Assembly (NCBI GenBank): GCA_019637115.1
Contig: JAHBWH010000010.1
Location: 18,787-82,786, forward strand
DNA length: 64,000 nucleotides
DNA from: Myxococcales bacterium
Lineage (GTDB): Bacteria > Myxococcota_A > Polyangia > Polyangiales > Houyiibacteriaceae
Reading direction: 5' to 3'
Below are positions 1 to 64,000 of the stretch, one piece after another (the first letter of the stretch is position 1; each line of letters starts with the position of its first letter). The position numbers and the translations under genes were made by a program. The notes beneath the pieces are model-generated. The model had not been told where the DNA came from. It saw only the letters and a program-made list of their open reading frames with translations, and made no database searches.

Positions 1-774
1 GACGTTGTCGAAGAGCAGCTTGAACTTCAGCTCGACCTGCAGCCGGCCCGCGATCGTGCTGCGGAGCGCCGCGTCGAAGTTGATGCGGAGGTCCTCGATC
101 TGCTGGAAGTTCAGCAGCGTCTCGACGCCGGTCAGGAACTTCACGTACTCGTTGAGGTTGTTCTCGTAGCCGAGGTAGATGCGCGCCGCGTGGACGATCT
201 GGGTGTCCTCCCCGGTCGACATCTGAATCTCGGTGAAGTTGTCGTACGTCATGTCGTAGCCGATCTCGCCCCACGCCCGGTGGTTCTCCTCCCGGACGAA
301 GTTGCGGAGATAACCGGCCTGGAGCTGGAGGCGCGTGTCGAGACCCGCGAAGGTGTCCCAGCGGTGGGCGGCGGCGACGAAGAGGGCGTCCATGCGCGTG
401 AGGTAGAAGTCGTAGCGCAGCTTCGTGTTGGAGTTCCGGACGGTGTCGACGAGCGGCGTCGTCGTGTCGCCGGCCGGGGCCGCGCGGCCGTAGTTGAAGG
501 CCCAGTCGAAGGCGGTCGCGTGGCGCCCGCGGACGAGCCGGAAGGCCGTGCCAGCCGCGAGGTTCCACGAGCGCGTGTTACCCGTCGCGACGTTCGCGCC
601 CGCCGAGACGGCGAAGTTCGTCACGTCCTCCGAGGGCGCCTCGACGTTGGCCCGCTCGGTGAGCTGGGTCGGCGGCGGCGGGTCCTGCGCGAACGCGGGC
701 GCAGAGAGCGCCGACAAGCCCAGGCAGATCGCTGCGAAGCGCGCGGAGGCGCATGATCGGTAGGTTCGTTCCAC
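1..774 (-). CDS. DUF481/YdiY-like outer-membrane protein, partial at window edge
   Basis: The frame stays open from a GTG at 774 to the window edge, giving 258 residues without a stop; the C-terminus lies outside. GGAG sits just upstream of the GTG. The first ~30 residues form a signal peptide (a hydrophobic ICLGLSALSAPAFA run with predicted cleavage after AFA). The rest alternates polar and aromatic residues in strands typical of an outer-membrane beta-barrel, including ANVATGNTRSW and LRYDFYLTRMDALF, which resemble the DUF481 (salt-induced YdiY) family. Role unknown; such proteins are thought to sit in the outer membrane. The open frames on the opposite strand here are shadows. Confidence 0.7.
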   Translation of the reverse strand, partial: MERTYRSCASARFAAICLGLSALSAPAFAQDPPPPTQLTERANVEAPSEDVTNFAVSAGANVATGNTRSWNLAAGTAFRLVRGRHATAFDWAFNYGRAAPAGDTTTPLVDTVRNSNTKLRYDFYLTRMDALFVAAAHRWDTFAGLDTRLQLQAGYLRNFVREENHRAWGEIGYDMTYDNFTEIQMSTGEDTQIVHAARIYLGYENNLNEYVKFLTGVETLLNFQQIEDLRINFDAALRSTIAGRLQVELKFKLLFDNV

Positions 775-982
775 GGTCTTCTCCTCTGTGGGCATGCGCC
801 CAACCACCCCAAACCAGCCACCCAACCAACCCAGGCGCGCACATAGCAACATCTCTGCCAGCGGGGCACCACTTTCTGGCGTTCGCGACGGGGGGAGTGG
901 ACTACTGAACGTCCGTGAACGGGGCCTACGCCCTCTCAGGCGCCGTCGCCGTCGGTCAGGGCCCACGACGACCGTGACACCC

Positions 983-2155
983 ATGCACCCGACCAGCCCC
1001 GATCCCCGAACGCACTGGACCCTCGAAGCCGACCTCGCGTTCTTGAACCACGGCTCCTTCGGCGCCTGCCCGCGTGAGGTGCTCGACGCACAGGCTGCGC
1101 ATCGCGCTCGGATGGAGGCGCAACCCGTGCGCTTCTTCGTCGAGGAGCTCGAGCCAGCGCTCGAGGCCACTAGGCGCGAGGTCGCGGTGTTCCTCCGCGC
1201 GGAACCGGACGACCTCGTCTTCGTCCGGAACGCCACCGAGGGCGTCAACGCCGTCCTCCGCTCCCTCCGCTTCGCGCCGGGCGACGCGATCCTGATCACC
1301 GACCACGGCTACCACGCGGTCGAGAACGCCGCGCGCTACGTCGCCGCCCGCGAGGGGGCGCGCGTCGACGTCGCGAAGGTCCCCTTCCCGCTCACCGATC
1401 CGGAGCAGGTCACGCGCGCCGTGCTCGACGCGCTCACGCCGACGACCCGGCTCGTCATCGTCGATCACGTCACGAGCCCCACCGGCCTCGTCTTCCCCGT
1501 CGAAGCGATCGCGCGGGCCCTCGACGCGCGCGGCGTCGATCTCCTCGTGGACGGCGCCCACGCGCCAGGGATGCTCGACCTCGACCTCCGCGCGCTCGGC
1601 GCCGCCTATTACACGGGCAACTTCCACAAATGGATCTGCGCCCCCAAGGGCGCCGCCTTCCTGCACGTCCGTCGTGACCGACAGGGCCCGATCGTCCCGC
1701 CGGTCATCAGCCACGGCCTCGACTCGACGCGCCCGCGGGCCCGCTTCCTCGAGACCTTCGACTGGACGGGCACCCACGATCCGAGCGCGGTGCTCGCGAT
1801 CCCCGCGGCCCTCGCCTTCGTCGATCGGTGGTTCGGCGGCTGGCCCCGCCTACGCGAGTCCAACCGCGCGCTCGCGCTCGCCGCCCGCGACCGACTCGCC
1901 GAGGTCCTCGGCGTCGCCCCACCCGCGCCGGACTCGATGATCGGCTCGCTCGTCGCGTTGCCCCTGCCGCCAGGCGGCGGCCGACCCACGTCGCACCTCT
2001 ACACGGATCCGCTCCAGACGGAGCTCCGCGAGGCCCATCGCATCGAGGTCCCGATCGTCCCATGGCCCGCGCCCCCCGCCCGCCTCGTGCGGGTGAGCGC
2101 GATGCCCTACGTGACGCTCGAAGACATCGAGCGGCTGGCCCACGCGCTCCGCTGA
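983..2155 (+). CDS. Class V PLP-dependent aminotransferase, isopenicillin-N-epimerase-like
   Basis: 390 residues, the usual length for the family. It opens with FLNHGSFGACP, the substrate-side motif of the isopenicillin N epimerase/cysteine desulfurase-like branch. VDGAHAPG (Asp and His contacting PLP) follows, then the Schiff-base lysine in NFHKW. The conserved RNATEG phosphate-binding stretch is also present. The fold is known to use PLP for transamination, epimerisation or C-S lyase chemistry; the substrate cannot be read from sequence. The frame is open back to 788, but homology-like sequence begins at the ATG at 983 (a GTG three codons earlier is possible). It is monocistronic and divergent from the barrel gene. 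Confidence 0.85.
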   Translation: MHPTSPDPRTHWTLEADLAFLNHGSFGACPREVLDAQAAHRARMEAQPVRFFVEELEPALEATRREVAVFLRAEPDDLVFVRNATEGVNAVLRSLRFAPGDAILITDHGYHAVENAARYVAAREGARVDVAKVPFPLTDPEQVTRAVLDALTPTTRLVIVDHVTSPTGLVFPVEAIARALDARGVDLLVDGAHAPGMLDLDLRALGAAYYTGNFHKWICAPKGAAFLHVRRDRQGPIVPPVISHGLDSTRPRARFLETFDWTGTHDPSAVLAIPAALAFVDRWFGGWPRLRESNRALALAARDRLAEVLGVAPPAPDSMIGSLVALPLPPGGGRPTSHLYTDPLQTELREAHRIEVPIVPWPAPPARLVRVSAMPYVTLEDIERLAHALR

Positions 2156-2266
2156 CCGAGCGACCGAAACCACGCAGCCAGAATCCGACCCGGCGTCAGA
2201 AGGCGCGAACGTCGCCCTCGTCCCGGGTCCGGCGCCAAGCGTGGAAGCTCATGACCACGAGCGGGA

Positions 2267-2998
2267 TCACGAACGCGCCGAAGAAGAGGAACGCGCCGTG
2301 ATGCACGAGACCTCGCCAGCGATCGCGAACGCGTCGATCCGCGACCACGCGAACGCCTGTGGCCCGGTGGGCAATCCCACGACGCAGCCGTCCGGCGCCA
2401 AGACCAAGACACGCGCGTCTCGGCGACGCGCTCGTCGTGCGGCGAGCACGCGCGGCGTGATCGCGCCGAGCGCCGTCCCCGCGACCACCGACGCGAGGAG
2501 CGGCGCGCCGGCGAGCACGCCGAGGTAGAGCCCCGAGAGCGCCCCCGCGGCGCCCACGGCGACCCGCTCGAAGGCGACGGTCGCGGGCGCCCTCGGCCCG
2601 GCCCCGACGGGCACCTCGAGGGCGCCCGGCACGGCTTGGCGCGCGATCACGCGCTCGAGCAGGGTCGCCTCGTCGAGCCGCGGGCGAGCGGGCGCCGCCC
2701 GATACCCGATCTGCTGCGACCGCTCCCGGATGGTGGCCGCGAGGCCCTCGATCCCCCGCTCCCGGAGCGAGGGCGGCAGCGCGTCGAGCTCGAGCGCGAT
2801 CCACGGCGGGGCCGGGGGCTCACGCGGCAGGAGCACGAGCAGGCGCTCCGGAGGCAGCGCCGCCACCCCGAGCACCTGCTCCCATCGGGCGCGCAACACC
2901 CGTCGCGGCGAGAGCCGAAGCGCGAGCCCCTCGGCCGCGAGCTCGATCGGCTCGCCCAGCGTGCCCTCGCGCTCTTCGACCCAGTCACTCGTCCGCAT
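2267..2998 (-). CDS. Putative membrane protein, probable frameshift near the C-terminus
   Basis: 243 residues in the uninterrupted frame, starting at an ATG that overlaps the upstream protease gene's stop by 14 bases, so translational coupling is likely. Residues ~140-175 form a hydrophobic segment followed by RRARRRD, then a PDGCVVGLP strand. The last ~15 residues (a Ser/Arg tail) look out of frame. In the +1 frame from about 2320 down to 2196, the sequence encodes a convincing transmembrane helix (FLFFGAFVIPLVVMS) and a charged tail ending at 2196. The natural product may therefore be a two-helix protein spanning 2196-2998. No family recognised. Confidence 0.55.
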   Translation of the reverse strand: MRTSDWVEEREGTLGEPIELAAEGLALRLSPRRVLRARWEQVLGVAALPPERLLVLLPREPPAPPWIALELDALPPSLRERGIEGLAATIRERSQQIGYRAAPARPRLDEATLLERVIARQAVPGALEVPVGAGPRAPATVAFERVAVGAAGALSGLYLGVLAGAPLLASVVAGTALGAITPRVLAARRARRRDARVLVLAPDGCVVGLPTGPQAFAWSRIDAFAIAGEVSCITARSSSSARS

Positions 2999-3833
2999 CG
3001 TCGAGCCAGACCAGCGCCGCGAGCGCCGCCGCTGCGAGCGCGGCGCTGCCGAGCACGAGCGGCAGTGGCACGTGGAGGACCTCGTCGGCGAAGACGTTGA
3101 CGCTGGGGATCGCGAAGAGCTCGGGGGGCACCAGCACGGGCACCGCGTTCACCATCGCGTGCAGCGCGAGCCCAGGGAGCACCGAGCGCGTGCGCAACCG
3201 GATCGCGCCGAGCACGAGGCCCGCCAAGAAGGCGACGACGGCCGCCGCCGGGCGGCCGTGCATCAGCCCAAAGAAGAGCGCCGAGAGCACGAGCGCGACG
3301 CGCTCGTCGTAGGCGCGCGCGAGCCCGGGCAGCAGCAGGCCGCGGAAGAGCAGCTCCTCGACGACGGGCGCGATGACGACGACCGCGAGCACCACGAGCA
3401 CTCCGTCGAGGGCGCCGTCGATGCGCAGCAGGTCGCGGACGGCGTGAGCGTGGCGCAGGTCTCGCCCGATCAGCTCGTGGACCAGGTTGCCGACCTCGGC
3501 GAGCGGGAGCTGCAGCGCCGCGCCCGCGAGCGCCGCGAGCCCGAGCGTCGTCCACGAGGTCGGCCGCAGCGCGAGCGCCTCGCGCGCCGGCACCCCGTCA
3601 TGCCCGCGCACGCCCCAGAGGATCGCCGCGCCGAAGGCGAGGAGCTGCGCGAGGCCGAGGCTCAAAGGATCGCGCATCACCGCTGCGGCGGCTTCGCCGA
3701 AGCTCGCGCCGCGGAGCATGCGCACGCCCGCCGCGACGAGCTGGACGCCGAGCGCGCCGAGCGTGGCGAGCACGACGTAGCCGAGCGCCGCGTGCCAGCG
3801 CATCGGAGGCCCTTGGCGCTCGAGGACGACCAC
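2985..3833 (-). CDS. CPBP-family intramembrane protease (CAAX/Abi type)
   Basis: 282 residues with about eight hydrophobic segments. Motif 1 of the family is present as EELLFRG (paired glutamates and arginine, around residue 160), followed by motif 2 FFGLMHG with the metal/catalytic histidine. Known members are glutamic-type membrane endopeptidases that cleave prenylated or other membrane proteins; some protect against bacteriocins. The substrate here is unknown. The start is either GTG at 3833 or ATG at 3803; the first lies only 10 bases after the stop of the upstream TPR lipoprotein gene. With the downstream overlap this makes a three-gene operon (lipoprotein, protease, small membrane protein). 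Confidence 0.85.
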   Translation of the reverse strand: MVVLERQGPPMRWHAALGYVVLATLGALGVQLVAAGVRMLRGASFGEAAAAVMRDPLSLGLAQLLAFGAAILWGVRGHDGVPAREALALRPTSWTTLGLAALAGAALQLPLAEVGNLVHELIGRDLRHAHAVRDLLRIDGALDGVLVVLAVVVIAPVVEELLFRGLLLPGLARAYDERVALVLSALFFGLMHGRPAAAVVAFLAGLVLGAIRLRTRSVLPGLALHAMVNAVPVLVPPELFAIPSVNVFADEVLHVPLPLVLGSAALAAAALAALVWLDDADE

Positions 3834-3842
3834 GTCGCGGGC

Positions 3843-5963
3843 TCAGCGACGCAGGAGGTGTTGGGCCATGGCGTGCTCGTAGAAACCCACCATGCCGAGG
3901 CCGACGACCTGCTCGAAGAGCTGGCGCGCGCCCGCAGCGTCGCCCTCCGCGAGGCGACGCGCGCCCTCGTAGAAGAGCGCCTCGGTGCGCTCCCCCACCC
4001 CGTCGGCGGCGCGGCTGAGCTCGTCGAAGGGCAGCGCGCCCGTGCCGAAGGCCGCGAGCTTGCCGCTCCAGCCGTTCTCGCTGACCTGGTCGCGCAAGAC
4101 CTCGACGACGTCCGTGTCGACCGGGGCCCCGACACGCGCGGCGATCACCTTCACCCAGAGCGCGAAGTACACGCGCCACTGCGGCTCGAGTGTCACCTGG
4201 CGCTGAGCCTCGCGGAAGATCTCCTGCGCGAGCTCCAGGCTCGGCTCGGGGCTCGACACGAGGTGCGAGAGCGCCGTCGCGTAGGTCTCGCGCAGACGCG
4301 GCGCGGCGCGGAGCGCAGCGCGAAACGCACCCCCCGCGTCGTTGTGGCGCCCCAGCAGGTCGAGGAGGATCGCGCGGCGGGTGTGGATCTCGGCGAGCAC
4401 CGCCGGCTCCTCGGCCTGCGGGGCGAAGCGGTCCCACTGCTCGAGGGCCTGCCGCCACATCCGCTCGGCCTGCGAGGCGTTCCCTGCGGCCGCGAACGAG
4501 TCGCCGAGCGATTGGATGATGGTCGCCCGACGCAGCTCGTCGAGCGGGCTCGTGCTCGGCGTGAGATCGAGCGCCCGACGGTAGTGGCGCACCGCGTCCT
4601 CGGCGGCGCCGGTCCGCAGCGCGAGCAGCCCGAGCTGCGCGAGCGCGTCGGCCGACTCTTGCGCCTGCAGGCTCGCCTCGAAGCGGCGCGCCGCCTCACC
4701 CGGGTTGCCCGAGTGCATCTCGGCCGTGCCGACGAGCAGCTCGATGCGCGCGCGCGCTACCGGCGGCTCGGCCTGAGGGAAGCGCGACGCGCGCTCGTCG
4801 AGGATGCGCAGCGCGCGGTCGGCCAGGCGGCGCGCGCCCGTCGCGTCGGCCCCGAAGAGGCCGCGCTCGAGGAGCTCGTCGATGGCCGCGAGCGCCTCGT
4901 CGTAGAGCTCGCGGCGCGTCGGCGCGCGCTCGATCGCGGAGGCGAAGTAGGCGAGCGCGTCGTCGGAGCGGTCGTCGACGACGGCGATCCGCGCCAGGCA
5001 CGCGAGGAAGCGCGGATCGTCGGCGAAGCGCCGCTGCCCGAGGCGACACAGGCCCGTGGCCGACTGGGGGCGGGCCTCGCGGTAGACCTCGGCGAGCTCC
5101 ACCGCGGCGTCGGCCGCGCGGGCACCGGAGCCTTGGACGAACTCCAGCGCGCGGATGAGCTGGCCCGCGGTCTCGCCGCGGTCATCGAGCCCTCGGAGGT
5201 GGGCGAGCGCGTCGCCCACGCGCCCGTGCCGCAGGTAGACCGCGGCGACGTCCAGGGGCGCGAGCCGGAGCACCTGCGCCGAGAGGGGGCCCATGCGCAG
5301 GAGCGCCTCCGGCCCCTGGCGGAACCCCTCGGTGATGGAGTCGCGGCGGTCGACGTGGAGCTGCGCGAGCGTCGCGAGCACGTCCGGCGCGGGCGCGAGG
5401 CGCGAGGCCTCGTCCCATTGGTCAATGAGCCCCGTGTAGCGCTGGAACGCCGTCGGGAAGGTCGACCGCGCGTCGCGACCCCAGGTCGTCACGAGCGCGA
5501 GCTCTTCTTGGACGCGCGCGTCGTCGGGGTGGATCGCGCGCAGGAGCCGCAGCGCGCCGATGACCTTGCCCTCCTGGCCGAGGCGCTCGGCGCGCGCGAC
5601 GAGCGCGCGGGCGACGGGCTCGAACGCGGCGGGGACGTCACCCGACTCGACGTCTTCGGGGGTGAGCAGGTCCGAGAGTCGCTCGAGGTGCCGCGCGATT
5701 ACCTCGGAGTCGCCACGGCGCAGCATCCGGTCGGAGCCTCGATCCAACCAGTCGACGAGCGCGTCGCGGAGCTGGCGCCGGGCGGGGTCGTCGGGTGGCA
5801 GCGCGTGGTACGCGCGCAGCAGATCGGGGCCGGTCTGGTCGTCGATCCGATCGGGCACCGGAGCGCCCAGCGCGGTCGTCGTCTGGCCGTTTCGGCCCGC
5901 CGTCGCGCACGCGAGCAGCACGAACGGCAAGACGATGAGGAGGGGTCGCACGAAGGTCTTCAT
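3843..5963 (-). CDS. TPR-repeat lipoprotein
   Basis: 706 residues. The start at 5963 is chosen because it gives a signal peptide with a good lipobox (VLLAC, Cys near residue 19); the frame is open much further upstream without protein-like sequence. The mature part is almost entirely alpha-helical with Ala/Leu/Arg-rich 34-residue periodicity. Clear TPR-like units such as ALAQLGLLALRTGAAEDAVR lie in the second half. It likely faces the periplasm and scaffolds other proteins. It is first in an operon with the CPBP protease. No specific family recognised. Confidence 0.75.
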   Translation of the reverse strand: MKTFVRPLLIVLPFVLLACATAGRNGQTTTALGAPVPDRIDDQTGPDLLRAYHALPPDDPARRQLRDALVDWLDRGSDRMLRRGDSEVIARHLERLSDLLTPEDVESGDVPAAFEPVARALVARAERLGQEGKVIGALRLLRAIHPDDARVQEELALVTTWGRDARSTFPTAFQRYTGLIDQWDEASRLAPAPDVLATLAQLHVDRRDSITEGFRQGPEALLRMGPLSAQVLRLAPLDVAAVYLRHGRVGDALAHLRGLDDRGETAGQLIRALEFVQGSGARAADAAVELAEVYREARPQSATGLCRLGQRRFADDPRFLACLARIAVVDDRSDDALAYFASAIERAPTRRELYDEALAAIDELLERGLFGADATGARRLADRALRILDERASRFPQAEPPVARARIELLVGTAEMHSGNPGEAARRFEASLQAQESADALAQLGLLALRTGAAEDAVRHYRRALDLTPSTSPLDELRRATIIQSLGDSFAAAGNASQAERMWRQALEQWDRFAPQAEEPAVLAEIHTRRAILLDLLGRHNDAGGAFRAALRAAPRLRETYATALSHLVSSPEPSLELAQEIFREAQRQVTLEPQWRVYFALWVKVIAARVGAPVDTDVVEVLRDQVSENGWSGKLAAFGTGALPFDELSRAADGVGERTEALFYEGARRLAEGDAAGARQLFEQVVGLGMVGFYEHAMAQHLLRR

Positions 5964-6157
5964 GGGGCCGGTCGCCCGAGCATAGCAAGAACGCCCCCTG
6001 GTGCCCCCAAACCGAAGTTCGTCCCAGGTATCCGCGGCCCTCGTCGCGGATCGCGACCGAGCGCGCGCGGGTCGTCCCCTGACGTCGGGCGTGGCGTCCG
6101 ACGGCCCCGTCGAACGCCACGCTCGACGACCCGTCGCACCTGCCCCATGGTCTGGAG

Positions 6158-6619
6158 GTGTCCGAGACGTTTCCCGACGCCCCCCCGACCGAGCCCGAAC
6201 GCGCGCTCCCGCCCCGCCTCGTCCTCTACGACGGCGTCTGCGGGCTCTGCGACCGGACGGTGCAGTGGCTTCTCGACCGCGACCCGGAGGGCAACCTCCG
6301 CTTCGCGACGCTCCAGGGCGAGACGGGGCGCGCCGTGCTCGCGCGGCACCCCGAGCTCCCGGCCGGCCTCGACAGCGTGCTCTTCGTCGAGCGCCGCGAC
6401 GGCGTCGAGCGCGTCTCCTATCGAAGCCGCGCGCTCTTCCAGATCGCGCGCCACCTGCAGGGCGCGCTGCCACGGTTCCTCTCGATCTTCCGGTTCGTCC
6501 CGGCGTTCCTGACCGACCTCGGGTACCGGCTCGTCGCCCGAGTGCGCTATCGGATCTGGGGCAAGCTCGACGCATGCCGCGTCCCGAGCCCCGGCGAGCG
6601 CGCGCGCTTCCTCGACTGA
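6158..6619 (+). CDS. DCC-family thiol-disulfide oxidoreductase (DUF393)
   Basis: 153 residues from a GTG. The family signature YDGVCGLCDR (DxxCxxC) is near residue 24, followed by RFATLQGE and the usual C-terminal helix (LTDLGYRLVARVRYRIWG). Length and layout match the DCC family, predicted small thioredoxin-like oxidoreductases of unknown substrate. It ends 7 bases before the end of the convergent kinase gene and probably stands alone. Confidence 0.9.
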   Translation: MSETFPDAPPTEPERALPPRLVLYDGVCGLCDRTVQWLLDRDPEGNLRFATLQGETGRAVLARHPELPAGLDSVLFVERRDGVERVSYRSRALFQIARHLQGALPRFLSIFRFVPAFLTDLGYRLVARVRYRIWGKLDACRVPSPGERARFLD

Positions 6620-6625
6620 CGCCCC

Positions 6626-9600
6626 TCAAGCCGCGAGGAAGATCCGGATCCACCGCGCGGGGTCGGCGACACCTTCGCCCCGCAGCGGGGACTCCGCGGT
6701 GCTCTCGCCGTGCCAGAGCAGCGTCGCAGCCGCGTGGAGCGTCATCTGTGCCGCGCCGAAGGCCGCCGAGGCCTCGCGCACCGCGGAGACCTCGTCCTTC
6801 GACGAGCCCTTTCGGCGCGCGACCCCCGCTCGGAGCATTGCGGCGTACCCACGCGCGTAGGGGCGCCCGGTACGCGCGAGCCAGCGAGCGCGCTCGTCGA
6901 TCCGCGACAACGAGGCGTCCGCATCACCCGCGGCGTGGGCGGCGAGCTCCACGCACCCCTCGAGGAACGACGCCTCGGCCTTGAAGAGCTGCACCGAGAG
7001 GAGCCCCGATCGCGCGAGCGCGGGCGCGAGCGCCGCGACGCGACGTCGCGCGGCCCCAACGTCACCCGCGTAGAGCTCGCACCAAACCAACGTCTTCTCC
7101 GCGAAGAAATGCTGAAACGTGAGCTCGTCGGACCGCCATTGAGAGACGACCTCGTGGATCTGCGCCCTCGCGTCGTCCACTCGCCCGGCGGCGAGCGCGA
7201 GCTTGGCCTCGATCACCGTGGCGATGAGGAGCGAGAACCGATCGTTCGTCTGCTCGGCGCGTCGGAGCACGACGTCGACACGCGAGCGCGCCTCCCCCAG
7301 GCGGCCGAGCCAGACGAGCGACTGCAAGCAGGTGTTGTCGAGGATCGAGCGCTCCCACGAGACGCCTGCGACCCCCGAGAGGGCGACGGCGGTCTCGTCC
7401 AGGCGCTCGATGGCGTCGGCGAATCGTCCGACCGCGGAGAAGGCGACGCCCTCCGCGAGCCCGATCCGCGCCACGAGCACCGGGTCCTGGGTCTTCCGCG
7501 CGAGAGCCGTCGCCTGCTCGATCAGGCGGAACCCACGGCGCGCCGCGCGCTCGGTCCCCGCGTAGGTGGTCATCAAGCCGTAGTAGTCGATCCCACGGAC
7601 GATCCCGTTCGTGTAACCGACGCGCAACGACCGCGAGAGCGCCTCGAGGGCGAAGTATCCGCCGAGGATGGGGCTGAAATTCGCGTACCCACGGTTGGCC
7701 GCGAGCAAGAGGTCGATGCGCTCGCGCTCGTCGATCGGCACCGTCTTGGTCGGCACCGTCTTGGTCGGCACCGTCTTGGTCGGCACCGTCTTGGTCGGCA
7801 CCGTCTCGGTCGGCGCGCCGCGCGGCGTCGTCCCGCGAATCCGCAGCCACGCCATCCGCCGCACCAGGCCGGCGATGGCGCGCCATCGACTCTTCGGGAA
7901 CACCAACCCAACCTCCTCGAACAGGCTCGCGAGGACCTCCCCGCCGAGGTCGAGCTCCGCGCCGGTGAGGTAGTGCTCGGCCGCGAGCCGACGCAGCTCT
8001 CGCCCACGCGCGAGGTCGTCACGCGCGCACGCGAGGAACGCATCTCCGGCCTCCTTCGCGCGCCCCGCGTTCCCAAGCGCCACGGCGCGGGCCTGGGCGA
8101 GCGCGGGCAGCCGCTCGGGGGCCGTCGCCGCGAGATCTCGAGCCGCGTCGGCGTAGTAGTCGGCGGCTTGTCCGAAGGCGAGCGCGTGCTCCGCCGCAGC
8201 CGCGGCTTGCAGCGCGTACTCGCCCGCGCGCGACGTGCGACCCGCGCCCCGGTAGTGGTGCGCGAGCGCGCCCGGATCCGCGCCGCCGACGCGCTCGAGC
8301 GCGCGCGCCAGTGTGAGGTGGCGGTTCCCGAGTGAGTCGGGGTGAATCTGCGCGAGCACGCTGGCGCGCGTGCGATCGTGATAAGGCTCGAGCTGGTCGT
8401 CGCCGCGTACGAGGTGGTACCGCCCGAGGCTCGCGAGCACGTCGGCCAGTGGCACGTCGACGCTCGTCTCTTCGAGGGCCTCGGCCACGACGCGCGGCGC
8501 CACGGGGCGGTGCGCCACCGACACGAGCTCCACGACCGCGCGTAGCTCCGGCGGGACCCGCGCGAGGCGCGCGAGGATCAGATCCTCGACCTCGACGCCA
8601 TCTCGGGCCGTCGTGGTCGAGAGGAACGCATCGGTCCGCTCGCGTTCGACGAGCTCCTCGAGCAAGAGCGGGACACCTCGCGACTGGCGGGCCAGGCGCA
8701 GGTCTCGCTCGGCGTCGGCGGCGCCGAAGAGCGACGCGGAGAGCGCGGCGGCTTCGGCCTCCGTGAGCGGCGCGACGTCTACGTGGACGACCTGCGTCGT
8801 TCCATCGGAGGCGCGCGGCAGGGCCCGCACGACCGGGCCGGCCGCCTCGTCCTCGCGATACGACGCGACGACCAGCACCCGCCCGAGGCTGCTGACGCGG
8901 AGCAGGTCCGTCATCAAGAGCGCGCTGTCCTCGTCGCTCCACTGGAGGTCGTCGATGGCCAGCACGAGCACGCGGTCGCCCGCGACGCGCGTGAGCAGCT
9001 CCTGCAGACCGGCGAAGGCCCGGCGCCTCGCCTCGACCGGCGACGTGTCCTCCCACCGCTCCGGCACCGACCGCGCGAGCGCGGGCACCTGCGCGAGCGC
9101 GGGGAAGAGTCGCGTGAGCTCGGCGACGTGGGCGCTCGTGAGCGCGGCGACCTCCTCCTCCGGCCAACGAATCAACGCGGCGGCGACGCCGTCCATGCAG
9201 CCATCGAACGCTTGGTAGGGGAGGCGCGCCTGTCGGAAGCAACGCGAGGACGACACGAGAGCGTCGCCGCGCGCGCAGACCTCGGCGAGGAAGGCGCTCA
9301 CGAGCCCGCTTTTGCCGACCCCCGAACGCCCGCGCACGTGCACGACGACACGCCCGTCGCGCGCCGCCTCGAACGCCCGCCGCAGCGATGCCAGCTCGTC
9401 GTCGCGTCCAACGATGGTCGCGCGGCTCCCCTCGGCGCCCGATGGGCTCCCGAGGTGGAGGCGGGCGAGGATCTCCGCGCGGCTCGGGCGCGCGGACGGA
9501 TCACGGCGGAGCAGATCCATTGCGAGCTCTGCGAGCGTCGAATCGAGCGCGCACACCGACGGTTCGAGCGGCTCCGGATCGGCGAGCAGCTTCTGCGCCA

Positions 9601-10384
9601 TGATCGCGATGACATGCTCGCCCGAGTAGGGGAGCCGTCCGGAGAGCAAGAGGTAGAGAACGCCACCGAGCCCGTACCAGTCGGCCGCCTCGGTGAGCTC
9701 TTGGCCGAGCACCTGCTCGGGGGCCATGAACGCGGGCGTCCCGCGGGCGCGGGTCTCCCCGACCAGGGCGCTCGAACCGCCGAGGTGGGCGGCGAGCCCG
9801 AAGTCGAGGAGGACCACCCGCCCCTCCGGCGTGACGAGCACGTTGCTGGGCTTGATGTCGAGGTGGAGGAAGCCAGCCTCGTGCGTCGCCGCGAGCGCCA
9901 GCGTGAGCTGCGCGAGGGCGACGCGCAGTCGTGGGAGATGCGGGGGGCCGTCGGGGTCCGGCCGGACGAAACGTACCAGATCCGTGCCTTGGACCCACTC
10001 CATCGCGACGAACCAGGTCTCGCCGTCGACCCCGAGCTCGTAGAGCTCGACGAGGTTCGGGTGCTTCACGCCCGCGAGGGCGCGCAGCTCGTTCTTCAGC
10101 GTGGCCACGGCCGAGGGATCGACGTCATGGAGCGCCTTGAGGGCGACCTCGCGCCCGGTCTCGCCACAACGCGCACGATAGACGACGCCGAAGCCGCCGA
10201 CCCCCACCCGCTCCAGCAGCTCGTACTTCCCGAGACGGGGGCGCGCGTCGATCGGAGGGAGGACCCGAGGAGGGCGCTGGCGAGTCTGTAGGTCCGACGC
10301 GCTCCGCGGATCGGCGACGAAGGTCGTGACGAGCTTCGAGTCGATGTCGACGAAGTCGGAGGCAGCACGCTCGGAGGCGTCCAT
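6626..10384 (-). CDS. Ser/Thr protein kinase fused to AAA-type ATPase and TPR-like regulator (PknK-like)
   Basis: 1252 residues from the ATG at 10384. Residues ~54-310 are a Hanks kinase: glycine loop GVGGFG (61-66), VALK lysine 83, catalytic loop HLDIKPSN (HLD in place of HRD, Asp176), DFG 194-196 and an APEQ activation-segment end. A linker leads to an ATPase module with P-loop GRSGVGKS and a Walker-B-like LVLAIDDLQWSD. The remaining ~650 residues are Ala/Leu/Arg-rich helices like TPR regulators. An in-frame repeat of VPTKT units lies around residues 855-885. This architecture is common in myxobacteria and probably couples phosphorylation to a large protein-binding platform. It is divergent from the amine oxidase gene. 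Confidence 0.88.
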   Translation of the reverse strand: MDASERAASDFVDIDSKLVTTFVADPRSASDLQTRQRPPRVLPPIDARPRLGKYELLERVGVGGFGVVYRARCGETGREVALKALHDVDPSAVATLKNELRALAGVKHPNLVELYELGVDGETWFVAMEWVQGTDLVRFVRPDPDGPPHLPRLRVALAQLTLALAATHEAGFLHLDIKPSNVLVTPEGRVVLLDFGLAAHLGGSSALVGETRARGTPAFMAPEQVLGQELTEAADWYGLGGVLYLLLSGRLPYSGEHVIAIMAQKLLADPEPLEPSVCALDSTLAELAMDLLRRDPSARPSRAEILARLHLGSPSGAEGSRATIVGRDDELASLRRAFEAARDGRVVVHVRGRSGVGKSGLVSAFLAEVCARGDALVSSSRCFRQARLPYQAFDGCMDGVAAALIRWPEEEVAALTSAHVAELTRLFPALAQVPALARSVPERWEDTSPVEARRRAFAGLQELLTRVAGDRVLVLAIDDLQWSDEDSALLMTDLLRVSSLGRVLVVASYREDEAAGPVVRALPRASDGTTQVVHVDVAPLTEAEAAALSASLFGAADAERDLRLARQSRGVPLLLEELVERERTDAFLSTTTARDGVEVEDLILARLARVPPELRAVVELVSVAHRPVAPRVVAEALEETSVDVPLADVLASLGRYHLVRGDDQLEPYHDRTRASVLAQIHPDSLGNRHLTLARALERVGGADPGALAHHYRGAGRTSRAGEYALQAAAAAEHALAFGQAADYYADAARDLAATAPERLPALAQARAVALGNAGRAKEAGDAFLACARDDLARGRELRRLAAEHYLTGAELDLGGEVLASLFEEVGLVFPKSRWRAIAGLVRRMAWLRIRGTTPRGAPTETVPTKTVPTKTVPTKTVPTKTVPIDERERIDLLLAANRGYANFSPILGGYFALEALSRSLRVGYTNGIVRGIDYYGLMTTYAGTERAARRGFRLIEQATALARKTQDPVLVARIGLAEGVAFSAVGRFADAIERLDETAVALSGVAGVSWERSILDNTCLQSLVWLGRLGEARSRVDVVLRRAEQTNDRFSLLIATVIEAKLALAAGRVDDARAQIHEVVSQWRSDELTFQHFFAEKTLVWCELYAGDVGAARRRVAALAPALARSGLLSVQLFKAEASFLEGCVELAAHAAGDADASLSRIDERARWLARTGRPYARGYAAMLRAGVARRKGSSKDEVSAVREASAAFGAAQMTLHAAATLLWHGESTAESPLRGEGVADPARWIRIFLAA
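7735..7815. repeat. 15-bp tandem repeat inside the kinase gene
   Basis: Four exact copies of CCGTCTTGGTCGGCA run head to tail from 7741 to 7800, flanked by a near copy on each side. Because the period is 15, the array is in frame and encodes the pentapeptide VPTKT repeated, bounded by degenerate VPTET and VPIDE. It lies in a hinge of the helical domain, so copy-number change would only lengthen a linker. Confidence 0.95.
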
Positions 10385-10476
10385 CACGGCACCAGTCACA
10401 TCAGCCACACCCAGCTCCCCCCATATATCAGAGGTGCTGTAGGGTCCGACAGCAAACGCGTGCACAGGAGGGAGAG
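10385..10476. promoter_or_regulatory. Divergent intergenic region, kinase / amine oxidase
   Basis: 92 bases separate the two divergent starts, so promoters for both must lie here or inside the flanking coding ends. AGGAGGG is placed about seven bases before the amine oxidase ATG. A slightly AT-richer stretch (CCCCATATATCAGAGG) is the best candidate for a promoter core, but no clear -35/-10 pair was identified. Confidence 0.35.
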
Positions 10477-12750
10477 ATGGCCATGGAGACCGACGTCGAC
10501 GTCCTCATCGTGGGGGGCGGCTGGGCAGGCACGAGCGCTGCGCTCGCGCTCCACGAGCACAACCTGAAACACCCGAAGGACGCCCTCCGCTTCGCCCTCC
10601 TCGAGGGCCACGCCGACCGTCTCGGGGGGCGCGCGTATAGCTTCGAACACACCTTCGAGGGCCCGGACGGGAAGCCTCGGAAGACCTCGTTCGAGCACGG
10701 CGCCCAGTACATCGGCCAGGAGCAGAAGGCCATCTGGGGCGTCGTACAAGACGCGATCGCGCGCGGCCTGATCGCCGCCGACGACCTGGTGGACGGCTAC
10801 GCGGCGCGCTACCCGTACAAGGAGCAGGTCATGATGGTGGCGGGCCGACGCTACCAATACGACCGCGACCAATGCCTCTTCGGGATCGGTGGGGTGCCCC
10901 CAGACCTCGGGATCTGGGACCTCATCGGCTCGCTCGTGTTCATCCAAGCCGTCGAGGCGTTCGAGCAGGCGATCGACGTGCTCTCGCCGTGGAGCTCGCC
11001 CGCGTTCGTGACCGAGCTCGACCAGGTGACCATGCAGGAGTGGATCGACGGCTTCGGGCTCCCGCCTGGGGCGGCCTCGCTCATGAAGGTCTCGGTCGAG
11101 GCCGTCCTCAGCGTGCAATGCGACCAGGTCTCGGCTTTCTATTTCTTGTGGTACTGCGCCTGCAACGGCGGCTTCCTCAACGAGGTGAACGACGAGCAGG
11201 GCGGGCCGCAGCAGTTCTACTTGGCATGCGGCCTCGACACCCTCATCGATCGCTTGGTCGAGCCCATCCGGGACCGCATCTTCTTCGGCGAGGTCGTGCG
11301 CGAGGTCGAGCACGACCCGCACGGCGTCACCGTCCGCACCGCGAAGGGAACCCACCGCGCGAAGAAGGTCTTGCTCGCGATCTCCCCGGCGAGCGCGGGG
11401 CACATCACCTTCTCGCCCGAGCTGCCCGCGGCCTGGCAGAAGGTCACGAGCCAGTCGATGGGCGTGACGCTCAAATGCCAGCTCTTCTACCGAACCCCCT
11501 TCTGGCGCAACGTCGACGCGCAGAGCGATCCCGCGCTCGAGGGTGTGCCCCAATACACCGGCTACTGCGGCGCGAACGATTACCCCGTGATCTGGGTGAT
11601 GGACTACAGCCCCGTCGGGGCGGCGCCCGAGTACGCCGACCAAGGCTGCTATTGTCTGATGACCTTCACGATCGGCGACGAGGCGAAGCAGCTCGGCCCG
11701 AACCCGACGAAGGAGCGCGTCGCGGAGGTCGTGACCGCGGCCGTGTCGAATCTCCTGAACGACGCGCGCGCCCTCTCGACCTCCGACGAGTTCCTCGGGC
11801 TCGAGATGTTCGAGTGGAGCGAGGGGACACCGCTCATCCCAGGCGGTCCGAACACAGTCTTCGGCCCTGGTATCCTCACCGGAGAGGACGCCCCCGCGAA
11901 GGTCTTCGACCAACCCGTCGGCAAGAACCTCTACTTCGGCTGCGCAGAACTCGCCCGGACCCCGATCGGCGAGCGGACGAGCAAGCTGCCGGTGTTCATC
12001 CCGAACTGGCAGGACTTCGGCCAGACCGGCGTCTACTCCGATTGGCGCGAGAACGTCGGCTACATGGACGGCGCGATCACGTCCGGACGCTACGTCGCGC
12101 AGCAGATGCTCGTCGACCTCGGGCTCGAGAAGGGGCCGTCGATCCTCGCGCGCATGGAGGCTTGGGCCGAGGAGCTCCTCGCCTACGGAGAAGCGCGCCT
12201 CGAAGATCTCTTCATGAAGCCGAGCTCGTCCCCGCCGCCGACGGTGACCGAGGCGCAGGTGGTCGCCGTCCTCACGACCCTCTGCGAGAGCCTCTACTCG
12301 GCCTCGGCACCCACGATCGCAGCGTGGCAGGAGAGGCAGTGGAAGAACGACGCCCCCGCCCTCCAGGCGTGGGTCACCGACACGCTCGTGGAGGCGCTCG
12401 TGGCCAACGGCTTGCTGGACGCGCCCCCGACGCGCCCCGCCGAAGGCTGCGGAATCGGGCGGTCGATCGCGTACATGATCGAGATGGCGGCCTGGTCGCC
12501 GAAGTTCATGGACGCCGCGGTCGCCTTCACGAAGGCGGGCTACGCCCTCTACGCCGCGTACGAGCCGCCGCGGCACCCGGACGACCCCTACACCTTCAGC
12601 GAGGTAGTCGAGCTCACGCGCGTCGTGAACGCGCTCATGGCGCTGAAGTCGGCCGAGCCCTACCAACCCGGCTGCGACGTGAGCACGCCGGGGCGGCTGC
12701 TCTCGGTGCACGGCGTCCTGCGTGGTGGCGCGGGATCGACTGGCCGTTGA
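10477..12750 (+). CDS. FAD-dependent amine oxidase-family protein with extra C-terminal domain
   Basis: 757 residues, with AGGAGGG before the ATG. The N-terminus carries the dinucleotide motif VGGGWAGTSAA, then an amine-oxidase RLGGRAYS motif that contacts FAD, and an oxidase-type C-terminal FAD region (YFGCAELARTP, then SGRYVAQQML). The flavoprotein core ends near residue 560. About 190 further residues (helical, Trp- and Ala-rich) are not part of the standard fold and are unrecognised. The family oxidises amines, amino acids or polyenes; no substrate can be assigned. No signal peptide, so probably cytoplasmic. Confidence 0.82.
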   Translation: MAMETDVDVLIVGGGWAGTSAALALHEHNLKHPKDALRFALLEGHADRLGGRAYSFEHTFEGPDGKPRKTSFEHGAQYIGQEQKAIWGVVQDAIARGLIAADDLVDGYAARYPYKEQVMMVAGRRYQYDRDQCLFGIGGVPPDLGIWDLIGSLVFIQAVEAFEQAIDVLSPWSSPAFVTELDQVTMQEWIDGFGLPPGAASLMKVSVEAVLSVQCDQVSAFYFLWYCACNGGFLNEVNDEQGGPQQFYLACGLDTLIDRLVEPIRDRIFFGEVVREVEHDPHGVTVRTAKGTHRAKKVLLAISPASAGHITFSPELPAAWQKVTSQSMGVTLKCQLFYRTPFWRNVDAQSDPALEGVPQYTGYCGANDYPVIWVMDYSPVGAAPEYADQGCYCLMTFTIGDEAKQLGPNPTKERVAEVVTAAVSNLLNDARALSTSDEFLGLEMFEWSEGTPLIPGGPNTVFGPGILTGEDAPAKVFDQPVGKNLYFGCAELARTPIGERTSKLPVFIPNWQDFGQTGVYSDWRENVGYMDGAITSGRYVAQQMLVDLGLEKGPSILARMEAWAEELLAYGEARLEDLFMKPSSSPPPTVTEAQVVAVLTTLCESLYSASAPTIAAWQERQWKNDAPALQAWVTDTLVEALVANGLLDAPPTRPAEGCGIGRSIAYMIEMAAWSPKFMDAAVAFTKAGYALYAAYEPPRHPDDPYTFSEVVELTRVVNALMALKSAEPYQPGCDVSTPGRLLSVHGVLRGGAGSTGR

Positions 12751-12756
12751 CGAGAT

Positions 12757-12773
12757 AGGCGCTCGAAGCGCCT
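12757..12773 (+). terminator. Short hairpin after the amine oxidase gene
   Basis: A perfect 7-bp stem (AGGCGCT / AGCGCCT) with a 3-base loop begins 7 bases after the stop codon and is followed by CGTTCTT. It fits a weak intrinsic terminator; a stronger hairpin follows at 12834. Confidence 0.4.
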
Positions 12774-12833
12774 CGTTCTTCGGCGGCGCGTCCTCGCGGC
12801 TCGTGCACCCCGATCCGCGAGCCGAGCGGGCTC

Positions 12834-12862
12834 ACCACCGGAGAACGCCGTTCTTCGGTGGT
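12834..12862 (+). terminator. Strong hairpin, probable intrinsic terminator
   Basis: ACCACCGGAGAACG and CGTTCTTCGGTGGT pair over 14 positions with a single G-U wobble and almost no loop, followed by TCTT. It lies between the amine oxidase gene and ccmA and probably insulates them. Confidence 0.5.
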
Positions 12863-12952
12863 TCTTCCGCGCCCACCGAGGCCCCCGATCCATGATCCGA
12901 GCGTGCGCAGGAAGCGTGGCCCCGCGCGGGGTCCGCGCTACGCTCGCGCGCG

Positions 12953-13705
12953 ATGGTGGCGTTCGACCGGGTGCGCGCAGCGGGGCTCGTGAAGCTCTAC
13001 GGGCGGACACGCGCGCTCGCCGGGGTGAGCCTCGAGCTCCACGCGGGCGAGGTCACCGTCATCGAGGGGCCGAACGGCTCGGGGAAGTCGACCCTGCTCC
13101 AGATCCTCGCGCTCACCGCGAAGCCCACCGACGGAACCCTGACCTTCGGAGAGCTCGACGCCCGTCGGCACGCGAGCACGCTCCGCCGGCACCTCGGCGT
13201 CGTCGCCCATGCCTCGATGCTCTACCCGGATCTGACGGGCCGCGAGAACGTCCGCCTCTACGCCGCGCTCTTCGGGCTCGAGCGCCCGGGGGCCCGCGCG
13301 GCCGAGCTCTTCGAGCGCTTCGCGATCGGCAGCTTCGGCGACCGGCCGGTGCGCACCTACTCGCGCGGCCAGCTCCAGCGCGTGTCGCTCGCGCGCGCGC
13401 TCGTCGCCGACCCCACGCTGCTCCTGCTCGACGAGCCCTCCACCGGCCTCGACGTCGCCGGCGTGGCGCGCCTCGAGGAGGTCGTGCACGCCGAGCGCGC
13501 GCGGGGCGCCATCGTCGTACTCGTCACCCACGATGGCGGCCTCGCCGCTCGCGTCGCGAGCCGGCGCGTCGCGCTCCAGGGCGGCCGTCTCGTCCCCGCC
13601 CCCGAGGGTCCCCCCTACCGCACCGACCTCGAGGCTCGCTCCCCCGACGGCCATCCCCCCGAGGCCACCGAACGCTCTGCGGCGTCGGCCGAGGAGTCGC
13701 GATGA
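12953..13705 (+). CDS. ccmA: ABC transporter ATPase, haem exporter CcmA-like
   Basis: 250 residues. Walker A GPNGSGKST, signature YSRGQLQRV (a degenerate LSGGQ, common in CcmA), Walker B LLLLDEPS and a switch histidine in VTHD are all visible. The family is the ATPase of the CcmAB exporter used in cytochrome c maturation system I, where it drives release of holo-CcmE. The call depends largely on the downstream gene, which overlaps by 4 bases (ATGA) and looks like CcmB. A generic drug- or polysaccharide-type ABC ATPase remains possible because CcmC, CcmD and CcmE are absent here. Confidence 0.7.
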   Translation: MVAFDRVRAAGLVKLYGRTRALAGVSLELHAGEVTVIEGPNGSGKSTLLQILALTAKPTDGTLTFGELDARRHASTLRRHLGVVAHASMLYPDLTGRENVRLYAALFGLERPGARAAELFERFAIGSFGDRPVRTYSRGQLQRVSLARALVADPTLLLLDEPSTGLDVAGVARLEEVVHAERARGAIVVLVTHDGGLAARVASRRVALQGGRLVPAPEGPPYRTDLEARSPDGHPPEATERSAASAEESR

Positions 13706-14379
13706 AGGCGCTGCTCCGAGGCGCTTGGCTCGTCGCGGCCAAGGATCTGCGCATCGAGCTCCGCACGAAGGAGGTCACGATGACGACGAGCTTCTTCGCC
13801 GTCATCGTCGTGCTGCTCTCCTCGCTCGCCTTCTACCTCGACCGCAACGTCGCCGCCCAGGTCGCTCCGGGCGTCCTCTGGGTCTCCGTGGCCTTCGCGG
13901 GGCTGACGAGCGTGTTGCGGAGCTGGGGCCGCGAGCGCGAGGAGGACGCGCTCCGCGGCCTGTTGCTCTCGCCGATCCCGCGCGCCTCGATCTTCTTCGG
14001 CAAGCTCCTCGGCAACTTGCTCTTCCTCTTCGCGGTGGAGATCGTGGTCGTCGCGCTCGTCGCGCTCTTCTTCCACCTCGAGCCCGAGCCCCTCCTCCCG
14101 ACGATCGCGCTGCTCCTCCTCGGGAGCTTCGGCTTCGTCGCCGCGGGCACGCTCTTCGGCGCGCTCAGCGTCCAGAGCCGGGCGCGCGACCTCGTGATGA
14201 GCATCGTGGTCTTCCCGCTCGTGACCCCTGCCCTCCTCGGAGGCGTCGTCGCGACGCGAGAGCTCTTCGCGGGCGCCACGCTCCCCGAGGTCGTCGCGTG
14301 GATTCAGATCCTCGGCGCATTCGATCTCGTCTTCGTCGGCGCGGGCTATCTGCTCTTCGACGCCCTGCTCTCGGACTGA
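13702..14379 (+). CDS. ccmB: Haem exporter permease CcmB-like
   Basis: 225 residues with six hydrophobic segments, the expected size and topology for CcmB. The N-terminus has the family's KDLRIELRTKE element before the first helix. The late stretch VFPLVTPALLGGVVATRE resembles the CcmB LLLPLLxPLLLGG motif. It is translationally coupled to ccmA (ATGA overlap). It probably works with CcmA in c-type cytochrome biogenesis. A dihaem cytochrome is encoded at 38.5-39.5 kb, but no other ccm gene is near. Confidence 0.72.
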   Translation: MKALLRGAWLVAAKDLRIELRTKEVTMTTSFFAVIVVLLSSLAFYLDRNVAAQVAPGVLWVSVAFAGLTSVLRSWGREREEDALRGLLLSPIPRASIFFGKLLGNLLFLFAVEIVVVALVALFFHLEPEPLLPTIALLLLGSFGFVAAGTLFGALSVQSRARDLVMSIVVFPLVTPALLGGVVATRELFAGATLPEVVAWIQILGAFDLVFVGAGYLLFDALLSD

Positions 14380-14538
14380 CGATCTTCGACCTCGCGTCGC
14401 CGTCCCTCTCGCCGGGAGAGCGCACGATCTCCCGTCGCGCGCGGCGCGCGACCTCGCACGGCCCTCACGGGACGCAGAACGGCGCTTTCGTTTGACGCGA
14501 CGGCATCCTGGTGGGAGGACGCAGCGACGGGAGGCACC

Positions 14539-15246
14539 GTGAGCGAGGTCGTTCTCAGCGCACGCGACGTGACGAAGGTCTACCGAATGGGCGAGGTCGA
14601 CGTGCACGCGCTCCGCGGCGTCACCCTCGAGCTCGTCGCGGGCGAGCTGCTCGTGCTCCTCGGCGCCTCGGGCAGCGGGAAGTCGACCTTGCTCAACATC
14701 CTCGGCGGGCTCGACAACCCGACCGCCGGCAAGGTCATGTATCAGAAGCAGGATCTCACCGCGGCGAGCGACAAAGCGCTCACCCTCTTCCGCCGCGCGC
14801 ACGTCGGCTTCGTCTTCCAGTTCTACAACCTCATCCCCTCGCTCACGGCGCGGGAGAACGTCGCGCTCGTCACCGAGCTCGCGGACGACCCGATGACCCC
14901 GGAGGAGGCGCTCGCGCTGGTCGGCCTCACCGAGCGCCAGGACCACTTCCCCTCGCAGCTCAGTGGCGGCGAGCAGCAGCGCGTCGCGATCGCGCGCGCC
15001 GTCGCCAAACGCCCGAAGATCCTCCTCTGCGACGAGCCGACCGGGGCGCTCGACTACAAGACCGGCGTCAAGGTGCTCGAGGTCATCGAGAAGGTGAACC
15101 TCGAGCTCGGGACCACGACGGCGATCATCACGCACAACGCGCCGGTCGCGGCCATGGCCCAGCGCGTCGTCGCGCTCCACGACGGCCGCATCCAGCGCGA
15201 AGAGCTCAACGAGGCGCGCGTCTCGGCGAGCCAGATCGAGTGGTGA
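14539..15246 (+). CDS. ABC transporter ATP-binding protein, LolD/MacB/DevA type
   Basis: 235 residues from a GTG preceded by GGGAGG. It has Walker [11 protein letters not shown]-loop [10 protein letters not shown] (the FNLLP-like sequence typical of the LolD/MacB branch), signature LSGGEQQR, Walker [13 protein letters not shown] and the ITHN switch histidine. Four bases separate it from the FtsX-type permease gene, and an HlyD-type adaptor follows. The three make a tripartite exporter that moves material from the inner membrane or periplasm outward. Substrate unknown. Confidence 0.92.
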
Positions 15247-15250
15247 GGCG

Positions 15251-17614
15251 ATGTGGCTGCACCCGCTCCGGCGAAAGCTCTTCCGTGACCTGACGACCCT
15301 GAAGGGTCAGATCGTCACGATCGCGCTCGTCGTCGCGTGCGGGGTCGCCGCCCTCGTCACCATGCAGTCCGCGCTGCGCTCGCTGCGCGACGCCCGCGAG
15401 ACCTTCTACGCCGCGAGCGCCTTCGCCGACGTCTTCGTGATGCTCCGCCGTGCGCCCGAGGCCGTCGGCGGACGGCTCGCCGACCTACCCGGCGTTCGCG
15501 CGGTCGACACCCGCGTGGTCGGGATGGGCACGATCCCGTTCGCCGATCGCTCGGAGCCGGCCCGCGTCACGGTCTCGTCGCTGCCCGGCAGCCTCGGTCG
15601 CCTCTACCTCCGCGAGGGCCGCCTGCCCGAGCCCGGTCGCAACGACGAGGTCGTCCTGAGCGACGCCTTCGCCGAAGCGAACGAGCTGCGGCCGGGAGCG
15701 CGCGTCCCGCTCGTGGTCGGCGGCGTGCGGCGCAACGTGCAGGTCGTCGGCGTCGGCCTCGGCCCCGAGCACGTGATCGTGATGAACGTCGGCGACATGG
15801 CCATGGACGCCAAGAAGAGCGGCGTCCTGTGGATGAACCGCGACGCCGCTGAGGCGGCCCTGGACCTCGGCGGCTCCTTCAACCAGGCCGTGCTCTCGAC
15901 CGTCCCGGGCTTCGACACGCGCGAGGTCATCGACGGCGTCGACGAGATCGTGCGCCGCTACGGGGGCCTCGGCGCCCACGACCGCGAGCGGCAGATGTCC
16001 GACTTCATGCTCTCGCAGGAGCTGATGCAGCTCGAGAACATGAGCGCCCAGATCCCGCCGCTCTTCTTGCTCGTCGCCGCTTTCCTGCTGCACGTCGTGC
16101 TGACGCGGCTCGTGCAGCTCCAGCGGGGGCAGATCGCCGCGCTCAAGGCGCTCGGCTACTTCAACCGCGAGATCCTCCAGCACTACCTCGAGCTCGCGAG
16201 CGTGATCGTCGTCCTCGGCGCGACGCTCGGCGTCGGCTTCGGCGCGTGGTTCACGCGAGAGATGATCGGCCTCTACGAGGAGTACTTCCGCTTCCCGACG
16301 CTGCGCGCGACGCTCGACCCCCAGACCGCGATCACGGCGATCCTCGTCGCGACCCTCGCCGGCGTCCTCGGCACCGTCACGAGCGTGCGCTCGGTCCTGA
16401 AGCTCACCCCCGCCGCCGCGATGCAGCCCCCCGCCCCCGCGCGTTATCGGCGCGGCCTGCTCGATATCGGCTTCTTCTCGCGGCTCATCGGCCCGTCCAC
16501 CCGCATGATCCTGCGCGAGCTGCAGCGCCGGCCGCTGCGCGTCGCGCTCAGCGCGCTCGGCATCGGCGTGGCGGTGGGCCTGATGGTGGTCGCGCGCTTC
16601 TTCGGCGACGCGATGGACTACCTCGTCGACGTACAGCTCCACGAGTCGCAGCGCTGGGACGCGCAGATCGCCTTCGCCGAGCCTCGCCCGCTGAGCGACC
16701 TCCGTGTCTTCGAGTCGATGCCGGGCGTCTTCCGCGTCCAAGGCCTGCGCGCCGTGCCGATCCGGATCGTCCACGAGCAGCGCTCGCGGCACATCTCCCT
16801 CTTCGGGCACTTCGGCGATCCCGAGCACGCGCTCCAGCGTGTCGTCGGCGCCGCCGGCGTGGCGTTCGAGATGCCCGCCGACGGCGTCTTGCTGACGGAT
16901 ACGCTCGGGGACCTGCTCGGGGTCGGCCCAGGAGACACCGTCACCCTCGAGATCCTCGAAGGTGATCGCCGGACCCTGCAGGTGCCCGTCGCCGGTCTCG
17001 TCGACGAGCTCTTCGGCCTGCAGGCGCACGCGAGCGCGGACACGCTCCACCGGTGGCTCGGGCAAGAGCCGAGCACAAGCCTCGCCCTCCTCTCGATCGA
17101 CACCGCCCAGGCCGAGGCGCTCGACCGCCGCTTCGTCGCCCTTCCTGACGTGATCGGCGTCGCGCACATGGCGCGCGTCCTCCAGCAGTTCCGAGAGCAG
17201 AGCGCGCAGAACATCGGCGTCTTCTCGCTCATCCTCACCCTCTTCGGCGCCGTCATCGCCGTCGGCGTCGTCTACAACAACGCCCGCGTCGCGCTCTCGA
17301 TGCGCGAGCGCGAGCTCGCGAGCCTGCGGGTGCTCGGCTTCACCCGCGCCGAGATCAGCACGATCCTCCTCGGCGAGCTCGCGGTGCAGGTCTTCGCCGC
17401 GATCCCCATCGGGCTCGTCCTCGGGCGCGTTTTCTCCGAGGCGATGGCCAAGAACGTCGACCCCGAGATGTTCCGCTTCCCCGTGATCCTCAGCACGCAG
17501 ACCTACGCCTTCGCGGCCGTCGTCACCCTGGCGAGCGCCTTCGTGAGCGCCCTGCTCGTCCGACGCAAGCTCGATCGCCTCGACCTCATCGGCGTCCTCA
17601 AGACGCGCGAGTGA
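15251..17614 (+). CDS. ABC transporter permease with two FtsX domains (DevC/MacB-like)
   Basis: 787 residues. One helix near 20-40 is followed by a ~220-residue periplasmic domain, three helices near 270-390 (first FtsX domain), a helix near 430-455, a second periplasmic domain, then three helices near 660-785 (second FtsX domain, with ALSMRERELASLRVLGFTR, the conserved cytoplasmic loop). This duplicated arrangement is typical of exporters that act on periplasmic or membrane substrates by mechanotransmission. It is the middle gene of the ATPase-permease-adaptor operon. Confidence 0.88.
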   Translation: MWLHPLRRKLFRDLTTLKGQIVTIALVVACGVAALVTMQSALRSLRDARETFYAASAFADVFVMLRRAPEAVGGRLADLPGVRAVDTRVVGMGTIPFADRSEPARVTVSSLPGSLGRLYLREGRLPEPGRNDEVVLSDAFAEANELRPGARVPLVVGGVRRNVQVVGVGLGPEHVIVMNVGDMAMDAKKSGVLWMNRDAAEAALDLGGSFNQAVLSTVPGFDTREVIDGVDEIVRRYGGLGAHDRERQMSDFMLSQELMQLENMSAQIPPLFLLVAAFLLHVVLTRLVQLQRGQIAALKALGYFNREILQHYLELASVIVVLGATLGVGFGAWFTREMIGLYEEYFRFPTLRATLDPQTAITAILVATLAGVLGTVTSVRSVLKLTPAAAMQPPAPARYRRGLLDIGFFSRLIGPSTRMILRELQRRPLRVALSALGIGVAVGLMVVARFFGDAMDYLVDVQLHESQRWDAQIAFAEPRPLSDLRVFESMPGVFRVQGLRAVPIRIVHEQRSRHISLFGHFGDPEHALQRVVGAAGVAFEMPADGVLLTDTLGDLLGVGPGDTVTLEILEGDRRTLQVPVAGLVDELFGLQAHASADTLHRWLGQEPSTSLALLSIDTAQAEALDRRFVALPDVIGVAHMARVLQQFREQSAQNIGVFSLILTLFGAVIAVGVVYNNARVALSMRERELASLRVLGFTRAEISTILLGELAVQVFAAIPIGLVLGRVFSEAMAKNVDPEMFRFPVILSTQTYAFAAVVTLASAFVSALLVRRKLDRLDLIGVLKTRE

Positions 17615-17618
17615 AGCC

Positions 17619-18839
17619 ATGATCCAACCGAAGACCCGCAAGCTCCTCTCCCGCATCGGCACCGCGCTCTTCCTGGGCGCCGTCGCCGCGCTCATCGTGG
17701 TCGCCTCGCTGCCCAAGCCGATCCCCGTCGACGTCGTGACCGTCGCGCGCGGCGCGCTCGAGGTCACGGTCGACGAGGACGGCACGACGCGCGTGAAGGA
17801 CCGCTACGTCGTCAGCGCGCCCCTCGCGGGCACGCTCGGTCGACCCGAGCTCCGCGCGGGCGATCCCGTCAGCGAGGGCTCGGTGATGGCGCGAGTCGAG
17901 CCGATGGCCCCGCAGCTCCTCGACGACCGCAGCCGCGTCCAGGCCGAAGCGCGTCTCGCCGCCGCGCTCGCGGCGCAGCGCCAAGCGCGCGCGTCCGTCG
18001 CGCGCGCGGAGGCCGCCGTCGAGCTCGCGACCTCGACGGGTGCGCGGCAGCGGCAGCTCGCCGAGAGCGGCGGCGTCGCAGCGGCGACCCTCGACCAGAC
18101 CCGCTTCGAGGCGCGCGCGCGCGCGGAGGAGCTCACGAGCGCGCGCTTCGGCGTGCGGGTCGCCGATTACGAGGTCCGCATGGCGCAGGCGGTGCTCGGG
18201 CGCGTCCCCGAGGCGCGCGGGCGCAAGCCGCCGGACGAGCCCGCGGAGCAGCTCGAGATCCCGTCGCCGATCGAGGGGCGCGTGCTGCGCGTGCTGCAGA
18301 CGAGCGAGGGCGTGGTCCAGCCGGGCACCCCGCTCTTCGAGGTCGGCGACCCCGGCGCGCTCGAGGTGGTGATCGACGTGCTCACGGCCGACGCGGTGCA
18401 GATCGCGCCCGGCGCGCACGTCGAGCTGCTGCGTTGGGGCGGTGCGCCGCTCGAGGGCCGGGTGCAGCGCATCGAGCCGAGCGCCTTCACCCGCGTCAGC
18501 GCGCTCGGGGTCGAAGAGCAGCGCGTCAACGTCGTGGTCGAGATCGTCTCGCCGCGCGAGCAGTGGGAGGCGCTCGGGGACGGCTTCCGCATCGAGGCGC
18601 GCATCCGCGTTTGGCGCGAAGAGGAGATCGTGCGCGTCCCCGCCAGCGCGCTCTTCCGCAGCGGAGACGACTGGGCCGTCTACGTCGTCGAGGACGAGCT
18701 CGCGACCCGTCGCGTGGTCCAGATCGGCCGCCGCAACGGCTTCGAGGCTCAGATCCTCGAGGGACTTCGAGAGGGCGAGGCGATCATCGTCCACCCGAGC
18801 GACCAGCTCACCGAGGGGACGCGCGTCCGGGTGCGCTGA
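17619..18839 (+). CDS. HlyD/MacA-type periplasmic adaptor
   Basis: 406 residues. One N-terminal membrane anchor (residues ~13-32) is followed by a beta-barrel/lipoyl half (RYVVSAPLAGTL), an Ala/Arg-rich helical hairpin at ~100-180, the second lipoyl half (IPSPIEGRVLRV) and a C-terminal barrel ending in EGTRVRVR. Such membrane-fusion proteins link an inner-membrane transporter to an outer-membrane channel. It starts 4 bases after the permease stop and shares its operon; no TolC-like gene is present. Confidence 0.9.
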   Translation: MIQPKTRKLLSRIGTALFLGAVAALIVVASLPKPIPVDVVTVARGALEVTVDEDGTTRVKDRYVVSAPLAGTLGRPELRAGDPVSEGSVMARVEPMAPQLLDDRSRVQAEARLAAALAAQRQARASVARAEAAVELATSTGARQRQLAESGGVAAATLDQTRFEARARAEELTSARFGVRVADYEVRMAQAVLGRVPEARGRKPPDEPAEQLEIPSPIEGRVLRVLQTSEGVVQPGTPLFEVGDPGALEVVIDVLTADAVQIAPGAHVELLRWGGAPLEGRVQRIEPSAFTRVSALGVEEQRVNVVVEIVSPREQWEALGDGFRIEARIRVWREEEIVRVPASALFRSGDDWAVYVVEDELATRRVVQIGRRNGFEAQILEGLREGEAIIVHPSDQLTEGTRVRVR

Positions 18840-18955
18840 CCGTAGAGCGAGGACGCTCGACCCGAGCCACGGGTGAGTGCGCCGACCGGAGAGCGAGCTC
18901 GATCGACCCGAGCCGCGTGCGCGGGTACGCCGACCGAAGAGAACGCCCGACCCGC
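18836..18955. repeat. Degenerate ~45-bp direct repeats downstream of the adaptor gene
   Basis: The motif GACCG-(T/G/A)-(A/-)GAGCGA followed ~15 bases later by CGACCCGAGCC recurs three times across this gap, each copy more diverged. The first copy begins at the adaptor stop codon. No function evident. Confidence 0.5.
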
Positions 18956-19039
18956 GCGACGACGCCGCCTCGCGCCGCCAACCGCGCGCGCCAGCCGTGC
19001 GGCGCCGGAACGTGCGATGCTCCCGCGTGGAGGGGCCGG

Positions 19040-21280
<2,241 letters not shown>

Positions 21281-21287
21281 CGCTCGG

Positions 21288-22265
21288 TCAGGGGATGAGC
21301 AGGGTCGAGCCCGTGGTGGTGCGGGACTCGAGCGCTTCGTGACACGCGCGGGCGTCGGCGAGGGCGAAGCGTTGACCGACGTGCACCTTCACGGCCCCGC
21401 GGGCGACCACGTCGAAGAGGCGACCGGCGCTCAGCTCGAGCTCCTCGCGCGTCGCGACGTAGTCGAAGAGCGACGCGCGCGTGTAGTAGAGCGAGCCCTT
21501 GCGCGCGAGCGTCATCGGGTCGAAGGGCCCCGGCGCGCCGGAGGCGTTCCCGAAGCCGACGAGCATCCCCCGGCGAGAGAGGCAGTCGAGGCTCGCGTCG
21601 AAGGTCGAGCGGCCGACGCTGTCGTAGACCACGGGCACGCCTTCTCCTTCGGTCAGCGCGCGCACCCGCGCCGCGACGTCCTCGTGGGTGTAGTCGATCA
21701 CCTCCGCGCAGCCGTTGTCGCGCGCGAGCGCGGCCTTCTCCGCGCTGCTCGTCGTCCCGATCACCCGCACCCCGAGGTGATGGAGCCACTGCGCGGCGAG
21801 CAGGCCGACGCCCCCCGCGATCGCGTGCCAGAGCACGGTCATGCCTGGCTTCACGGCGAAGGTGCGGTGGATCAGGTACTCGACCGTCATCCCCTTCAGC
21901 AGCGACGCCGCCGCGACCTCTTCGGAGATCCCCTCGGGCAGCTTCACGAGCCGTCCGGCGTCGACGTTGCGTGCCTCCGCGTAGCTCCCCGGCCCGGCCA
22001 CGTAGGCGACGCGATCGCCGACGACGACCTCGCTCACCTCTCCACCGACCGCCTCCACGACACCAGCGCCTTCGGTGCCGAGGCCGTGTGGCATGGAGGG
22101 CAGCGGGTAGAGGCCGCTCCGGTGGTACGTGTCGATGAAGTTCACCCCGATGGCACGGTGCCGGACGCGCGCCTCGCGCGGGCCTGGCTCGGGTAGCTCG
22201 ACGTCCTCGACCCTCAGCACCTCGGGGCCTCCGGCCTGGTGAGCACGAACGGCGCGGATTTTCAT
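21288..22265 (-). CDS. qor: NADPH:quinone oxidoreductase (zinc-free MDR family)
   Basis: 325 residues, the family's typical length. It begins MKIRAVRAHQAGGPEVL, has IGVNFIDTYHRSGLYP (quinone oxidoreductase signature near residue 45) and the nucleotide-binding AGGVGLLAAQW. It lacks the structural-zinc cysteines of alcohol dehydrogenases. It should reduce quinones with NADPH in the cytoplasm. Its stop is 8 bases from the stop of the convergent lipoprotein gene. Confidence 0.9.
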   Translation of the reverse strand: MKIRAVRAHQAGGPEVLRVEDVELPEPGPREARVRHRAIGVNFIDTYHRSGLYPLPSMPHGLGTEGAGVVEAVGGEVSEVVVGDRVAYVAGPGSYAEARNVDAGRLVKLPEGISEEVAAASLLKGMTVEYLIHRTFAVKPGMTVLWHAIAGGVGLLAAQWLHHLGVRVIGTTSSAEKAALARDNGCAEVIDYTHEDVAARVRALTEGEGVPVVYDSVGRSTFDASLDCLSRRGMLVGFGNASGAPGPFDPMTLARKGSLYYTRASLFDYVATREELELSAGRLFDVVARGAVKVHVGQRFALADARACHEALESRTTTGSTLLIP

Positions 22266-22343
22266 GCGCGCGATGCTGCCACGCGGGGCCGCGACCGCTC
22301 AACTCGCGTCGACCCCGCTTCGCCGACGTGACAGCCTCAACCG

Positions 22344-22862
22344 ATGCACCGCGGCTCCTCTCGAATCACCGACGGCGCTCGGTTTCTCAACGTCGACCTG
22401 GATCTTCGTGGGCCGCGCGACGTGCTCGACCACTGGGTCGAGGCGCTCCGGCCCACCCTCTTCGTGCTGGAAGCACCTCGCAGCGCCGAGGACACGCTCG
22501 TGCGGCTCGAGCTGTGTCGAGAGGTGTGCGGCGCCGAGGCAGCTCGTCTCGACACCACGCTCGCCGAGATCCTCGACGCGATCTCGCGAGCGCGTGAGGA
22601 CGCTGCGCTCGCGAGCTCGGCGAGCGCGCCCGGCCTCGCGCTCGCGTACCCGCCGAGCGGGCCCGACGATGCGCTCACGAGCTCGTCAGGCGCGCCCGAC
22701 GGCGTCGAGATCACGCTCTCCATCGGCGTGGACGCCTCTCCCGTACGGGAGACGAGCGTCGTCATCGCGCCCCGACACCTCGTCGCCGCCGCCCGGCTCG
22801 GCTGCGCGCTCGAGCTGACGATCTATCCCGCCACCTCCGTGGACGTGCGCGCGGAGGCTTGA
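22344..22862 (+). CDS. Hypothetical protein
   Basis: 172 residues with good coding bias and no recognised family. The N-terminal ~55 residues (FLNVDLDLRG, LFVLEAPRS) look like alternating strands and helices. The middle is Ala/Ser/Gly/Pro-rich low complexity (~105-125). The C-terminus resembles a beta-rich domain ending VIAPRHLVAAARLGCALELTIY. No signal peptide or membrane segment. It is divergent from qor and convergent with the SLH lipoprotein. Confidence 0.6.
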   Translation: MHRGSSRITDGARFLNVDLDLRGPRDVLDHWVEALRPTLFVLEAPRSAEDTLVRLELCREVCGAEAARLDTTLAEILDAISRAREDAALASSASAPGLALAYPPSGPDDALTSSSGAPDGVEITLSIGVDASPVRETSVVIAPRHLVAAARLGCALELTIYPATSVDVRAEA

Positions 22863-22873
22863 GCCGCGCGCCC

Positions 22874-22895
22874 GACCGGTTCCGTTCGAACGGTC
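22874..22895. terminator. Hairpin between convergent genes
   Basis: GACCGGTTC and GAACGGTC pair with one bulged base across the gap between the stops of the hypothetical gene and the SLH lipoprotein gene. It could end transcription from either side. There is no U-run, so support is modest. Confidence 0.35.
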
Positions 22896-24201
22896 AAGGG
22901 ATGCGGTTGCAGTGCCCGTAGTATTGCCGGCACTCGCGCGGCGCGGTGTCGCGCGCCGCGTTGTTGCAGTCGTGATTGGAGACCCCCACGCCCGTCACGC
23001 GGTCGGGGCAATGATTCAGCCCTGCGGGGGCGTTGCGGAACGAGCATCGGCACCGAAAGGTGCGAGCGCGCGACATGGCCAGGGCGCGGATCCCGCGGCC
23101 CATCTGGTCCCACCCGGCGTGGATGAGGTTCCAGGCGAGACGGGCGAGCGGCGCGAAGCAACCACCCCAGCCGGCCACCGCGATGCCGACGCTGCCGCCG
23201 ATGAAGCCGACCACCGGAGCCGAGGCCGCCGCCGCGGGCAGCGCGCCGACCCCGGTCGCGCCTGCCGCGGTCCAGAGCGAGGCGAGGCCGGCGGCTGCGA
23301 ACCCGGCCGCGACGCCGTAGACGACGCCGTCGACGCACGCGAAGAATGGCGTCTGTGTGCCGCGCGACGCCACCACGACCTCGCTCGTGACGTCGCGCGC
23401 CGTCGCGACGCCCCAGTTCGCCGTCGCGAAGAGCGCGTAGAAGACGTACGACGCGACGTGGGCGCGGCTCGCCGCGGTCGTGGGCCGCAGCAGCGTCCCC
23501 GCGGGCGCGTGGAGCGGTAGGTTCGCGAAGAAGCCCGCCTGGTCGCCGTTGGCGACCGCGCCACGCGCCCACCCGGCCACGTCGCCGGCGTCGTCGTAGT
23601 GATTCTCCGTGAGCGCCCAGCTTCCACCTGCGAGCCTCAGCCCATTGGCGAGCGCGACCACCACCTCGACTCGGGTGATCGTCTGATCTGGCCGGAAGTC
23701 GCCCTCCGGGTAGCCGCGCATGAACCCTGCGGCGTGGGCGCGCCGAATGGCCGTCGACGCCCAATGAGACGCGGGCACGTCTCGAAAGCTCGTCGCCGAC
23801 GGGGTAACCGAGCGCGCGAAGGCGTTGGTCACCATCGCGGCGAACTGCGCGCGCGTCACCGCGGCGTTCGGTTGAAAGGTCCCGTCGGGGAATCCGCTGA
23901 TGATCTCCCGGTTGAAGAGGAACTCGATCTCGTGCGCGGCCGCGTGCCCTGCGATGTCTCGGAGGACGCCGCGCGAGGCGGTGAAGACCTCGATCTCGTC
24001 GAGCACCGGGGGCTCGGGAGCGTCCGCGTTCGTCGTCTCGGCCGGGTCGAGCGGGGTTGGCGCGTCGTCGAGCTCGTGAGGCGAGGCGTCGCCGACGCCC
24101 GCGTCCAAGTCGATGCCCGGAGCTGGCGCGGCGACGCACGCGACCATCGTCAGACAGACGAACCAAAGGTAAGCGCGCAGCGGTCGTTCGGGGTGGGTCA
24201 T
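22894..24201 (-). CDS. SLH-domain lipoprotein with hydrophobic segment and Cys-rich tail
   Basis: 435 residues. The signal peptide ends in MVAC (Cys22), then an acidic Pro/Ala linker. From ~residue 80 there are three S-layer-homology-like repeats (FLFNREIISGFPDGTFQPNA, AAGFMRGYPEGDFRPDQTIT, a third more diverged). At ~290-345 is a Gly/Ala-rich, strongly hydrophobic stretch that could span a membrane once or twice. The last ~55 residues hold eight cysteines (CRCSF, HDCNN, ECRQYYGHC). SLH domains normally bind cell-wall polymers. The tail resembles small secreted disulfide domains, but I cannot name it. Possibly an exported effector or surface protein. Confidence 0.7.
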   Translation of the reverse strand: MTHPERPLRAYLWFVCLTMVACVAAPAPGIDLDAGVGDASPHELDDAPTPLDPAETTNADAPEPPVLDEIEVFTASRGVLRDIAGHAAAHEIEFLFNREIISGFPDGTFQPNAAVTRAQFAAMVTNAFARSVTPSATSFRDVPASHWASTAIRRAHAAGFMRGYPEGDFRPDQTITRVEVVVALANGLRLAGGSWALTENHYDDAGDVAGWARGAVANGDQAGFFANLPLHAPAGTLLRPTTAASRAHVASYVFYALFATANWGVATARDVTSEVVVASRGTQTPFFACVDGVVYGVAAGFAAAGLASLWTAAGATGVGALPAAAASAPVVGFIGGSVGIAVAGWGGCFAPLARLAWNLIHAGWDQMGRGIRALAMSRARTFRCRCSFRNAPAGLNHCPDRVTGVGVSNHDCNNAARDTAPRECRQYYGHCNRIP

Positions 24202-24624
24202 GCGACGAAGCTCTGCAGCACATGTGCCACCGACGCCGTCATCGGCTTACATCTGATACGTCCTCGGCGACCCTCGAGATGTCTGGTGATTCATCCGTAA
24301 TCGGCACGCCATCCCCCGATTCATCGTCGCGCCGAGCCCACGTGGGCGGCCACGGTGAACGCCACTCCGAAACGCTCGGGAGCTCGAGAGTCTCCAGCGC
24401 TCGAGGTGCTCACGCCCGCGACCTCGTGAGCCGAGACTCCGCGTTCAGCCACCCACACCCATCGATCACGGAGCGCGTCGCTCGCTCGACGTGTAGCGGC
24501 CACACTCGCGAGCCCGCGAGCCTGGACGCTCGTGACCACCATGCCGCTGACGCGCACGAGGTCGCGGAGGGCGGGGCCCTGGACAGCCTCGGTCAGATCC
24601 GTCGAGCCCGGCGCGGCCGCGGGC
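24202..24624. other. Intergenic region, no supported gene
   Basis: 423 bases between two minus-strand genes. A 78-residue minus-strand frame (24321-24557, beginning MRVSGMVVTS) has moderately biased codons but no recognisable similarity and no good ribosome site. The part near 24240-24310 is less GC-rich than the surroundings and probably carries the promoter for the SLH lipoprotein gene. Confidence 0.4.
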
Positions 24625-25503
24625 TCAACGCGCAGCGGCCAACGCGCGCGGGAGCGCCGTCGTCACGCCTACCCCGAGCGCCGGATGGCTGCCGCCGTGG
24701 ACGAGCGCGCGGAGGCGACCCGCGCGGTCCAGGACGGGCGAGCCCGAGTTGCCAGGGACGATGGGGCAGCCGGAGAGCCAACCGACGCGCTGCGCGTTCG
24801 CGCCGAGCTGCCGCACGGCCCCATCGGCGGTCTCGGCGCGGCAGAGGCGCGCATCGAGCGCGTGCTGGCTGTCGTAGATCGGGTGCGGCGTCACGGAGAC
24901 CACGGTGACGATCGTGCCCGGCGACACGGGCGCCGCCTCGATGGGTGCGCTCGGGCGGTCGATGGGGCGCGCGAGGGTGATGAGCGCCCAATCCTCGAGG
25001 AGCACGTCGTCGTCGAGGTCGGGGTCGACCGCCTCGACCCGCGCGCACGCGGCGGCCTCGGCGCCGTGGGTCACGGTGGCCGGGAAAGCGACCCACGCCC
25101 CCTCGCAGCGCGCGCCCGCGCCGCGCTCGGGTCCGGTGAGACAATGACTCGCGGTCAGCACGCGATCGGGCGCGACCAGCGTCCCCGTGCAGCGCGCGGG
25201 CCGCACGACCCCGAGCAGGTCGACCGCCTCTCCGGGGAAGACCACGAGCCCGACCGAGGGCGGGCAGCCTCCTGGCGCGGCGCAGCGAACGACGAGCTCG
25301 GCGGCCTCGCGCGGCCGGCTCACTTCGAGCGGCCCGCTCTCTTCGATCGGCGCCCTCGTCTCTGTCGCGATCACTTCTGCCATGTTCGGCTCGTCGCGCG
25401 CGCCCGCGGCGGGCGCCGTCGACGCACCCGAGGGCGGCCTGGAGGCTCCGCACCCCATGGCCGCGACCAGCAGGACGAAGAGGCGCGGCGAGGAGAGCGG
25501 CAC
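24625..25503 (-). CDS. Trypsin-like serine protease, exported
   Basis: 292 residues from a GTG at 25503 (AGGAT upstream); an in-frame ATG at 25560 is an alternative. The N-terminus is a signal peptide with a possible lipobox ending at Cys18. The S1 triad is visible: His in LTASHC, Asp in the acidic DDDVLLEDWALI stretch, Ser in PGNSGSP. Cysteines around the active-site loops suggest disulfides (RCTGTLVAP, SGCPIVPGNSG). It should cleave proteins in the periplasm or outside the cell. The GCPIVPGNSGSPVLD form places it with single-domain V8/trypsin-like bacterial enzymes. Confidence 0.85.
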   Translation of the reverse strand: MPLSSPRLFVLLVAAMGCGASRPPSGASTAPAAGARDEPNMAEVIATETRAPIEESGPLEVSRPREAAELVVRCAAPGGCPPSVGLVVFPGEAVDLLGVVRPARCTGTLVAPDRVLTASHCLTGPERGAGARCEGAWVAFPATVTHGAEAAACARVEAVDPDLDDDVLLEDWALITLARPIDRPSAPIEAAPVSPGTIVTVVSVTPHPIYDSQHALDARLCRAETADGAVRQLGANAQRVGWLSGCPIVPGNSGSPVLDRAGRLRALVHGGSHPALGVGVTTALPRALAAAR

Positions 25504-25590
25504 CCTTACATCCTGAGGACACCGCGGAGCGCCAGCAAGCTCGACCCCCGCGAGCGCCATCGAACGTGGCGCTCCGCACTCGTAAGATGC

Positions 25591-25664
25591 TTCGAAGCGG
25601 TCGGCCCCCTCGAGCGCCCTCGAGCGTCGCCCTCACTCGAAGAGGCGCTCGAAGCGGTCGGCCC
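25591..25664. repeat. Diverged copy of a gene 3' end beyond its stop codon
   Basis: Read on the minus strand, GGGCCGACCGCTTCGA occurs in the last codons of the membrane-protein gene (ending RFERLFE) and again about 57 bases further on, after the stop. In both copies it is followed by a diverged (A)TCTT(A)CGAGTG-like sequence. This looks like an old partial duplication of the gene's end. Confidence 0.5.
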
Positions 25665-27075
25665 GCACCGCGACGAGGCGCCCCATCAGGTAGCCGAGCA
25701 CGCCGAAGAAGTACGCGGGAGCGGCGACGCCGACCAAGAGCGCGAAGAGCAGGCCGACCAGACTCCCGCTCTCGGCGAGCCCGCCCATCACGCGCGACGC
25801 GACCATCCACGTCAGCCCCCCCGCCGCGCCGACGGCGAGGTAGGGCAGCCCGCCCGCCACGATCCCGCGGACCACCAAGATCGGATCGAGCGCGGCCGTG
25901 ATCCGGCCCGTCCCAAGGACCATGGTCAGCGCCATCAACAGATAGAAGGGGAAGACGAAGGCCCCCGCGCTCAACGTGATGAGCGCCGCGGTCGGGGGGA
26001 GCCGGGTGGTCGCGTAGACCGCGAGGCCGGCGAGGATCCCGAGGAGCGTCATGGCCGCGCCCTGGGCGAAGACGTCGGAGCGTTCGGGCATGCGGTAGCG
26101 GGGCCGCGGCCACGAGAGCTCGTCGTCGTCGTCATCGGCGCCGACCTGCATCGACTGCCGGTAGTAGACCGCGAGCAGCCCGAAGTAGCCGAGGTACCAG
26201 AGGATGCGCAGCACGAGGCCGGCCACGCCGAAGCCGAGGCCGAAGGGGATGAAGAGCGGCACGACCGGCACGATCGTGAGCGCCGCGAGCCAGAGCATGC
26301 CGAGCCCCAGGAAGGGCACCAAGAAGGCGACGGGGACCCGCGGCCAGAAGCCCGGATCCCGCGCCATCACCTCCTCGACGGTCGCGGACGGCGTCTCTGC
26401 TGCCACCGGTCGCCACCCGTCGTCGACGCGCGTCGGCGGGCGGCTCGGCGGATGGAGGGGCTCGTCGAGCTCGGGCAGCGGCAACCCGCGCGGATCGATC
26501 TCGAGCTCGAGCCCGACGCCGAAGCCGCCGTCGCGGGGGAGCGGCAGGGCCGCGGGATCGAGGCCCTCGGCGAGCGGCGCGAGCGGCGACGCCCCCTCGC
26601 GAAGCGTCGTCAGGGCGCCCTCGTCCACCTCGGCGAGCGGGCGAGGCGCGGGCGGCGGGAGGTCGAGCTCGAGGTCGGTGTTCAACGTCGCGGGCGGGCT
26701 CGACGCGCTCGGCTCGGCCCACGCCGTCGCGGACGACCGGAGAGCGCGCGAGGAGGCGGCCGACAGCATCTCCGCGAGCCTCGACGCCGCGAGCGTGCAC
26801 CCCACGTAGGTCCCGAAGAGCCCGTCTTCGCCCACGTCGAGCTCGAGCCCCGCCGCGCCGGCGCGCAAGACGCCGAGCAGGCGCGCGAGCACCCGCGCGC
26901 GAGCCTCCTCGTCGAGGGCCGGGTGCAGCAGCACGAGCGATGCCTCCGCGTCGTGGAGCCGCGCCTCGTAGACGGTCCCCGAGGGGACCTCAGCCGCGCG
27001 CGCGACGAGCCGATACGAGCCCAGCTTCACGCCCTCGCCGGGCGAAGACGACGCCTGCACCTGCTCGTCGACCAC
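25633..27075 (-). CDS. Polytopic membrane protein with pseudokinase-like N-terminus
   Basis: 480 residues from a GTG at 27075; the frame is open to 27171. The first ~45 residues (LGSYRLVARAAEVPSGTVYE, then ASLVLLHPAL) follow the layout of a Ser/Thr kinase N-lobe, but the glycine loop is lost and the VALK lysine is Leu. A Pro/Leu-rich linker follows. Residues ~230-480 contain about seven hydrophobic segments with VPVVPLFIPFGLGFGVAG and FFGVLGYLMG, separated by an acidic DDDDDE loop. The second half resembles uncharacterised multi-helix (DUF4013-like) proteins. The role is unknown; a signalling or scaffold remnant is possible. Confidence 0.65.
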   Translation of the reverse strand: MVDEQVQASSSPGEGVKLGSYRLVARAAEVPSGTVYEARLHDAEASLVLLHPALDEEARARVLARLLGVLRAGAAGLELDVGEDGLFGTYVGCTLAASRLAEMLSAASSRALRSSATAWAEPSASSPPATLNTDLELDLPPPAPRPLAEVDEGALTTLREGASPLAPLAEGLDPAALPLPRDGGFGVGLELEIDPRGLPLPELDEPLHPPSRPPTRVDDGWRPVAAETPSATVEEVMARDPGFWPRVPVAFLVPFLGLGMLWLAALTIVPVVPLFIPFGLGFGVAGLVLRILWYLGYFGLLAVYYRQSMQVGADDDDDELSWPRPRYRMPERSDVFAQGAAMTLLGILAGLAVYATTRLPPTAALITLSAGAFVFPFYLLMALTMVLGTGRITAALDPILVVRGIVAGGLPYLAVGAAGGLTWMVASRVMGGLAESGSLVGLLFALLVGVAAPAYFFGVLGYLMGRLVAVRADRFERLFE

Positions 27076-27231
27076 GCAGGGAGATCCTCGCACGTTCTCG
27101 CCTGGCCGACGAGCCCTTCCCTCCGTCCGAAGCGCCCGGACTTCACGACCAGACGCGCGCGACCTCTGCAACGCCGCGTCGCGTGGTCGCTCGGCTCACC
27201 GAGCGTCCCGAGCGTAGGCGGGTCAGCCGCG

Positions 27232-27302
27232 CCGTGGCTCACGACCGGAGGCGCTCGACGTCTCGTACCGTGGCTCACGACCGGAGGCGCTCGACGTCTC
27301 GT
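27232..27302. repeat. Perfect 35-bp direct repeat carrying a stop codon
   Basis: A 35-base sequence beginning CCGTGGCTCACGACCGG occurs at 27232-27266 and again at 27268-27302, identical, period 36. The second (27268-) copy contains the final codons (DVERLRS) and stop of the DUF4132 gene; the other lies directly past that stop in the same frame. Confidence 0.95.
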
Positions 27303-30300
27303 CGCAGCTCCGCGTAGGCGACGTCGCTCAGCTCGAGGAGCGCCCCGCCGTCGAGCGCGAGCGGCTCGGACGTCACCACGTCCACGTAGCGGAGCTCGGC
27401 CATCTCGACGTGCGGCGAGAAGGTCCAGCGCGCCTCGCACGGAGCGCCGTCCTGGCGGCGGAGCGCGAGCGCCCACAGCGTCGCGAGGCCCCGATCGACG
27501 CGGCGCCAGCCGCGGGCCTCGAGCCGCCCGACGAGCGCACGCGGCGCGATCGCGATGCCGCCCGAGTCTTCGAGCGCGCGCGAAGCGCGATCGTGCGATG
27601 AGCCTCCGCGACCGAGCTGCTCGAAGGGCTGCACGAGGCCGTAGTCCGCGAAGACCTCGCCCCACGCGGCGTCGAGCCCGCGCGCCGGGTGTGCGAGCCA
27701 CACGACCGCGTCCGCGGCGAGCGTGACCGCGTCGTCGTGCACGTCCGCCAAGCTGCCGTCCTCGCAGACACGAAACGCTCGCAGGGCGCCTGACTCGTCG
27801 AGCGTCTCCCAGACCAAGCCGCGCGCCAGCGCCGCCGCGAGCGGATGGCCGAGCACGAAGCGCTCGAAGTCGGCGCGTGTCCAGCGACGCTCCTCGCGGA
27901 GCGCCAGCTCGAAGCGACGGCGCGCGACGGTCGCCGCGAGCTCGAGATCGGCCCGCAACGCCGCGAAGCGCTCGCGCGCCGTCGTCACGCCCTCGGGCTC
28001 GCCCCGCTTCGCGCGGGGGAAGCTGGCGCTCCAGGGTCCCTCGCCCCGCCGCACCTGGAGCGTGAGCGTCGGACCGATCGTCGCGACCAACCCTTCGCCG
28101 AGCTCGACGACGCCGCGTACGAGCCCGAGATCGGGGAGCGTACGGTCGGCGAGCGCGCTCGCGTCGAGCCCGCGGCGCGCCGCAGCGTCGTCGAGCATCG
28201 CGGCCGCGTCGCGCTGGAGCGCCGCGTAGCGGGTCGTCGACGCGATCTGATCGAGCGTCGCGAGCGCGAGGTCGGAGCCGATCTCCGCGAGGGCCGCGCA
28301 GGCCCGCGTCGCCTTGGCGGCGCTCTTGCGGGCCTGCTCACGCGCGAAGCCCGCGAGCCGGCGCGTCCCTTCGTCCGAGTCGAAGACCGTGAGCGCGTGG
28401 AGCATCCAGTCGTGTCTCCCTGGCGCGTCGCCGAGCACCCATTGCTCGAAGAGCTCCCGCGCGAACGCCTCGAAGGAGCCGCGGTCGAGCGAAGGATCCT
28501 CCGACAAGCGCGTCGCCGCGGCGTAGGGCTCGCCTACGGCACCGAGCGAGAGCACGTCGAGCACCGCCTCGACGTGAGCCTCGTCCAGCCGTCCGCCCGC
28601 GCTCGTCCGCAGCGGCGGCAGCGCCTCGACGCGCAGGAAGGACGGCCGCGCGGGCACCTTCGCCTCGGTGTGCAGCGGATCACGCGCGAGCAGCGCCTCG
28701 GACGACGCGAGGGCCGCTGGCCCGAGCGCCTCGGCGGCGCGACGGATCACCTCCACGTGGCCGCGCGCGGCGAGGTGGAGCAGCACCGACTCGCAAGCGC
28801 GGCGGTCCGCGCCGAGCGGCCCGAGCGCGCCGGGGAGCAAGCCAGCGATGACGACGTCGGCGTGGGCCTCGAACCACGCGAGCGCCGCGCGGCGGGCGTT
28901 CTTCTTCGCGGCGACGCGCGCCATGGGGAGCGCCATCGCGGGCGAGACGAGGGCCGACGCCGCAGCGAAGAGCACATCGCCGCCCTCGTACGCGAGGTGC
29001 CCCGACCAGTCGTGCTGGAAGCCGGCGACCGCGTCGAGGCCGAGCCACGTCACCCACGCGAAGAGATCGTCCATCACGGCGCCCTGCGCGAGCGCGAAGG
29101 CCGCGGCCGCGTCCTCCCGGCCGAGCGCGAGCTTCCGCCCCCCGACCTCGACCTCTCGTGACGCGATGAAGTACTGCTCCGCGCGCGCGGCTTCCCACCA
29201 CGCATCGCGCGCGGCGCCCTCCAGCACAGGCGCGGCGCTCGGCGCGAGGGCGCCGCCGAGCGGACGCGCGAAGCCACGCTCGAGCCCGAGGATCGGCAGC
29301 CCCTCGAGCACTGGAGGTCGCGTCTTCTTCTTCGGCGCGCGCCAGGGCCGCGTCACGAGGAAGGCCGGAAGCGTCGATGGATCCGCGATCGGGCCCTCCG
29401 GCGTCACGTGACCGGTCACGCGCGCGACCGCGGCGCGCAGCTTCGAGCGCGGCTCCGCCTGGACGGACTCCTCGAACGCCACCGCCGCAGGCGGATGCTC
29501 GCGGAAGATCGCGAGCACGGTCGGCCCGAGGATCGGGTGCGTCGCGTAGCGCGCGAGGAGGGCCGAGGCCGCGGCGACGCCAGCGGTCGACGGCGCGCTC
29601 GGCGGGCCTGAAGCGCCCGAGGCGACCGCGCCCGAAGCGCCCGAAGCGCTCGCCAGCGTCGCGCCCGAGGCGCTCGCGCCCGTTGCGGGCGTCGCGCCCG
29701 CGGCGATCGCGCCAACCGCCTCGATGACGAGCCGGGGCGGTGTCTTGAGGAGCGGGCCGTACCGGGGCTTCTTCAGCAGCGCAGGCAGAAGCTCTTCGAA
29801 GAGCGCGACGGCCTCCTCGGCCGGCAGCGCGGACGCGAGATCGAGCGCGTACTCGGGGACGCGCGCCCCGTCCTCGGCCTCGATCCACGCGTGCACGCTC
29901 GCGATGTCGGCGAGCGAGGCGAGGAGGAGCGGCGACGGACGCACGCCGGCCGCCTGCGCGCCGCGCACGTCCTCGGCCGCCCACGGCTCGTCGGGGAAGA
30001 CGAAGGCGAGCCAAGCCCGCCAGTCGAAGCGCCGCTGCGCCGAGAGGCCCGAGGTGTCCGCTTCGAGCGCGCGCCGCAGCGCCGCCGCCGTCGCCGTCGC
30101 GCGTGCGTACTCGGCGGCGTCCAGCGCGCACACGACGTGCCGAAGCGCGGTGGCGCCGCCGTGATTCCAGCGAGCGCGCGACCGCCCCGCACCGACGACG
30201 AGCACGCCAGACGTGTAGCTCCCGTGCGAGTCGGTCTCGAGCCGCGCGCCGAGCGCGGTGATCGCGACGACCTCGGCGGCGTCCTTCGCGCCGCCGAGCG

Positions 30301-30679
30301 CCGGCGCGAGCGTGAGGCCCACGTGGGCGGCCATCCCCTCGGCGACGATCAGCGCGGGCGTGGACGCGGCCGCGAGCGCCTCGAGCGAAGGCGTCGTGAG
30401 CAGCTCGAGGGCCGCCGCCCGCGCCTCCCCGAAGGAGACCGCCGGCATCGCGAGGGCGGGTGGCAGGGGCCCAACCTCCGCCGACACCTCGTCGTCTCGC
30501 TGAAGCATCGACTCGAGACCCCGCGCGAAGAGCTCGGCGTAGGTGTGCTCGAAGTAGCGCTCGGGCTTGCGCGCGACACCACGCGCGATCGCGACCAACG
30601 TGGACTTCGGATCGGCTGGCCGCGCGCTACCGGCCCACGCGCGCCGCGGGTGCGGCTCTCTCTTCTTCGATGCGCTCAT
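27275..30679 (-). CDS. DUF4132 domain protein
   Basis: 1134 residues, no signal peptide. Most of the length is Ala/Leu-rich helical, HEAT-like sequence. Around 330-370 there is an Ala/Ser/Gly/Pro low-complexity hinge (GASASGATLASASGAS). The C-terminal ~200 residues match DUF4132: a WTRADFERFVLGHPLAA element, GLVWETLDESG, DAVVWLAHPARG and FADYGLVQPFEQLGR. DUF4132 occurs in MolR-like and WGR-associated proteins whose function is not established. It is divergent from a small radical-SAM gene, with a mirrored sequence at both starts, which suggests joint control. Confidence 0.8.
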   Translation of the reverse strand: MSASKKREPHPRRAWAGSARPADPKSTLVAIARGVARKPERYFEHTYAELFARGLESMLQRDDEVSAEVGPLPPALAMPAVSFGEARAAALELLTTPSLEALAAASTPALIVAEGMAAHVGLTLAPALGGAKDAAEVVAITALGARLETDSHGSYTSGVLVVGAGRSRARWNHGGATALRHVVCALDAAEYARATATAAALRRALEADTSGLSAQRRFDWRAWLAFVFPDEPWAAEDVRGAQAAGVRPSPLLLASLADIASVHAWIEAEDGARVPEYALDLASALPAEEAVALFEELLPALLKKPRYGPLLKTPPRLVIEAVGAIAAGATPATGASASGATLASASGASGAVASGASGPPSAPSTAGVAAASALLARYATHPILGPTVLAIFREHPPAAVAFEESVQAEPRSKLRAAVARVTGHVTPEGPIADPSTLPAFLVTRPWRAPKKKTRPPVLEGLPILGLERGFARPLGGALAPSAAPVLEGAARDAWWEAARAEQYFIASREVEVGGRKLALGREDAAAAFALAQGAVMDDLFAWVTWLGLDAVAGFQHDWSGHLAYEGGDVLFAAASALVSPAMALPMARVAAKKNARRAALAWFEAHADVVIAGLLPGALGPLGADRRACESVLLHLAARGHVEVIRRAAEALGPAALASSEALLARDPLHTEAKVPARPSFLRVEALPPLRTSAGGRLDEAHVEAVLDVLSLGAVGEPYAAATRLSEDPSLDRGSFEAFARELFEQWVLGDAPGRHDWMLHALTVFDSDEGTRRLAGFAREQARKSAAKATRACAALAEIGSDLALATLDQIASTTRYAALQRDAAAMLDDAAARRGLDASALADRTLPDLGLVRGVVELGEGLVATIGPTLTLQVRRGEGPWSASFPRAKRGEPEGVTTARERFAALRADLELAATVARRRFELALREERRWTRADFERFVLGHPLAAALARGLVWETLDESGALRAFRVCEDGSLADVHDDAVTLAADAVVWLAHPARGLDAAWGEVFADYGLVQPFEQLGRGGSSHDRASRALEDSGGIAIAPRALVGRLEARGWRRVDRGLATLWALALRRQDGAPCEARWTFSPHVEMAELRYVDVVTSEPLALDGGALLELSDVAYAELRRDVERLRS

Positions 30680-30759
30680 CGAGAGAGCAGTAGTCGAGCT
30701 TCGCTCGGTGGAGAAGGGCCTGCCGTCTCGCGACGAAGTTGGTCATGCTCTCTCGATGA
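30676..30759. promoter_or_regulatory. Inverted repeat bracketing two divergent start codons
   Basis: TCATCGAGAGAGCA (30676-30689) and TGCTCTCTCGATGA (30746-30759) are exact reverse complements, 56 bases apart. Each arm contains the start codon of one divergent gene (DUF4132 leftward, radical SAM rightward), so both mRNAs begin coding with the same TGCTCTCTCG-ATG context. Neither arm has a Shine-Dalgarno sequence. It may be a two-sided operator or a shared leader. Confidence 0.6.
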
Positions 30760-31364
30760 CGCTCCACGTCGCGACCATCGTCGAGGACACGGACGCCGAG
30801 GGGCCGGGGCGGCGCTTCGCGGTCTGGGTGAAGGGCTGCACCATCCGTTGCCCGGGATGCTGCAACCCCGAGATGTTCGAGCGGGCGGGGGCCACGCCGC
30901 ACGAGCCCGAGGCGCTCGCACGGCGCGCTGCCAGGTGCGGCGTGGAGGGCGTCACGGTCCTCGGCGGGGAGCCCTTCGAGCAAGCCCCGGCGGTCGCGCG
31001 CTTCGCGGAGGAGGCCCGCGCACGAGGGCTCTCGGTGATGGTCTTCAGCGGCTACGCGCTCGAAGCGCTTCGGGCGCGTCGCGACGCTGGCGTCGACGCG
31101 CTGCTCGCGGCGACCGACCTGCTCGTGGACGGGCCCTACGACGCGCGCGCGCCCGAGCCCCGGCGCCGGTGGATCGGCTCGACGAACCAGCGCCTGCACT
31201 TCCTCACCGATCGCTACGATCCCACCGACCCGTGCTTCGAGGCATCGAACGAGCTCGAGCTCCGCTTCGACGGCCACGAGCTCGTCGTGAGCGGTTGGCC
31301 GACCGCCGCCCGCCGGGTGCTCGCGCGCGCGCGCGCACGAGCACGTGGGGCTTCGGACGAGTGA
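30756..31364 (+). CDS. Radical SAM 4Fe-4S activating enzyme-like protein (NrdG-like)
   Basis: 202 residues from the ATG at 30756; the longer open frame upstream is not protein-like. It has a CxxxCxxC radical-SAM cluster site (Cys28, Cys32, Cys35 in GCTIRCPGCCN) and the short TVLGGEPFEQ element of NrdG-type activases, and lacks the long TIM barrel. Known relatives install a glycyl radical or act on partner proteins. No glycyl-radical enzyme gene is adjacent; the neighbour is a DUF4132 protein. Whether they act together is an inference from the shared divergent leader. Confidence 0.8.
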   Translation: MTLHVATIVEDTDAEGPGRRFAVWVKGCTIRCPGCCNPEMFERAGATPHEPEALARRAARCGVEGVTVLGGEPFEQAPAVARFAEEARARGLSVMVFSGYALEALRARRDAGVDALLAATDLLVDGPYDARAPEPRRRWIGSTNQRLHFLTDRYDPTDPCFEASNELELRFDGHELVVSGWPTAARRVLARARARARGASDE

Positions 31365-31447
31365 GCCCGATGCTCTCGGGGCTCACTGCCGCGCGAGCTC
31401 ACGTCCGCCATGCTGCGCGTGCGCCGTCGACCCTCGGGGCGGCGTCG

Positions 31448-31508
31448 ACGATCGGGGACGACGACGATCGGGGCAGACGATGATCGGGGCACACGGCGAC
31501 GATCGGGG
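31448..31508. repeat. Four spaced ATCGGGG direct repeats
   Basis: ATCGGGG occurs at 31451, 31467, 31483 and 31502, mostly preceded by GACG, at 16-, 16- and 19-base spacing. It lies between convergent genes, just before a long hairpin. Function unknown; too few and too short for an iteron origin. Confidence 0.6.
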
Positions 31509-31575
31509 CGCGTTCGCCCCCTGCGGGGATCGCCGAGGCAGGCCACCCGAACGGTGAGGAACGGGGCGGACGACG

Positions 31576-31608
31576 ACGAACGCCGCGGATGAGATCCGCG
31601 GCGTTCGT
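31576..31608. terminator. Perfect 15-bp stem hairpin between convergent transcription units
   Basis: ACGAACGCCGCGGAT (31576-31590) pairs exactly with ATCCGCGGCGTTCGT (31594-31608) around a 3-base loop. It lies between the end of the radical SAM gene and the 3' end of a leftward coding remnant, so it probably acts as a bidirectional terminator, although no T-run follows. Confidence 0.55.
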
Positions 31609-31634
31609 ACGAGAGAGCCGGTCGACTCCGTCGA

Positions 31635-31862
31635 TCAGCGCACGAGCACGTAGCCGAAGCCGCGGGTGTTGCGCTCGCCTGCGTCCGGCGAGCAGAACGC
31701 CGCGTTGCCGACGCTGATGGTGGTGTCCTGACCGCAAGCGTCACCGGCGGTGCCGATGCCGATCCGCGAGTCCGGGCTGCCACAATCACCCTCCGCGTTC
31801 AGCGTGTACCCGCTCCCGCACGAGCACGCGAACGACCCGCTCGCGAGCTCCTTCTGCTCGCT
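31635..31862 (-). pseudogene. 3' remnant of an EGF-like secreted protein gene
   Basis: Read leftward from ~31862 to a stop at 31635, the frame encodes an EGF-like module (GSFACSCGSGYTLNAEGDC), then ~50 residues with further Cys ending GFGYVLVR. No plausible start, signal peptide or earlier repeats exist; upstream in this frame the sequence becomes unrelated and then runs antisense to the MopE-type gene. It looks like the surviving C-terminus of a once longer gene. The rest of the 31365-32105 gap holds only the repeats and hairpin above. Confidence 0.6.
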
Positions 31863-32105
31863 CTGAGCGCTTCGTCGGGTGCGGCGATCGAGATGCGCCG
31901 CGGTAGGAGCCGCGCGCGTGGCCCGAAGGTGGGCTCGGTCATTTCCCTCTGTCTTCGTTCCCAGACGCCGTCCGCTTCCCGCGGGTCGGAAAGAGTGGGC
32001 TCGTCCGAGCACCTGGCGGGCTGCGCTCGCACCTGTCAGCACTCCCCCGACAAGCGGTACCCGGCGGTCGGGTATGCTCGGTCGACAATCGCGGTTGGGG
32101 GGACG

Positions 32106-33836
32106 ATGCGCACACAGATTCGTGTGATGGCGTGGATGACGGTGGTGTCCGTCGTCATGGCGTGTGGCGACGACGACGGGGATGGGGCGCGTGACGCGAG
32201 CGCGGGGACGGACGCGCCCCTGGTCGCGTGCACGAGCGACGAAGCTTGTGACGACGGGCTCTACTGCACGGGCGCCGCGCGATGCCGCCCCAGCGACGAG
32301 GCCGCGGACGCGCGAGGCTGCGTTCACGATCCCGCCCCGTGCCCTGGCCCATGCGACGAGCTCGAACGACGCTGCGGTGACGAGGAGTGCCCCGATGCCG
32401 ACGGCGACGGGTACAGGGACGCGCGCTGCGGCGGCGACGACTGCGACGACTCCCGCGCCGACGTGAACCCGGGAGCGGTCGAAGTCTGCGATCCCGAGCA
32501 CGTGGACGAGGACTGCGATCCGAGCACGATCGCGGGCGCGGAGGGAGACGTCGACATGGACGGGTTCGTCTCGACGCGTTGCTGCAACACGCAGGCGACG
32601 GGCGCGCTCCGTTGCGGCCTCGACTGCGACGACGCCCGCGCGGACGTGCACCCGGGCGCGCTCGACATCTGCAACGGACGTGACGACGACTGCGACGGCG
32701 TCATCGACGAAGATCCCAACCGGACGTTCTACGAGGACGTCGACGGCGACAGCTACGGGGTCGAGTCGAACGTGCTGGTGGCTTGTTCGGCGCCCCCGGG
32801 ATACGCGGTCATGCCGGGTGATTGCAACGACATGGATCGGCACATCCACCCCGCGGCGACCGAGATCTGCGACGGCGTCGACAACAACTGCAGCGGCACG
32901 ATCGACGACGCCCCCAGCGGCTGCGCGTGCCTCGACGCCAGCTCGATCGCGTGCGGGTCGACGTCCAACGTGGGAGCGTGCCGCATCGGCTCGCAGAGCT
33001 GCGTCAGCGGCGTGTGGCAGCCTTGCGTGGGCGCGCAGGGGCCCGAGCCCGAACGATGCTCCGGACAGGACGACGACTGCGACGGGCTCGTCGACGACGA
33101 GGACCCCGACGTCGCCGCGGGCGACGCGACGCGGACCGGCGCGCGCCGTTACTACCGCGACGCGGACGGTGATGGCCACGGAGACCCGACGATGAGCCAG
33201 CTCCGTTGCGCCCCGCTCGCGGGCTGGGTGCTCCTCGGCGACGACTGTGACGACTCCAACCCCGCCGTGTCGCCTTCGAACAGCGAGAGCTCGTTCCCGT
33301 GCGACGGCATCGACAACGACTGCGACGGACGAATCGACGAGGCGAGCAGCACGACCCGCAGCTGCTACCGCGACGCGGACGGGGACGGCTACGGCGTGAC
33401 GGCGGACGTCGTCGTCACGACCGCCTGCGCGTGCCCCGCCGGGAGGGTGACGAACCCGGGAGATTGCGTCGACAACACCAGCACCTGGAGCGCGTCGATT
33501 CACCCTGGCGCGACGACCTACCGCTCGCACGCGCACTGCAACGGCGGCATGCCGTGCACGCGGACCAACGGCCGCGACGGCTGCGTGCACCCGCTCACCG
33601 GGAGCTGCTCGAACCCAGCGAGCTTCGACTGGGACTGCGACGGCCAAGCGACTCCTCAGCCGCCGCTCGTCTGTCCCGCTACGCTCTGTCGGGGACGGCG
33701 CGGACCGACGACGACACACCCCGCCACCAGCGCGACCGATCCCAACACCGCGTGCGGGACCCAAGTCGGGTTCTCCGGCTGCACGTTCTCGTGCGTCGCA
33801 GAGCCGACGGATCCGGATCGGCTCCCCTGTCGATGA
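32106..33836 (+). CDS. MopE-type putative metal-binding repeat lipoprotein
   Basis: 576 residues from the ATG at 32106, which gives a lipoprotein signal ending VVMAC. The mature protein is built of repeats with the MopE pattern: DADGDGY, then DCDD, then PGAxExCDGxDNDCDGxxDE (for example CDGVDNNCSGTIDD and CDGIDNDCDGRIDE). The repeats hold many Cys and Asp and are widely predicted to bind calcium or copper. It is probably surface-exposed. The C-terminal ~100 residues are Cys-rich without the repeat. Typical of Myxococcota, where such proteins are numerous. Confidence 0.85.
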   Translation: MRTQIRVMAWMTVVSVVMACGDDDGDGARDASAGTDAPLVACTSDEACDDGLYCTGAARCRPSDEAADARGCVHDPAPCPGPCDELERRCGDEECPDADGDGYRDARCGGDDCDDSRADVNPGAVEVCDPEHVDEDCDPSTIAGAEGDVDMDGFVSTRCCNTQATGALRCGLDCDDARADVHPGALDICNGRDDDCDGVIDEDPNRTFYEDVDGDSYGVESNVLVACSAPPGYAVMPGDCNDMDRHIHPAATEICDGVDNNCSGTIDDAPSGCACLDASSIACGSTSNVGACRIGSQSCVSGVWQPCVGAQGPEPERCSGQDDDCDGLVDDEDPDVAAGDATRTGARRYYRDADGDGHGDPTMSQLRCAPLAGWVLLGDDCDDSNPAVSPSNSESSFPCDGIDNDCDGRIDEASSTTRSCYRDADGDGYGVTADVVVTTACACPAGRVTNPGDCVDNTSTWSASIHPGATTYRSHAHCNGGMPCTRTNGRDGCVHPLTGSCSNPASFDWDCDGQATPQPPLVCPATLCRGRRGPTTTHPATSATDPNTACGTQVGFSGCTFSCVAEPTDPDRLPCR

Positions 33837-33924
33837 CCGTAGGCCCGCGAGTGCGGCCGCACCACGTCGTCCCCGCCGACCCGAGGCGTGCGGATGGGTT
33901 CGGGGGTTACACTCTGAACTCTCC

Positions 33925-34536
33925 GTGACGCAGATCTCCGACGCATCCGTGTACCTGCTCTTGGGCGCCCTCGCCGTGGGGGCGCTCGTCGGGCTCGCGG
34001 CGCTCGCTCACGCGCTCTACCGCACTCGGAGGCGCCCGCTCGGACCGCTCGCGCGGCTCCTCGTATGCGCGCTGGTGCCCGCGTTCGCCGCCGTGGCGGC
34101 CGCGCCGCTCCTCGTTGCGGCGGCGCGGGTCCCCTTCGGCCTCCTCGCCGCGCTCCTCGCGGTCTCCCTCGTGCTCGACGCGCGCCACCCGAACGAGGAC
34201 GGACGCCCCGCCACCGCGCGCCGCGTCGCGGCCGGGGCCGCGATCATGCTCGCCGCGTTCCTGCTCACGCACACGCCGCTCGAGACGTGGTGGTTCGAGC
34301 GCACGTTCGACGCACGCGAGCACGAGCTGCAGGCGCGGCGTAGCTCACCCGAGCATCGCGCCCAGGTCGCGAGCGAGCTGGCGGCGTGCGCGGCCGAGGA
34401 CGAGGACGGGACCGCGTGCTTCGAGTACGGCTTCGGCTATCGGCAGGACGCGGATGCCGAGACCGCTCGGGTCTTCCTCGTCGCCGCGTGCGAGCGAGGC
34501 CACGAGACCGCGTGCGCCTACGCGCAGGATCCTTGA
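33925..34536 (+). CDS. Membrane protein with Sel1-like C-terminus
   Basis: 203 residues from a GTG. Three to four hydrophobic segments fill residues ~8-120. A soluble C-terminal part follows with two short repeats of the AACERGHETACAYAQ / AxxxDGTACFEYGFGY kind, resembling a single Sel1/TPR unit with paired Cys. No family named. It stands 88 bases after the MopE-type gene and 77 before nfi. Confidence 0.6.
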   Translation: MTQISDASVYLLLGALAVGALVGLAALAHALYRTRRRPLGPLARLLVCALVPAFAAVAAAPLLVAAARVPFGLLAALLAVSLVLDARHPNEDGRPATARRVAAGAAIMLAAFLLTHTPLETWWFERTFDAREHELQARRSSPEHRAQVASELAACAAEDEDGTACFEYGFGYRQDADAETARVFLVAACERGHETACAYAQDP

Positions 34537-34613
34537 GCGTCGCGGCGCCCGTGTCTCGAGCCTTCGAAGGCAACTCCCGCCCTACCGAGGCGAAAAGGCT
34601 ACGCTCCACCCCG

Positions 34614-35270
34614 ATGGACCTGAGCGAGGCCGAAGCCGAGCAGACGCGACTCGCGGCGCGAGTCGAGGAGACCGATCGTCTCGGCGCCGTTCGACGCATC
34701 GCGGGGGCAGACGTCGCCTACGAGAAGGATGGTGACCGCTTCTTCGCGGCCGTCGTGGTGCTGGACGCGGAGTCGCTCGAGGTCGTCGAGATCGCCCGAC
34801 ACGAGGGCGTGGGGCCCTTCCCCTACGTCCCCGGTTTGCTCTCGTTCCGCGAGCTCCCCGCGCTCCTCCCATGCTTCGCGCGGCTCTCCGAGCCGGTCGA
34901 TCTCGTGGTCTGCGACGGCAACGGGAGGCTCCATCCGCGCGGCTTCGGGATCGCTTGCCACCTCGGGGTGGCGCTCGATCTGCCAGCGATCGGATGCGCG
35001 AAGAACCTGCTCCTCGGAGAGGTCGGCGCGCTCGCGGAGGACCGAGGGGCGCAGGCGCCCATCGTGCTCGAGGGAAACGAACGTGGCCGCGCGCTCCGGA
35101 CGCGCGAGGGCGTCAAGCCGGTCTACGTGTCGGTCGGGCATCGCGTCTCGCTGCCGACCGCGTGCGCCTGGGTGCTGCGACTGGCAGCGAGCTATCGCCT
35201 CCCCGAGACCACACGCGCCGCAGACCACGAGGTGAACGAGTGGCGTCGTCGGCAGCTCGAGTCTGCCTGA
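34614..35270 (+). CDS. nfi: Endonuclease V
   Basis: 218 residues. All catalytic regions of the family are visible: Asp in IAGADVAY, Glu in the strongly conserved PYVPGLLSFRE and Asp in VVCDGNGRLHPRGFG, the metal-binding acidic triad. The enzyme cuts DNA one base 3' to hypoxanthine (deaminated adenine) and related lesions, or inosine in RNA. The start at 34614 removes an upstream stretch of non-protein-like sequence. Monocistronic. Confidence 0.93.
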   Translation: MDLSEAEAEQTRLAARVEETDRLGAVRRIAGADVAYEKDGDRFFAAVVVLDAESLEVVEIARHEGVGPFPYVPGLLSFRELPALLPCFARLSEPVDLVVCDGNGRLHPRGFGIACHLGVALDLPAIGCAKNLLLGEVGALAEDRGAQAPIVLEGNERGRALRTREGVKPVYVSVGHRVSLPTACAWVLRLAASYRLPETTRAADHEVNEWRRRQLESA

Positions 35271-35433
35271 TGGCGTCGAGAAGGTCTGGGCCTGAACGGA
35301 GAAGAGTCGCCGCGCCTCGCGCGGGAACGTTCGCGGCCAGAGCACGGGTCGTGCCTATCGCTCGGCGCGCTTGGCCCTTCGCCGAGACACCGATGGTAAC
35401 GGTCTGGTGTGATCGCTCGACGCACCCGCACCC

Positions 35434-36471
35434 ATGAACGCCACCCGGATCGTCATCCACCGCGCGGGCTCCTACGAGCAGCTCCGCGTCGAATCTCACC
35501 CCGCCCCACGCCCGAAAGCGGGAGAGGTCGCGATCGACGTGAAGGCGACGGGCGTGAACTACGCCGACGTGATCGTGCGGATGGGCCTCTACGCCTCGGC
35601 GAAGGAGCTCGTCGGGTGGCCGATCACCCCCGGCTTCGAGGTCGCTGGCGTCGTTCGCGAGCTCGGCGAGGGCGTGACCGACCTCGAGGTGGGCGACCGC
35701 GTCGTCGCCGGGCTGCTCTTCGGCGGCTACGCGAGCGCCGTCGTCGCGCCACGTCGCCAGGTGTGGCGGCTCCCCGACGCCCTCTCGTTCGAGGAGGGCG
35801 CGGGGATCCCAGCCGTCTACCTCACGGGCTGGTTCGCGCTGCACTTCCTCGCGCACCCGCGTCGCGGCGACCGCGTGCTGGTCCACAGCGCCGCTGGCGG
35901 CGTCGGCTCGGTGCTCGTGCAGATGGCCAAGCGCCTCGGGTGTGAGGTGACGGGCGTGGTCGGACGCGCCGAGAAGGTCGACGTCGCGCGCGAGCTCGGC
36001 TGCGACCACGTCATCGACAAGTCGAGCGAGGACCTCTGGGCGCGCGCGAAGGCGATCTCGGCGCGAGGCTTCGACGTGGTCCTCGACGCGAACGGCGTCG
36101 AGACGCTCGCGAAGAGCTACGCCCACCTCCGCCCCGCCGGCAAGCTGGTGGTCTATGGATTCGCGACGATGATGCCGAAGACCGGAGGCAAACCAAGCTA
36201 CCCGAAGCTCGCCCTCGACTGGCTTCGCACGCCGCGCTTCAACCCGCTCGATCTCACCAATCAGAGCAAGAGCGTGCTCGCGTTCAACCTGAGCTACCTC
36301 TTCGACCGGATGGACCTGCTCGGCGAGGCGATGGAGGACGTGCTGGCGTGGATCGCCCGCGGTGAGCTGAAGCCCCCCGCGACGACGACGTACCCCCTCG
36401 ATCAGGTCGCCGAAGCCCACCGCCACATCGAGTCGGGCAAGAGCACCGGCAAGCTCATCCTCATCCCCTGA
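35434..36471 (+). CDS. VAT1-like/zinc-free medium-chain reductase
   Basis: 345 residues. ATGVNYADVIVRMGLY, GFEVAGVV and VHSAAGGVGSVLVQMAK mark an MDR-family NADPH-dependent reductase. The KTGGKPSYPKLALDWLRTPRFNPLDLTNQSKS insertion is typical of the VAT1 (synaptic vesicle protein) branch, found in many bacteria. No zinc ligands. Probably reduces a quinone or enone. It is a distant paralogue of the quinone oxidoreductase at 21.3 kb. Confidence 0.88.
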   Translation: MNATRIVIHRAGSYEQLRVESHPAPRPKAGEVAIDVKATGVNYADVIVRMGLYASAKELVGWPITPGFEVAGVVRELGEGVTDLEVGDRVVAGLLFGGYASAVVAPRRQVWRLPDALSFEEGAGIPAVYLTGWFALHFLAHPRRGDRVLVHSAAGGVGSVLVQMAKRLGCEVTGVVGRAEKVDVARELGCDHVIDKSSEDLWARAKAISARGFDVVLDANGVETLAKSYAHLRPAGKLVVYGFATMMPKTGGKPSYPKLALDWLRTPRFNPLDLTNQSKSVLAFNLSYLFDRMDLLGEAMEDVLAWIARGELKPPATTTYPLDQVAEAHRHIESGKSTGKLILIP

Positions 36472-36774
36472 CCCAGAGGCAGGGCGAGCGCCTCCGCCAA
36501 GCTCGACATCGCGCGGGCAGAGGCGTTGCCCGCCCTTGGGCGTGACGGCACGACAGCCGACGACGGTCGGTCGAGCCCTGGTCGACAGCCAGTCGAGACC
36601 TGGACGACAGCCGGTGGACGACCACTCGAGACCTGGACGACAGCCGGTCGACGGGCTCGACGACCGCTCGACCGCGGGTCGGCAAGGTCACCGGGGCGCC
36701 GTTGCGGGAACGATTACAGGAGTCCCCTCCCGGCGCCTTCCACCGTGGGTCACCGCGCTGGTATCGTATCGCGG
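36472..36774. other. Upstream region of the desaturase gene with short repeats
   Basis: 303 bases. A 23-base unit, TCGAGACCTGGACGACAGCC plus GGT, occurs identically at 36593-36615 and 36626-36648, with a diverged copy at 36571-36592. The remainder contains no credible coding frame. The promoter of the desaturase gene should lie in the last ~100 bases, but no consensus was recognised. Confidence 0.55.
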
Positions 36775-38088
36775 ATGTCCAAGCCGCCGCGCTCCGCGTT
36801 GGGGAAGCTCAACCAGCTCACCGAGTCCCACGGAGAGCTCCGACGCGGCAAGGGCATGGTGAGCGGCGTCGTCGCGCTCTCGCTCGCGATGCTCTCGCTG
36901 CTCGCGGTGATCGGCTTCCACTTCCCCGCGTACACGAGCACACCCGAGCTGCGGGCGATGTACGACGTCACGACGCTCCGCTACCTCCTCTTCGGCGGGA
37001 TGCTGATCTCGGGCATGACCGCCGCGCTCAACCTCGTGCTGGGCCGCGCGCGCTGGCTCTCGGCCGGCGCGTTCGCGTTCCTCGGGGTCGCGCAGCTCCT
37101 CGGTGGCCCGACCGTGCCCATCGGCGACTTCGCCGACGACACGCCCTACATCGGCCTCGACTTCTTCATCCTCGACCTGCTCGGCTCGACGCTCGTCTTC
37201 GTGCTCATCGAGAAGCTCGTCCCGCTGCGGCGCGAGCAGCCGGTCTTCCGCGCGGAGTGGCAGACGGACCTGCAGCACTTCTTCGTCAACCACCTCTCGG
37301 TCGGGCTCGTGCTCATCGTCGTCAACCGGATCGTGCAAGGCGCGTTCGGTTGGGCCGAGAGCGACACCGTCCGAGGCTTCGTCCAGGGCTTGCCCTTCCT
37401 GCCGGCGCTGCTGCTCTGCGTCCTCGTCGCGGACCTCGCCCAATACTGGCTCCATCGCGCCTACCACGAAGTCCCGCTGCTCTGGCGCTTCCACTCGGTG
37501 CATCACAGCGCGAAGTCGATGGATTGGCTCGCCGGCTCGCGCCAGCACATCTTCGAGCTGATCCTCACACGCGTCCTCGTGCTCGGCCCGATCTTCGTGC
37601 TCGGCTTCTCGCAGCGCGTCGTCGACGCCTACGTGATCGTCGTCGGCTTCCAAGCGGTCTTCAACCACGCCAACGTCAGCGTCCGGCTCGGGCCCCTGCG
37701 CTACGTGATCGTGACCCCGAACTTCCACCACTGGCACCACTCGCGCGACACCGAGGCCATCGACAAGAACTACGCCGCGCACTTCGCGTTCCTCGACTAC
37801 CTCTTCGGCACGGCCGTGACCGCGAACCGGACGTGGCCCGATCGCTACGGCGTCGTCGGCGACTACGTGCCCGACGGGTTCTTTCGCCAGTTCTGGTTTC
37901 CGTTCGGCGGCTCCACCGAGAGCCAAGAGGAGCGACGCCTCTCGAAGCTCCCGGTACCGGCGGACGAACCAGCCGAGCCCAGCGCGGTCGACGTCCACGG
38001 CCAAGCGGGCGATGGCCTCTCCTCCGGCTCGACGCACGAACCACTCCCGAGCGTCGCGCCCTCCGTCTCGAGCCCCGCTCCGGAGTGA
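36775..38088 (+). CDS. Sterol desaturase/fatty acid hydroxylase-family membrane di-iron enzyme
   Basis: 437 residues. Four N-terminal helices (~25-150) precede the catalytic core. The histidine boxes are HRAYH (HX3H, in YWLHRAYHE), HSVHH (HX2HH) and HHWHH, which bind the di-iron centre. The GRAFAFLGV-like segment and the NYAAHFAFLDYLFGT motif are family-typical. Known members oxidise sterols (C-5 desaturase, C-4 methyl oxidase), fatty acids or carotenoids. The sterol operon 9 kb away makes a sterol substrate attractive but unproven. A decayed partial copy of its 3' part lies downstream. Confidence 0.85.
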   Translation: MSKPPRSALGKLNQLTESHGELRRGKGMVSGVVALSLAMLSLLAVIGFHFPAYTSTPELRAMYDVTTLRYLLFGGMLISGMTAALNLVLGRARWLSAGAFAFLGVAQLLGGPTVPIGDFADDTPYIGLDFFILDLLGSTLVFVLIEKLVPLRREQPVFRAEWQTDLQHFFVNHLSVGLVLIVVNRIVQGAFGWAESDTVRGFVQGLPFLPALLLCVLVADLAQYWLHRAYHEVPLLWRFHSVHHSAKSMDWLAGSRQHIFELILTRVLVLGPIFVLGFSQRVVDAYVIVVGFQAVFNHANVSVRLGPLRYVIVTPNFHHWHHSRDTEAIDKNYAAHFAFLDYLFGTAVTANRTWPDRYGVVGDYVPDGFFRQFWFPFGGSTESQEERRLSKLPVPADEPAEPSAVDVHGQAGDGLSSGSTHEPLPSVAPSVSSPAPE

Positions 38089-38374
38089 TCGCGGGGTGGA
38101 TCCTGCTGGAGCTCGCGCAGACGCGGCGGCCGCTCATCGTGGGCGTCCTCGAGCTCTTCTCCTGAGGCGCAGTCGGAGCTTCGATGTCTGCTACCCACGG
38201 TGCGTGCCGTGAACGCTCGCGAGCAAGAGCGCCCTCCTCCGCCCTGCGCCCCGAGGTGCCGTGGTCGACAAGGCCAACGTCCCGTAGGCGCGACGCAGCG
38301 GTGACGCCAAGCGTAGTGGCGCGAAGCGCGGTCTCTGACGATGGATTGGCGCCTTCGTCAAGGACGCGAGTGCC
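38089..38374. other. Non-coding gap after the desaturase gene
   Basis: No gene seen. A short open stretch (GWILLELAQTRRPLIVGVLELFS-like, ending 38165) and later scraps near 38270 and 38340 (CGATGGATTGG, matching the desaturase at ~37520) suggest eroded desaturase-derived sequence. Confidence 0.35.
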
Positions 38375-38486
38375 CAGCACTCGCGCGACACCGAAGCCAG
38401 CGACGAGAACGACGCCGCGCAGTTCGCCTTCCTCGACGACCTCGTCGGCACGGCCGTGACCGCGGACCGAACGAGACCCGACGCGA
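38375..38486 (+). pseudogene. Decayed duplicate fragment of the sterol desaturase gene
   Basis: The translated reading HSRDTEASDENDAAQFAF followed by LDDLVGTAVTADRTRPD matches the desaturase HSRDTEAIDKNYAAHFAF / LDYLFGTAVTANRTWPD at 37738-37850, and the DNA is similarly close over about 110 bases. The pair of histidines ahead of SRDTEA is now QH, and no start or other histidine boxes remain. It ends next to the stop of the convergent cytochrome gene. Confidence 0.8.
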
Positions 38487-38494
38487 ACCGCACG

Positions 38495-39463
38495 TCAGCG
38501 CCAGCGCGCGAGGAACGCGATCAGGTCCTCGCGCTCGGCTTCGTGGAGCGCCTCCACGCCTGGGTGGGGCGCGCGCCCCGCGCAGCCGACGAGCACCGCG
38601 TGTAACGTCGGCGCGCATCCGTCGTGGAGGTAGGGGGCGCGCTGGCCGACCCCCGTCAGAAGCGGCACCTGAAGCATCTCGGCGTCGACGACCGCCGCCT
38701 CGCGGCGTGTCCCCAGCGGCCCCGCGTGGCAGACGGCGCAGCCGGCCTGGTCGAAGACCTCCGCGCCGCGGGTGGCCGCCGCGGCGTCGGAGGCGGTCGC
38801 GATGGCCGGGAGCGCGTCGAGCCAAGCGCCGAGCGCGTCCACCTCGGCGTCGGACACGCGATGTCCGCCCATCTGTCGCTCGAAGGTATCCGTCATCACC
38901 TGCGCCAAGCTCCGGATCTCACCGCGCCAGTGAAACGGAGCCGTCGACGAGATCCCTCCGACGAGCGAGTGTGTGCGGCGCGGACCTTCTCCGAAGTCCC
39001 ACGTCAGTCCGTCGTCTCGACCCTCGGGGTGACACGACGCGCAAGCGACCCCGCTGCTCGGGACGTCGTGGAAGAGCGCGTGCCCAACGTCGGAGCCTCG
39101 GGCAGCGTCGAGCCAGACCCGACGTCGCTCGATCCCGTCGGCGTCGACGAGGGTCAGTGAGGCAGCGCGCGACGCGAAGGCGATCCACGACTCGCCCAGA
39201 CGATCGCGCGCCGAATCGGCGACCCAGACCAGGTCCTCGTGCACCAGCATGTGGCCGCCGCTGATCGGCGGCGGAGGCGGACGGTGGATCGTGACACCAC
39301 CATCGCGTGCGACCGCCGCTTCGCCCGCGCCCACCTCGCCTCCGTCGGCGTCGGCGCGCTCGGAGCTCACCGCGTCGGGCTCGGCAGCCTCGGCGGCGTG
39401 GTCGGCACAACCTGCTGCGAGAAGCCAAGCACAGACGAGCGCCGTCCCTGTTCGAGTCGCCAT
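38495..39463 (-). CDS. Dihaem cytochrome c lipoprotein (peroxidase-like)
   Basis: 322 residues from the ATG at 39463, preceded by GGAGGGA. The signal ends LLAAGC (lipoprotein). Two CxxCH haem sites are present: CASCHPEGRDDG and CAVCHAGPLGTRRE. The spacing, RTHSLVGGISSTAPFHWRGE and LLTGVGQRAPYLHDG match the MauG/di-haem cytochrome c peroxidase superfamily. It would transfer electrons or reduce peroxides in the periplasm. c-type maturation is required, and a ccmAB pair is elsewhere in the window. Confidence 0.87.
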   Translation of the reverse strand: MATRTGTALVCAWLLAAGCADHAAEAAEPDAVSSERADADGGEVGAGEAAVARDGGVTIHRPPPPPISGGHMLVHEDLVWVADSARDRLGESWIAFASRAASLTLVDADGIERRRVWLDAARGSDVGHALFHDVPSSGVACASCHPEGRDDGLTWDFGEGPRRTHSLVGGISSTAPFHWRGEIRSLAQVMTDTFERQMGGHRVSDAEVDALGAWLDALPAIATASDAAAATRGAEVFDQAGCAVCHAGPLGTRREAAVVDAEMLQVPLLTGVGQRAPYLHDGCAPTLHAVLVGCAGRAPHPGVEALHEAEREDLIAFLARWR

Positions 39464-39685
39464 CGTCCCTCCGAAGGAGTGTCGTCCGCTGCGGAGCGAC
39501 TTTCCATGGGGGCCCAACCTTCGTGCCCGCAGTTTCCCGCGCGCCGGACAGATCTCGAGCCCGTGCGGACGCTCGAGGAGCGTAGCGCCCTCCGTTTGTG
39601 GCCCGACGCTCGCGTGGGGCGCGTCGTGACCGTGGCGGCGGACCGCACGGTCATGTCGACGGTGCTCGTCCGTCGTCGGCTGGGC

Positions 39686-40378
39686 TCACGCGCGAAGACG
39701 TCGGGCGATCAGCGCGCGCAGCTCCTCCCCGTCGCCCACGTCGTAGGGCGTGCCGTGCGAGGGGAGGATCCGCGCGGGGCGCTCCTCGTCGAGGGTGCGC
39801 TCGAGCCACGCGCGGAAGGCCGCGCGGTCCTCGAGACCGAGCCAGTCGAACGTCGCGCCGATGCAGAGCCCTGGCGCGGTCGAGAGCCACCTCAACATCA
39901 CACCGCGCGCCCCCTTCAGCGGCCGGGTCTCGTGGAAGAGCGCGTCGCAGATGATCCACGTGCGGGCGCCATCGACGTCGAGCGAGAGCCACGCCTCGCC
40001 GTTCTTCGTCCCCGCGGGCACGAGGAAGCGCGCGCCCGGCGGTAGGCGCTCGGCCGCAGCGTCGATCGGCGCGAGGCCCACGTGACCCTTCTTGCGCAGT
40101 CGCGCGCTCGCACGCTCCGACGCGACCACGGCCGCCTGCGGGAAGCGCTCGCGGTACGCCGGCAGCCCGAGGTGGTGGAAGTGGTTGGGCGCGAAGAGCA
40201 CCTCGACGTCGCCGAGCCCGGCGAGCTGCTCGAGCAATTCCGTCCCGAGGCGCGTCGGGCTGTGGACGAGCAGCCCACCGCTCGCGAGCCGCGCGACGTA
40301 CATCCCGTTGTGCCAACCGAAACCGAGATCCTTCTCGGCGTGCCAGAGCCCATCCCCGAGCGCCGTCAGCGTCGCCAT
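39686..40378 (-). CDS. DUF4336/metallo-beta-lactamase-like protein
   Basis: 230 residues from the ATG at 40378. APNHFHHLGLPAYRERFP keeps a partial HxHxxH-like metal motif. Also present are IICDALFHE, SHGTPYDVGDGEEL near the C-terminus and the ARGVMLRWL segment. The layout matches DUF4336, an MBL-fold family with no assigned reaction. No signal peptide. It ends 223 bases from the cytochrome gene and is divergent from the histidine kinase. Confidence 0.75.
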   Translation of the reverse strand: MATLTALGDGLWHAEKDLGFGWHNGMYVARLASGGLLVHSPTRLGTELLEQLAGLGDVEVLFAPNHFHHLGLPAYRERFPQAAVVASERASARLRKKGHVGLAPIDAAAERLPPGARFLVPAGTKNGEAWLSLDVDGARTWIICDALFHETRPLKGARGVMLRWLSTAPGLCIGATFDWLGLEDRAAFRAWLERTLDEERPARILPSHGTPYDVGDGEELRALIARRLRA

Positions 40379-40685
40379 GACACGAGCGTACGCGCTTCTT
40401 GCACGACGAAGCCACCTCAGCGAGCGCCCCGACCGCGGAGCCGAGCAGAAGCGATGATGCGAGGGACCCACCGCGACTCCGGTAGGCGTGCTTGCCCACG
40501 CGGTCTCGTCGCGCATACTGGAGGCTCAATCGCGGCATCGGAGACGCTGCGCGGGAGCGGGGAGTGATCGAAGGTCGGCGGGTAGGGGGCGAGACCGACA
40601 CGGTCGAGGTCGCGGCGAGGCAGGTCACCTGCTGCCGTCCCGGCAAGCGACACCACCTCTCCGCCCAACCGACGGCCGCACCCAC
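40379..40685. promoter_or_regulatory. Divergent gap upstream of the hybrid histidine kinase
   Basis: 307 bases between two divergent starts. No consensus promoter, operator or hairpin recognised. The kinase frame is open back to 40488 but the translated sequence there is not protein-like. Confidence 0.35.
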
Positions 40686-42560
40686 GTGAAAGATCGGTTC
40701 CTAACCCGACTACGCGCGCTCTTGGGATCCTTCAATCCCGAGCGTTGGCGCGAGAGCCTCTTGCGGATCGTGCTTCGAGTCGGGCTCGGCCTGGGCGTCC
40801 TCGTGTACGTGCCGAGCGTCGCAATCGCCTGGCAGCTCGACATGTCGGCGATCGTCATCGCGGACACGCTCGCCGTCCTCGTCGTGGCCTGGCTCGCCCT
40901 CGTCGAGCCGCTCACCTTCACCGTACGCGCGGCGATGCTCTGCGCGGTCTTGTTCTCGCTCGGCGTCGTGCTCCTCGCGCTCGTCGGGCCCGTCGCGCAG
41001 ATCTACCTGCTCGGCTTCTCCCTCATCGCCACGTTGCTGCTGCGGATGCGCGTGGGGCTCGGTACCGTCGCGCTCAACGCTGCGACGATGCTGTCCCTCG
41101 GCCTGCTCGGCCACGCCGCGCCGGAGATGACGCTCGTCGGTTGGGGCGAGTCTCCGACGGCGTGGGCCGTGGTGACGGTCAACTTCGTCTTCGTGAACGC
41201 GCTCCTCGTCGCCGCCCTCGGGGCGATCGTCGGCTCACTGGAGGAGATCACCGCGCGTGAGCGCCACGCCCGCCAAGCGCTGGAGACCGAGCAGGCCTCG
41301 CTCGTCGCTACCAACGAACGGCTCGAGCGCGAGGTCGCCGAGCGCAGGCGGACCGAGGAGGAGCTGCGCGCCTCCGAGGTGCGCGAGCGTGCGCTCGAGG
41401 ACGAGCGGAAGTCGCTCGACGCGCAGGTGCAGCACGCGCAGAAGATGGACGCGATCGGGCGGCTCGCCGGCGGGATCGCGCACGACTTCAACAACATGCT
41501 CAGCGTCATCGCGGGGTACGCGAGCCTCGCGCGCGAGAGCGTCCCCGACAGCTCGGAGCTGCAGTCGGACCTGGGCGAGATCCTGAAAGCGACCGAGCGC
41601 TCCACCCAGCTGACGAGTCAGCTCTTGGCCTTCGCGCGACGACAACCGATCGCGCCCCAGGTGTTCGAGCTCGACGAGGCGGTGGAGTCGACGCTGCGGA
41701 TGCTCCGTCGCCTCGTCGGCGAGGACATCCAGGTCATGTGGAAGCCCGGCCGCGCCGGGGTCGTCCGCATGGACCCCGCGCAGCTCGACCAAGTGCTCGT
41801 CAACCTCGCCGTGAACGCGCGCGACGCGATCGGAGGCGTCGGGCTCCTGTCGGTCGAGACGTCCCACGTCACGCTCGATGAAGAGTACGTCCGGATGCAC
41901 GTCGAGGCGCGCGAGGGGAGCTTCGCGGTCCTGGCCGTGAGCGACGACGGATGCGGCATGGACGAGGCGACCCGCGCTCGAATCTTCGAGCCGTTCTTCA
42001 CCACCAAGCCCATCGGCGCGGGGACTGGACTCGGCCTCGCGACGGTCTACGGGATCATCAAGCAGAACGACGGCCTGATTCGCGTCTACAGTGAGCCAGG
42101 TCGCGGGACCACCTTTCGCGTGTACCTGCCCTCGGCGCTCGAGGCCGAAGCGACCGTCAACCGCGCGAGCACGACGGTCTCGAACATCGGCGGAGAGGAG
42201 ACGATCCTCCTCGTGGAAGACGAGCCGACGGTGCGCGAGCTGACCGCGCGGCTGCTAGAACGGCTCGGCTACCGAGTCCTGGTCGCAGATGGGCCACGGG
42301 CTGCGCTGGAGCTCTCGGCGGCGCACGCAGAGGAGATTCACCTCCTCGTGACCGACGTGGTGATGCCGCAGATGAGCGGGCGCGACGTCCGGGAGGCGCT
42401 GACGAAGGAGCGCCCCGCGATGCGTTGCCTGTACGTCTCGGGCTACACCGCCGACCTGCTGAGTCCGGAGGGCGTCCTCGAAGAGGGCGTCCACTTCCTC
42501 CCCAAGCCGTTCGCGCCTAGCGCGCTCGCGGCCAAGGTGCGCGAGGCCCTCGCGACCTGA
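40686..42560 (+). CDS. Hybrid sensor histidine kinase with receiver domain
   Basis: 624 residues from a GTG. About six hydrophobic segments occupy ~28-185, with no large periplasmic loop, so it may sense a membrane or intracellular signal. A coiled coil (~190-250, rich in E/R/L) links to HisKA with phospho-acceptor His266 in [12 protein letters not shown]. An HATPase follows (N-box [11 protein letters not shown]-boxes DDGCGMDE and [11 protein letters not shown]). The C-terminal receiver has Asp557 in [13 protein letters not shown] and Lys607 in LPKPF. No response-regulator gene is adjacent; the built-in receiver may be the phosphate sink or relay. Confidence 0.92.
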
Positions 42561-42708
42561 CGGCTCGTCGAGGAGCCGCTCTCGAAGCCGCCGTCGAGGA
42601 GCGCTCCCGACGTGAGGGCACGCCCCGCAGAGGGCGGACGGCTGGCGGCGACCGAGGCTGACTTCGAACTGTCACACAACTCGATCGGCGCCGGCCCGAG
42701 ACGGGTTC

Positions 42709-45700
42709 ATGTCGACCCCGATCTTCCGTCGTCGTCCGCCGAAGCGGGCAGCTCGCCCGGGCCGCTTCGCTCTGCGGCTCATCGGTCTCTCCCTCCTCGG
42801 GCTCTTGGCGCCCGGGATCGATTGTCAGAGTCGACCCGGGTGCGATCACGCGGACGCCTGTCGAGCACGCGAGAGCCGACGCTGCATCAACTTCTGCGCA
42901 CCACGCTGGACCGACGCGGAGGTGATCACGACGGATGGCGCTGCCTGTCCACGGGCGGAGCACGAGTGCTCTCTCGAGCTCGACTTCTCACGCGGCGACC
43001 TCGCGCTCTGCCCCACGGGGTGGAGCTGCGCTGCCGATCCGCAGGATCCCGCGTCGCCTCGCGGACGATGCGAGCCGGCGGGGCGCTTCGGCGCTCACTG
43101 TGGGCGCTTCGCGAACGACGCCGCCGAATCGGGTGAAGGCTTCGGCGGCTGCTCGCCAGGGCTCGCTTGCGTTGCAGAGTCTTGCGCGACCATGGCGCCG
43201 TGGGAGCGCTTCATGCCCAACCTTCCGCCCCCCGGCGCGGGCGATCCAGGCAGCTTGGGGGACCCCGGACGTTGCCTCCCTCACGCGCTCGAGGGCCAGC
43301 GCTGCGACACCGACGTGCTGACGGCCCCCGGCTGCGCGACATGCGAGCCAGGGACGCTCTGCCTCGACGCGAGGGCGTATGGGCTCGAAGGCCTTCGGTG
43401 CCTGCGCCCCTGCGACTCGGACGGGGACTGCGCTTGCGGAGCGAAGACGTATTGCGACGCCATCCCGGACTCGGCGATCGCGGCGCACGGCGGCGCCATC
43501 GACGGCCGCACCTTCTGTCGCCCCTGCCTCGCGACACACGCGACGTGTGAGAGGGGCAACCCCGCGCTGACTTGCTGTGACGGCAGCGCGAGCTGCGAAC
43601 GTGTCTATCTCGACCTCTCCGAGGCGACGACATCGTCGACCTCCTCTTCGGGCCCACACATCGACTTCGGCTCGCCGGTGTGGCGAGGCGGAGCCGGAGG
43701 CGGGACCGGCGGCTCCGCGACGGGTATCGGAGGCTTCGTGGGCGGAGGCGGGACGGGTTCGAGCCCGTCGGGCGGCACGGCCTCGGGCGGCCCGAGCTTC
43801 TCCGACGAGGTCCCATCCGGCGTCGTGGACGTCGTCGATCGCTGTTGCCGGCGCGAGGGCACCGCGTGCGAGCAGGGGCTCGAGGACGCCTGCTGCAGCG
43901 GTACCCGCTGTGGTGTCCGCGGGACCTGCGAGACATGCGGAATCACCGGTATGAACGCGAAGCACTTCGCGTGTTGTCCCGGCTACGTCGCCGTGCCGGT
44001 GCCCAGCGGCGGACGTGAGTGTCGTCGCTGCGGGGCGCTCGGAACCGCGGGAGCGTGCTCGCCGTACACGTTCGTGACCATGGGGCGAAGCGCGATCGAC
44101 AACGTCGCGATCCCCGCGACCAACGCTGGGGTCCCGGATGTCCTCGGCCTCGCGGGTGGGAACCTCGTCGACACACGTGGCCGGGTCGAAGCCGTGTCGT
44201 ACCGACTGCACCCACGCCACCGAGCCTACGCCTTCTACGCGCCCTTCACCCGAGATCACCTGGGTGGGCTGAGCGGAGGAGACTCGTACCGCGCACTTCC
44301 GCCGACGCAGGATGCCGTATCCGAGGTGCTTCATCGTTTCGCCGCGCCGCAATCGATCCAAGCGGTGCGGGTCTACGACCCGGGCGCGTGCTCGTTGATG
44401 CTCGACTGGCAGCGGCTCGTGGACAACGTGACGATCGACAGCTTGCGTTCGAACCTCTACCCACCGCGCAGCGCCGGGCAGCGAATCAACGCGATTCGGC
44501 ACATCGACACGCAGGTGAGCCCGGTCCTGCGCCACCGCCCCGCGTTCCCAGCGGAGCTCCCGCTCGGGCCGGCCGTGCCAGACGACCGCCTGCACATCCA
44601 ATCGAAGTTCCGATTCGAGCACAACAGCTGCATTCGCGCGATCGAGGTCACCATCGACCTCGAGCTGGCGATCGAGCTCACCGATCTGCAGCCCCCCGAC
44701 CGCGGGTTGGACGCACACATCACGTCGGCGGGGTGCGAGTGGTTCAGCGAGGCGACCGGTAACTTCTACGAGTGCGACCTGCCCGTCGAGCGCGACGGTG
44801 AGCAGGTGCGCCTCGAGCGCTTCGTCATCCGCGAGACGCCGCGATGTGCGCCGGGCGCGTGCTTCGAGGAGGAGCTGGTTCTCGGGGTGGGTTGCATGCC
44901 GTGGGAGGACGAGTATCGATGTACGTTGCCGGTGCTCGAGGCACGACCGAGAGGGGACTACCGCGTGGTGAACGTCGACCGCCGCAACCCGAACAGTGAG
45001 CTCGTGGACTGGCAGACCTTCGCGCGGCCCCGATTCCCCGACCCCTTCAGGCGTCGCATCAGGGTTCGGCCCACGCGCACGGACATCCGCTTCGACCGCC
45101 ATTGTGCGCTCTCGGCGGTCACGGCTCCCTTGATCCGAAGGAAGCTTTGGGCGGGGATCTCGGCAGGGTTCGGCGATATCGAGAGCCGTCTGACCTCCGT
45201 GGTCGCCAACGCGTTTCGCATGGCGCCGCGCCGCGTGTTGATTCGTCCGGAGGGCGTCGAGATCGTGTTGGCGGAGAACGAGCGCGACCCTCAGTACGCG
45301 CGGGCGCTCGAACAGACGACGGCGACGGATCGGTCGGTCCTCTGGCGCTTGGCGAGCTGCGAGGATGCGCGAAACCGCACGCGAGGACCGGCCGGCGAGG
45401 TCGGCGCTCCCAACCCCAGCGCACTTCCGGTCGTGTCGTCTTCGAGCGGGAGCGCCGTGTCGCCCCGTTTGAGGGACCAAGCCCTCTGCCGCCCCGACGC
45501 CCCTGATGCTTGCGGAGACGTCTGCCCCGAGACCGGCTACCGATGCACCGATGGAGTGCAGGCCTTCTTGACCACCGGTGAACCGATGGCGGCAGCGTTC
45601 CGCCGGGAGGCCGTGTGCGCGGGCGGGGCGTGCTGCAATCCCGAGGACCTCTGCACCGACGGCGATCGGACGCGGTGTCGCGGGAGGGCCGTCGTCGACT

Positions 45701-45948
45701 ACTCCCGGGGCGAGTTCATCGTGCGATGCGGCGCCGATTGCCGTGCCTATGGGAGCAACACGTCGAGCGACGCGACCTGTTGGGCCGGAGGGCGCTTCGT
45801 CTGTGTCGGTGAGGAGGTCACGGTGCCCAACCTCCGAGGAGAGCCGCGCCGCGTCGTCCACTGCGCGGAGGGGTGCACTCCGTGCCCCGTCGAGACGAGC
45901 GCGTGCGACGCCACCGGGCGCTGCGTGGCCCGAGAGGGAGCGCCGTGA
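42709..45948 (+). CDS. Large secreted cysteine-rich protein
   Basis: 1079 residues, with a signal sequence (LIGLSLLGLLAPGIDC). Cys pairs and clusters recur throughout: TDEC-like DGAACPRAEHEC, CRPCLATHATC, CCSGTRCGVRGTC, CAGGACCNPEDLC and a C-terminal CAEGCTPCPVETSACDATGRC. A Gly/Ser linker (GGAGGGTGGSATGIGGF) separates the N-terminal Cys-rich third from a beta-rich middle. No family recognised. Coding bias is slightly weaker than its neighbours. It overlaps the next lipoprotein gene (GTGA), so the two are made together and may form a surface pair. Confidence 0.7.
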   Translation: MSTPIFRRRPPKRAARPGRFALRLIGLSLLGLLAPGIDCQSRPGCDHADACRARESRRCINFCAPRWTDAEVITTDGAACPRAEHECSLELDFSRGDLALCPTGWSCAADPQDPASPRGRCEPAGRFGAHCGRFANDAAESGEGFGGCSPGLACVAESCATMAPWERFMPNLPPPGAGDPGSLGDPGRCLPHALEGQRCDTDVLTAPGCATCEPGTLCLDARAYGLEGLRCLRPCDSDGDCACGAKTYCDAIPDSAIAAHGGAIDGRTFCRPCLATHATCERGNPALTCCDGSASCERVYLDLSEATTSSTSSSGPHIDFGSPVWRGGAGGGTGGSATGIGGFVGGGGTGSSPSGGTASGGPSFSDEVPSGVVDVVDRCCRREGTACEQGLEDACCSGTRCGVRGTCETCGITGMNAKHFACCPGYVAVPVPSGGRECRRCGALGTAGACSPYTFVTMGRSAIDNVAIPATNAGVPDVLGLAGGNLVDTRGRVEAVSYRLHPRHRAYAFYAPFTRDHLGGLSGGDSYRALPPTQDAVSEVLHRFAAPQSIQAVRVYDPGACSLMLDWQRLVDNVTIDSLRSNLYPPRSAGQRINAIRHIDTQVSPVLRHRPAFPAELPLGPAVPDDRLHIQSKFRFEHNSCIRAIEVTIDLELAIELTDLQPPDRGLDAHITSAGCEWFSEATGNFYECDLPVERDGEQVRLERFVIRETPRCAPGACFEEELVLGVGCMPWEDEYRCTLPVLEARPRGDYRVVNVDRRNPNSELVDWQTFARPRFPDPFRRRIRVRPTRTDIRFDRHCALSAVTAPLIRRKLWAGISAGFGDIESRLTSVVANAFRMAPRRVLIRPEGVEIVLAENERDPQYARALEQTTATDRSVLWRLASCEDARNRTRGPAGEVGAPNPSALPVVSSSSGSAVSPRLRDQALCRPDAPDACGDVCPETGYRCTDGVQAFLTTGEPMAAAFRREAVCAGGACCNPEDLCTDGDRTRCRGRAVVDYSRGEFIVRCGADCRAYGSNTSSDATCWAGGRFVCVGEEVTVPNLRGEPRRVVHCAEGCTPCPVETSACDATGRCVAREGAP

Positions 45949-46931
45949 CCCGTCTAGCTTTCAAGCTCCGGTCGCACGCAGACCTCACGCCGAGAGGCCG
46001 CTCGTCGGCCACGCGGTGGGCGGCATGCGTGCTCGGCATGGTGGCCGCGCTGGCTGCGGGTTGTTTTCGCAGCAACGAGGATGGCCGGGGCGACGCGGCC
46101 CGAATCGATGGGGGGGCGCTGCCGACGGACGATGCCGCGCGGTTGGAAGCGGGCTTCGACGCTGCGGGTCACGCCTGCGGGACCCACGCGGGCTATCTGC
46201 GGTGCGGGCACCGCTGCCTGAACCCCGACTGCCCCGAAGTCGACGGGGTGCAGGGTGCGTGCATAGCGTTCGACGTCTGCCTGTACCAACCGTCGGATCC
46301 TCGAGGGGCGCGGGGTTGCGAGATCACTCCCGCGGCTCGAGGTGGAGTCGCCGTCTACTGCTGGGGCGGAGACCTGTGCGTCACCGGACCCGGCGCACCA
46401 GCCGGGAGCATCGCGGGCGCGTGCATGGACGAACGCGCGTGCCGGTTCTTGCGCGTCGAGGGCGAACGCGAGGGCTTCGAGCACCGCTGCCAATACAGCG
46501 ACGGCACGTACTACGAAGCAGGTCCACCGTGGCTCGAGCGCTGCCCCGCGTCCCCCGAGCCACGTAACCCCTTCTGCGGCGGCGCGTGCGGCGAGTGCCC
46601 CTACGACCCAGGGGAGTTTTCGGAGGCTCGCTGGGGGACGAGCTGCTGGGGTGTCAACGAGGAGCGCGGCTTCGGCGTCTGCACGATCCAAGCGTGGGAC
46701 ACCTGCCGCCGCTCACAGGCGGGCACCGGGAGCGCGGCGCGCGAGGCCTGGGACGAGTTCGAGCTCCGCGCGGGATACCCCGTCGCCTGCATGGTCGCCG
46801 TCGACGACGAGACCGACGACCGGCTCGCCGACTTTGGGGTCTGGGTCTCACGCGCCGCCTGCGACCACTACACCGGCACGTTCCCAGGCTCCTTCTCTTG
46901 TGTGGGCGCCGACTGGCGTCCCCTCGAGTGA
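45945..46931 (+). CDS. Cysteine-rich lipoprotein, coupled to the preceding gene
   Basis: 328 residues from a GTG that overlaps the previous stop by four bases. The signal ends ALAAGC (lipoprotein). More than 20 Cys follow, in patterns such as CGGACGECPYDPG, CGHRCLNPDC and CRRSQAGTG. No recognised domain. The shared operon and similar composition suggest it partners the 1079-residue protein outside the cell. Confidence 0.72.
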   Translation: MTRLAFKLRSHADLTPRGRSSATRWAACVLGMVAALAAGCFRSNEDGRGDAARIDGGALPTDDAARLEAGFDAAGHACGTHAGYLRCGHRCLNPDCPEVDGVQGACIAFDVCLYQPSDPRGARGCEITPAARGGVAVYCWGGDLCVTGPGAPAGSIAGACMDERACRFLRVEGEREGFEHRCQYSDGTYYEAGPPWLERCPASPEPRNPFCGGACGECPYDPGEFSEARWGTSCWGVNEERGFGVCTIQAWDTCRRSQAGTGSAAREAWDEFELRAGYPVACMVAVDDETDDRLADFGVWVSRAACDHYTGTFPGSFSCVGADWRPLE

Positions 46932-46958
46932 GAGAGGAGGGGCGCGTTCCTCGACCCG

Positions 46959-47954
46959 TCAGGCCGGCTTGCGGACCAAGAAGAAGTACATCGGCGTGAA
47001 CGTGCCCGTCTCGCCGCCCGCGACCAGCGCGTCCGCGCCCTGGTTGAGGAAGCTGCTGACGTCGCTCGTTCCCTGCGGCGCGAGCTTCACCTTCTCCATG
47101 AAGCGCGTGAGCTTGTTCGTGAGCACGCGGCCGAGCGGCTTGCGCGGGAGCGCGAGCAGGCCCTTCTCCCGGCCCGTCAGCGGCAGATACCACGGCGTCT
47201 CGGGGCTCCCGTGGCCGGCCATGTCCTCGGTCTCCAGCACCTCGAAGCCCGCGTCGCGCAGCGCCGCGTCGACGACGCTCGTGTGTGAGAGGTCGGGCAG
47301 GCCATTGCCGATCTCGATGTCCTTCTTGATCTTCCGGTGCGTCGGGTCGCTCTCGTCGTAGCGGTCCGTGAGGCACCACTCGTAGCCTGCGAAGAGCGCG
47401 CCCGGCTTCATCGCGCGGTGCAGGCCGCGGAAGAGCTTCGTGCGGTCCGGCGCGTGGCAGCTCGCCTCGATGGTGTAGACGGCGTCGAAGCGCGCGTCCT
47501 CGAAGGGCAGCTCCATGAAGTCCGCCTTCGCGAAGCTGACGAGGTGGTCGAGGCGCTGCTTCCTCGCGTAGCGCTCGGCGCGCGCGACCTGGTAGGCGTT
47601 GTTGTTGATCCCGACGATCTTCGCGCCGCTGCGCTTCGCGATGTGGCGCGCGGGCCCGCCGACGCCGCAGCCGACGTCAAGGACCTCCTTGCCAGGCGCG
47701 AGGCGGAGCGCGCGGTCGAGGTGGCGCTCGTGGCGCAGGAGGCTCTCCTTGAAGCCCTCCCACTTCCAGCGCGGCGCGAAGTGGAAGTGCTGGCCCCAGC
47801 CGATCTCGTAGAAGTCCGTCGCGAGGTCGTAGTACTGGTTGACGAGCGTCGTGTAGCTCGTGAGCCGCGTGTCGACGTCGCTCTGCTCGTGCAGGCCCTT
47901 GTAGGCGTCGACGGTGGACTTGAAGGACTCCTTGACGGTCTCGCGCTGCGCCAT
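46959..47954 (-). CDS. Sterol C-24 methyltransferase (ERG6/SMT-like)
   Basis: 331 residues. The SMT hallmark region YYDLATDFYEIGWGQHFHFA lies at residues 41-60, followed by SAM motif I VLDVGCGVGG (91-100), then GINNNAYQV and YTIEASCHAPD. These match sterol methyltransferases of plants, fungi and sponges, which transfer methyl from S-adenosylmethionine to C-24 of a delta-24 sterol. It is the last gene of the sterol operon, 194 bases after the cyclase stop. A C-24 alkylated sterol is therefore the inferred end product. Small-molecule methyltransferases lack the SMT region, so the assignment is firm; the exact substrate is not. Confidence 0.9.
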   Translation of the reverse strand: MAQRETVKESFKSTVDAYKGLHEQSDVDTRLTSYTTLVNQYYDLATDFYEIGWGQHFHFAPRWKWEGFKESLLRHERHLDRALRLAPGKEVLDVGCGVGGPARHIAKRSGAKIVGINNNAYQVARAERYARKQRLDHLVSFAKADFMELPFEDARFDAVYTIEASCHAPDRTKLFRGLHRAMKPGALFAGYEWCLTDRYDESDPTHRKIKKDIEIGNGLPDLSHTSVVDAALRDAGFEVLETEDMAGHGSPETPWYLPLTGREKGLLALPRKPLGRVLTNKLTRFMEKVKLAPQGTSDVSSFLNQGADALVAGGETGTFTPMYFFLVRKPA

Positions 47955-48147
47955 CGTGCTTCTCGCATCGGCGCCGGGGCGCCTCGGTTGGGGAGCCCAT
48001 CAGCGGGGCTCGAAGGTCGGTCGAAGGTCGGTCGGGGGTCGTGGACGAGAGCCTCGGAGGCTCGCAGGTCGTCGGGCTAACACGTGAGGCGCGCTCGCGC
48101 CTCGTGATTTCGGCGTGGCCGGCGAACGCTGCGCCGGTCGCCGCCTC
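47955..48147. other. Gap between cyclase and methyltransferase genes
   Basis: 193 bases, no gene. Short direct repeats of GAAGGTCGGTC lie near 48008-48035. A separate promoter for the methyltransferase cannot be excluded because this is the operon's second-longest gap. Confidence 0.35.
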
Positions 48148-50244
48148 TCACTCCGCGGGCGGCGCAGGCGCGCGCTCCGCTGCCTCGCGCGCTTCGGGCG
48201 CGACGCCGAGGCGACGCTCGGCGAGGGCCAGCGCCCACACCGGGAAGAGCCGCCGGTAGAGGCGGTACTCGATCAGCGCGGTGCGGAAGAAGACACCCGC
48301 GAACTCCTGGATCGGGAAGTCGCCGCGCTCGTCCTGCACGGACGCGAGCCACTTCGCGCCCTTCGCGATGGGCTTCTCCTCGACGTCCTCGCCCGCGAGG
48401 AGCGTGAGCAGCGCCCACGCGGTCTGCGTGACGTGCCCGTGGCCGAGGTCCTCGTACGTGTCCGTGAGGCACGTCCGCCAATGCTCGCCCCAGCTCCCGT
48501 CGGGCCGCTGCCGCGCGCGCACGAAGGCGCACGCCTTGCGGATGGCGGGGTCGTCCGCCGACGCGCCCGCCGCGCGCAGGCCGCGCACGCCGAACATCGT
48601 CCCGTAGAGGAACCACACACCCCACGCGCCCGGCCACGAGCCGTCCGGCCGCTGCGTCTCTCGGAGCCGCGCCTCGGCGCGCGCGATCGCACCGTCGATC
48701 TCCGCGCGCATGAGCGTGGGGAAGCGCGCCCGCACCTCGCAGAGCGCGATGAGGTTCGATGCGGTGCACTCCACGTAGGAGAGCTCCGTCATCGAGTCGC
48801 CGAACATCTCGGCGGGGTTCATCCACTCGAGGGTAAAGCGCTGCTTGCGCGCCTCGTAGCTGCCGAAGCCACCCTCGGGGTTCTGGCATTGCAGCAAGAA
48901 GCGCACGGCCGCCTCGACGGCGCGCTCGTCGAGCGTCGCCAGCGTCTCGGGCGCCTCGAGGAAGGCGCAGAGCGCCTCTGCGGTGCAGTCGCTGACCGGC
49001 CAGCCGTGCCACACACCCGCGAAGCAGAAGCCGCCCGTGGGGTCGACCCGGTATTGCTGGCGGTACTCGGCGACGCTGCCGCCGGGCGGACGCTGGATCT
49101 GCTGCGTCGCGAGCCAACCGAGACCCGTCGTCAGCGCCTCGTCGGCGAGCGCGCGCGTCTCGGGCGAGAGCGCCGGGCGCGCCGCGCTCAGCGCCTGGAG
49201 CGCGAAGCTCGTGTCCCAGGTGGCGCTCCGCGCGCCCGCGACGCGCGTGCCGTCCTGCGCGTCCTCCCAGAGCCAGCCCTCGAAGCGCTCCATCTGGCGC
49301 GCGACGTCGGGGTCGTGCTTGTCCCAGGCGTGCAGGGTGAGCGCGAAGAGCAGCCCGTTGACCGGCGAGAGGCACGTATGGTCCGTGCTGCGGAGCTCCC
49401 AGCGCATGCGCTCGCGGATGCTCGCGAGGCACGCGCGTCGGATGGCGCCCGCGCCGGGGAGGAACGAGCGCAGCGCCTCGTAAGCGTTGACCGCCTTGTA
49501 CATCGCCTCGAGCGCCGGCCCCGGCGGCGCCCAGAGGTCGCGCTCGCGCAAGAGCCCGCGCGCCGACGCGAAGTCGAGCGCCTCGTACTCGACGCGGCCG
49601 CTCTGGGCGTGGAAGGCGTAGATCTCCTGGCGGAGCTCGTCGGTGAGCGGGGTGCGCCGCGCGCGCAGCTTCAGCCCGTGCACGCTCGCCATGCCCATGT
49701 AGATGAGCCGCGTGTGGCAGTAGTAGTTGCCGGGGTGCACCGGCGAGGACGTGGGCATGAGCCACGCCTCGGGCGGCACGGCGTTGACGCCCTCCCAGCC
49801 GTAGAGGTTCATGATCGCGAGCCAGGCCTTGCCCCAGCTCGGGATCGCGCGGACGTCCTCGCGCGCGAAGAGCTCGCGCGCGAAGGCGAGCATCGGATCG
49901 TCCGCCGACACGCCGAGGGTGCGCGCGGCCACGTACGCGAGCGTCGTCACGAAGAGCGACTCGCCCCCGTGCGGGTGCAGGCCCCAGCCCCCAGGCCGGC
50001 CGTCGGGTTGCGCGAGCTGCTCGGCGCGGAGCTGCTGCACGAGCGACGCGCGGCGGTCCGCGGAGAGCGGACGCTCCATCACGTGCATCGCGAGCGCGTA
50101 TTGCGCCGCGAGCATCGGGTTCCAGACGTCCTCACCCTCCCAATGGTCGGCGGGGCGCGCGGCCTCGTCCGCGTGGCGCTCCTCGCCGCGCAGCGCGACG
50201 AGCCGCCGGACGGCGCGGTCGAGCGCCTCGCTCGTGGTCGCCAC
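48148..50244 (-). CDS. Oxidosqualene cyclase (lanosterol/cycloartenol synthase-like)
   Basis: 698 residues, starting at a GTG one base after the HMG-CoA reductase stop. DCTAE (419-423) marks an oxidosqualene cyclase; squalene-hopene cyclases carry DxDDTA instead. The HGWPVSDC stretch, the MWDT-equivalent ATWDTSFALQAL and QW-type repeats (CQNPEGGFGSYE, RPDGSWPGAWG, RPDGSWGEHW) complete the triterpene cyclase fold. It should cyclise (3S)-2,3-oxidosqualene at the membrane. His413 sits where plant cycloartenol synthases have His477, whereas Val417 matches the lanosterol-synthase valine, so the product (lanosterol or cycloartenol) cannot be read. Length is normal. Confidence 0.9.
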   Translation of the reverse strand: MATTSEALDRAVRRLVALRGEERHADEAARPADHWEGEDVWNPMLAAQYALAMHVMERPLSADRRASLVQQLRAEQLAQPDGRPGGWGLHPHGGESLFVTTLAYVAARTLGVSADDPMLAFARELFAREDVRAIPSWGKAWLAIMNLYGWEGVNAVPPEAWLMPTSSPVHPGNYYCHTRLIYMGMASVHGLKLRARRTPLTDELRQEIYAFHAQSGRVEYEALDFASARGLLRERDLWAPPGPALEAMYKAVNAYEALRSFLPGAGAIRRACLASIRERMRWELRSTDHTCLSPVNGLLFALTLHAWDKHDPDVARQMERFEGWLWEDAQDGTRVAGARSATWDTSFALQALSAARPALSPETRALADEALTTGLGWLATQQIQRPPGGSVAEYRQQYRVDPTGGFCFAGVWHGWPVSDCTAEALCAFLEAPETLATLDERAVEAAVRFLLQCQNPEGGFGSYEARKQRFTLEWMNPAEMFGDSMTELSYVECTASNLIALCEVRARFPTLMRAEIDGAIARAEARLRETQRPDGSWPGAWGVWFLYGTMFGVRGLRAAGASADDPAIRKACAFVRARQRPDGSWGEHWRTCLTDTYEDLGHGHVTQTAWALLTLLAGEDVEEKPIAKGAKWLASVQDERGDFPIQEFAGVFFRTALIEYRLYRRLFPVWALALAERRLGVAPEAREAAERAPAPPAE

Positions 50245-50245
50245 G

Positions 50246-51532
<1,287 letters not shown>

Positions 51533-51848
51533 GAAATCCACTCCGGAGGAGGAAGCGGCCGCGATGGCGGCCATCGAGAGGAAGGGGCGAAGCCCCGTCG
51601 GGAGACGAAGCCTCGATCGCGGAGCGACCGAGGTGAGCGGGTGACCCTGGGTGGGTTGGCACCCTGTGAGCCCTGTGAGCCCTATGAGCCGACACGCTGT
51701 GAGCCGGCACGCTATGAGCCGACACGCTGTGAGCCGACACGCTGTGGTGAGGCGACGCCGAGTCGGGAGCGCTCGGGCTCGGGAGACTGGGATCGAAAGT
51801 TCGGAAAGAGCGAGAGAGAGGCGCCGCGCGGGGCGGCAACCCCGAAGG
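51533..51848. other. Gap between the HMG-CoA reductase and SdmA-like genes
   Basis: 316 bases without a credible gene. It contains the tandem repeats described separately and a purine-rich stretch before the reductase start. It may house a secondary promoter, but nothing consensus-like was recognised. Confidence 0.4.
51662..51745. repeat. Tandem 9-bp and 15-bp repeats between operon genes
   Basis: Three copies of CC(C)TGTGAG (51662-51688) run into four 15-base copies of GAGCCGACACGCTGT at 51686-51745 (one with G for A and A for G). The array is perfectly regular, sits 130-190 bases ahead of the HMG-CoA reductase start and lies outside any supported gene. Confidence 0.9.
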
Positions 51849-52997
51849 TCAGGCGGGCGAAGCGCCCTCGGAGGAGGCGGGCTTGGTGCCGATCTGGGTC
51901 AGACCGCCCTCGCCTTGGCTCGCGAGGTAGGCCTCCCATTTGCGGATCGTGACCTCTTGGAAGGCCTTCACGACCGGGTTGAGCTCCGCGAGGGGCGCGT
52001 CCCAGTGCATCTCGTAGCCCTCCTGCTCGGCCTCGACCGCGAGGCCGTCCTCACTGAGCAGGGGCTTGACCGTCAGCTCCTTCGCCGCCGGGAGGAACGC
52101 CTTCATCAGGCCCTTCGGGATCTCGAAGCTCGTGAAGGGGATGTTGAAGGCCTTGAAGTAGAAGACGAAGAAGCCGCGGGTCGTCCGCTCGTCGATCGGG
52201 AGCACGAAGAGCCAGTGCTTGATCTGATCGTCCGTGTTCGACCACTGGTAGGGGTACTCGTAGCCGAGGCGCATGTAGTTCGTGTTCACGCGCTTGCGGC
52301 TGACGAAGAGCTTGTTGAAGCGGCCCTGCCCGACCTTCGTGTCGTACTCGAGGTAGACGTTGTCGCCGACGGTCTCGTATTTGCGCAGCTCGGCGTCCTC
52401 GAAGGGTCGGAAGCGCCGGTGCAGGTAGGCGTGCGTGAAGTCCGACACGTTGTCGATGATCATCGAGTGGTGCGCCTTCCACGTGAAATCCGCGGAGATG
52501 CTTGGCCACGCGTCGGGGCCCTCCAGCTCGGGCACGACCGGCAGCGCGACGCTCTGCGCGCGCTCGACGTCGCCCGGGAAGATCCAGATGAGGCCGTAGC
52601 GCTCCTGCACCGGGACCTCGGGCACCTTGAACTTCGGGAACTTCCGCCCGAAGAGGCTGTGCGGGATCTCGACCACGCGGCCGTCGCCGTCGTACGCCCA
52701 GCCGTGGTAGGGGCAGACGAGGTTGCAGCCGTCGACGTGGCCCGTCGTCAGCTTGAGCTGACGGTGCGCGCAGCGGTTCTCGACCGCGCGGATCTGACCG
52801 TCCTCACCACGGAAGACCGCGATGCTCCGCTTCCAGAAGACCACCTCCTGGACACCGCCCGCCTTCACGTTCTTCGACCACTCGGCCGGGTACCAGTAGT
52901 TCGGGTCCATGCCGGCGGCGCGGACCTTCTGGCGCGTGTTCTTCGCCTCGGCGAACGACGGCGGGGGCTGGATGGGTTTGGTGTAACGGCTGCTCAT
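51849..52997 (-). CDS. Rieske non-haem iron oxygenase, SdmA-like C-4 sterol demethylase candidate
   Basis: 382 residues. The Rieske cluster site is Cys76-x-His78 (CAHR) with Cys95-x2-His98 (CPYH). The mononuclear iron site is Asn183/Asp186/His189/His193 in IDNVSDFTHAYLH. These define an alpha-subunit oxygenase. In Methylococcus capsulatus the Rieske oxygenase SdmA oxidises C-4 methyl groups of sterols, together with the reductase SdmB. The adjacent dehydrogenase and the rest of the sterol operon make that role likely here. It starts 17 bases after the dehydrogenase stop. No separate ferredoxin or reductase gene is in the cluster. Confidence 0.82.
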   Translation of the reverse strand: MSSRYTKPIQPPPSFAEAKNTRQKVRAAGMDPNYWYPAEWSKNVKAGGVQEVVFWKRSIAVFRGEDGQIRAVENRCAHRQLKLTTGHVDGCNLVCPYHGWAYDGDGRVVEIPHSLFGRKFPKFKVPEVPVQERYGLIWIFPGDVERAQSVALPVVPELEGPDAWPSISADFTWKAHHSMIIDNVSDFTHAYLHRRFRPFEDAELRKYETVGDNVYLEYDTKVGQGRFNKLFVSRKRVNTNYMRLGYEYPYQWSNTDDQIKHWLFVLPIDERTTRGFFVFYFKAFNIPFTSFEIPKGLMKAFLPAAKELTVKPLLSEDGLAVEAEQEGYEMHWDAPLAELNPVVKAFQEVTIRKWEAYLASQGEGGLTQIGTKPASSEGASPA

Positions 52998-53014
52998 GGG
53001 GAACTCGGCTCGCT

Positions 53015-54112
53015 TCAGGCGTGGATGGCTACGCCGTCCGGCGCGCGACGGACCGGCGCGCGGTCCTCGGGGGACTTGGCCTCGGGGTGCGTGATCGCGC
53101 CCCGGCTCCAGTGGAACGCGTAGGCCTCGGCGAAGGCATCCCGCATCGAGCTCGGGCGGAAGCCGAGCTCGTTCTGCGCCTTCGAGGTGTCGGCGTGGCG
53201 GCGCAGGCGGAGGCGCCGGATGGCGCCGGGGGTGAGCAGCTGCTGGCGCTTGGGCGCGAAGCGCGTGAGCAGGAAGCTCGAGATCTCGGCCGCGGGCAGG
53301 AGCGCCGCCGCCGGGACGCGGAAGCGCGGACGCGGCGCGCCCGTGATCTCCTCGAGCATGTCGAAGATGTGATCGAAGTCGAGGAACTGGGTCGCGACGA
53401 TATACTTCTGGCCAGTGCGCCCGCGCTCCATCGCGCGCACGTGGCCGTCGACGATGTCGCGCGCCGCGACGAACTCGAAGCCGCCCGGCGAGTAGACGTT
53501 GAGCTCGCGGTTGGCGAACTTGCAGATCGTCGTGCCCATGCGCGAGGGCAGGTAGTCGTGGCCGCCGATGATCGCGCAGCTCGTGACGATGAGCGCGTCG
53601 AGCCCCTCGACGCAGGCCTTGAGCAGCTCGTGCTCCTGCAGGACCTTGCTGCGCTCGTAGGGCATCGCGCGGTGGTAAGGGTAAAACTGCCGCGTCTCGT
53701 CCGCAGGCTTCGACGTCTCGTCGAGGTCGTAGCCGACCGCCGAGAACGAGCTCGTGAGCACGAAGCGCTCGACGCCGGTCTCCTTGGCGGCCTGCATCAG
53801 GTAGCGCGCGCCGAGCACGTTCGTCTCGTAGATCGTGCGGCGGTGCTCGGCGTCGCCGTCGATCGTCGAGACCATCGACGCGACGTGGTAGACGCGGCGG
53901 CAGCCCTCGACGGCCTGGATGAGCGAGCCGCGATCGCGCAGATCGCCGTAGGCCTTCTCCACGCCGTGGAGGCCGTCGACGGCCTCCTCGTTCTCGCCGC
54001 GGCGCAGGAGGACACGCACGCGCTCGCCCTCCTCGACGAGGCGGTGCAGGAGGTTCGCGCCGAGGTGGCCGGTCGCGCCGGTGATCAGGGTGGGGGCGTC
54101 CTTGGCAGGCAT
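53015..54112 (-). CDS. 3-beta-hydroxysteroid dehydrogenase-like SDR, SdmB-like
   Basis: 365 residues. NAD(P) motif TGATGHLG (11-18), active-site YERSK (Tyr152, Lys156) and the VLTSSFSAVG strand mark an extended SDR of the 3-beta-HSD/NSDHL type. NSDHL-type enzymes oxidise and decarboxylate a C-4 carboxysterol during demethylation, exactly the step that follows Rieske oxidation. The ATG overlaps the fusion gene's stop (TGATG), so translation is coupled. The C-terminal ~70 residues are helical with SFLLTRFAPKRQQLL, which may touch the membrane. Confidence 0.82.
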   Translation of the reverse strand: MPAKDAPTLITGATGHLGANLLHRLVEEGERVRVLLRRGENEEAVDGLHGVEKAYGDLRDRGSLIQAVEGCRRVYHVASMVSTIDGDAEHRRTIYETNVLGARYLMQAAKETGVERFVLTSSFSAVGYDLDETSKPADETRQFYPYHRAMPYERSKVLQEHELLKACVEGLDALIVTSCAIIGGHDYLPSRMGTTICKFANRELNVYSPGGFEFVAARDIVDGHVRAMERGRTGQKYIVATQFLDFDHIFDMLEEITGAPRPRFRVPAAALLPAAEISSFLLTRFAPKRQQLLTPGAIRRLRLRRHADTSKAQNELGFRPSSMRDAFAEAYAFHWSRGAITHPEAKSPEDRAPVRRAPDGVAIHA

Positions 54113-57100
54113 CAGTGGACCGTCGCTTCGTGGGTGGAGCTCTCGAGCGCGGGCATGCGCCAGAGGGCGTCGTAACGTTGGCGGAGCGCCTCGTCCTTCG
54201 AGGCGTTCGAGAGGCAGTCGGCGATGAGCTCCTCGACCTCGGCCCGCGCGATCTTCACGGGGTTGCCCGCCGTGAACATCGCGTCGTTGCCTCGCGCGTG
54301 GACGAGCGTGCGCACGGCCATCCACAGCGGGAGCAGGCAGAAGAGGCGCATCGCGCCGTGCTCGGCCGGGATGGCGAGCACGTACTCGAGCGCGCGATCG
54401 AGGCGCGCCTGCGCGGTGTCGAAGAGCGGCGCGACCGCCGCGTGCGCGCGCTCGCGGACGGCGGGGTCGACGAGCGCGTCGATGGCGAGCCCCTGCAGGT
54501 TCGCGCTCGTGCGCGGGATGAAGCTGACGCGGCGCTCGCGGTCGTCGGTGATGTCCTTGAGGATGTTCACGAGCTGGAGGCCGACGCCGAAGGCCTCGGC
54601 CTCGGTGCGGAGCGCGTGCTCGGTGTCGGTGCCCGCGGCGCCCATGGCCTCGACGAAGAGGTCGGTGAGCATGTGGCCGACGGTGCCCGCGACGAAGTAG
54701 CAATAGCGCTCGAGATCTTCGACGGTGTAGAGCGCCGTGTAGCCGTCGTCGCCCGCCGTGCGGTGCGAGTAGAGCTGCATGCCGCGCGTCATCTCCGCGA
54801 CCCACCGCGTCGCCTTCGTCTGCATGCCCTTGGGCAGGCCCCGGAAGACGCGGAGCACGGTGCCGAGGTGCTGGCAGAGGTCGTTCTCGACCTGGTTGCC
54901 CTCCACGCCGCGGAACTGATCCTCGAAGCGGCGCACGACCTCGTCGTCGGGGCTCGCGTAGAGCGCCGCGAGGAAGGTCTCGTAGCGGGCGTCGCGCTCC
55001 TCCACGGTGAAGAAGGCGTTGTCCTCGATCGTGTCGGCGATGCGACAGAGCAGGTAGCCGCAGGTGACGGCGGTACGCAGGTCGCCGGGGAGCATCTCGA
55101 TCGGCCGCGCGAAGGAGCGCGAGACCGCGAGCAGGCTCTCGCGACAATAGGCCACGTCCTCGGAGCTCGCCTTCGCGGCGCGGCGCCCCTTGGCGGGCAT
55201 CACGCGCGTAGCGCGCTTGTCGCGGTAGAGGTGCAGCGCGTCGGAGGCCTCGGCCCCGAGCGCGACCGACTCGCCGAGCGACGCGAGCCCGCGCTCGATG
55301 GCCTCCCAATGCGGGGCCTCGCTCGCGAGCAGCGCGCGGCAGACGATCGCCGTCGTGCGCGCCCCGCCGAAGCTGCCGTCCTCGCGCTGGCCGGCGACGA
55401 GCACCCGCACCGCCCGCCGCAGGCGCGGGTGGAAAGGAGGCAGCCCCGAGGCGTGGAGCAGCTCGAGCGCGAGCGCGGTGCCCATGAGCCCGCCCTCGAA
55501 CGCGCCGTCGCTCCGCTGCGCGCGGCGGAGCTGGTCGGCGAAGCGCGCCCACGCGCCGTCGATGACGCCGGGCAAGAGCCCGGGGAAGCGGGCGCGGGCC
55601 CGGCGCATGGCGACCGCCGCGTCGCGGCGCGCGCCGAGGTTGCGCGTCGCGTCGGCGGCCTCGACGAGCTGAGGCACGAGGCGCACCGCGTCGTCGAGCC
55701 GATGCTGCGCGACGGCGCCCTCGAGCTCGAGCGCGAGGCGGCTCGCCGGCTCGGCGGGCGCGAGATCGGCGGCGTCCGTGACGCGGGCGAGCAGCGCGTC
55801 GACGTCGACGCTCACGCTGGGCGTCGCGCCCTCGGTGGGCGAGGGCAGCACGGGCGCCGGCGGCGTGATCCCAGCACCACGCAGCGGGTGGAGGCGCGTG
55901 CCCACGCGGCGCCACTTCTCGCGGAGGCGGCGGGGGACGAGCGTCGCGCCCGGCCACTGCGCCCACTCGGCGAAGCGCGCGAGCTCGTGCGGGAGCCGGC
56001 GCAGCGCCTTGTCCGCGACGACCTGCTGCGTCGTGTCCTGGACCGCGCGGCGCGCGACGTTGACGAACGCCCCGCCGAATTGGTCGAGGCGGACCTCGTC
56101 ACCCGCGAGGATGCGCATCGTGCGCACGCGCTCGGCGGGCTCGTCGCGCCAGGTGTCGAAGACGGCGCTGCGGATCGCGACCGCGCTCTCGTCCTCGCGC
56201 ATGAAGACCTGGAAGAGCGCGTTGACGAGCAGCTCGGAGACGTAGCTCTGCGGCTCGCGCGTCTGGCGGTACTCCTCGAGCGTCGCGCTCGAGAGCAGCG
56301 TGTCTGTGTCCTTGAGCGCCACCGTGATGCCCGTCGCCGTGAGCGGGTGGCAGAAGCCGACGGCGTCGCCGACGAGCGCGACGCGGCCCGCGCCGTAGAA
56401 GGTGCGCGGGAGGAAGCGGTTGCTCGCCCAGATGATCTTGTCCTGCTCGAGCGCGCGCTTGTACGCGGGGCGGAGCGTCTCGGGGAAACGCGAGGCGAAG
56501 GCGTCCCAGAGGTAACGCGCGTCGCGGCGCGCCCCCGGGGTGCCTGCCGGGATGTCGACGCACGCGCGGACCCGATCCTCGGCGATCCGGTAGAGCAGGA
56601 TGGCGCCCGGCCCGCCGAGCAGCACGTGGCCATAGCCCTCGAAGGGCATCTCGATGCCGTGCAGCTCGATGCCCGCCATGTGCGAGATGAGCTCGGCCTC
56701 GTCCTCCTGCCGCAGGCTCTTGCGCACGACGCTCGAGCGGCCGTCGGCGGCGATGATGCGCCCCGCGGCGATCGTGTGCTCGCGGCCGCCGTGGGTGAAG
56801 GTGACCTTCTCGCCCGCGACGCCCGAGACGCGCGCGTGCTCGAGGTAGGTGACGCCGGGCGTCGCGGCGGCGGCGCTGCGGAGCGACTCCACGAGGTCGC
56901 CGTGCTCGCACGAGAAGCCGACGGTCCCGTCCGCGTAGTCGAGCTGGACGGCCTCCGAGCCGTCGTCGGGGAAGACGGCGAAGCCGTAGCAGGGGGTGTG
57001 CTTGGAGGTCGCCGCGTGCGGGAAGAGGCCGTACTTGCGGAGGACGTCGCCGCCGGTCGGGTGAATCCACTCACCCGCGAAGCGCGAGGACGCGCGGGGG

Positions 57101-57225
57101 TTCGCCTCGAGGAGCAGGACGGCGGCGCCCTGACGGGCGTATCCGACGGCGGCGGCGGATCCGGCGGGGCCCCCGCCGACGACGATTACGTCGTAGCTCG
57201 GCTCGATGGTCGCGTTTTCGCTCAT
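54112..57225 (-). CDS. Squalene epoxidase-like / QW-domain / squalene synthase fusion protein
   Basis: 1037 residues from the ATG at 57225 (GGGAG upstream). Residues ~10-445: flavoprotein with VGGGPAGSAA (16-25) and GDAVGFCHPLTATGI (286-300), the GD-HPLT-TVAL signature of squalene epoxidases. Residues ~480-665: helical domain with two QW-like motifs (AQRSDGAFEGG, GQREDGSFGG) as in triterpene cyclases but without a catalytic Asp. Residues ~690-1000: squalene synthase, with Asp-rich sites DTIED (731-735) and NILKDITDD (887-895) and YCYFVAGTVG between. It should join two farnesyl diphosphates to squalene and epoxidise it. It is first in the operon. A GGR-type oxidoreductase function for the N-terminal part is the main alternative. 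Confidence 0.85.
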   Translation of the reverse strand: MSENATIEPSYDVIVVGGGPAGSAAAVGYARQGAAVLLLEANPRASSRFAGEWIHPTGGDVLRKYGLFPHAATSKHTPCYGFAVFPDDGSEAVQLDYADGTVGFSCEHGDLVESLRSAAAATPGVTYLEHARVSGVAGEKVTFTHGGREHTIAAGRIIAADGRSSVVRKSLRQEDEAELISHMAGIELHGIEMPFEGYGHVLLGGPGAILLYRIAEDRVRACVDIPAGTPGARRDARYLWDAFASRFPETLRPAYKRALEQDKIIWASNRFLPRTFYGAGRVALVGDAVGFCHPLTATGITVALKDTDTLLSSATLEEYRQTREPQSYVSELLVNALFQVFMREDESAVAIRSAVFDTWRDEPAERVRTMRILAGDEVRLDQFGGAFVNVARRAVQDTTQQVVADKALRRLPHELARFAEWAQWPGATLVPRRLREKWRRVGTRLHPLRGAGITPPAPVLPSPTEGATPSVSVDVDALLARVTDAADLAPAEPASRLALELEGAVAQHRLDDAVRLVPQLVEAADATRNLGARRDAAVAMRRARARFPGLLPGVIDGAWARFADQLRRAQRSDGAFEGGLMGTALALELLHASGLPPFHPRLRRAVRVLVAGQREDGSFGGARTTAIVCRALLASEAPHWEAIERGLASLGESVALGAEASDALHLYRDKRATRVMPAKGRRAAKASSEDVAYCRESLLAVSRSFARPIEMLPGDLRTAVTCGYLLCRIADTIEDNAFFTVEERDARYETFLAALYASPDDEVVRRFEDQFRGVEGNQVENDLCQHLGTVLRVFRGLPKGMQTKATRWVAEMTRGMQLYSHRTAGDDGYTALYTVEDLERYCYFVAGTVGHMLTDLFVEAMGAAGTDTEHALRTEAEAFGVGLQLVNILKDITDDRERRVSFIPRTSANLQGLAIDALVDPAVRERAHAAVAPLFDTAQARLDRALEYVLAIPAEHGAMRLFCLLPLWMAVRTLVHARGNDAMFTAGNPVKIARAEVEELIADCLSNASKDEALRQRYDALWRMPALESSTHEATVH

Positions 57226-57556
57226 GATTTCTCCCGTCGACTTCGATGGGCACAAGCTCGAAGGCCTGTGGCGCGCGCCCCTCCGGACGGACTCGATCCC
57301 GGGCTGGGGTAGCAAGGGCGGGGGCGGACAGGGTCCCCAATCGGGTGAGCGGGGCGCGCCAGCAGGCGAGCCGTCGACCCTCCCAGGTGAATCGGGTTCT
57401 AGCGAGCGCGCCTCACGAAGGCGTGTTCCTTAGCGGTTACGGTAGGTTACGCGCCAGAAACATGTTCGCCGGGGCTAGGAGGGGCCCCGCGATCGTGTCA
57501 GCGCCTCGGCTCTCGGCGAGGCGTGTGGCTACGAGCCTTTCGTGTACGCTGCGAGC
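57226..57556. promoter_or_regulatory. Divergent control region of the sterol operon
   Basis: 331 bases between the fusion gene (leftward) and the small protein gene (rightward). It must hold the sterol operon promoter. Visible features: CGCCTCG / CGAGGCG (stem 7) near 57504-57526, paired GGTTAC motifs near 57436-57450, and an AT-richer run AGAAACATGTTCG. No known operator was recognised. Confidence 0.45.
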
Positions 57557-57937
57557 ATGACGCATGACCGCCTCATCCCATGCGCTGCTTGTGGGGCCCA
57601 CGTCCGCGCGGCGGAGCCGTGCCCCTTCTGCGGCGGAGAGGGCGCGCACGACGGGTCGGCGCCCCGCGGCACCCGCGGCGGCGTGGTCGCCGCTTCGCTC
57701 CTGGCCCTCTCGGCGTGCGCGAGCCCGAGCCCCGAGCTCCCGCCCGAGCACGACACGGGCGACGAGGTCGTCGTGGAGACGCTGCCCTCACCGGAGGACG
57801 ACGAAGACCGGATCGTCGACGGAGAGCCGCCCGCCGAGGAGCTCGTCGGACCGCCCGAACCTCCGCCCGCGGCGGCCTACGGCGGCCCGCCCGACGACAT
57901 GATCATGCAGCCGATGTACGGCATCGCGCCGGAATGA
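57557..57937 (+). CDS. Small zinc-ribbon/TM protein with YG-rich C-terminus, possible radical-SAM substrate
   Basis: 126 residues. Cys9, Cys12, Cys22 and Cys25 form a zinc-ribbon (CAACG, CPFCG). A hydrophobic segment (41-54, VVAASLLALSAC) may anchor it in the membrane. The mature part is Pro/Glu/Asp-rich and ends in YGGPP (108-112) and MYGIAP (120-125). The stop overlaps the radical SAM start by four bases (ATGA), so the two are made together. Two short Tyr-Gly-x-x-Pro-like motifs beside a maturase suggest a peptide substrate, but the long acidic middle and zinc ribbon are unlike a classic leader. No family named. Confidence 0.65.
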   Translation: MTHDRLIPCAACGAHVRAAEPCPFCGGEGAHDGSAPRGTRGGVVAASLLALSACASPSPELPPEHDTGDEVVVETLPSPEDDEDRIVDGEPPAEELVGPPEPPPAAAYGGPPDDMIMQPMYGIAPE

Positions 57938-59232
57938 GCGCCGAGGTGCCGTCCGCGCTCGTGCGCCACACGAGCCACGGCGACGGACCGCGCTACGTGG
58001 TCTGGGAGATCACGCTCCGCTGCGATCTCGGCTGCAAACACTGCGGCTCGCGCGCTGGCCACGCGCGGGACGACGAGCTCTCGACCGACGAATGTCTGGA
58101 CGTCGTCGGGCAGCTCCACGAGCTCGGCGTCGCGGAGGTCACGCTCATCGGCGGGGAAGCGTACCTCCGCGAGGATTGGGATCTCATCGCGCGCGCGATC
58201 ACCGACCGCGGGATGCGCTGCGGCATCACGACGGGCGGGCGCGGGCTCGACGACGATCGCGTGCGCCGCGCCGTCGACGCGGGCGTCTCGACGATCTCGG
58301 TCTCGATCGACGGGCTCGAGCGCACGCACGATCTGCAGCGAGGCGCGACGGGATCGTTCCGCGCGGCGCTCGACGCCTGCGAGCGGATCGCGAAGAGCTC
58401 GATGCGGCTCGCGACGAATACGCAGATCAACCGGCTCTCGATGCCCGAGCTCGTCGCGCTCGCCGACCTGCTGCACGAGGTCGGCTCGAAGGCGTGGCAG
58501 ATCCAGCTCACCGTGCCGATGGGGCGCGCCGCCGATCGGGCGGACCTCCTGCTGCAGCCGCACGATCTGCTCGAGCTCTTCCCGCTGCTCGTCTGGATCA
58601 AGCGCGAGAAGCTCACGCCGCGCGACATCCGGCTCTTCCCCGGCAACAACATCGGGTACTTCGGGCCCTACGAGCAGGAGCTTCGCTACGGGGGCGCGAG
58701 CGGCACGCACTGGACCTCCTGCGGCGCGGGGCGCGCGTGCCTCGGGCTCGAGTCCGACGGCAAGCTCAAGGGTTGCCCTTCGTTGCCGACCGATCGCTAC
58801 GGCGGCGGCCTCGTGCGGGAGACGCCGATCGCCGAGCTGATCCGGCGCGAGCCCATCGCACACCTCGGCGCCCGCACCGCGGCGGATCTCTGGGGGTATT
58901 GCGGGACCTGCTACTACGCCGACGTCTGCCGCGCCGGCTGCAGCTGGACCGGACACGTGCTCATGGGCCGGCCGGGCAACAACCCCTACTGCATCCATCG
59001 CCAGCTCGACCACGAGCGACGAGGCCTGCGCGAGCGCCTCGTGCGCGTCGAGACCGCCCCGGGCGTGCCCTTCGACCACGGCCGATTCACGACCGAGCTC
59101 GAGCCGCTCGGGCCCGCCCCCGAGCGCGCGACGATCCTCGGCGTCGACCTCGCCGAGGTGCTCGCGATGGGGCGTGAGCGGGCTGGCGCGTTCGACGCGC
59201 CGGAGAGCAAACGGCGGCTCCGCGTCGTCTGA
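57934..59232 (+). CDS. Radical SAM/SPASM maturase-like protein
   Basis: 432 residues from the ATG overlapping the preceding stop. The radical-SAM cluster is Cys30, Cys34, Cys37 (CDLGCKHC). GGEAYLRED is the SAM-binding loop, and the barrel follows. The C-terminal SPASM part holds Cys in CGAGRACLGLESDGKLKGC and then CGTCYYADVCRAGCSW, for extra Fe-S clusters. SPASM enzymes usually modify ribosomally made peptides by forming thioether, C-C or C-N links. The neighbouring 126-residue protein is the only candidate substrate in view. The last ~25 residues are duplicated downstream. Confidence 0.85.
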   Translation: MSAEVPSALVRHTSHGDGPRYVVWEITLRCDLGCKHCGSRAGHARDDELSTDECLDVVGQLHELGVAEVTLIGGEAYLREDWDLIARAITDRGMRCGITTGGRGLDDDRVRRAVDAGVSTISVSIDGLERTHDLQRGATGSFRAALDACERIAKSSMRLATNTQINRLSMPELVALADLLHEVGSKAWQIQLTVPMGRAADRADLLLQPHDLLELFPLLVWIKREKLTPRDIRLFPGNNIGYFGPYEQELRYGGASGTHWTSCGAGRACLGLESDGKLKGCPSLPTDRYGGGLVRETPIAELIRREPIAHLGARTAADLWGYCGTCYYADVCRAGCSWTGHVLMGRPGNNPYCIHRQLDHERRGLRERLVRVETAPGVPFDHGRFTTELEPLGPAPERATILGVDLAEVLAMGRERAGAFDAPESKRRLRVV

Positions 59233-59386
59233 AGGTCAGAGCTCGAGTCGGAGCGCCGGGAGGCTGCCGTCCGCGATGGGGCGTGAGCGGGCAGGCGCGT
59301 TCGATGTGCCGGAGAGCCAACGGCGGCTCCGCGTCGTTTGAGGTCAGAGCTCGAGTCGGAGCGCCGGGAGGCTGCCGTCCGCGATG
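59163..59386. repeat. ~108-bp tandem duplication spanning two convergent gene ends
   Basis: Two copies begin at 59163 and 59272 with about 95% identity; the period is 109, then 108 after a one-base deletion. Copy 1 holds the true end of the radical SAM gene. Copy 2 repeats its last codons (GRERAGAFD, then RRLRVV and stop). The real end of the convergent beta-helix gene is in copy 2 and its copy lies beyond its stop. Confidence 0.92.
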
Positions 59387-60696
59387 CCGCCGCCGATCGT
59401 GAGCAGACCGACGCGGGCCGCGTCGTTCGTCACGAGCGCCGGCGCGCGCGCGACGTCGTCGTCCCAGCCGCCCAAGGGGAGCAGCTCCGCGTCCGATTGT
59501 GCGAGGCAACCGAGCGCCTCTGAGGCCGAGGCCGTGACCTCGACCGCCTCGAGGGAGACGCGCGTCAGCCCCGCGACGCCGAGCGCGCCGACCGAGAGCA
59601 GCACGCCGATCCGGGGGTGGTCGACGAGGCTCACGCCGCGCAGGACGTTCGGCCCGCTCGGGTCGAGCACCTGGACTCCGTCGCCCATCTCGACCGCGCC
59701 CGCTTCGCCGAGCAGCGTGGTCCGAAGGACCGTGCGCGCGACCTCGACGCCCTCGAGGCGCACGTCCGCCGACGCGACCGAGGCGACGCCGACCGCGCCG
59801 TTTTCGTCGGCGCGCCCGCCCGTCCAGGTGACGTCGCTGCTGCGCTGGATCCACGCGCCGCCGAAGCGATGACCGCGGACCACGAGGTCGCGATGAGCCC
59901 CGTGGCTCTCGTGGTGGAGCAGCCCGAGGTCCGCCGCGGAGATCTCGACGTCGCTCGTCTCGAGGCGCGCGTCGCCGACCGCCACGAGCCCATAGGCCGG
60001 GAGCAGCTGCCGCCCCGGCCGGACATCGTCGATGACGAGCCCCTCGAGCGTCGCTTCGCTCGCCTCGACGTAGATCGCGGTCCCGACGAGCTCGCGGACC
60101 GAGCCGCCTCGCCAGACGAGCGTCGAGTTCGCGACGATGGCGCCCCACGGGCCCACCTGGACGGCGTCGAGCTCCACGATCGACACGTCCCGAGCGTCCA
60201 GCACCGCGAGCCCGATGGCGCTCTCCGTCGGCTCCGCCAAGGGCGGGAAGCTCGCGGGGTCGTCCACGCCGACGACGCGAACGCGCGAGACGACGACATC
60301 GTCCGCGCGCACCGCGAGGCCGACCCCGCGTCGCACGGAGATCTCCACGTCCTCGACGCGCGCGCCCGCGCCGAGCGCGCGGACGCCATGGCCCGCGTCC
60401 ACCACGACCCGGAGGCTCCGCAGCGCGGCCCCCGCGGCGAGCGTGACCACGGCCTCGTCCCCCACGAGCTCGCTGCCCGCGACGCCCTCGAGCGCGACCC
60501 GCTCGGGCACTCGGAGCGTGGCGCCCTCGACGCGGCACGGGCCCACGCGGACGACGGCGCCCGCCGAGGCGCGGTCGAGCGCCTCCTGGAGCGCTTCGGC
60601 GTCGCAGATGCCGTCATCCCCACACGCGGCGAGGAGCCCCGCGACGACCAACGCCGCGGGGAGGAAGGGGCTCGGACCGATGCGACGCGGACGCAT
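59344..60696 (-). CDS. Beta-helix lipoprotein
   Basis: 450 residues. The lipoprotein signal ends GLLAAC. The mature chain is strand-rich with many short Val-x-Val units (VVVDAGHGV, VEDVEISVRRG, DVRLEGVEVA), the pattern of right-handed parallel beta-helix proteins (pectate-lyase-like). No catalytic motif. Probably anchored in the outer membrane or periplasm. A larger neighbour, 147 bases away on the same strand, has the same architecture. Confidence 0.7.
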   Translation of the reverse strand: MRPRRIGPSPFLPAALVVAGLLAACGDDGICDAEALQEALDRASAGAVVRVGPCRVEGATLRVPERVALEGVAGSELVGDEAVVTLAAGAALRSLRVVVDAGHGVRALGAGARVEDVEISVRRGVGLAVRADDVVVSRVRVVGVDDPASFPPLAEPTESAIGLAVLDARDVSIVELDAVQVGPWGAIVANSTLVWRGGSVRELVGTAIYVEASEATLEGLVIDDVRPGRQLLPAYGLVAVGDARLETSDVEISAADLGLLHHESHGAHRDLVVRGHRFGGAWIQRSSDVTWTGGRADENGAVGVASVASADVRLEGVEVARTVLRTTLLGEAGAVEMGDGVQVLDPSGPNVLRGVSLVDHPRIGVLLSVGALGVAGLTRVSLEAVEVTASASEALGCLAQSDAELLPLGGWDDDVARAPALVTNDAARVGLLTIGGGIADGSLPALRLEL

Positions 60697-60843
60697 GCGC
60701 CCGACATACCCGCTCGAGGGCCCCCCGTCACCCGGGCGCCAGCAGGGATTAATCGCATTAGCGGTCGCCGAAGCCGCCTCGCTCGCGGCCGCCCAGGCGC
60801 TCGGGGGAGGCGGCGGGCCACCGACCTCGTCGGCCCACGGAGT

Positions 60844-62907
60844 TCAACGCTCGAGGGGCGGCGGCGTCGGCAGCACGCTCGTCTCGATGTCGCGGCCGTT
60901 CTCCGAGAACCAGACCTGCGCCGAGACCTTGCGCAGGTCGTACCCCTCCGCGGCGACGTTCACCCCGACGAGGCTGCGCGTGACCACCCCGCCGCGGAGC
61001 TCGAGATCCCCGACCGCCTCGTTCGGCTCCTCGTGCTCGTCGAGCCCGCGCGCGACCTGCGCGCCGATGAGCTCGTTGCCCTCGAGCCGGAAGCGCTCCA
61101 GCACCACCTGCGCGCCGTCGTACACGCCGAGACCGATGCCTCCGACGAACGACGCGCAACGGTCGACCTCGTCGAGGCAGCCCGACCGGTAGCTGTTGCT
61201 GATCACGACATCGCGGAGCTCGATCGACGTGTCGTCGTTGAACGCGAAGAGGCCACCGGTCTGGCTCTGGTCGAGGTGGACGCGCTCGAGCGAGACCCGC
61301 GAGCGCTCCGCCTGCAGCCCCGCGCCGAAGAGCGTCTCGGGGTGCGCGTGGGTGTAGTAGGTCGTGAGATCCGTCCCGCGGACGTCGGCGAGCAGCGCCA
61401 TCACGCCGTACCCGTCGCAGCCCTCGACCCGCACGCGCGCGAACTCGAGCTCCGCCTCGTAGGCGACGAGCCCGAAGGCATGGTCTTCGGGTCGCAGCGG
61501 CGTCGGACGGCCTTCGACGCCGACGACGCGCGTGTCCTCGAGCCGGCCGCTCGCGCCCAGATGGAGCTGAACCCCCACCCGCAGGCCTTGATGGACGACG
61601 GTGCGCGAGAGCTCGAGGTGCGCGCCCTCCCCGCGCGCGACGACGCCGAACTCGTGCCATGCGTCGTCGGCGTTCGCGACGAAGAGATCCTCCGCGCGCA
61701 GCCGCCCGCCCGCGACGTCGACGCCGAGGTTCGTGATCGCCCCGACCACCACCCGGCGCATCGAGCACGTGGCGCCGGGGAGCACCGTGACGCCGATGCT
61801 CGCGCCCTTCACGTCGCCGACGAGCGTGTCCTCGAGCTCGAGCGACGATCCCTCGTGCTCGACGAGGATCCCCGCGTCGTTCGTCGCAGAGACGAAGAGC
61901 CTCCGCGCGCGCGCGCGGCCGCCGCCGGCCACCTCGACGCCATGACCACGGAGCGCCCCCGCCGGATGCGACTGAGCGCCGATCACCACGTCCTCGAGCT
62001 CGAGCTCACCGCCGAAGACGCCGATCGCCGCGACGTCGTGTCCGCGCAGCTCGGCGCGACGGAGCGAGAGGTGCCCCGTCGTGTGCACCAACACCCCGAC
62101 GTCGAGCTCCCCCGCGATCCCCGGCTCGAGCATCCGCGTCACGAGCTCCTCGGCCTCCACGCGACCGGCGACCCAGAGCCCGGTCCCGGGGACGTCGAGC
62201 ACGACGACCCCACGCAGGCTCGCCTCTCCCCCTTCGCGGACGATGATCCCATGCTCCGGCCCCGTCACGGAGATCCCGTCGAGGACCACGGCGGCCGACG
62301 TGACGACGATCGCCCCGGGCGCGTCGCCCGCGCGCGCGACGACGCTCGTCTCGGCCGCGCAGGCGCCGTAGAGACGCAGCGGCCGATCGAGGACGAGTCC
62401 GTCGGTCTCGTAGCGACCGGGCGCGAGCACGAGCGCCGAGCCCGAGGCCGCCGCGGCGAGCGCGACGTCGAGCTCGCCGAAGGGCGCGCTCTCCGAACCG
62501 TCACCTCCGCTCGCGCCGGCCCGGACGTGGACCACGACGCCGTCGGGCGCAGGGGGATCCTCGCAGGCCCGCCCCGCCGGTCGGCACGCCGCCTCGCTCG
62601 GCACGTGGAGCGCGTGCGCGTCGCAGCGTCGAGGGTCGTCGCCGCCGAAGGGCGCGCAGATCAGCGCTTCGCCGAGGTCCACGGGGATCCAACCGGCCGG
62701 ACAGGCGCCGTCCACGCGGAAGCTCGGCGCGGTCGGCAGCTCCGCCGGCGCGACCTCCGGGGGCGTCGCGCCCGCGTCGGCATCTTCAGGTCCACCGTCG
62801 GACGTCGCCGGAGGCTCGCCCCCGCCGCACGCGGCTATGACGAGGAAGAGCGCCACGCTCCGTCCAAGTCGGTTCCTGCGGAGCGGGAGACGAGACGGCG
62901 GCGCCAC
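60844..62907 (-). CDS. Large beta-helix lipoprotein
   Basis: 687 residues from a GTG at 62907 that gives a lipobox (VIAAC); the frame is open to 63093. After a Cys-containing N-terminal segment (GACPAGWIPVDLGEALICAPFG), DGVVVHVRAGASGGDGS looks like the usual start of a parallel beta-helix. About 15 turns of Val/Leu-Glu-Asp repeats follow (VVLDGISVTGPEHG, ELELEDVVIGAQSH). Related in design to the gene downstream, with which it may form an operon. Function unknown. Confidence 0.72.
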   Translation of the reverse strand: MAPPSRLPLRRNRLGRSVALFLVIAACGGGEPPATSDGGPEDADAGATPPEVAPAELPTAPSFRVDGACPAGWIPVDLGEALICAPFGGDDPRRCDAHALHVPSEAACRPAGRACEDPPAPDGVVVHVRAGASGGDGSESAPFGELDVALAAAASGSALVLAPGRYETDGLVLDRPLRLYGACAAETSVVARAGDAPGAIVVTSAAVVLDGISVTGPEHGIIVREGGEASLRGVVVLDVPGTGLWVAGRVEAEELVTRMLEPGIAGELDVGVLVHTTGHLSLRRAELRGHDVAAIGVFGGELELEDVVIGAQSHPAGALRGHGVEVAGGGRARARRLFVSATNDAGILVEHEGSSLELEDTLVGDVKGASIGVTVLPGATCSMRRVVVGAITNLGVDVAGGRLRAEDLFVANADDAWHEFGVVARGEGAHLELSRTVVHQGLRVGVQLHLGASGRLEDTRVVGVEGRPTPLRPEDHAFGLVAYEAELEFARVRVEGCDGYGVMALLADVRGTDLTTYYTHAHPETLFGAGLQAERSRVSLERVHLDQSQTGGLFAFNDDTSIELRDVVISNSYRSGCLDEVDRCASFVGGIGLGVYDGAQVVLERFRLEGNELIGAQVARGLDEHEEPNEAVGDLELRGGVVTRSLVGVNVAAEGYDLRKVSAQVWFSENGRDIETSVLPTPPPLER

Positions 62908-63301
62908 CGCAGATCGGTACGTCGCCGCGCGACCATGGTCAACGCGCGCCGAGGCGGAGGCGCCCTGCCACGTGCTCACGACGGCGCCCATCGCGCAGCA
63001 GGCGACGTGAGCTGGCCTGCGCAGCGCTGCGCCCCAGCAGCGCCGTGTTGGGTCACCGCGCTCAACCGCGGCACAGCGAATGCCACTCACCACGTTCGCG
63101 ACCCGAATCTAATCGAGTTAATCGATAGCCAGTCCACGTATGAGGACACCCGCTCGCACGGCAACATGCTGGTTTCCACAAAACGCAAACCAAGTTCCAC
63201 CGCGCCCGACGGGCGCCGACCAATAACTCGCATGGCCCCTCGGCGGCTCCCATAACGCCGCCACCGCCGGCGATGACCGAACGCCGAAGAGGGAGTGAAC
63301 C
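62908..63301. promoter_or_regulatory. Divergent, less GC-rich intergenic region
   Basis: 394 bases between two divergent genes. The part near 63100-63220 (AATCTAATCGAGTTAATCG, TTTCCACAAAACGCAAACC) is clearly richer in A and T than anything nearby, so promoters for both genes are likely here. No known operator seen. Confidence 0.5.
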
Positions 63302-63934
63302 ATGGGCTTCGATGGGACGAGTGTGGGTTCGTTCGGATCGACCGAGGGCGAGAGCGCCCTCTCCACCTTCACCCGTCGCCCCGTCCGCGCGCGGCGCTCG
63401 CGCGTGGCTCGAGAGCTCCTCTTCTTCGCCACGTTGAGCTTCGCGCTGGGCTCCTTGCTCGGCGCTGCGCGCGCCGACACGGGCGTCGAGCTCGGGGCGT
63501 CGGCGTCGCTCCACCGGGTCGAGTCGAACACCGCCGGGGCGGCGTGGGCGCCGAACGTCCGCGCGACGATCGTGCTCCCCGTCGCCGGGCCCCTCAAGGC
63601 AGGCGCGTTCGCGCAGGCGATGGGCACCCGCGTCCCGCTGGTCGACCCCAACGTCGGCGGCGGCATCGTCGCCCAGCTCGGGCTCGAAGAGGTGCTCCGC
63701 AGCTTCCGCCCCGCGATCGATCTCTCGCTCGGCCGCCAGCGCTTCCGCGGCAACCACCTCTTCGACGCGAGCGCGTGGACCGTGAGCCTCGCGCTGAGCG
63801 CCGCCGTGATCCGACCACGCACCGTGGGCATCGAGATCCGCATTGGCCACGAGTGGATGTTCACCTTGGGCCACGCCGGCGCCATCGCGCGCGCCTGGCA
63901 CTTCGGGCTGGGTTTCCGCTTCGCGCGCGGCTGA
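63302..63934 (+). CDS. Outer-membrane-like beta-barrel protein
   Basis: 210 residues, with GGGAG before the ATG. An unusually long Arg-rich N-region precedes the signal peptide (LLFFATLSFALGSLLGAARA, cleavage near residue 59). Alternating strands (ATIVLPVAGPLKAGAFAQ, VSLALSAAVIRPRTVGIEIR) end with an aromatic-terminal FGLGFRFARG, close to the C-terminal pattern of outer-membrane proteins. The remaining 66 bases of the window show nothing. Confidence 0.65.
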   Translation: MGFDGTSVGSFGSTEGESALSTFTRRPVRARRSRVARELLFFATLSFALGSLLGAARADTGVELGASASLHRVESNTAGAAWAPNVRATIVLPVAGPLKAGAFAQAMGTRVPLVDPNVGGGIVAQLGLEEVLRSFRPAIDLSLGRQRFRGNHLFDASAWTVSLALSAAVIRPRTVGIEIRIGHEWMFTLGHAGAIARAWHFGLGFRFARG

Positions 63935-64000
63935 GGCGTCGACCCCTCGAGGAGGGAGCACCGGCTCGTCCTGCAGAGGCCCGAACGCGGCTGGGCTTTC

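Follow-up and report, generated by a model that had tools for sequence, protein, structure and literature searches.

A six-gene sterol locus with a sterol methyltransferase and a three-part epoxidase/synthase protein in a myxobacterial family

Organization of the sterol locus

We analyzed a stretch of 64,000 nucleotides (the window), which lies on contig C2 of an assembly of 8.88 Mb in 434 contigs with an estimated completeness of 98%. Its source is very likely a myxobacterium that has not been cultured. Six co-directional sterol genes occupy positions 46959..57225 of the window on the minus strand. Their products, and the parts of the first one, are the following:

54112..57225, minus strand: fused squalene epoxidase, middle cyclase-like domain and squalene synthase, 1037 aa in a single open frame (Pfam SE and SQS_PSY)
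55891..57225, minus strand: squalene epoxidase part of the fusion, about residues 1-445
55171..55818, minus strand: middle domain of the fusion, about residues 470-685, a toroid with homology to oxidosqualene cyclase (C-terminal half)
54112..55167, minus strand: squalene synthase part of the fusion, about residues 687-1037
53015..54112, minus strand: SdmB-like short-chain dehydrogenase (sterol C-4 demethylation), 365 aa (NF052578, motifs)
51849..52997, minus strand: SdmA-like Rieske oxygenase (sterol C-4 methyl oxidation), 382 aa (NF052579, motifs)
50246..51574, minus strand: HMG-CoA reductase (HMGR) of TIGR00532 type, 442 aa (TIGR00532)
48148..50244, minus strand: oxidosqualene cyclase (OSC), 698 aa from GTG 50244 (TIGR03463, TIGR01787, DCTAE)
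46959..47954, minus strand: sterol 24-C-methyltransferase (SMT), 331 aa (PF08498, motifs, identity to NAT131)

A preliminary description of the locus had placed six genes at these positions on the minus strand, where we found all of them, and the Pfam and NCBIfam assignments concur with the names it gave. The Pfam E-values are 3.8e-42 (SQS_PSY), 6.2e-29 (SE), 5.8e-32 (Epimerase), 3.4e-22 (Rieske), 1.3e-105 (HMG-CoA_red), 3.6e-49 (SQHop_cyclase_C) and 7.8e-25 (Sterol_MT_C). Since the same gene order also recurs in five other genomes, the six frames are not chance ORFs.

The preliminary description had also reported short gaps or overlaps. This holds for the 1-nt overlap of the fusion gene and SdmB (TGATG), the 17 nt between SdmB and SdmA and the 1 nt between HMGR and OSC, taking GTG 50244 as the OSC start. 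The remaining two junctions out of five are longer, with 274 nt between SdmA and HMGR (taking ATG 51574 as the HMGR start) and 193 nt between OSC and SMT. No sigma-70-like promoter was found in the operon region, and its terminator-like sites (3, compared with 3.0 in shuffles) show no excess. We therefore infer operon status from spacing and conservation.

Two neighbors of the six genes lie on the plus strand. The divergent one, at window positions 57542-59232, encodes a radical SAM/SPASM maturase that resembles TIGR04103 (479 bits) and TIGR03913 (433 bits), both below their cutoffs. It is preceded by a 131-aa ORF ending in ...MYGIAPE, with which it possibly forms a peptide-modification pair. 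About 9 kb from the operon, positions 36526-38088 encode a PF04116 hydroxylase/desaturase protein (OlsE-like at 118 bits, under the cutoff).

Assignment of the operon enzymes

HMG-CoA reductase matches TIGR00532 at 390 bits, above the 260-bit cutoff. For SdmB (NF052578, 2.7e-92, 310 bits) and SdmA (NF052579, 8e-124, 413 bits) the scores fall below the 600-bit equivalog cutoffs; these are still the best-scoring families. SdmB carries the motifs GATGHLG and YERSK, and SdmA carries the Rieske CxH...CxxH pattern and DFTHAYLH. In methanotrophs, SdmAB is described as taking off a single C-4 methyl (PMC13277303), and in S. amylolyticus as taking off the two of them (PMC12004948); by homology it is plausible that the product here is C-4 demethylated.

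The cyclase is of the OSC type and not of the hopene-cyclase type, as the preliminary description had it. It scores 641 bits (1.5e-192) with TIGR03463, the best-scoring family, whose own cutoff of 851 is not reached, against 199 bits with TIGR01507, and its 430 bits with TIGR01787 exceed that family's cutoff of 323. Among reference proteins, human OSC gives 375 bits and hopene cyclase 146. DCTAE lies at residue 419, with a Val two residues before it. Val at position 453 is the rule for lanosterol-type cyclases (PMC10152446), and this residue is present in the window's cyclase and in 21/21 relatives compared (31 were fetched). A hopanoid locus is ruled out, as the genome's one PF13243 protein is this OSC-type cyclase.

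The methyltransferase matches both PF08498 (87 bits, cutoff 21.7) and PF08241 (75 bits, cutoff 21.2), and contains the motifs FYEIGWGQHFHF, IEASCHAP, YEWCLTD and VLDVGCGVGGP. The regions that we take to be the SMT signature (YxxGWGxxFHF, EAtCHAP and YEWxxTD) are present at residues 48, 162 and 191. The protein is 73% identical to the OSC-adjacent SMT of record NAT131 and 52% identical to the second NAT131 SMT. The Sterol_MT_C domain and the former identity bear out the SMT assignment made previously, and from that 73% identity we predict that the enzyme methylates a delta-24 sterol.

Two observations concern methyltransferases elsewhere. Like NAT131, genome G222 from a different family of this phylum encodes a tandem pair of SMTs (C1:183713-185096). 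In Calothrix sp. NIES-4105, a methyltransferase 32% identical to the SMT and with no Sterol_MT_C match lies inside a sterol-type cluster (L095:16325-17128).

Remaining pathway enzymes and the predicted product

The preliminary description had called for a genome-wide search for CYP51 and C-14 reductase genes, and this search returned a CYP51 fused to a ferredoxin, an ERG24-type reductase and a homologue of the NTF2-like 8,14-sterol reductase (8,14-Bsr). The CYP51-ferredoxin is one of four P450 matches in the genome. Its best PDB match is 6mcw (M. capsulatus CYP51), over residues 5-532 at an E-value of 1.7e-157, covering both the P450 and the ferredoxin.

The 8,14-Bsr homologue, a protein of 213 residues, is encoded directly downstream of the CYP51-ferredoxin gene. 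It matched no Pfam or NCBIfam family. Its identity is 54-56% with four NTF2-like proteins of methanotrophs, 58% with a protein named from Sandaracinus sp. and 60% with its counterpart in G016, the genome that matches NAT131. The pocket residues reported for 8,14-Bsr are Y37, Y43, Y78, Y80, D133 and D136 (PMC13277303). All six are kept as Y49, Y55, Y90, Y92, D145 and D148, each 12 positions further on than in the methanotroph rows, whose numbering is assumed to equal that of M. capsulatus, which lay outside the alignment. The homologue was also matched in 15 further family genomes. At 8 of the 11 other family loci examined it adjoins a CYP51-like P450; these eight P450s are 39-62% identical, and three of them (39-43%) match the P450 part only. 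In G039, the homologue was matched as two adjoining pieces (C11:29778-30403) and may be interrupted.

We also searched for a Bsr-type C-24 reductase, using as proxy a putative enzyme (L077:7298-8509) that was picked for its YGWLFP motif, its GGR_cat domain and its position in a sterol cluster; the search covered reductases of this type. At 1e-20 the proxy found nothing in the genome of the window, and we reject C-24 reduction by Bsr in this organism. No EBP match was found in the genome, which encodes eight PF04116 proteins, among which a C-5 desaturase may lie.

Taken together, we consider it probable that the six genes, the CYP51-ferredoxin and the 8,14-sterol-reductase homologue make a side-chain-methylated sterol with a predicted 8(14) double bond. 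HMG-CoA reductase likely supplies the mevalonate pathway. The fused protein would convert farnesyl diphosphate to squalene and then to oxidosqualene, which the cyclase, given its Val at position 453, is predicted to turn into lanosterol. Loss of the C-14 methyl through CYP51-ferredoxin and the NTF2-like reductase would then yield a sterol with an 8(14) double bond, and SdmA and SdmB would strip C-4 of one methyl or of both. At the delta-24 bond, which would otherwise be lost to a C-24 reductase, the methyltransferase would extend C-24 by at least one carbon.

Because an ERG24-type reductase is also present in the genome, a delta-8 product is possible. The same operon could work with this enzyme in place of the 8,14-Bsr homologue, in which case the product would likely be a delta-8 (fecosterol-like) or a delta-7/delta-5 24-methyl sterol. 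The enzyme is one PF01222 protein (contig C112) with a match to the delta-14-sterol reductase 4quv at 1e-56, and both reductases are reported to occur together in Methylotuvimicrobium (PMC13277303). However, it is the 8,14-Bsr homologue that adjoins CYP51 here, as it does a CYP51-like P450 at most of the other loci examined, and no EBP match was found that could carry out the delta-8 to delta-7 shift. We regard the ERG24 route as possible and clearly the less likely of the two. On C112, the beginning of the ERG24-type reductase gene (9953-11119) seems to be overlapped by a CMAS-like SAM methyltransferase ORF (L037:11077-11976), which may encode another methyltransferase of lipids or sterols.

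The preliminary description had implied that the sterol is made with no oxygenase genes of eukaryotic type. This does not stand: the epoxidase is of the SQLE family and fold, and the genome holds the CYP51-ferredoxin fusion and the ERG24-type reductase.

Conservation across the family

Five other genomes (G016, G015, G045, G046 and G025) carry the genes for the fusion, SdmB, SdmA, HMGR, OSC and SMT in this order on a single strand, at loci L039/L069, L040/L072, L045/L073, L046/L071 and L049/L075; in G025, about 1.5 kb separates HMGR from OSC. Between squalene synthase and HMGR, neither SdmA nor SdmB was seen in G017 and G018, and no SdmA was seen in L076 or in G024, where a contig end cuts the locus. 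Among 31 named OSC loci, several of them cut by contig ends, 9 have an SMT that follows OSC directly at its 3' side on the same strand. In 5 more, from four alphaproteobacterial MAGs and one unplaced bacterium, the SMT is 3' of OSC on the opposite strand. A different arrangement was observed in L077 (Sandaracinaceae bacterium) and L078 (Deltaproteobacteria bacterium), where two epoxidase-like FAD genes flank OSC beside a GGR-type reductase.

Across 33 family genomes, we matched OSC in 16 (with partial matches in G021 and G029), the SMT domain PF08498 in 22 and the 8,14-Bsr homologue in 16. The Bsr proxy matched in 1/33 (G023, 34% identity), and a Bsr-like C-24 reductase is present in one of the 16 OSC genomes. 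OSC and SMT occur together in 15 genomes, that is, in 15/16 with OSC (Fisher p 0.0024, relatedness ignored); G043 has OSC without SMT. In an even phylum-wide sample, SMT was found in 19/377 genomes, 12 of which belong to this family. The 8,14-Bsr homologue gave no match in two of the nine operon genomes, G017 and G025.

Seven of the 22 SMT-bearing family genomes (G026, G028, G032, G034, G038, G040 and G041) have no OSC match, so the SMTs there may act on imported sterols; these genomes suggest either such alkylation or missing contigs. Extended to the window, this would mean that the SMT mainly modifies prey or environmental sterols and that the operon's own sterol stays unalkylated. We find this improbable, as the window's OSC run ends with the SMT and so do those of 8 other family genomes. 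In addition, a 100/100 branch of an SMT tree separates the 11 rows labelled operon-linked from the SMTs of the four alphaproteobacterial MAGs and the unplaced bacterium. The tree has 40 rows, of which 24 are unlabelled (some of them among the operon-linked rows) and two are duplicate records, and L038 is labelled operon-linked though its contig breaks at the SMT.

A three-part epoxidase/synthase protein

The preliminary description had read the first gene as a fusion of squalene synthase and epoxidase. Between these two parts lies a middle domain of about 210 residues that was absent from that reading. The epoxidase part has the PF08491 domain and the SQLE fold. The synthase part has two Asp-rich motifs and the SQS fold; TIGR01559, at 110 bits, does not reach its curated cutoff of 287 and is still the best-scoring family. 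Twenty-five other database proteins (P0002-P0026; 1005-1078 aa) are 51-75% identical to the fusion over 96-100% of the query, which rules out a frameshifted or chimeric fusion. The three-part protein also occurs under the name Cystobacter fuscus (P0081).

Because matches of the two outer domains took up the fold list of the whole model, a separate model of the middle domain was made and searched. Foldseek gave no match at 0.001 for this domain, the best being human OSC at 1.1e-3. Its VIA alignment to human OSC runs over chain residues 70-727 and so extends beyond the C-terminal half. The acid motif of type II terpene cyclases (DxDD or DCTAE) was not found in the window's middle domain (P0001), and strings of this kind are scattered in 5 of 58 middle domains. 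Across the acid stretch, short forms such as the window's copy show a gap, and their alignment to OSC starts only past the catalytic Asp. An Asp occupies the column before the aligned stretch, one off the OSC catalytic Asp, in 23/58 middle domains, mostly longer forms; P0030, P0033, P0041 and P0081 are examples of longer fusions that keep an Asp near the cyclase acid site.

We conclude that the middle domain is probably half of a cyclase, itself inactive, which keeps the C30 substrate in place or passes it on. That it is instead an active single-domain cyclase, with the fusion making its own cyclic triterpene, is very improbable: its homology and fold match to type II cyclases, the solved structures of myxobacterial single-domain squalene-hopene-type cyclases (8pak, 8paj) and the displaced Asp, which makes an acid possible in the longer forms, speak for it, but the C. 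fuscus fusion has no sequence match to 8pak at an E-value of 1e-6, and for the window's copy we reject an active cyclase on the absent motif strings and the gap at the acid site.

Comparison with known sterol clusters

The window fits a Sandaracinus-type SMT sterol cluster, with OSC, SdmA, SdmB and SMT together. Such a cluster, with two functional SMTs, has been described from a marine Sandaracinus sp. MAG of the North Atlantic (Brown et al. 2023, PMC10070321), the only paper that we found on SMTs from 2023 on. According to that work, marine myxobacteria are the most promising bacterial candidates, an isolate is lacking and SMT activity awaits confirmation in a myxobacterial isolate. Record NAT131 (L069) is likely, by inference, the same MAG, and the 8,14-Bsr of Sandaracinus NAT131 has been expressed and is active (PMC13277303). 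NAT131 has the six genes and their order in common with the window (OSC 69% and HMGR 82% identical). However, it carries two tandem SMTs, whereas the window's genome carries one. The main-text passages of PMC10070321, taken apart from its figures and supplement, name neither HMG-CoA reductase nor the epoxidase-synthase fusion. Its methods mention fused SMO/OSC homologues, in which an epoxidase is likewise joined to a squalene-hopene-cyclase-type domain; in the window, the cyclase-like part is a half domain and is followed by squalene synthase. No description of an epoxidase-synthase fusion was found in the titles, abstracts and passages searched.

One large sterol cluster has also been published for S. 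amylolyticus (Lee and Welander 2025, PMC12004948). As in the window, it combines committed sterol genes with isoprenoid-precursor genes and uses SdmAB for C-4. S. amylolyticus, however, makes cholesterol via a GGR-type C-24 reductase (Bsr), whereas the window's genome has an SMT and no match to the Bsr proxy. The CYP51-ferredoxin and 8,14-Bsr pairs described in methanotrophs and uncultured myxobacteria (PMC13277303) likewise consist of a CYP51 fused to ferredoxin and an adjoining NTF2-like gene with the six pocket residues; in the window's genome, unlike in those pairs, the pair lies on another contig than the OSC operon, and an SMT is present.

The preliminary description had called this combination of genes unusual. 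That is correct in part, given that five relatives carry the six-gene order and that clusters of this kind are in print (PMC10070321, PMC12004948). Its claim to novelty is not upheld; the remaining interest is a sharpened, testable product and the three-part enzyme.

Implications

The locus is an added example of a full gene set with a single SMT, and the survey shows that SMT accompanies OSC across the family. The neighboring genes fix the predicted product as a 24-methyl or 24-methylene 8(14)-sterol. The three-part epoxidase/cyclase-like/synthase protein is a separate question of enzymology that is testable now.

More speculatively, 24-alkylated 8(14)-sterols may be the ordinary membrane sterol of the whole family, with C-24 methylation replacing reduction, the CYP51-ferredoxin/8,14-Bsr pair at work and a single three-domain protein leading from farnesyl diphosphate to oxidosqualene, its middle domain, a cyclase half that has lost the acid, serving as a substrate cradle. 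We hold this wider proposal tentatively and think it rather unlikely in full. Side-chain-alkylated steranes are read as traces of eukaryotes. On the predicted product, this myxobacterial family would be a source of lipids usually taken for such traces and, if the wider proposal is true, a standing source, in bacteria, of molecular fossils of the ergostane and stigmastane types.
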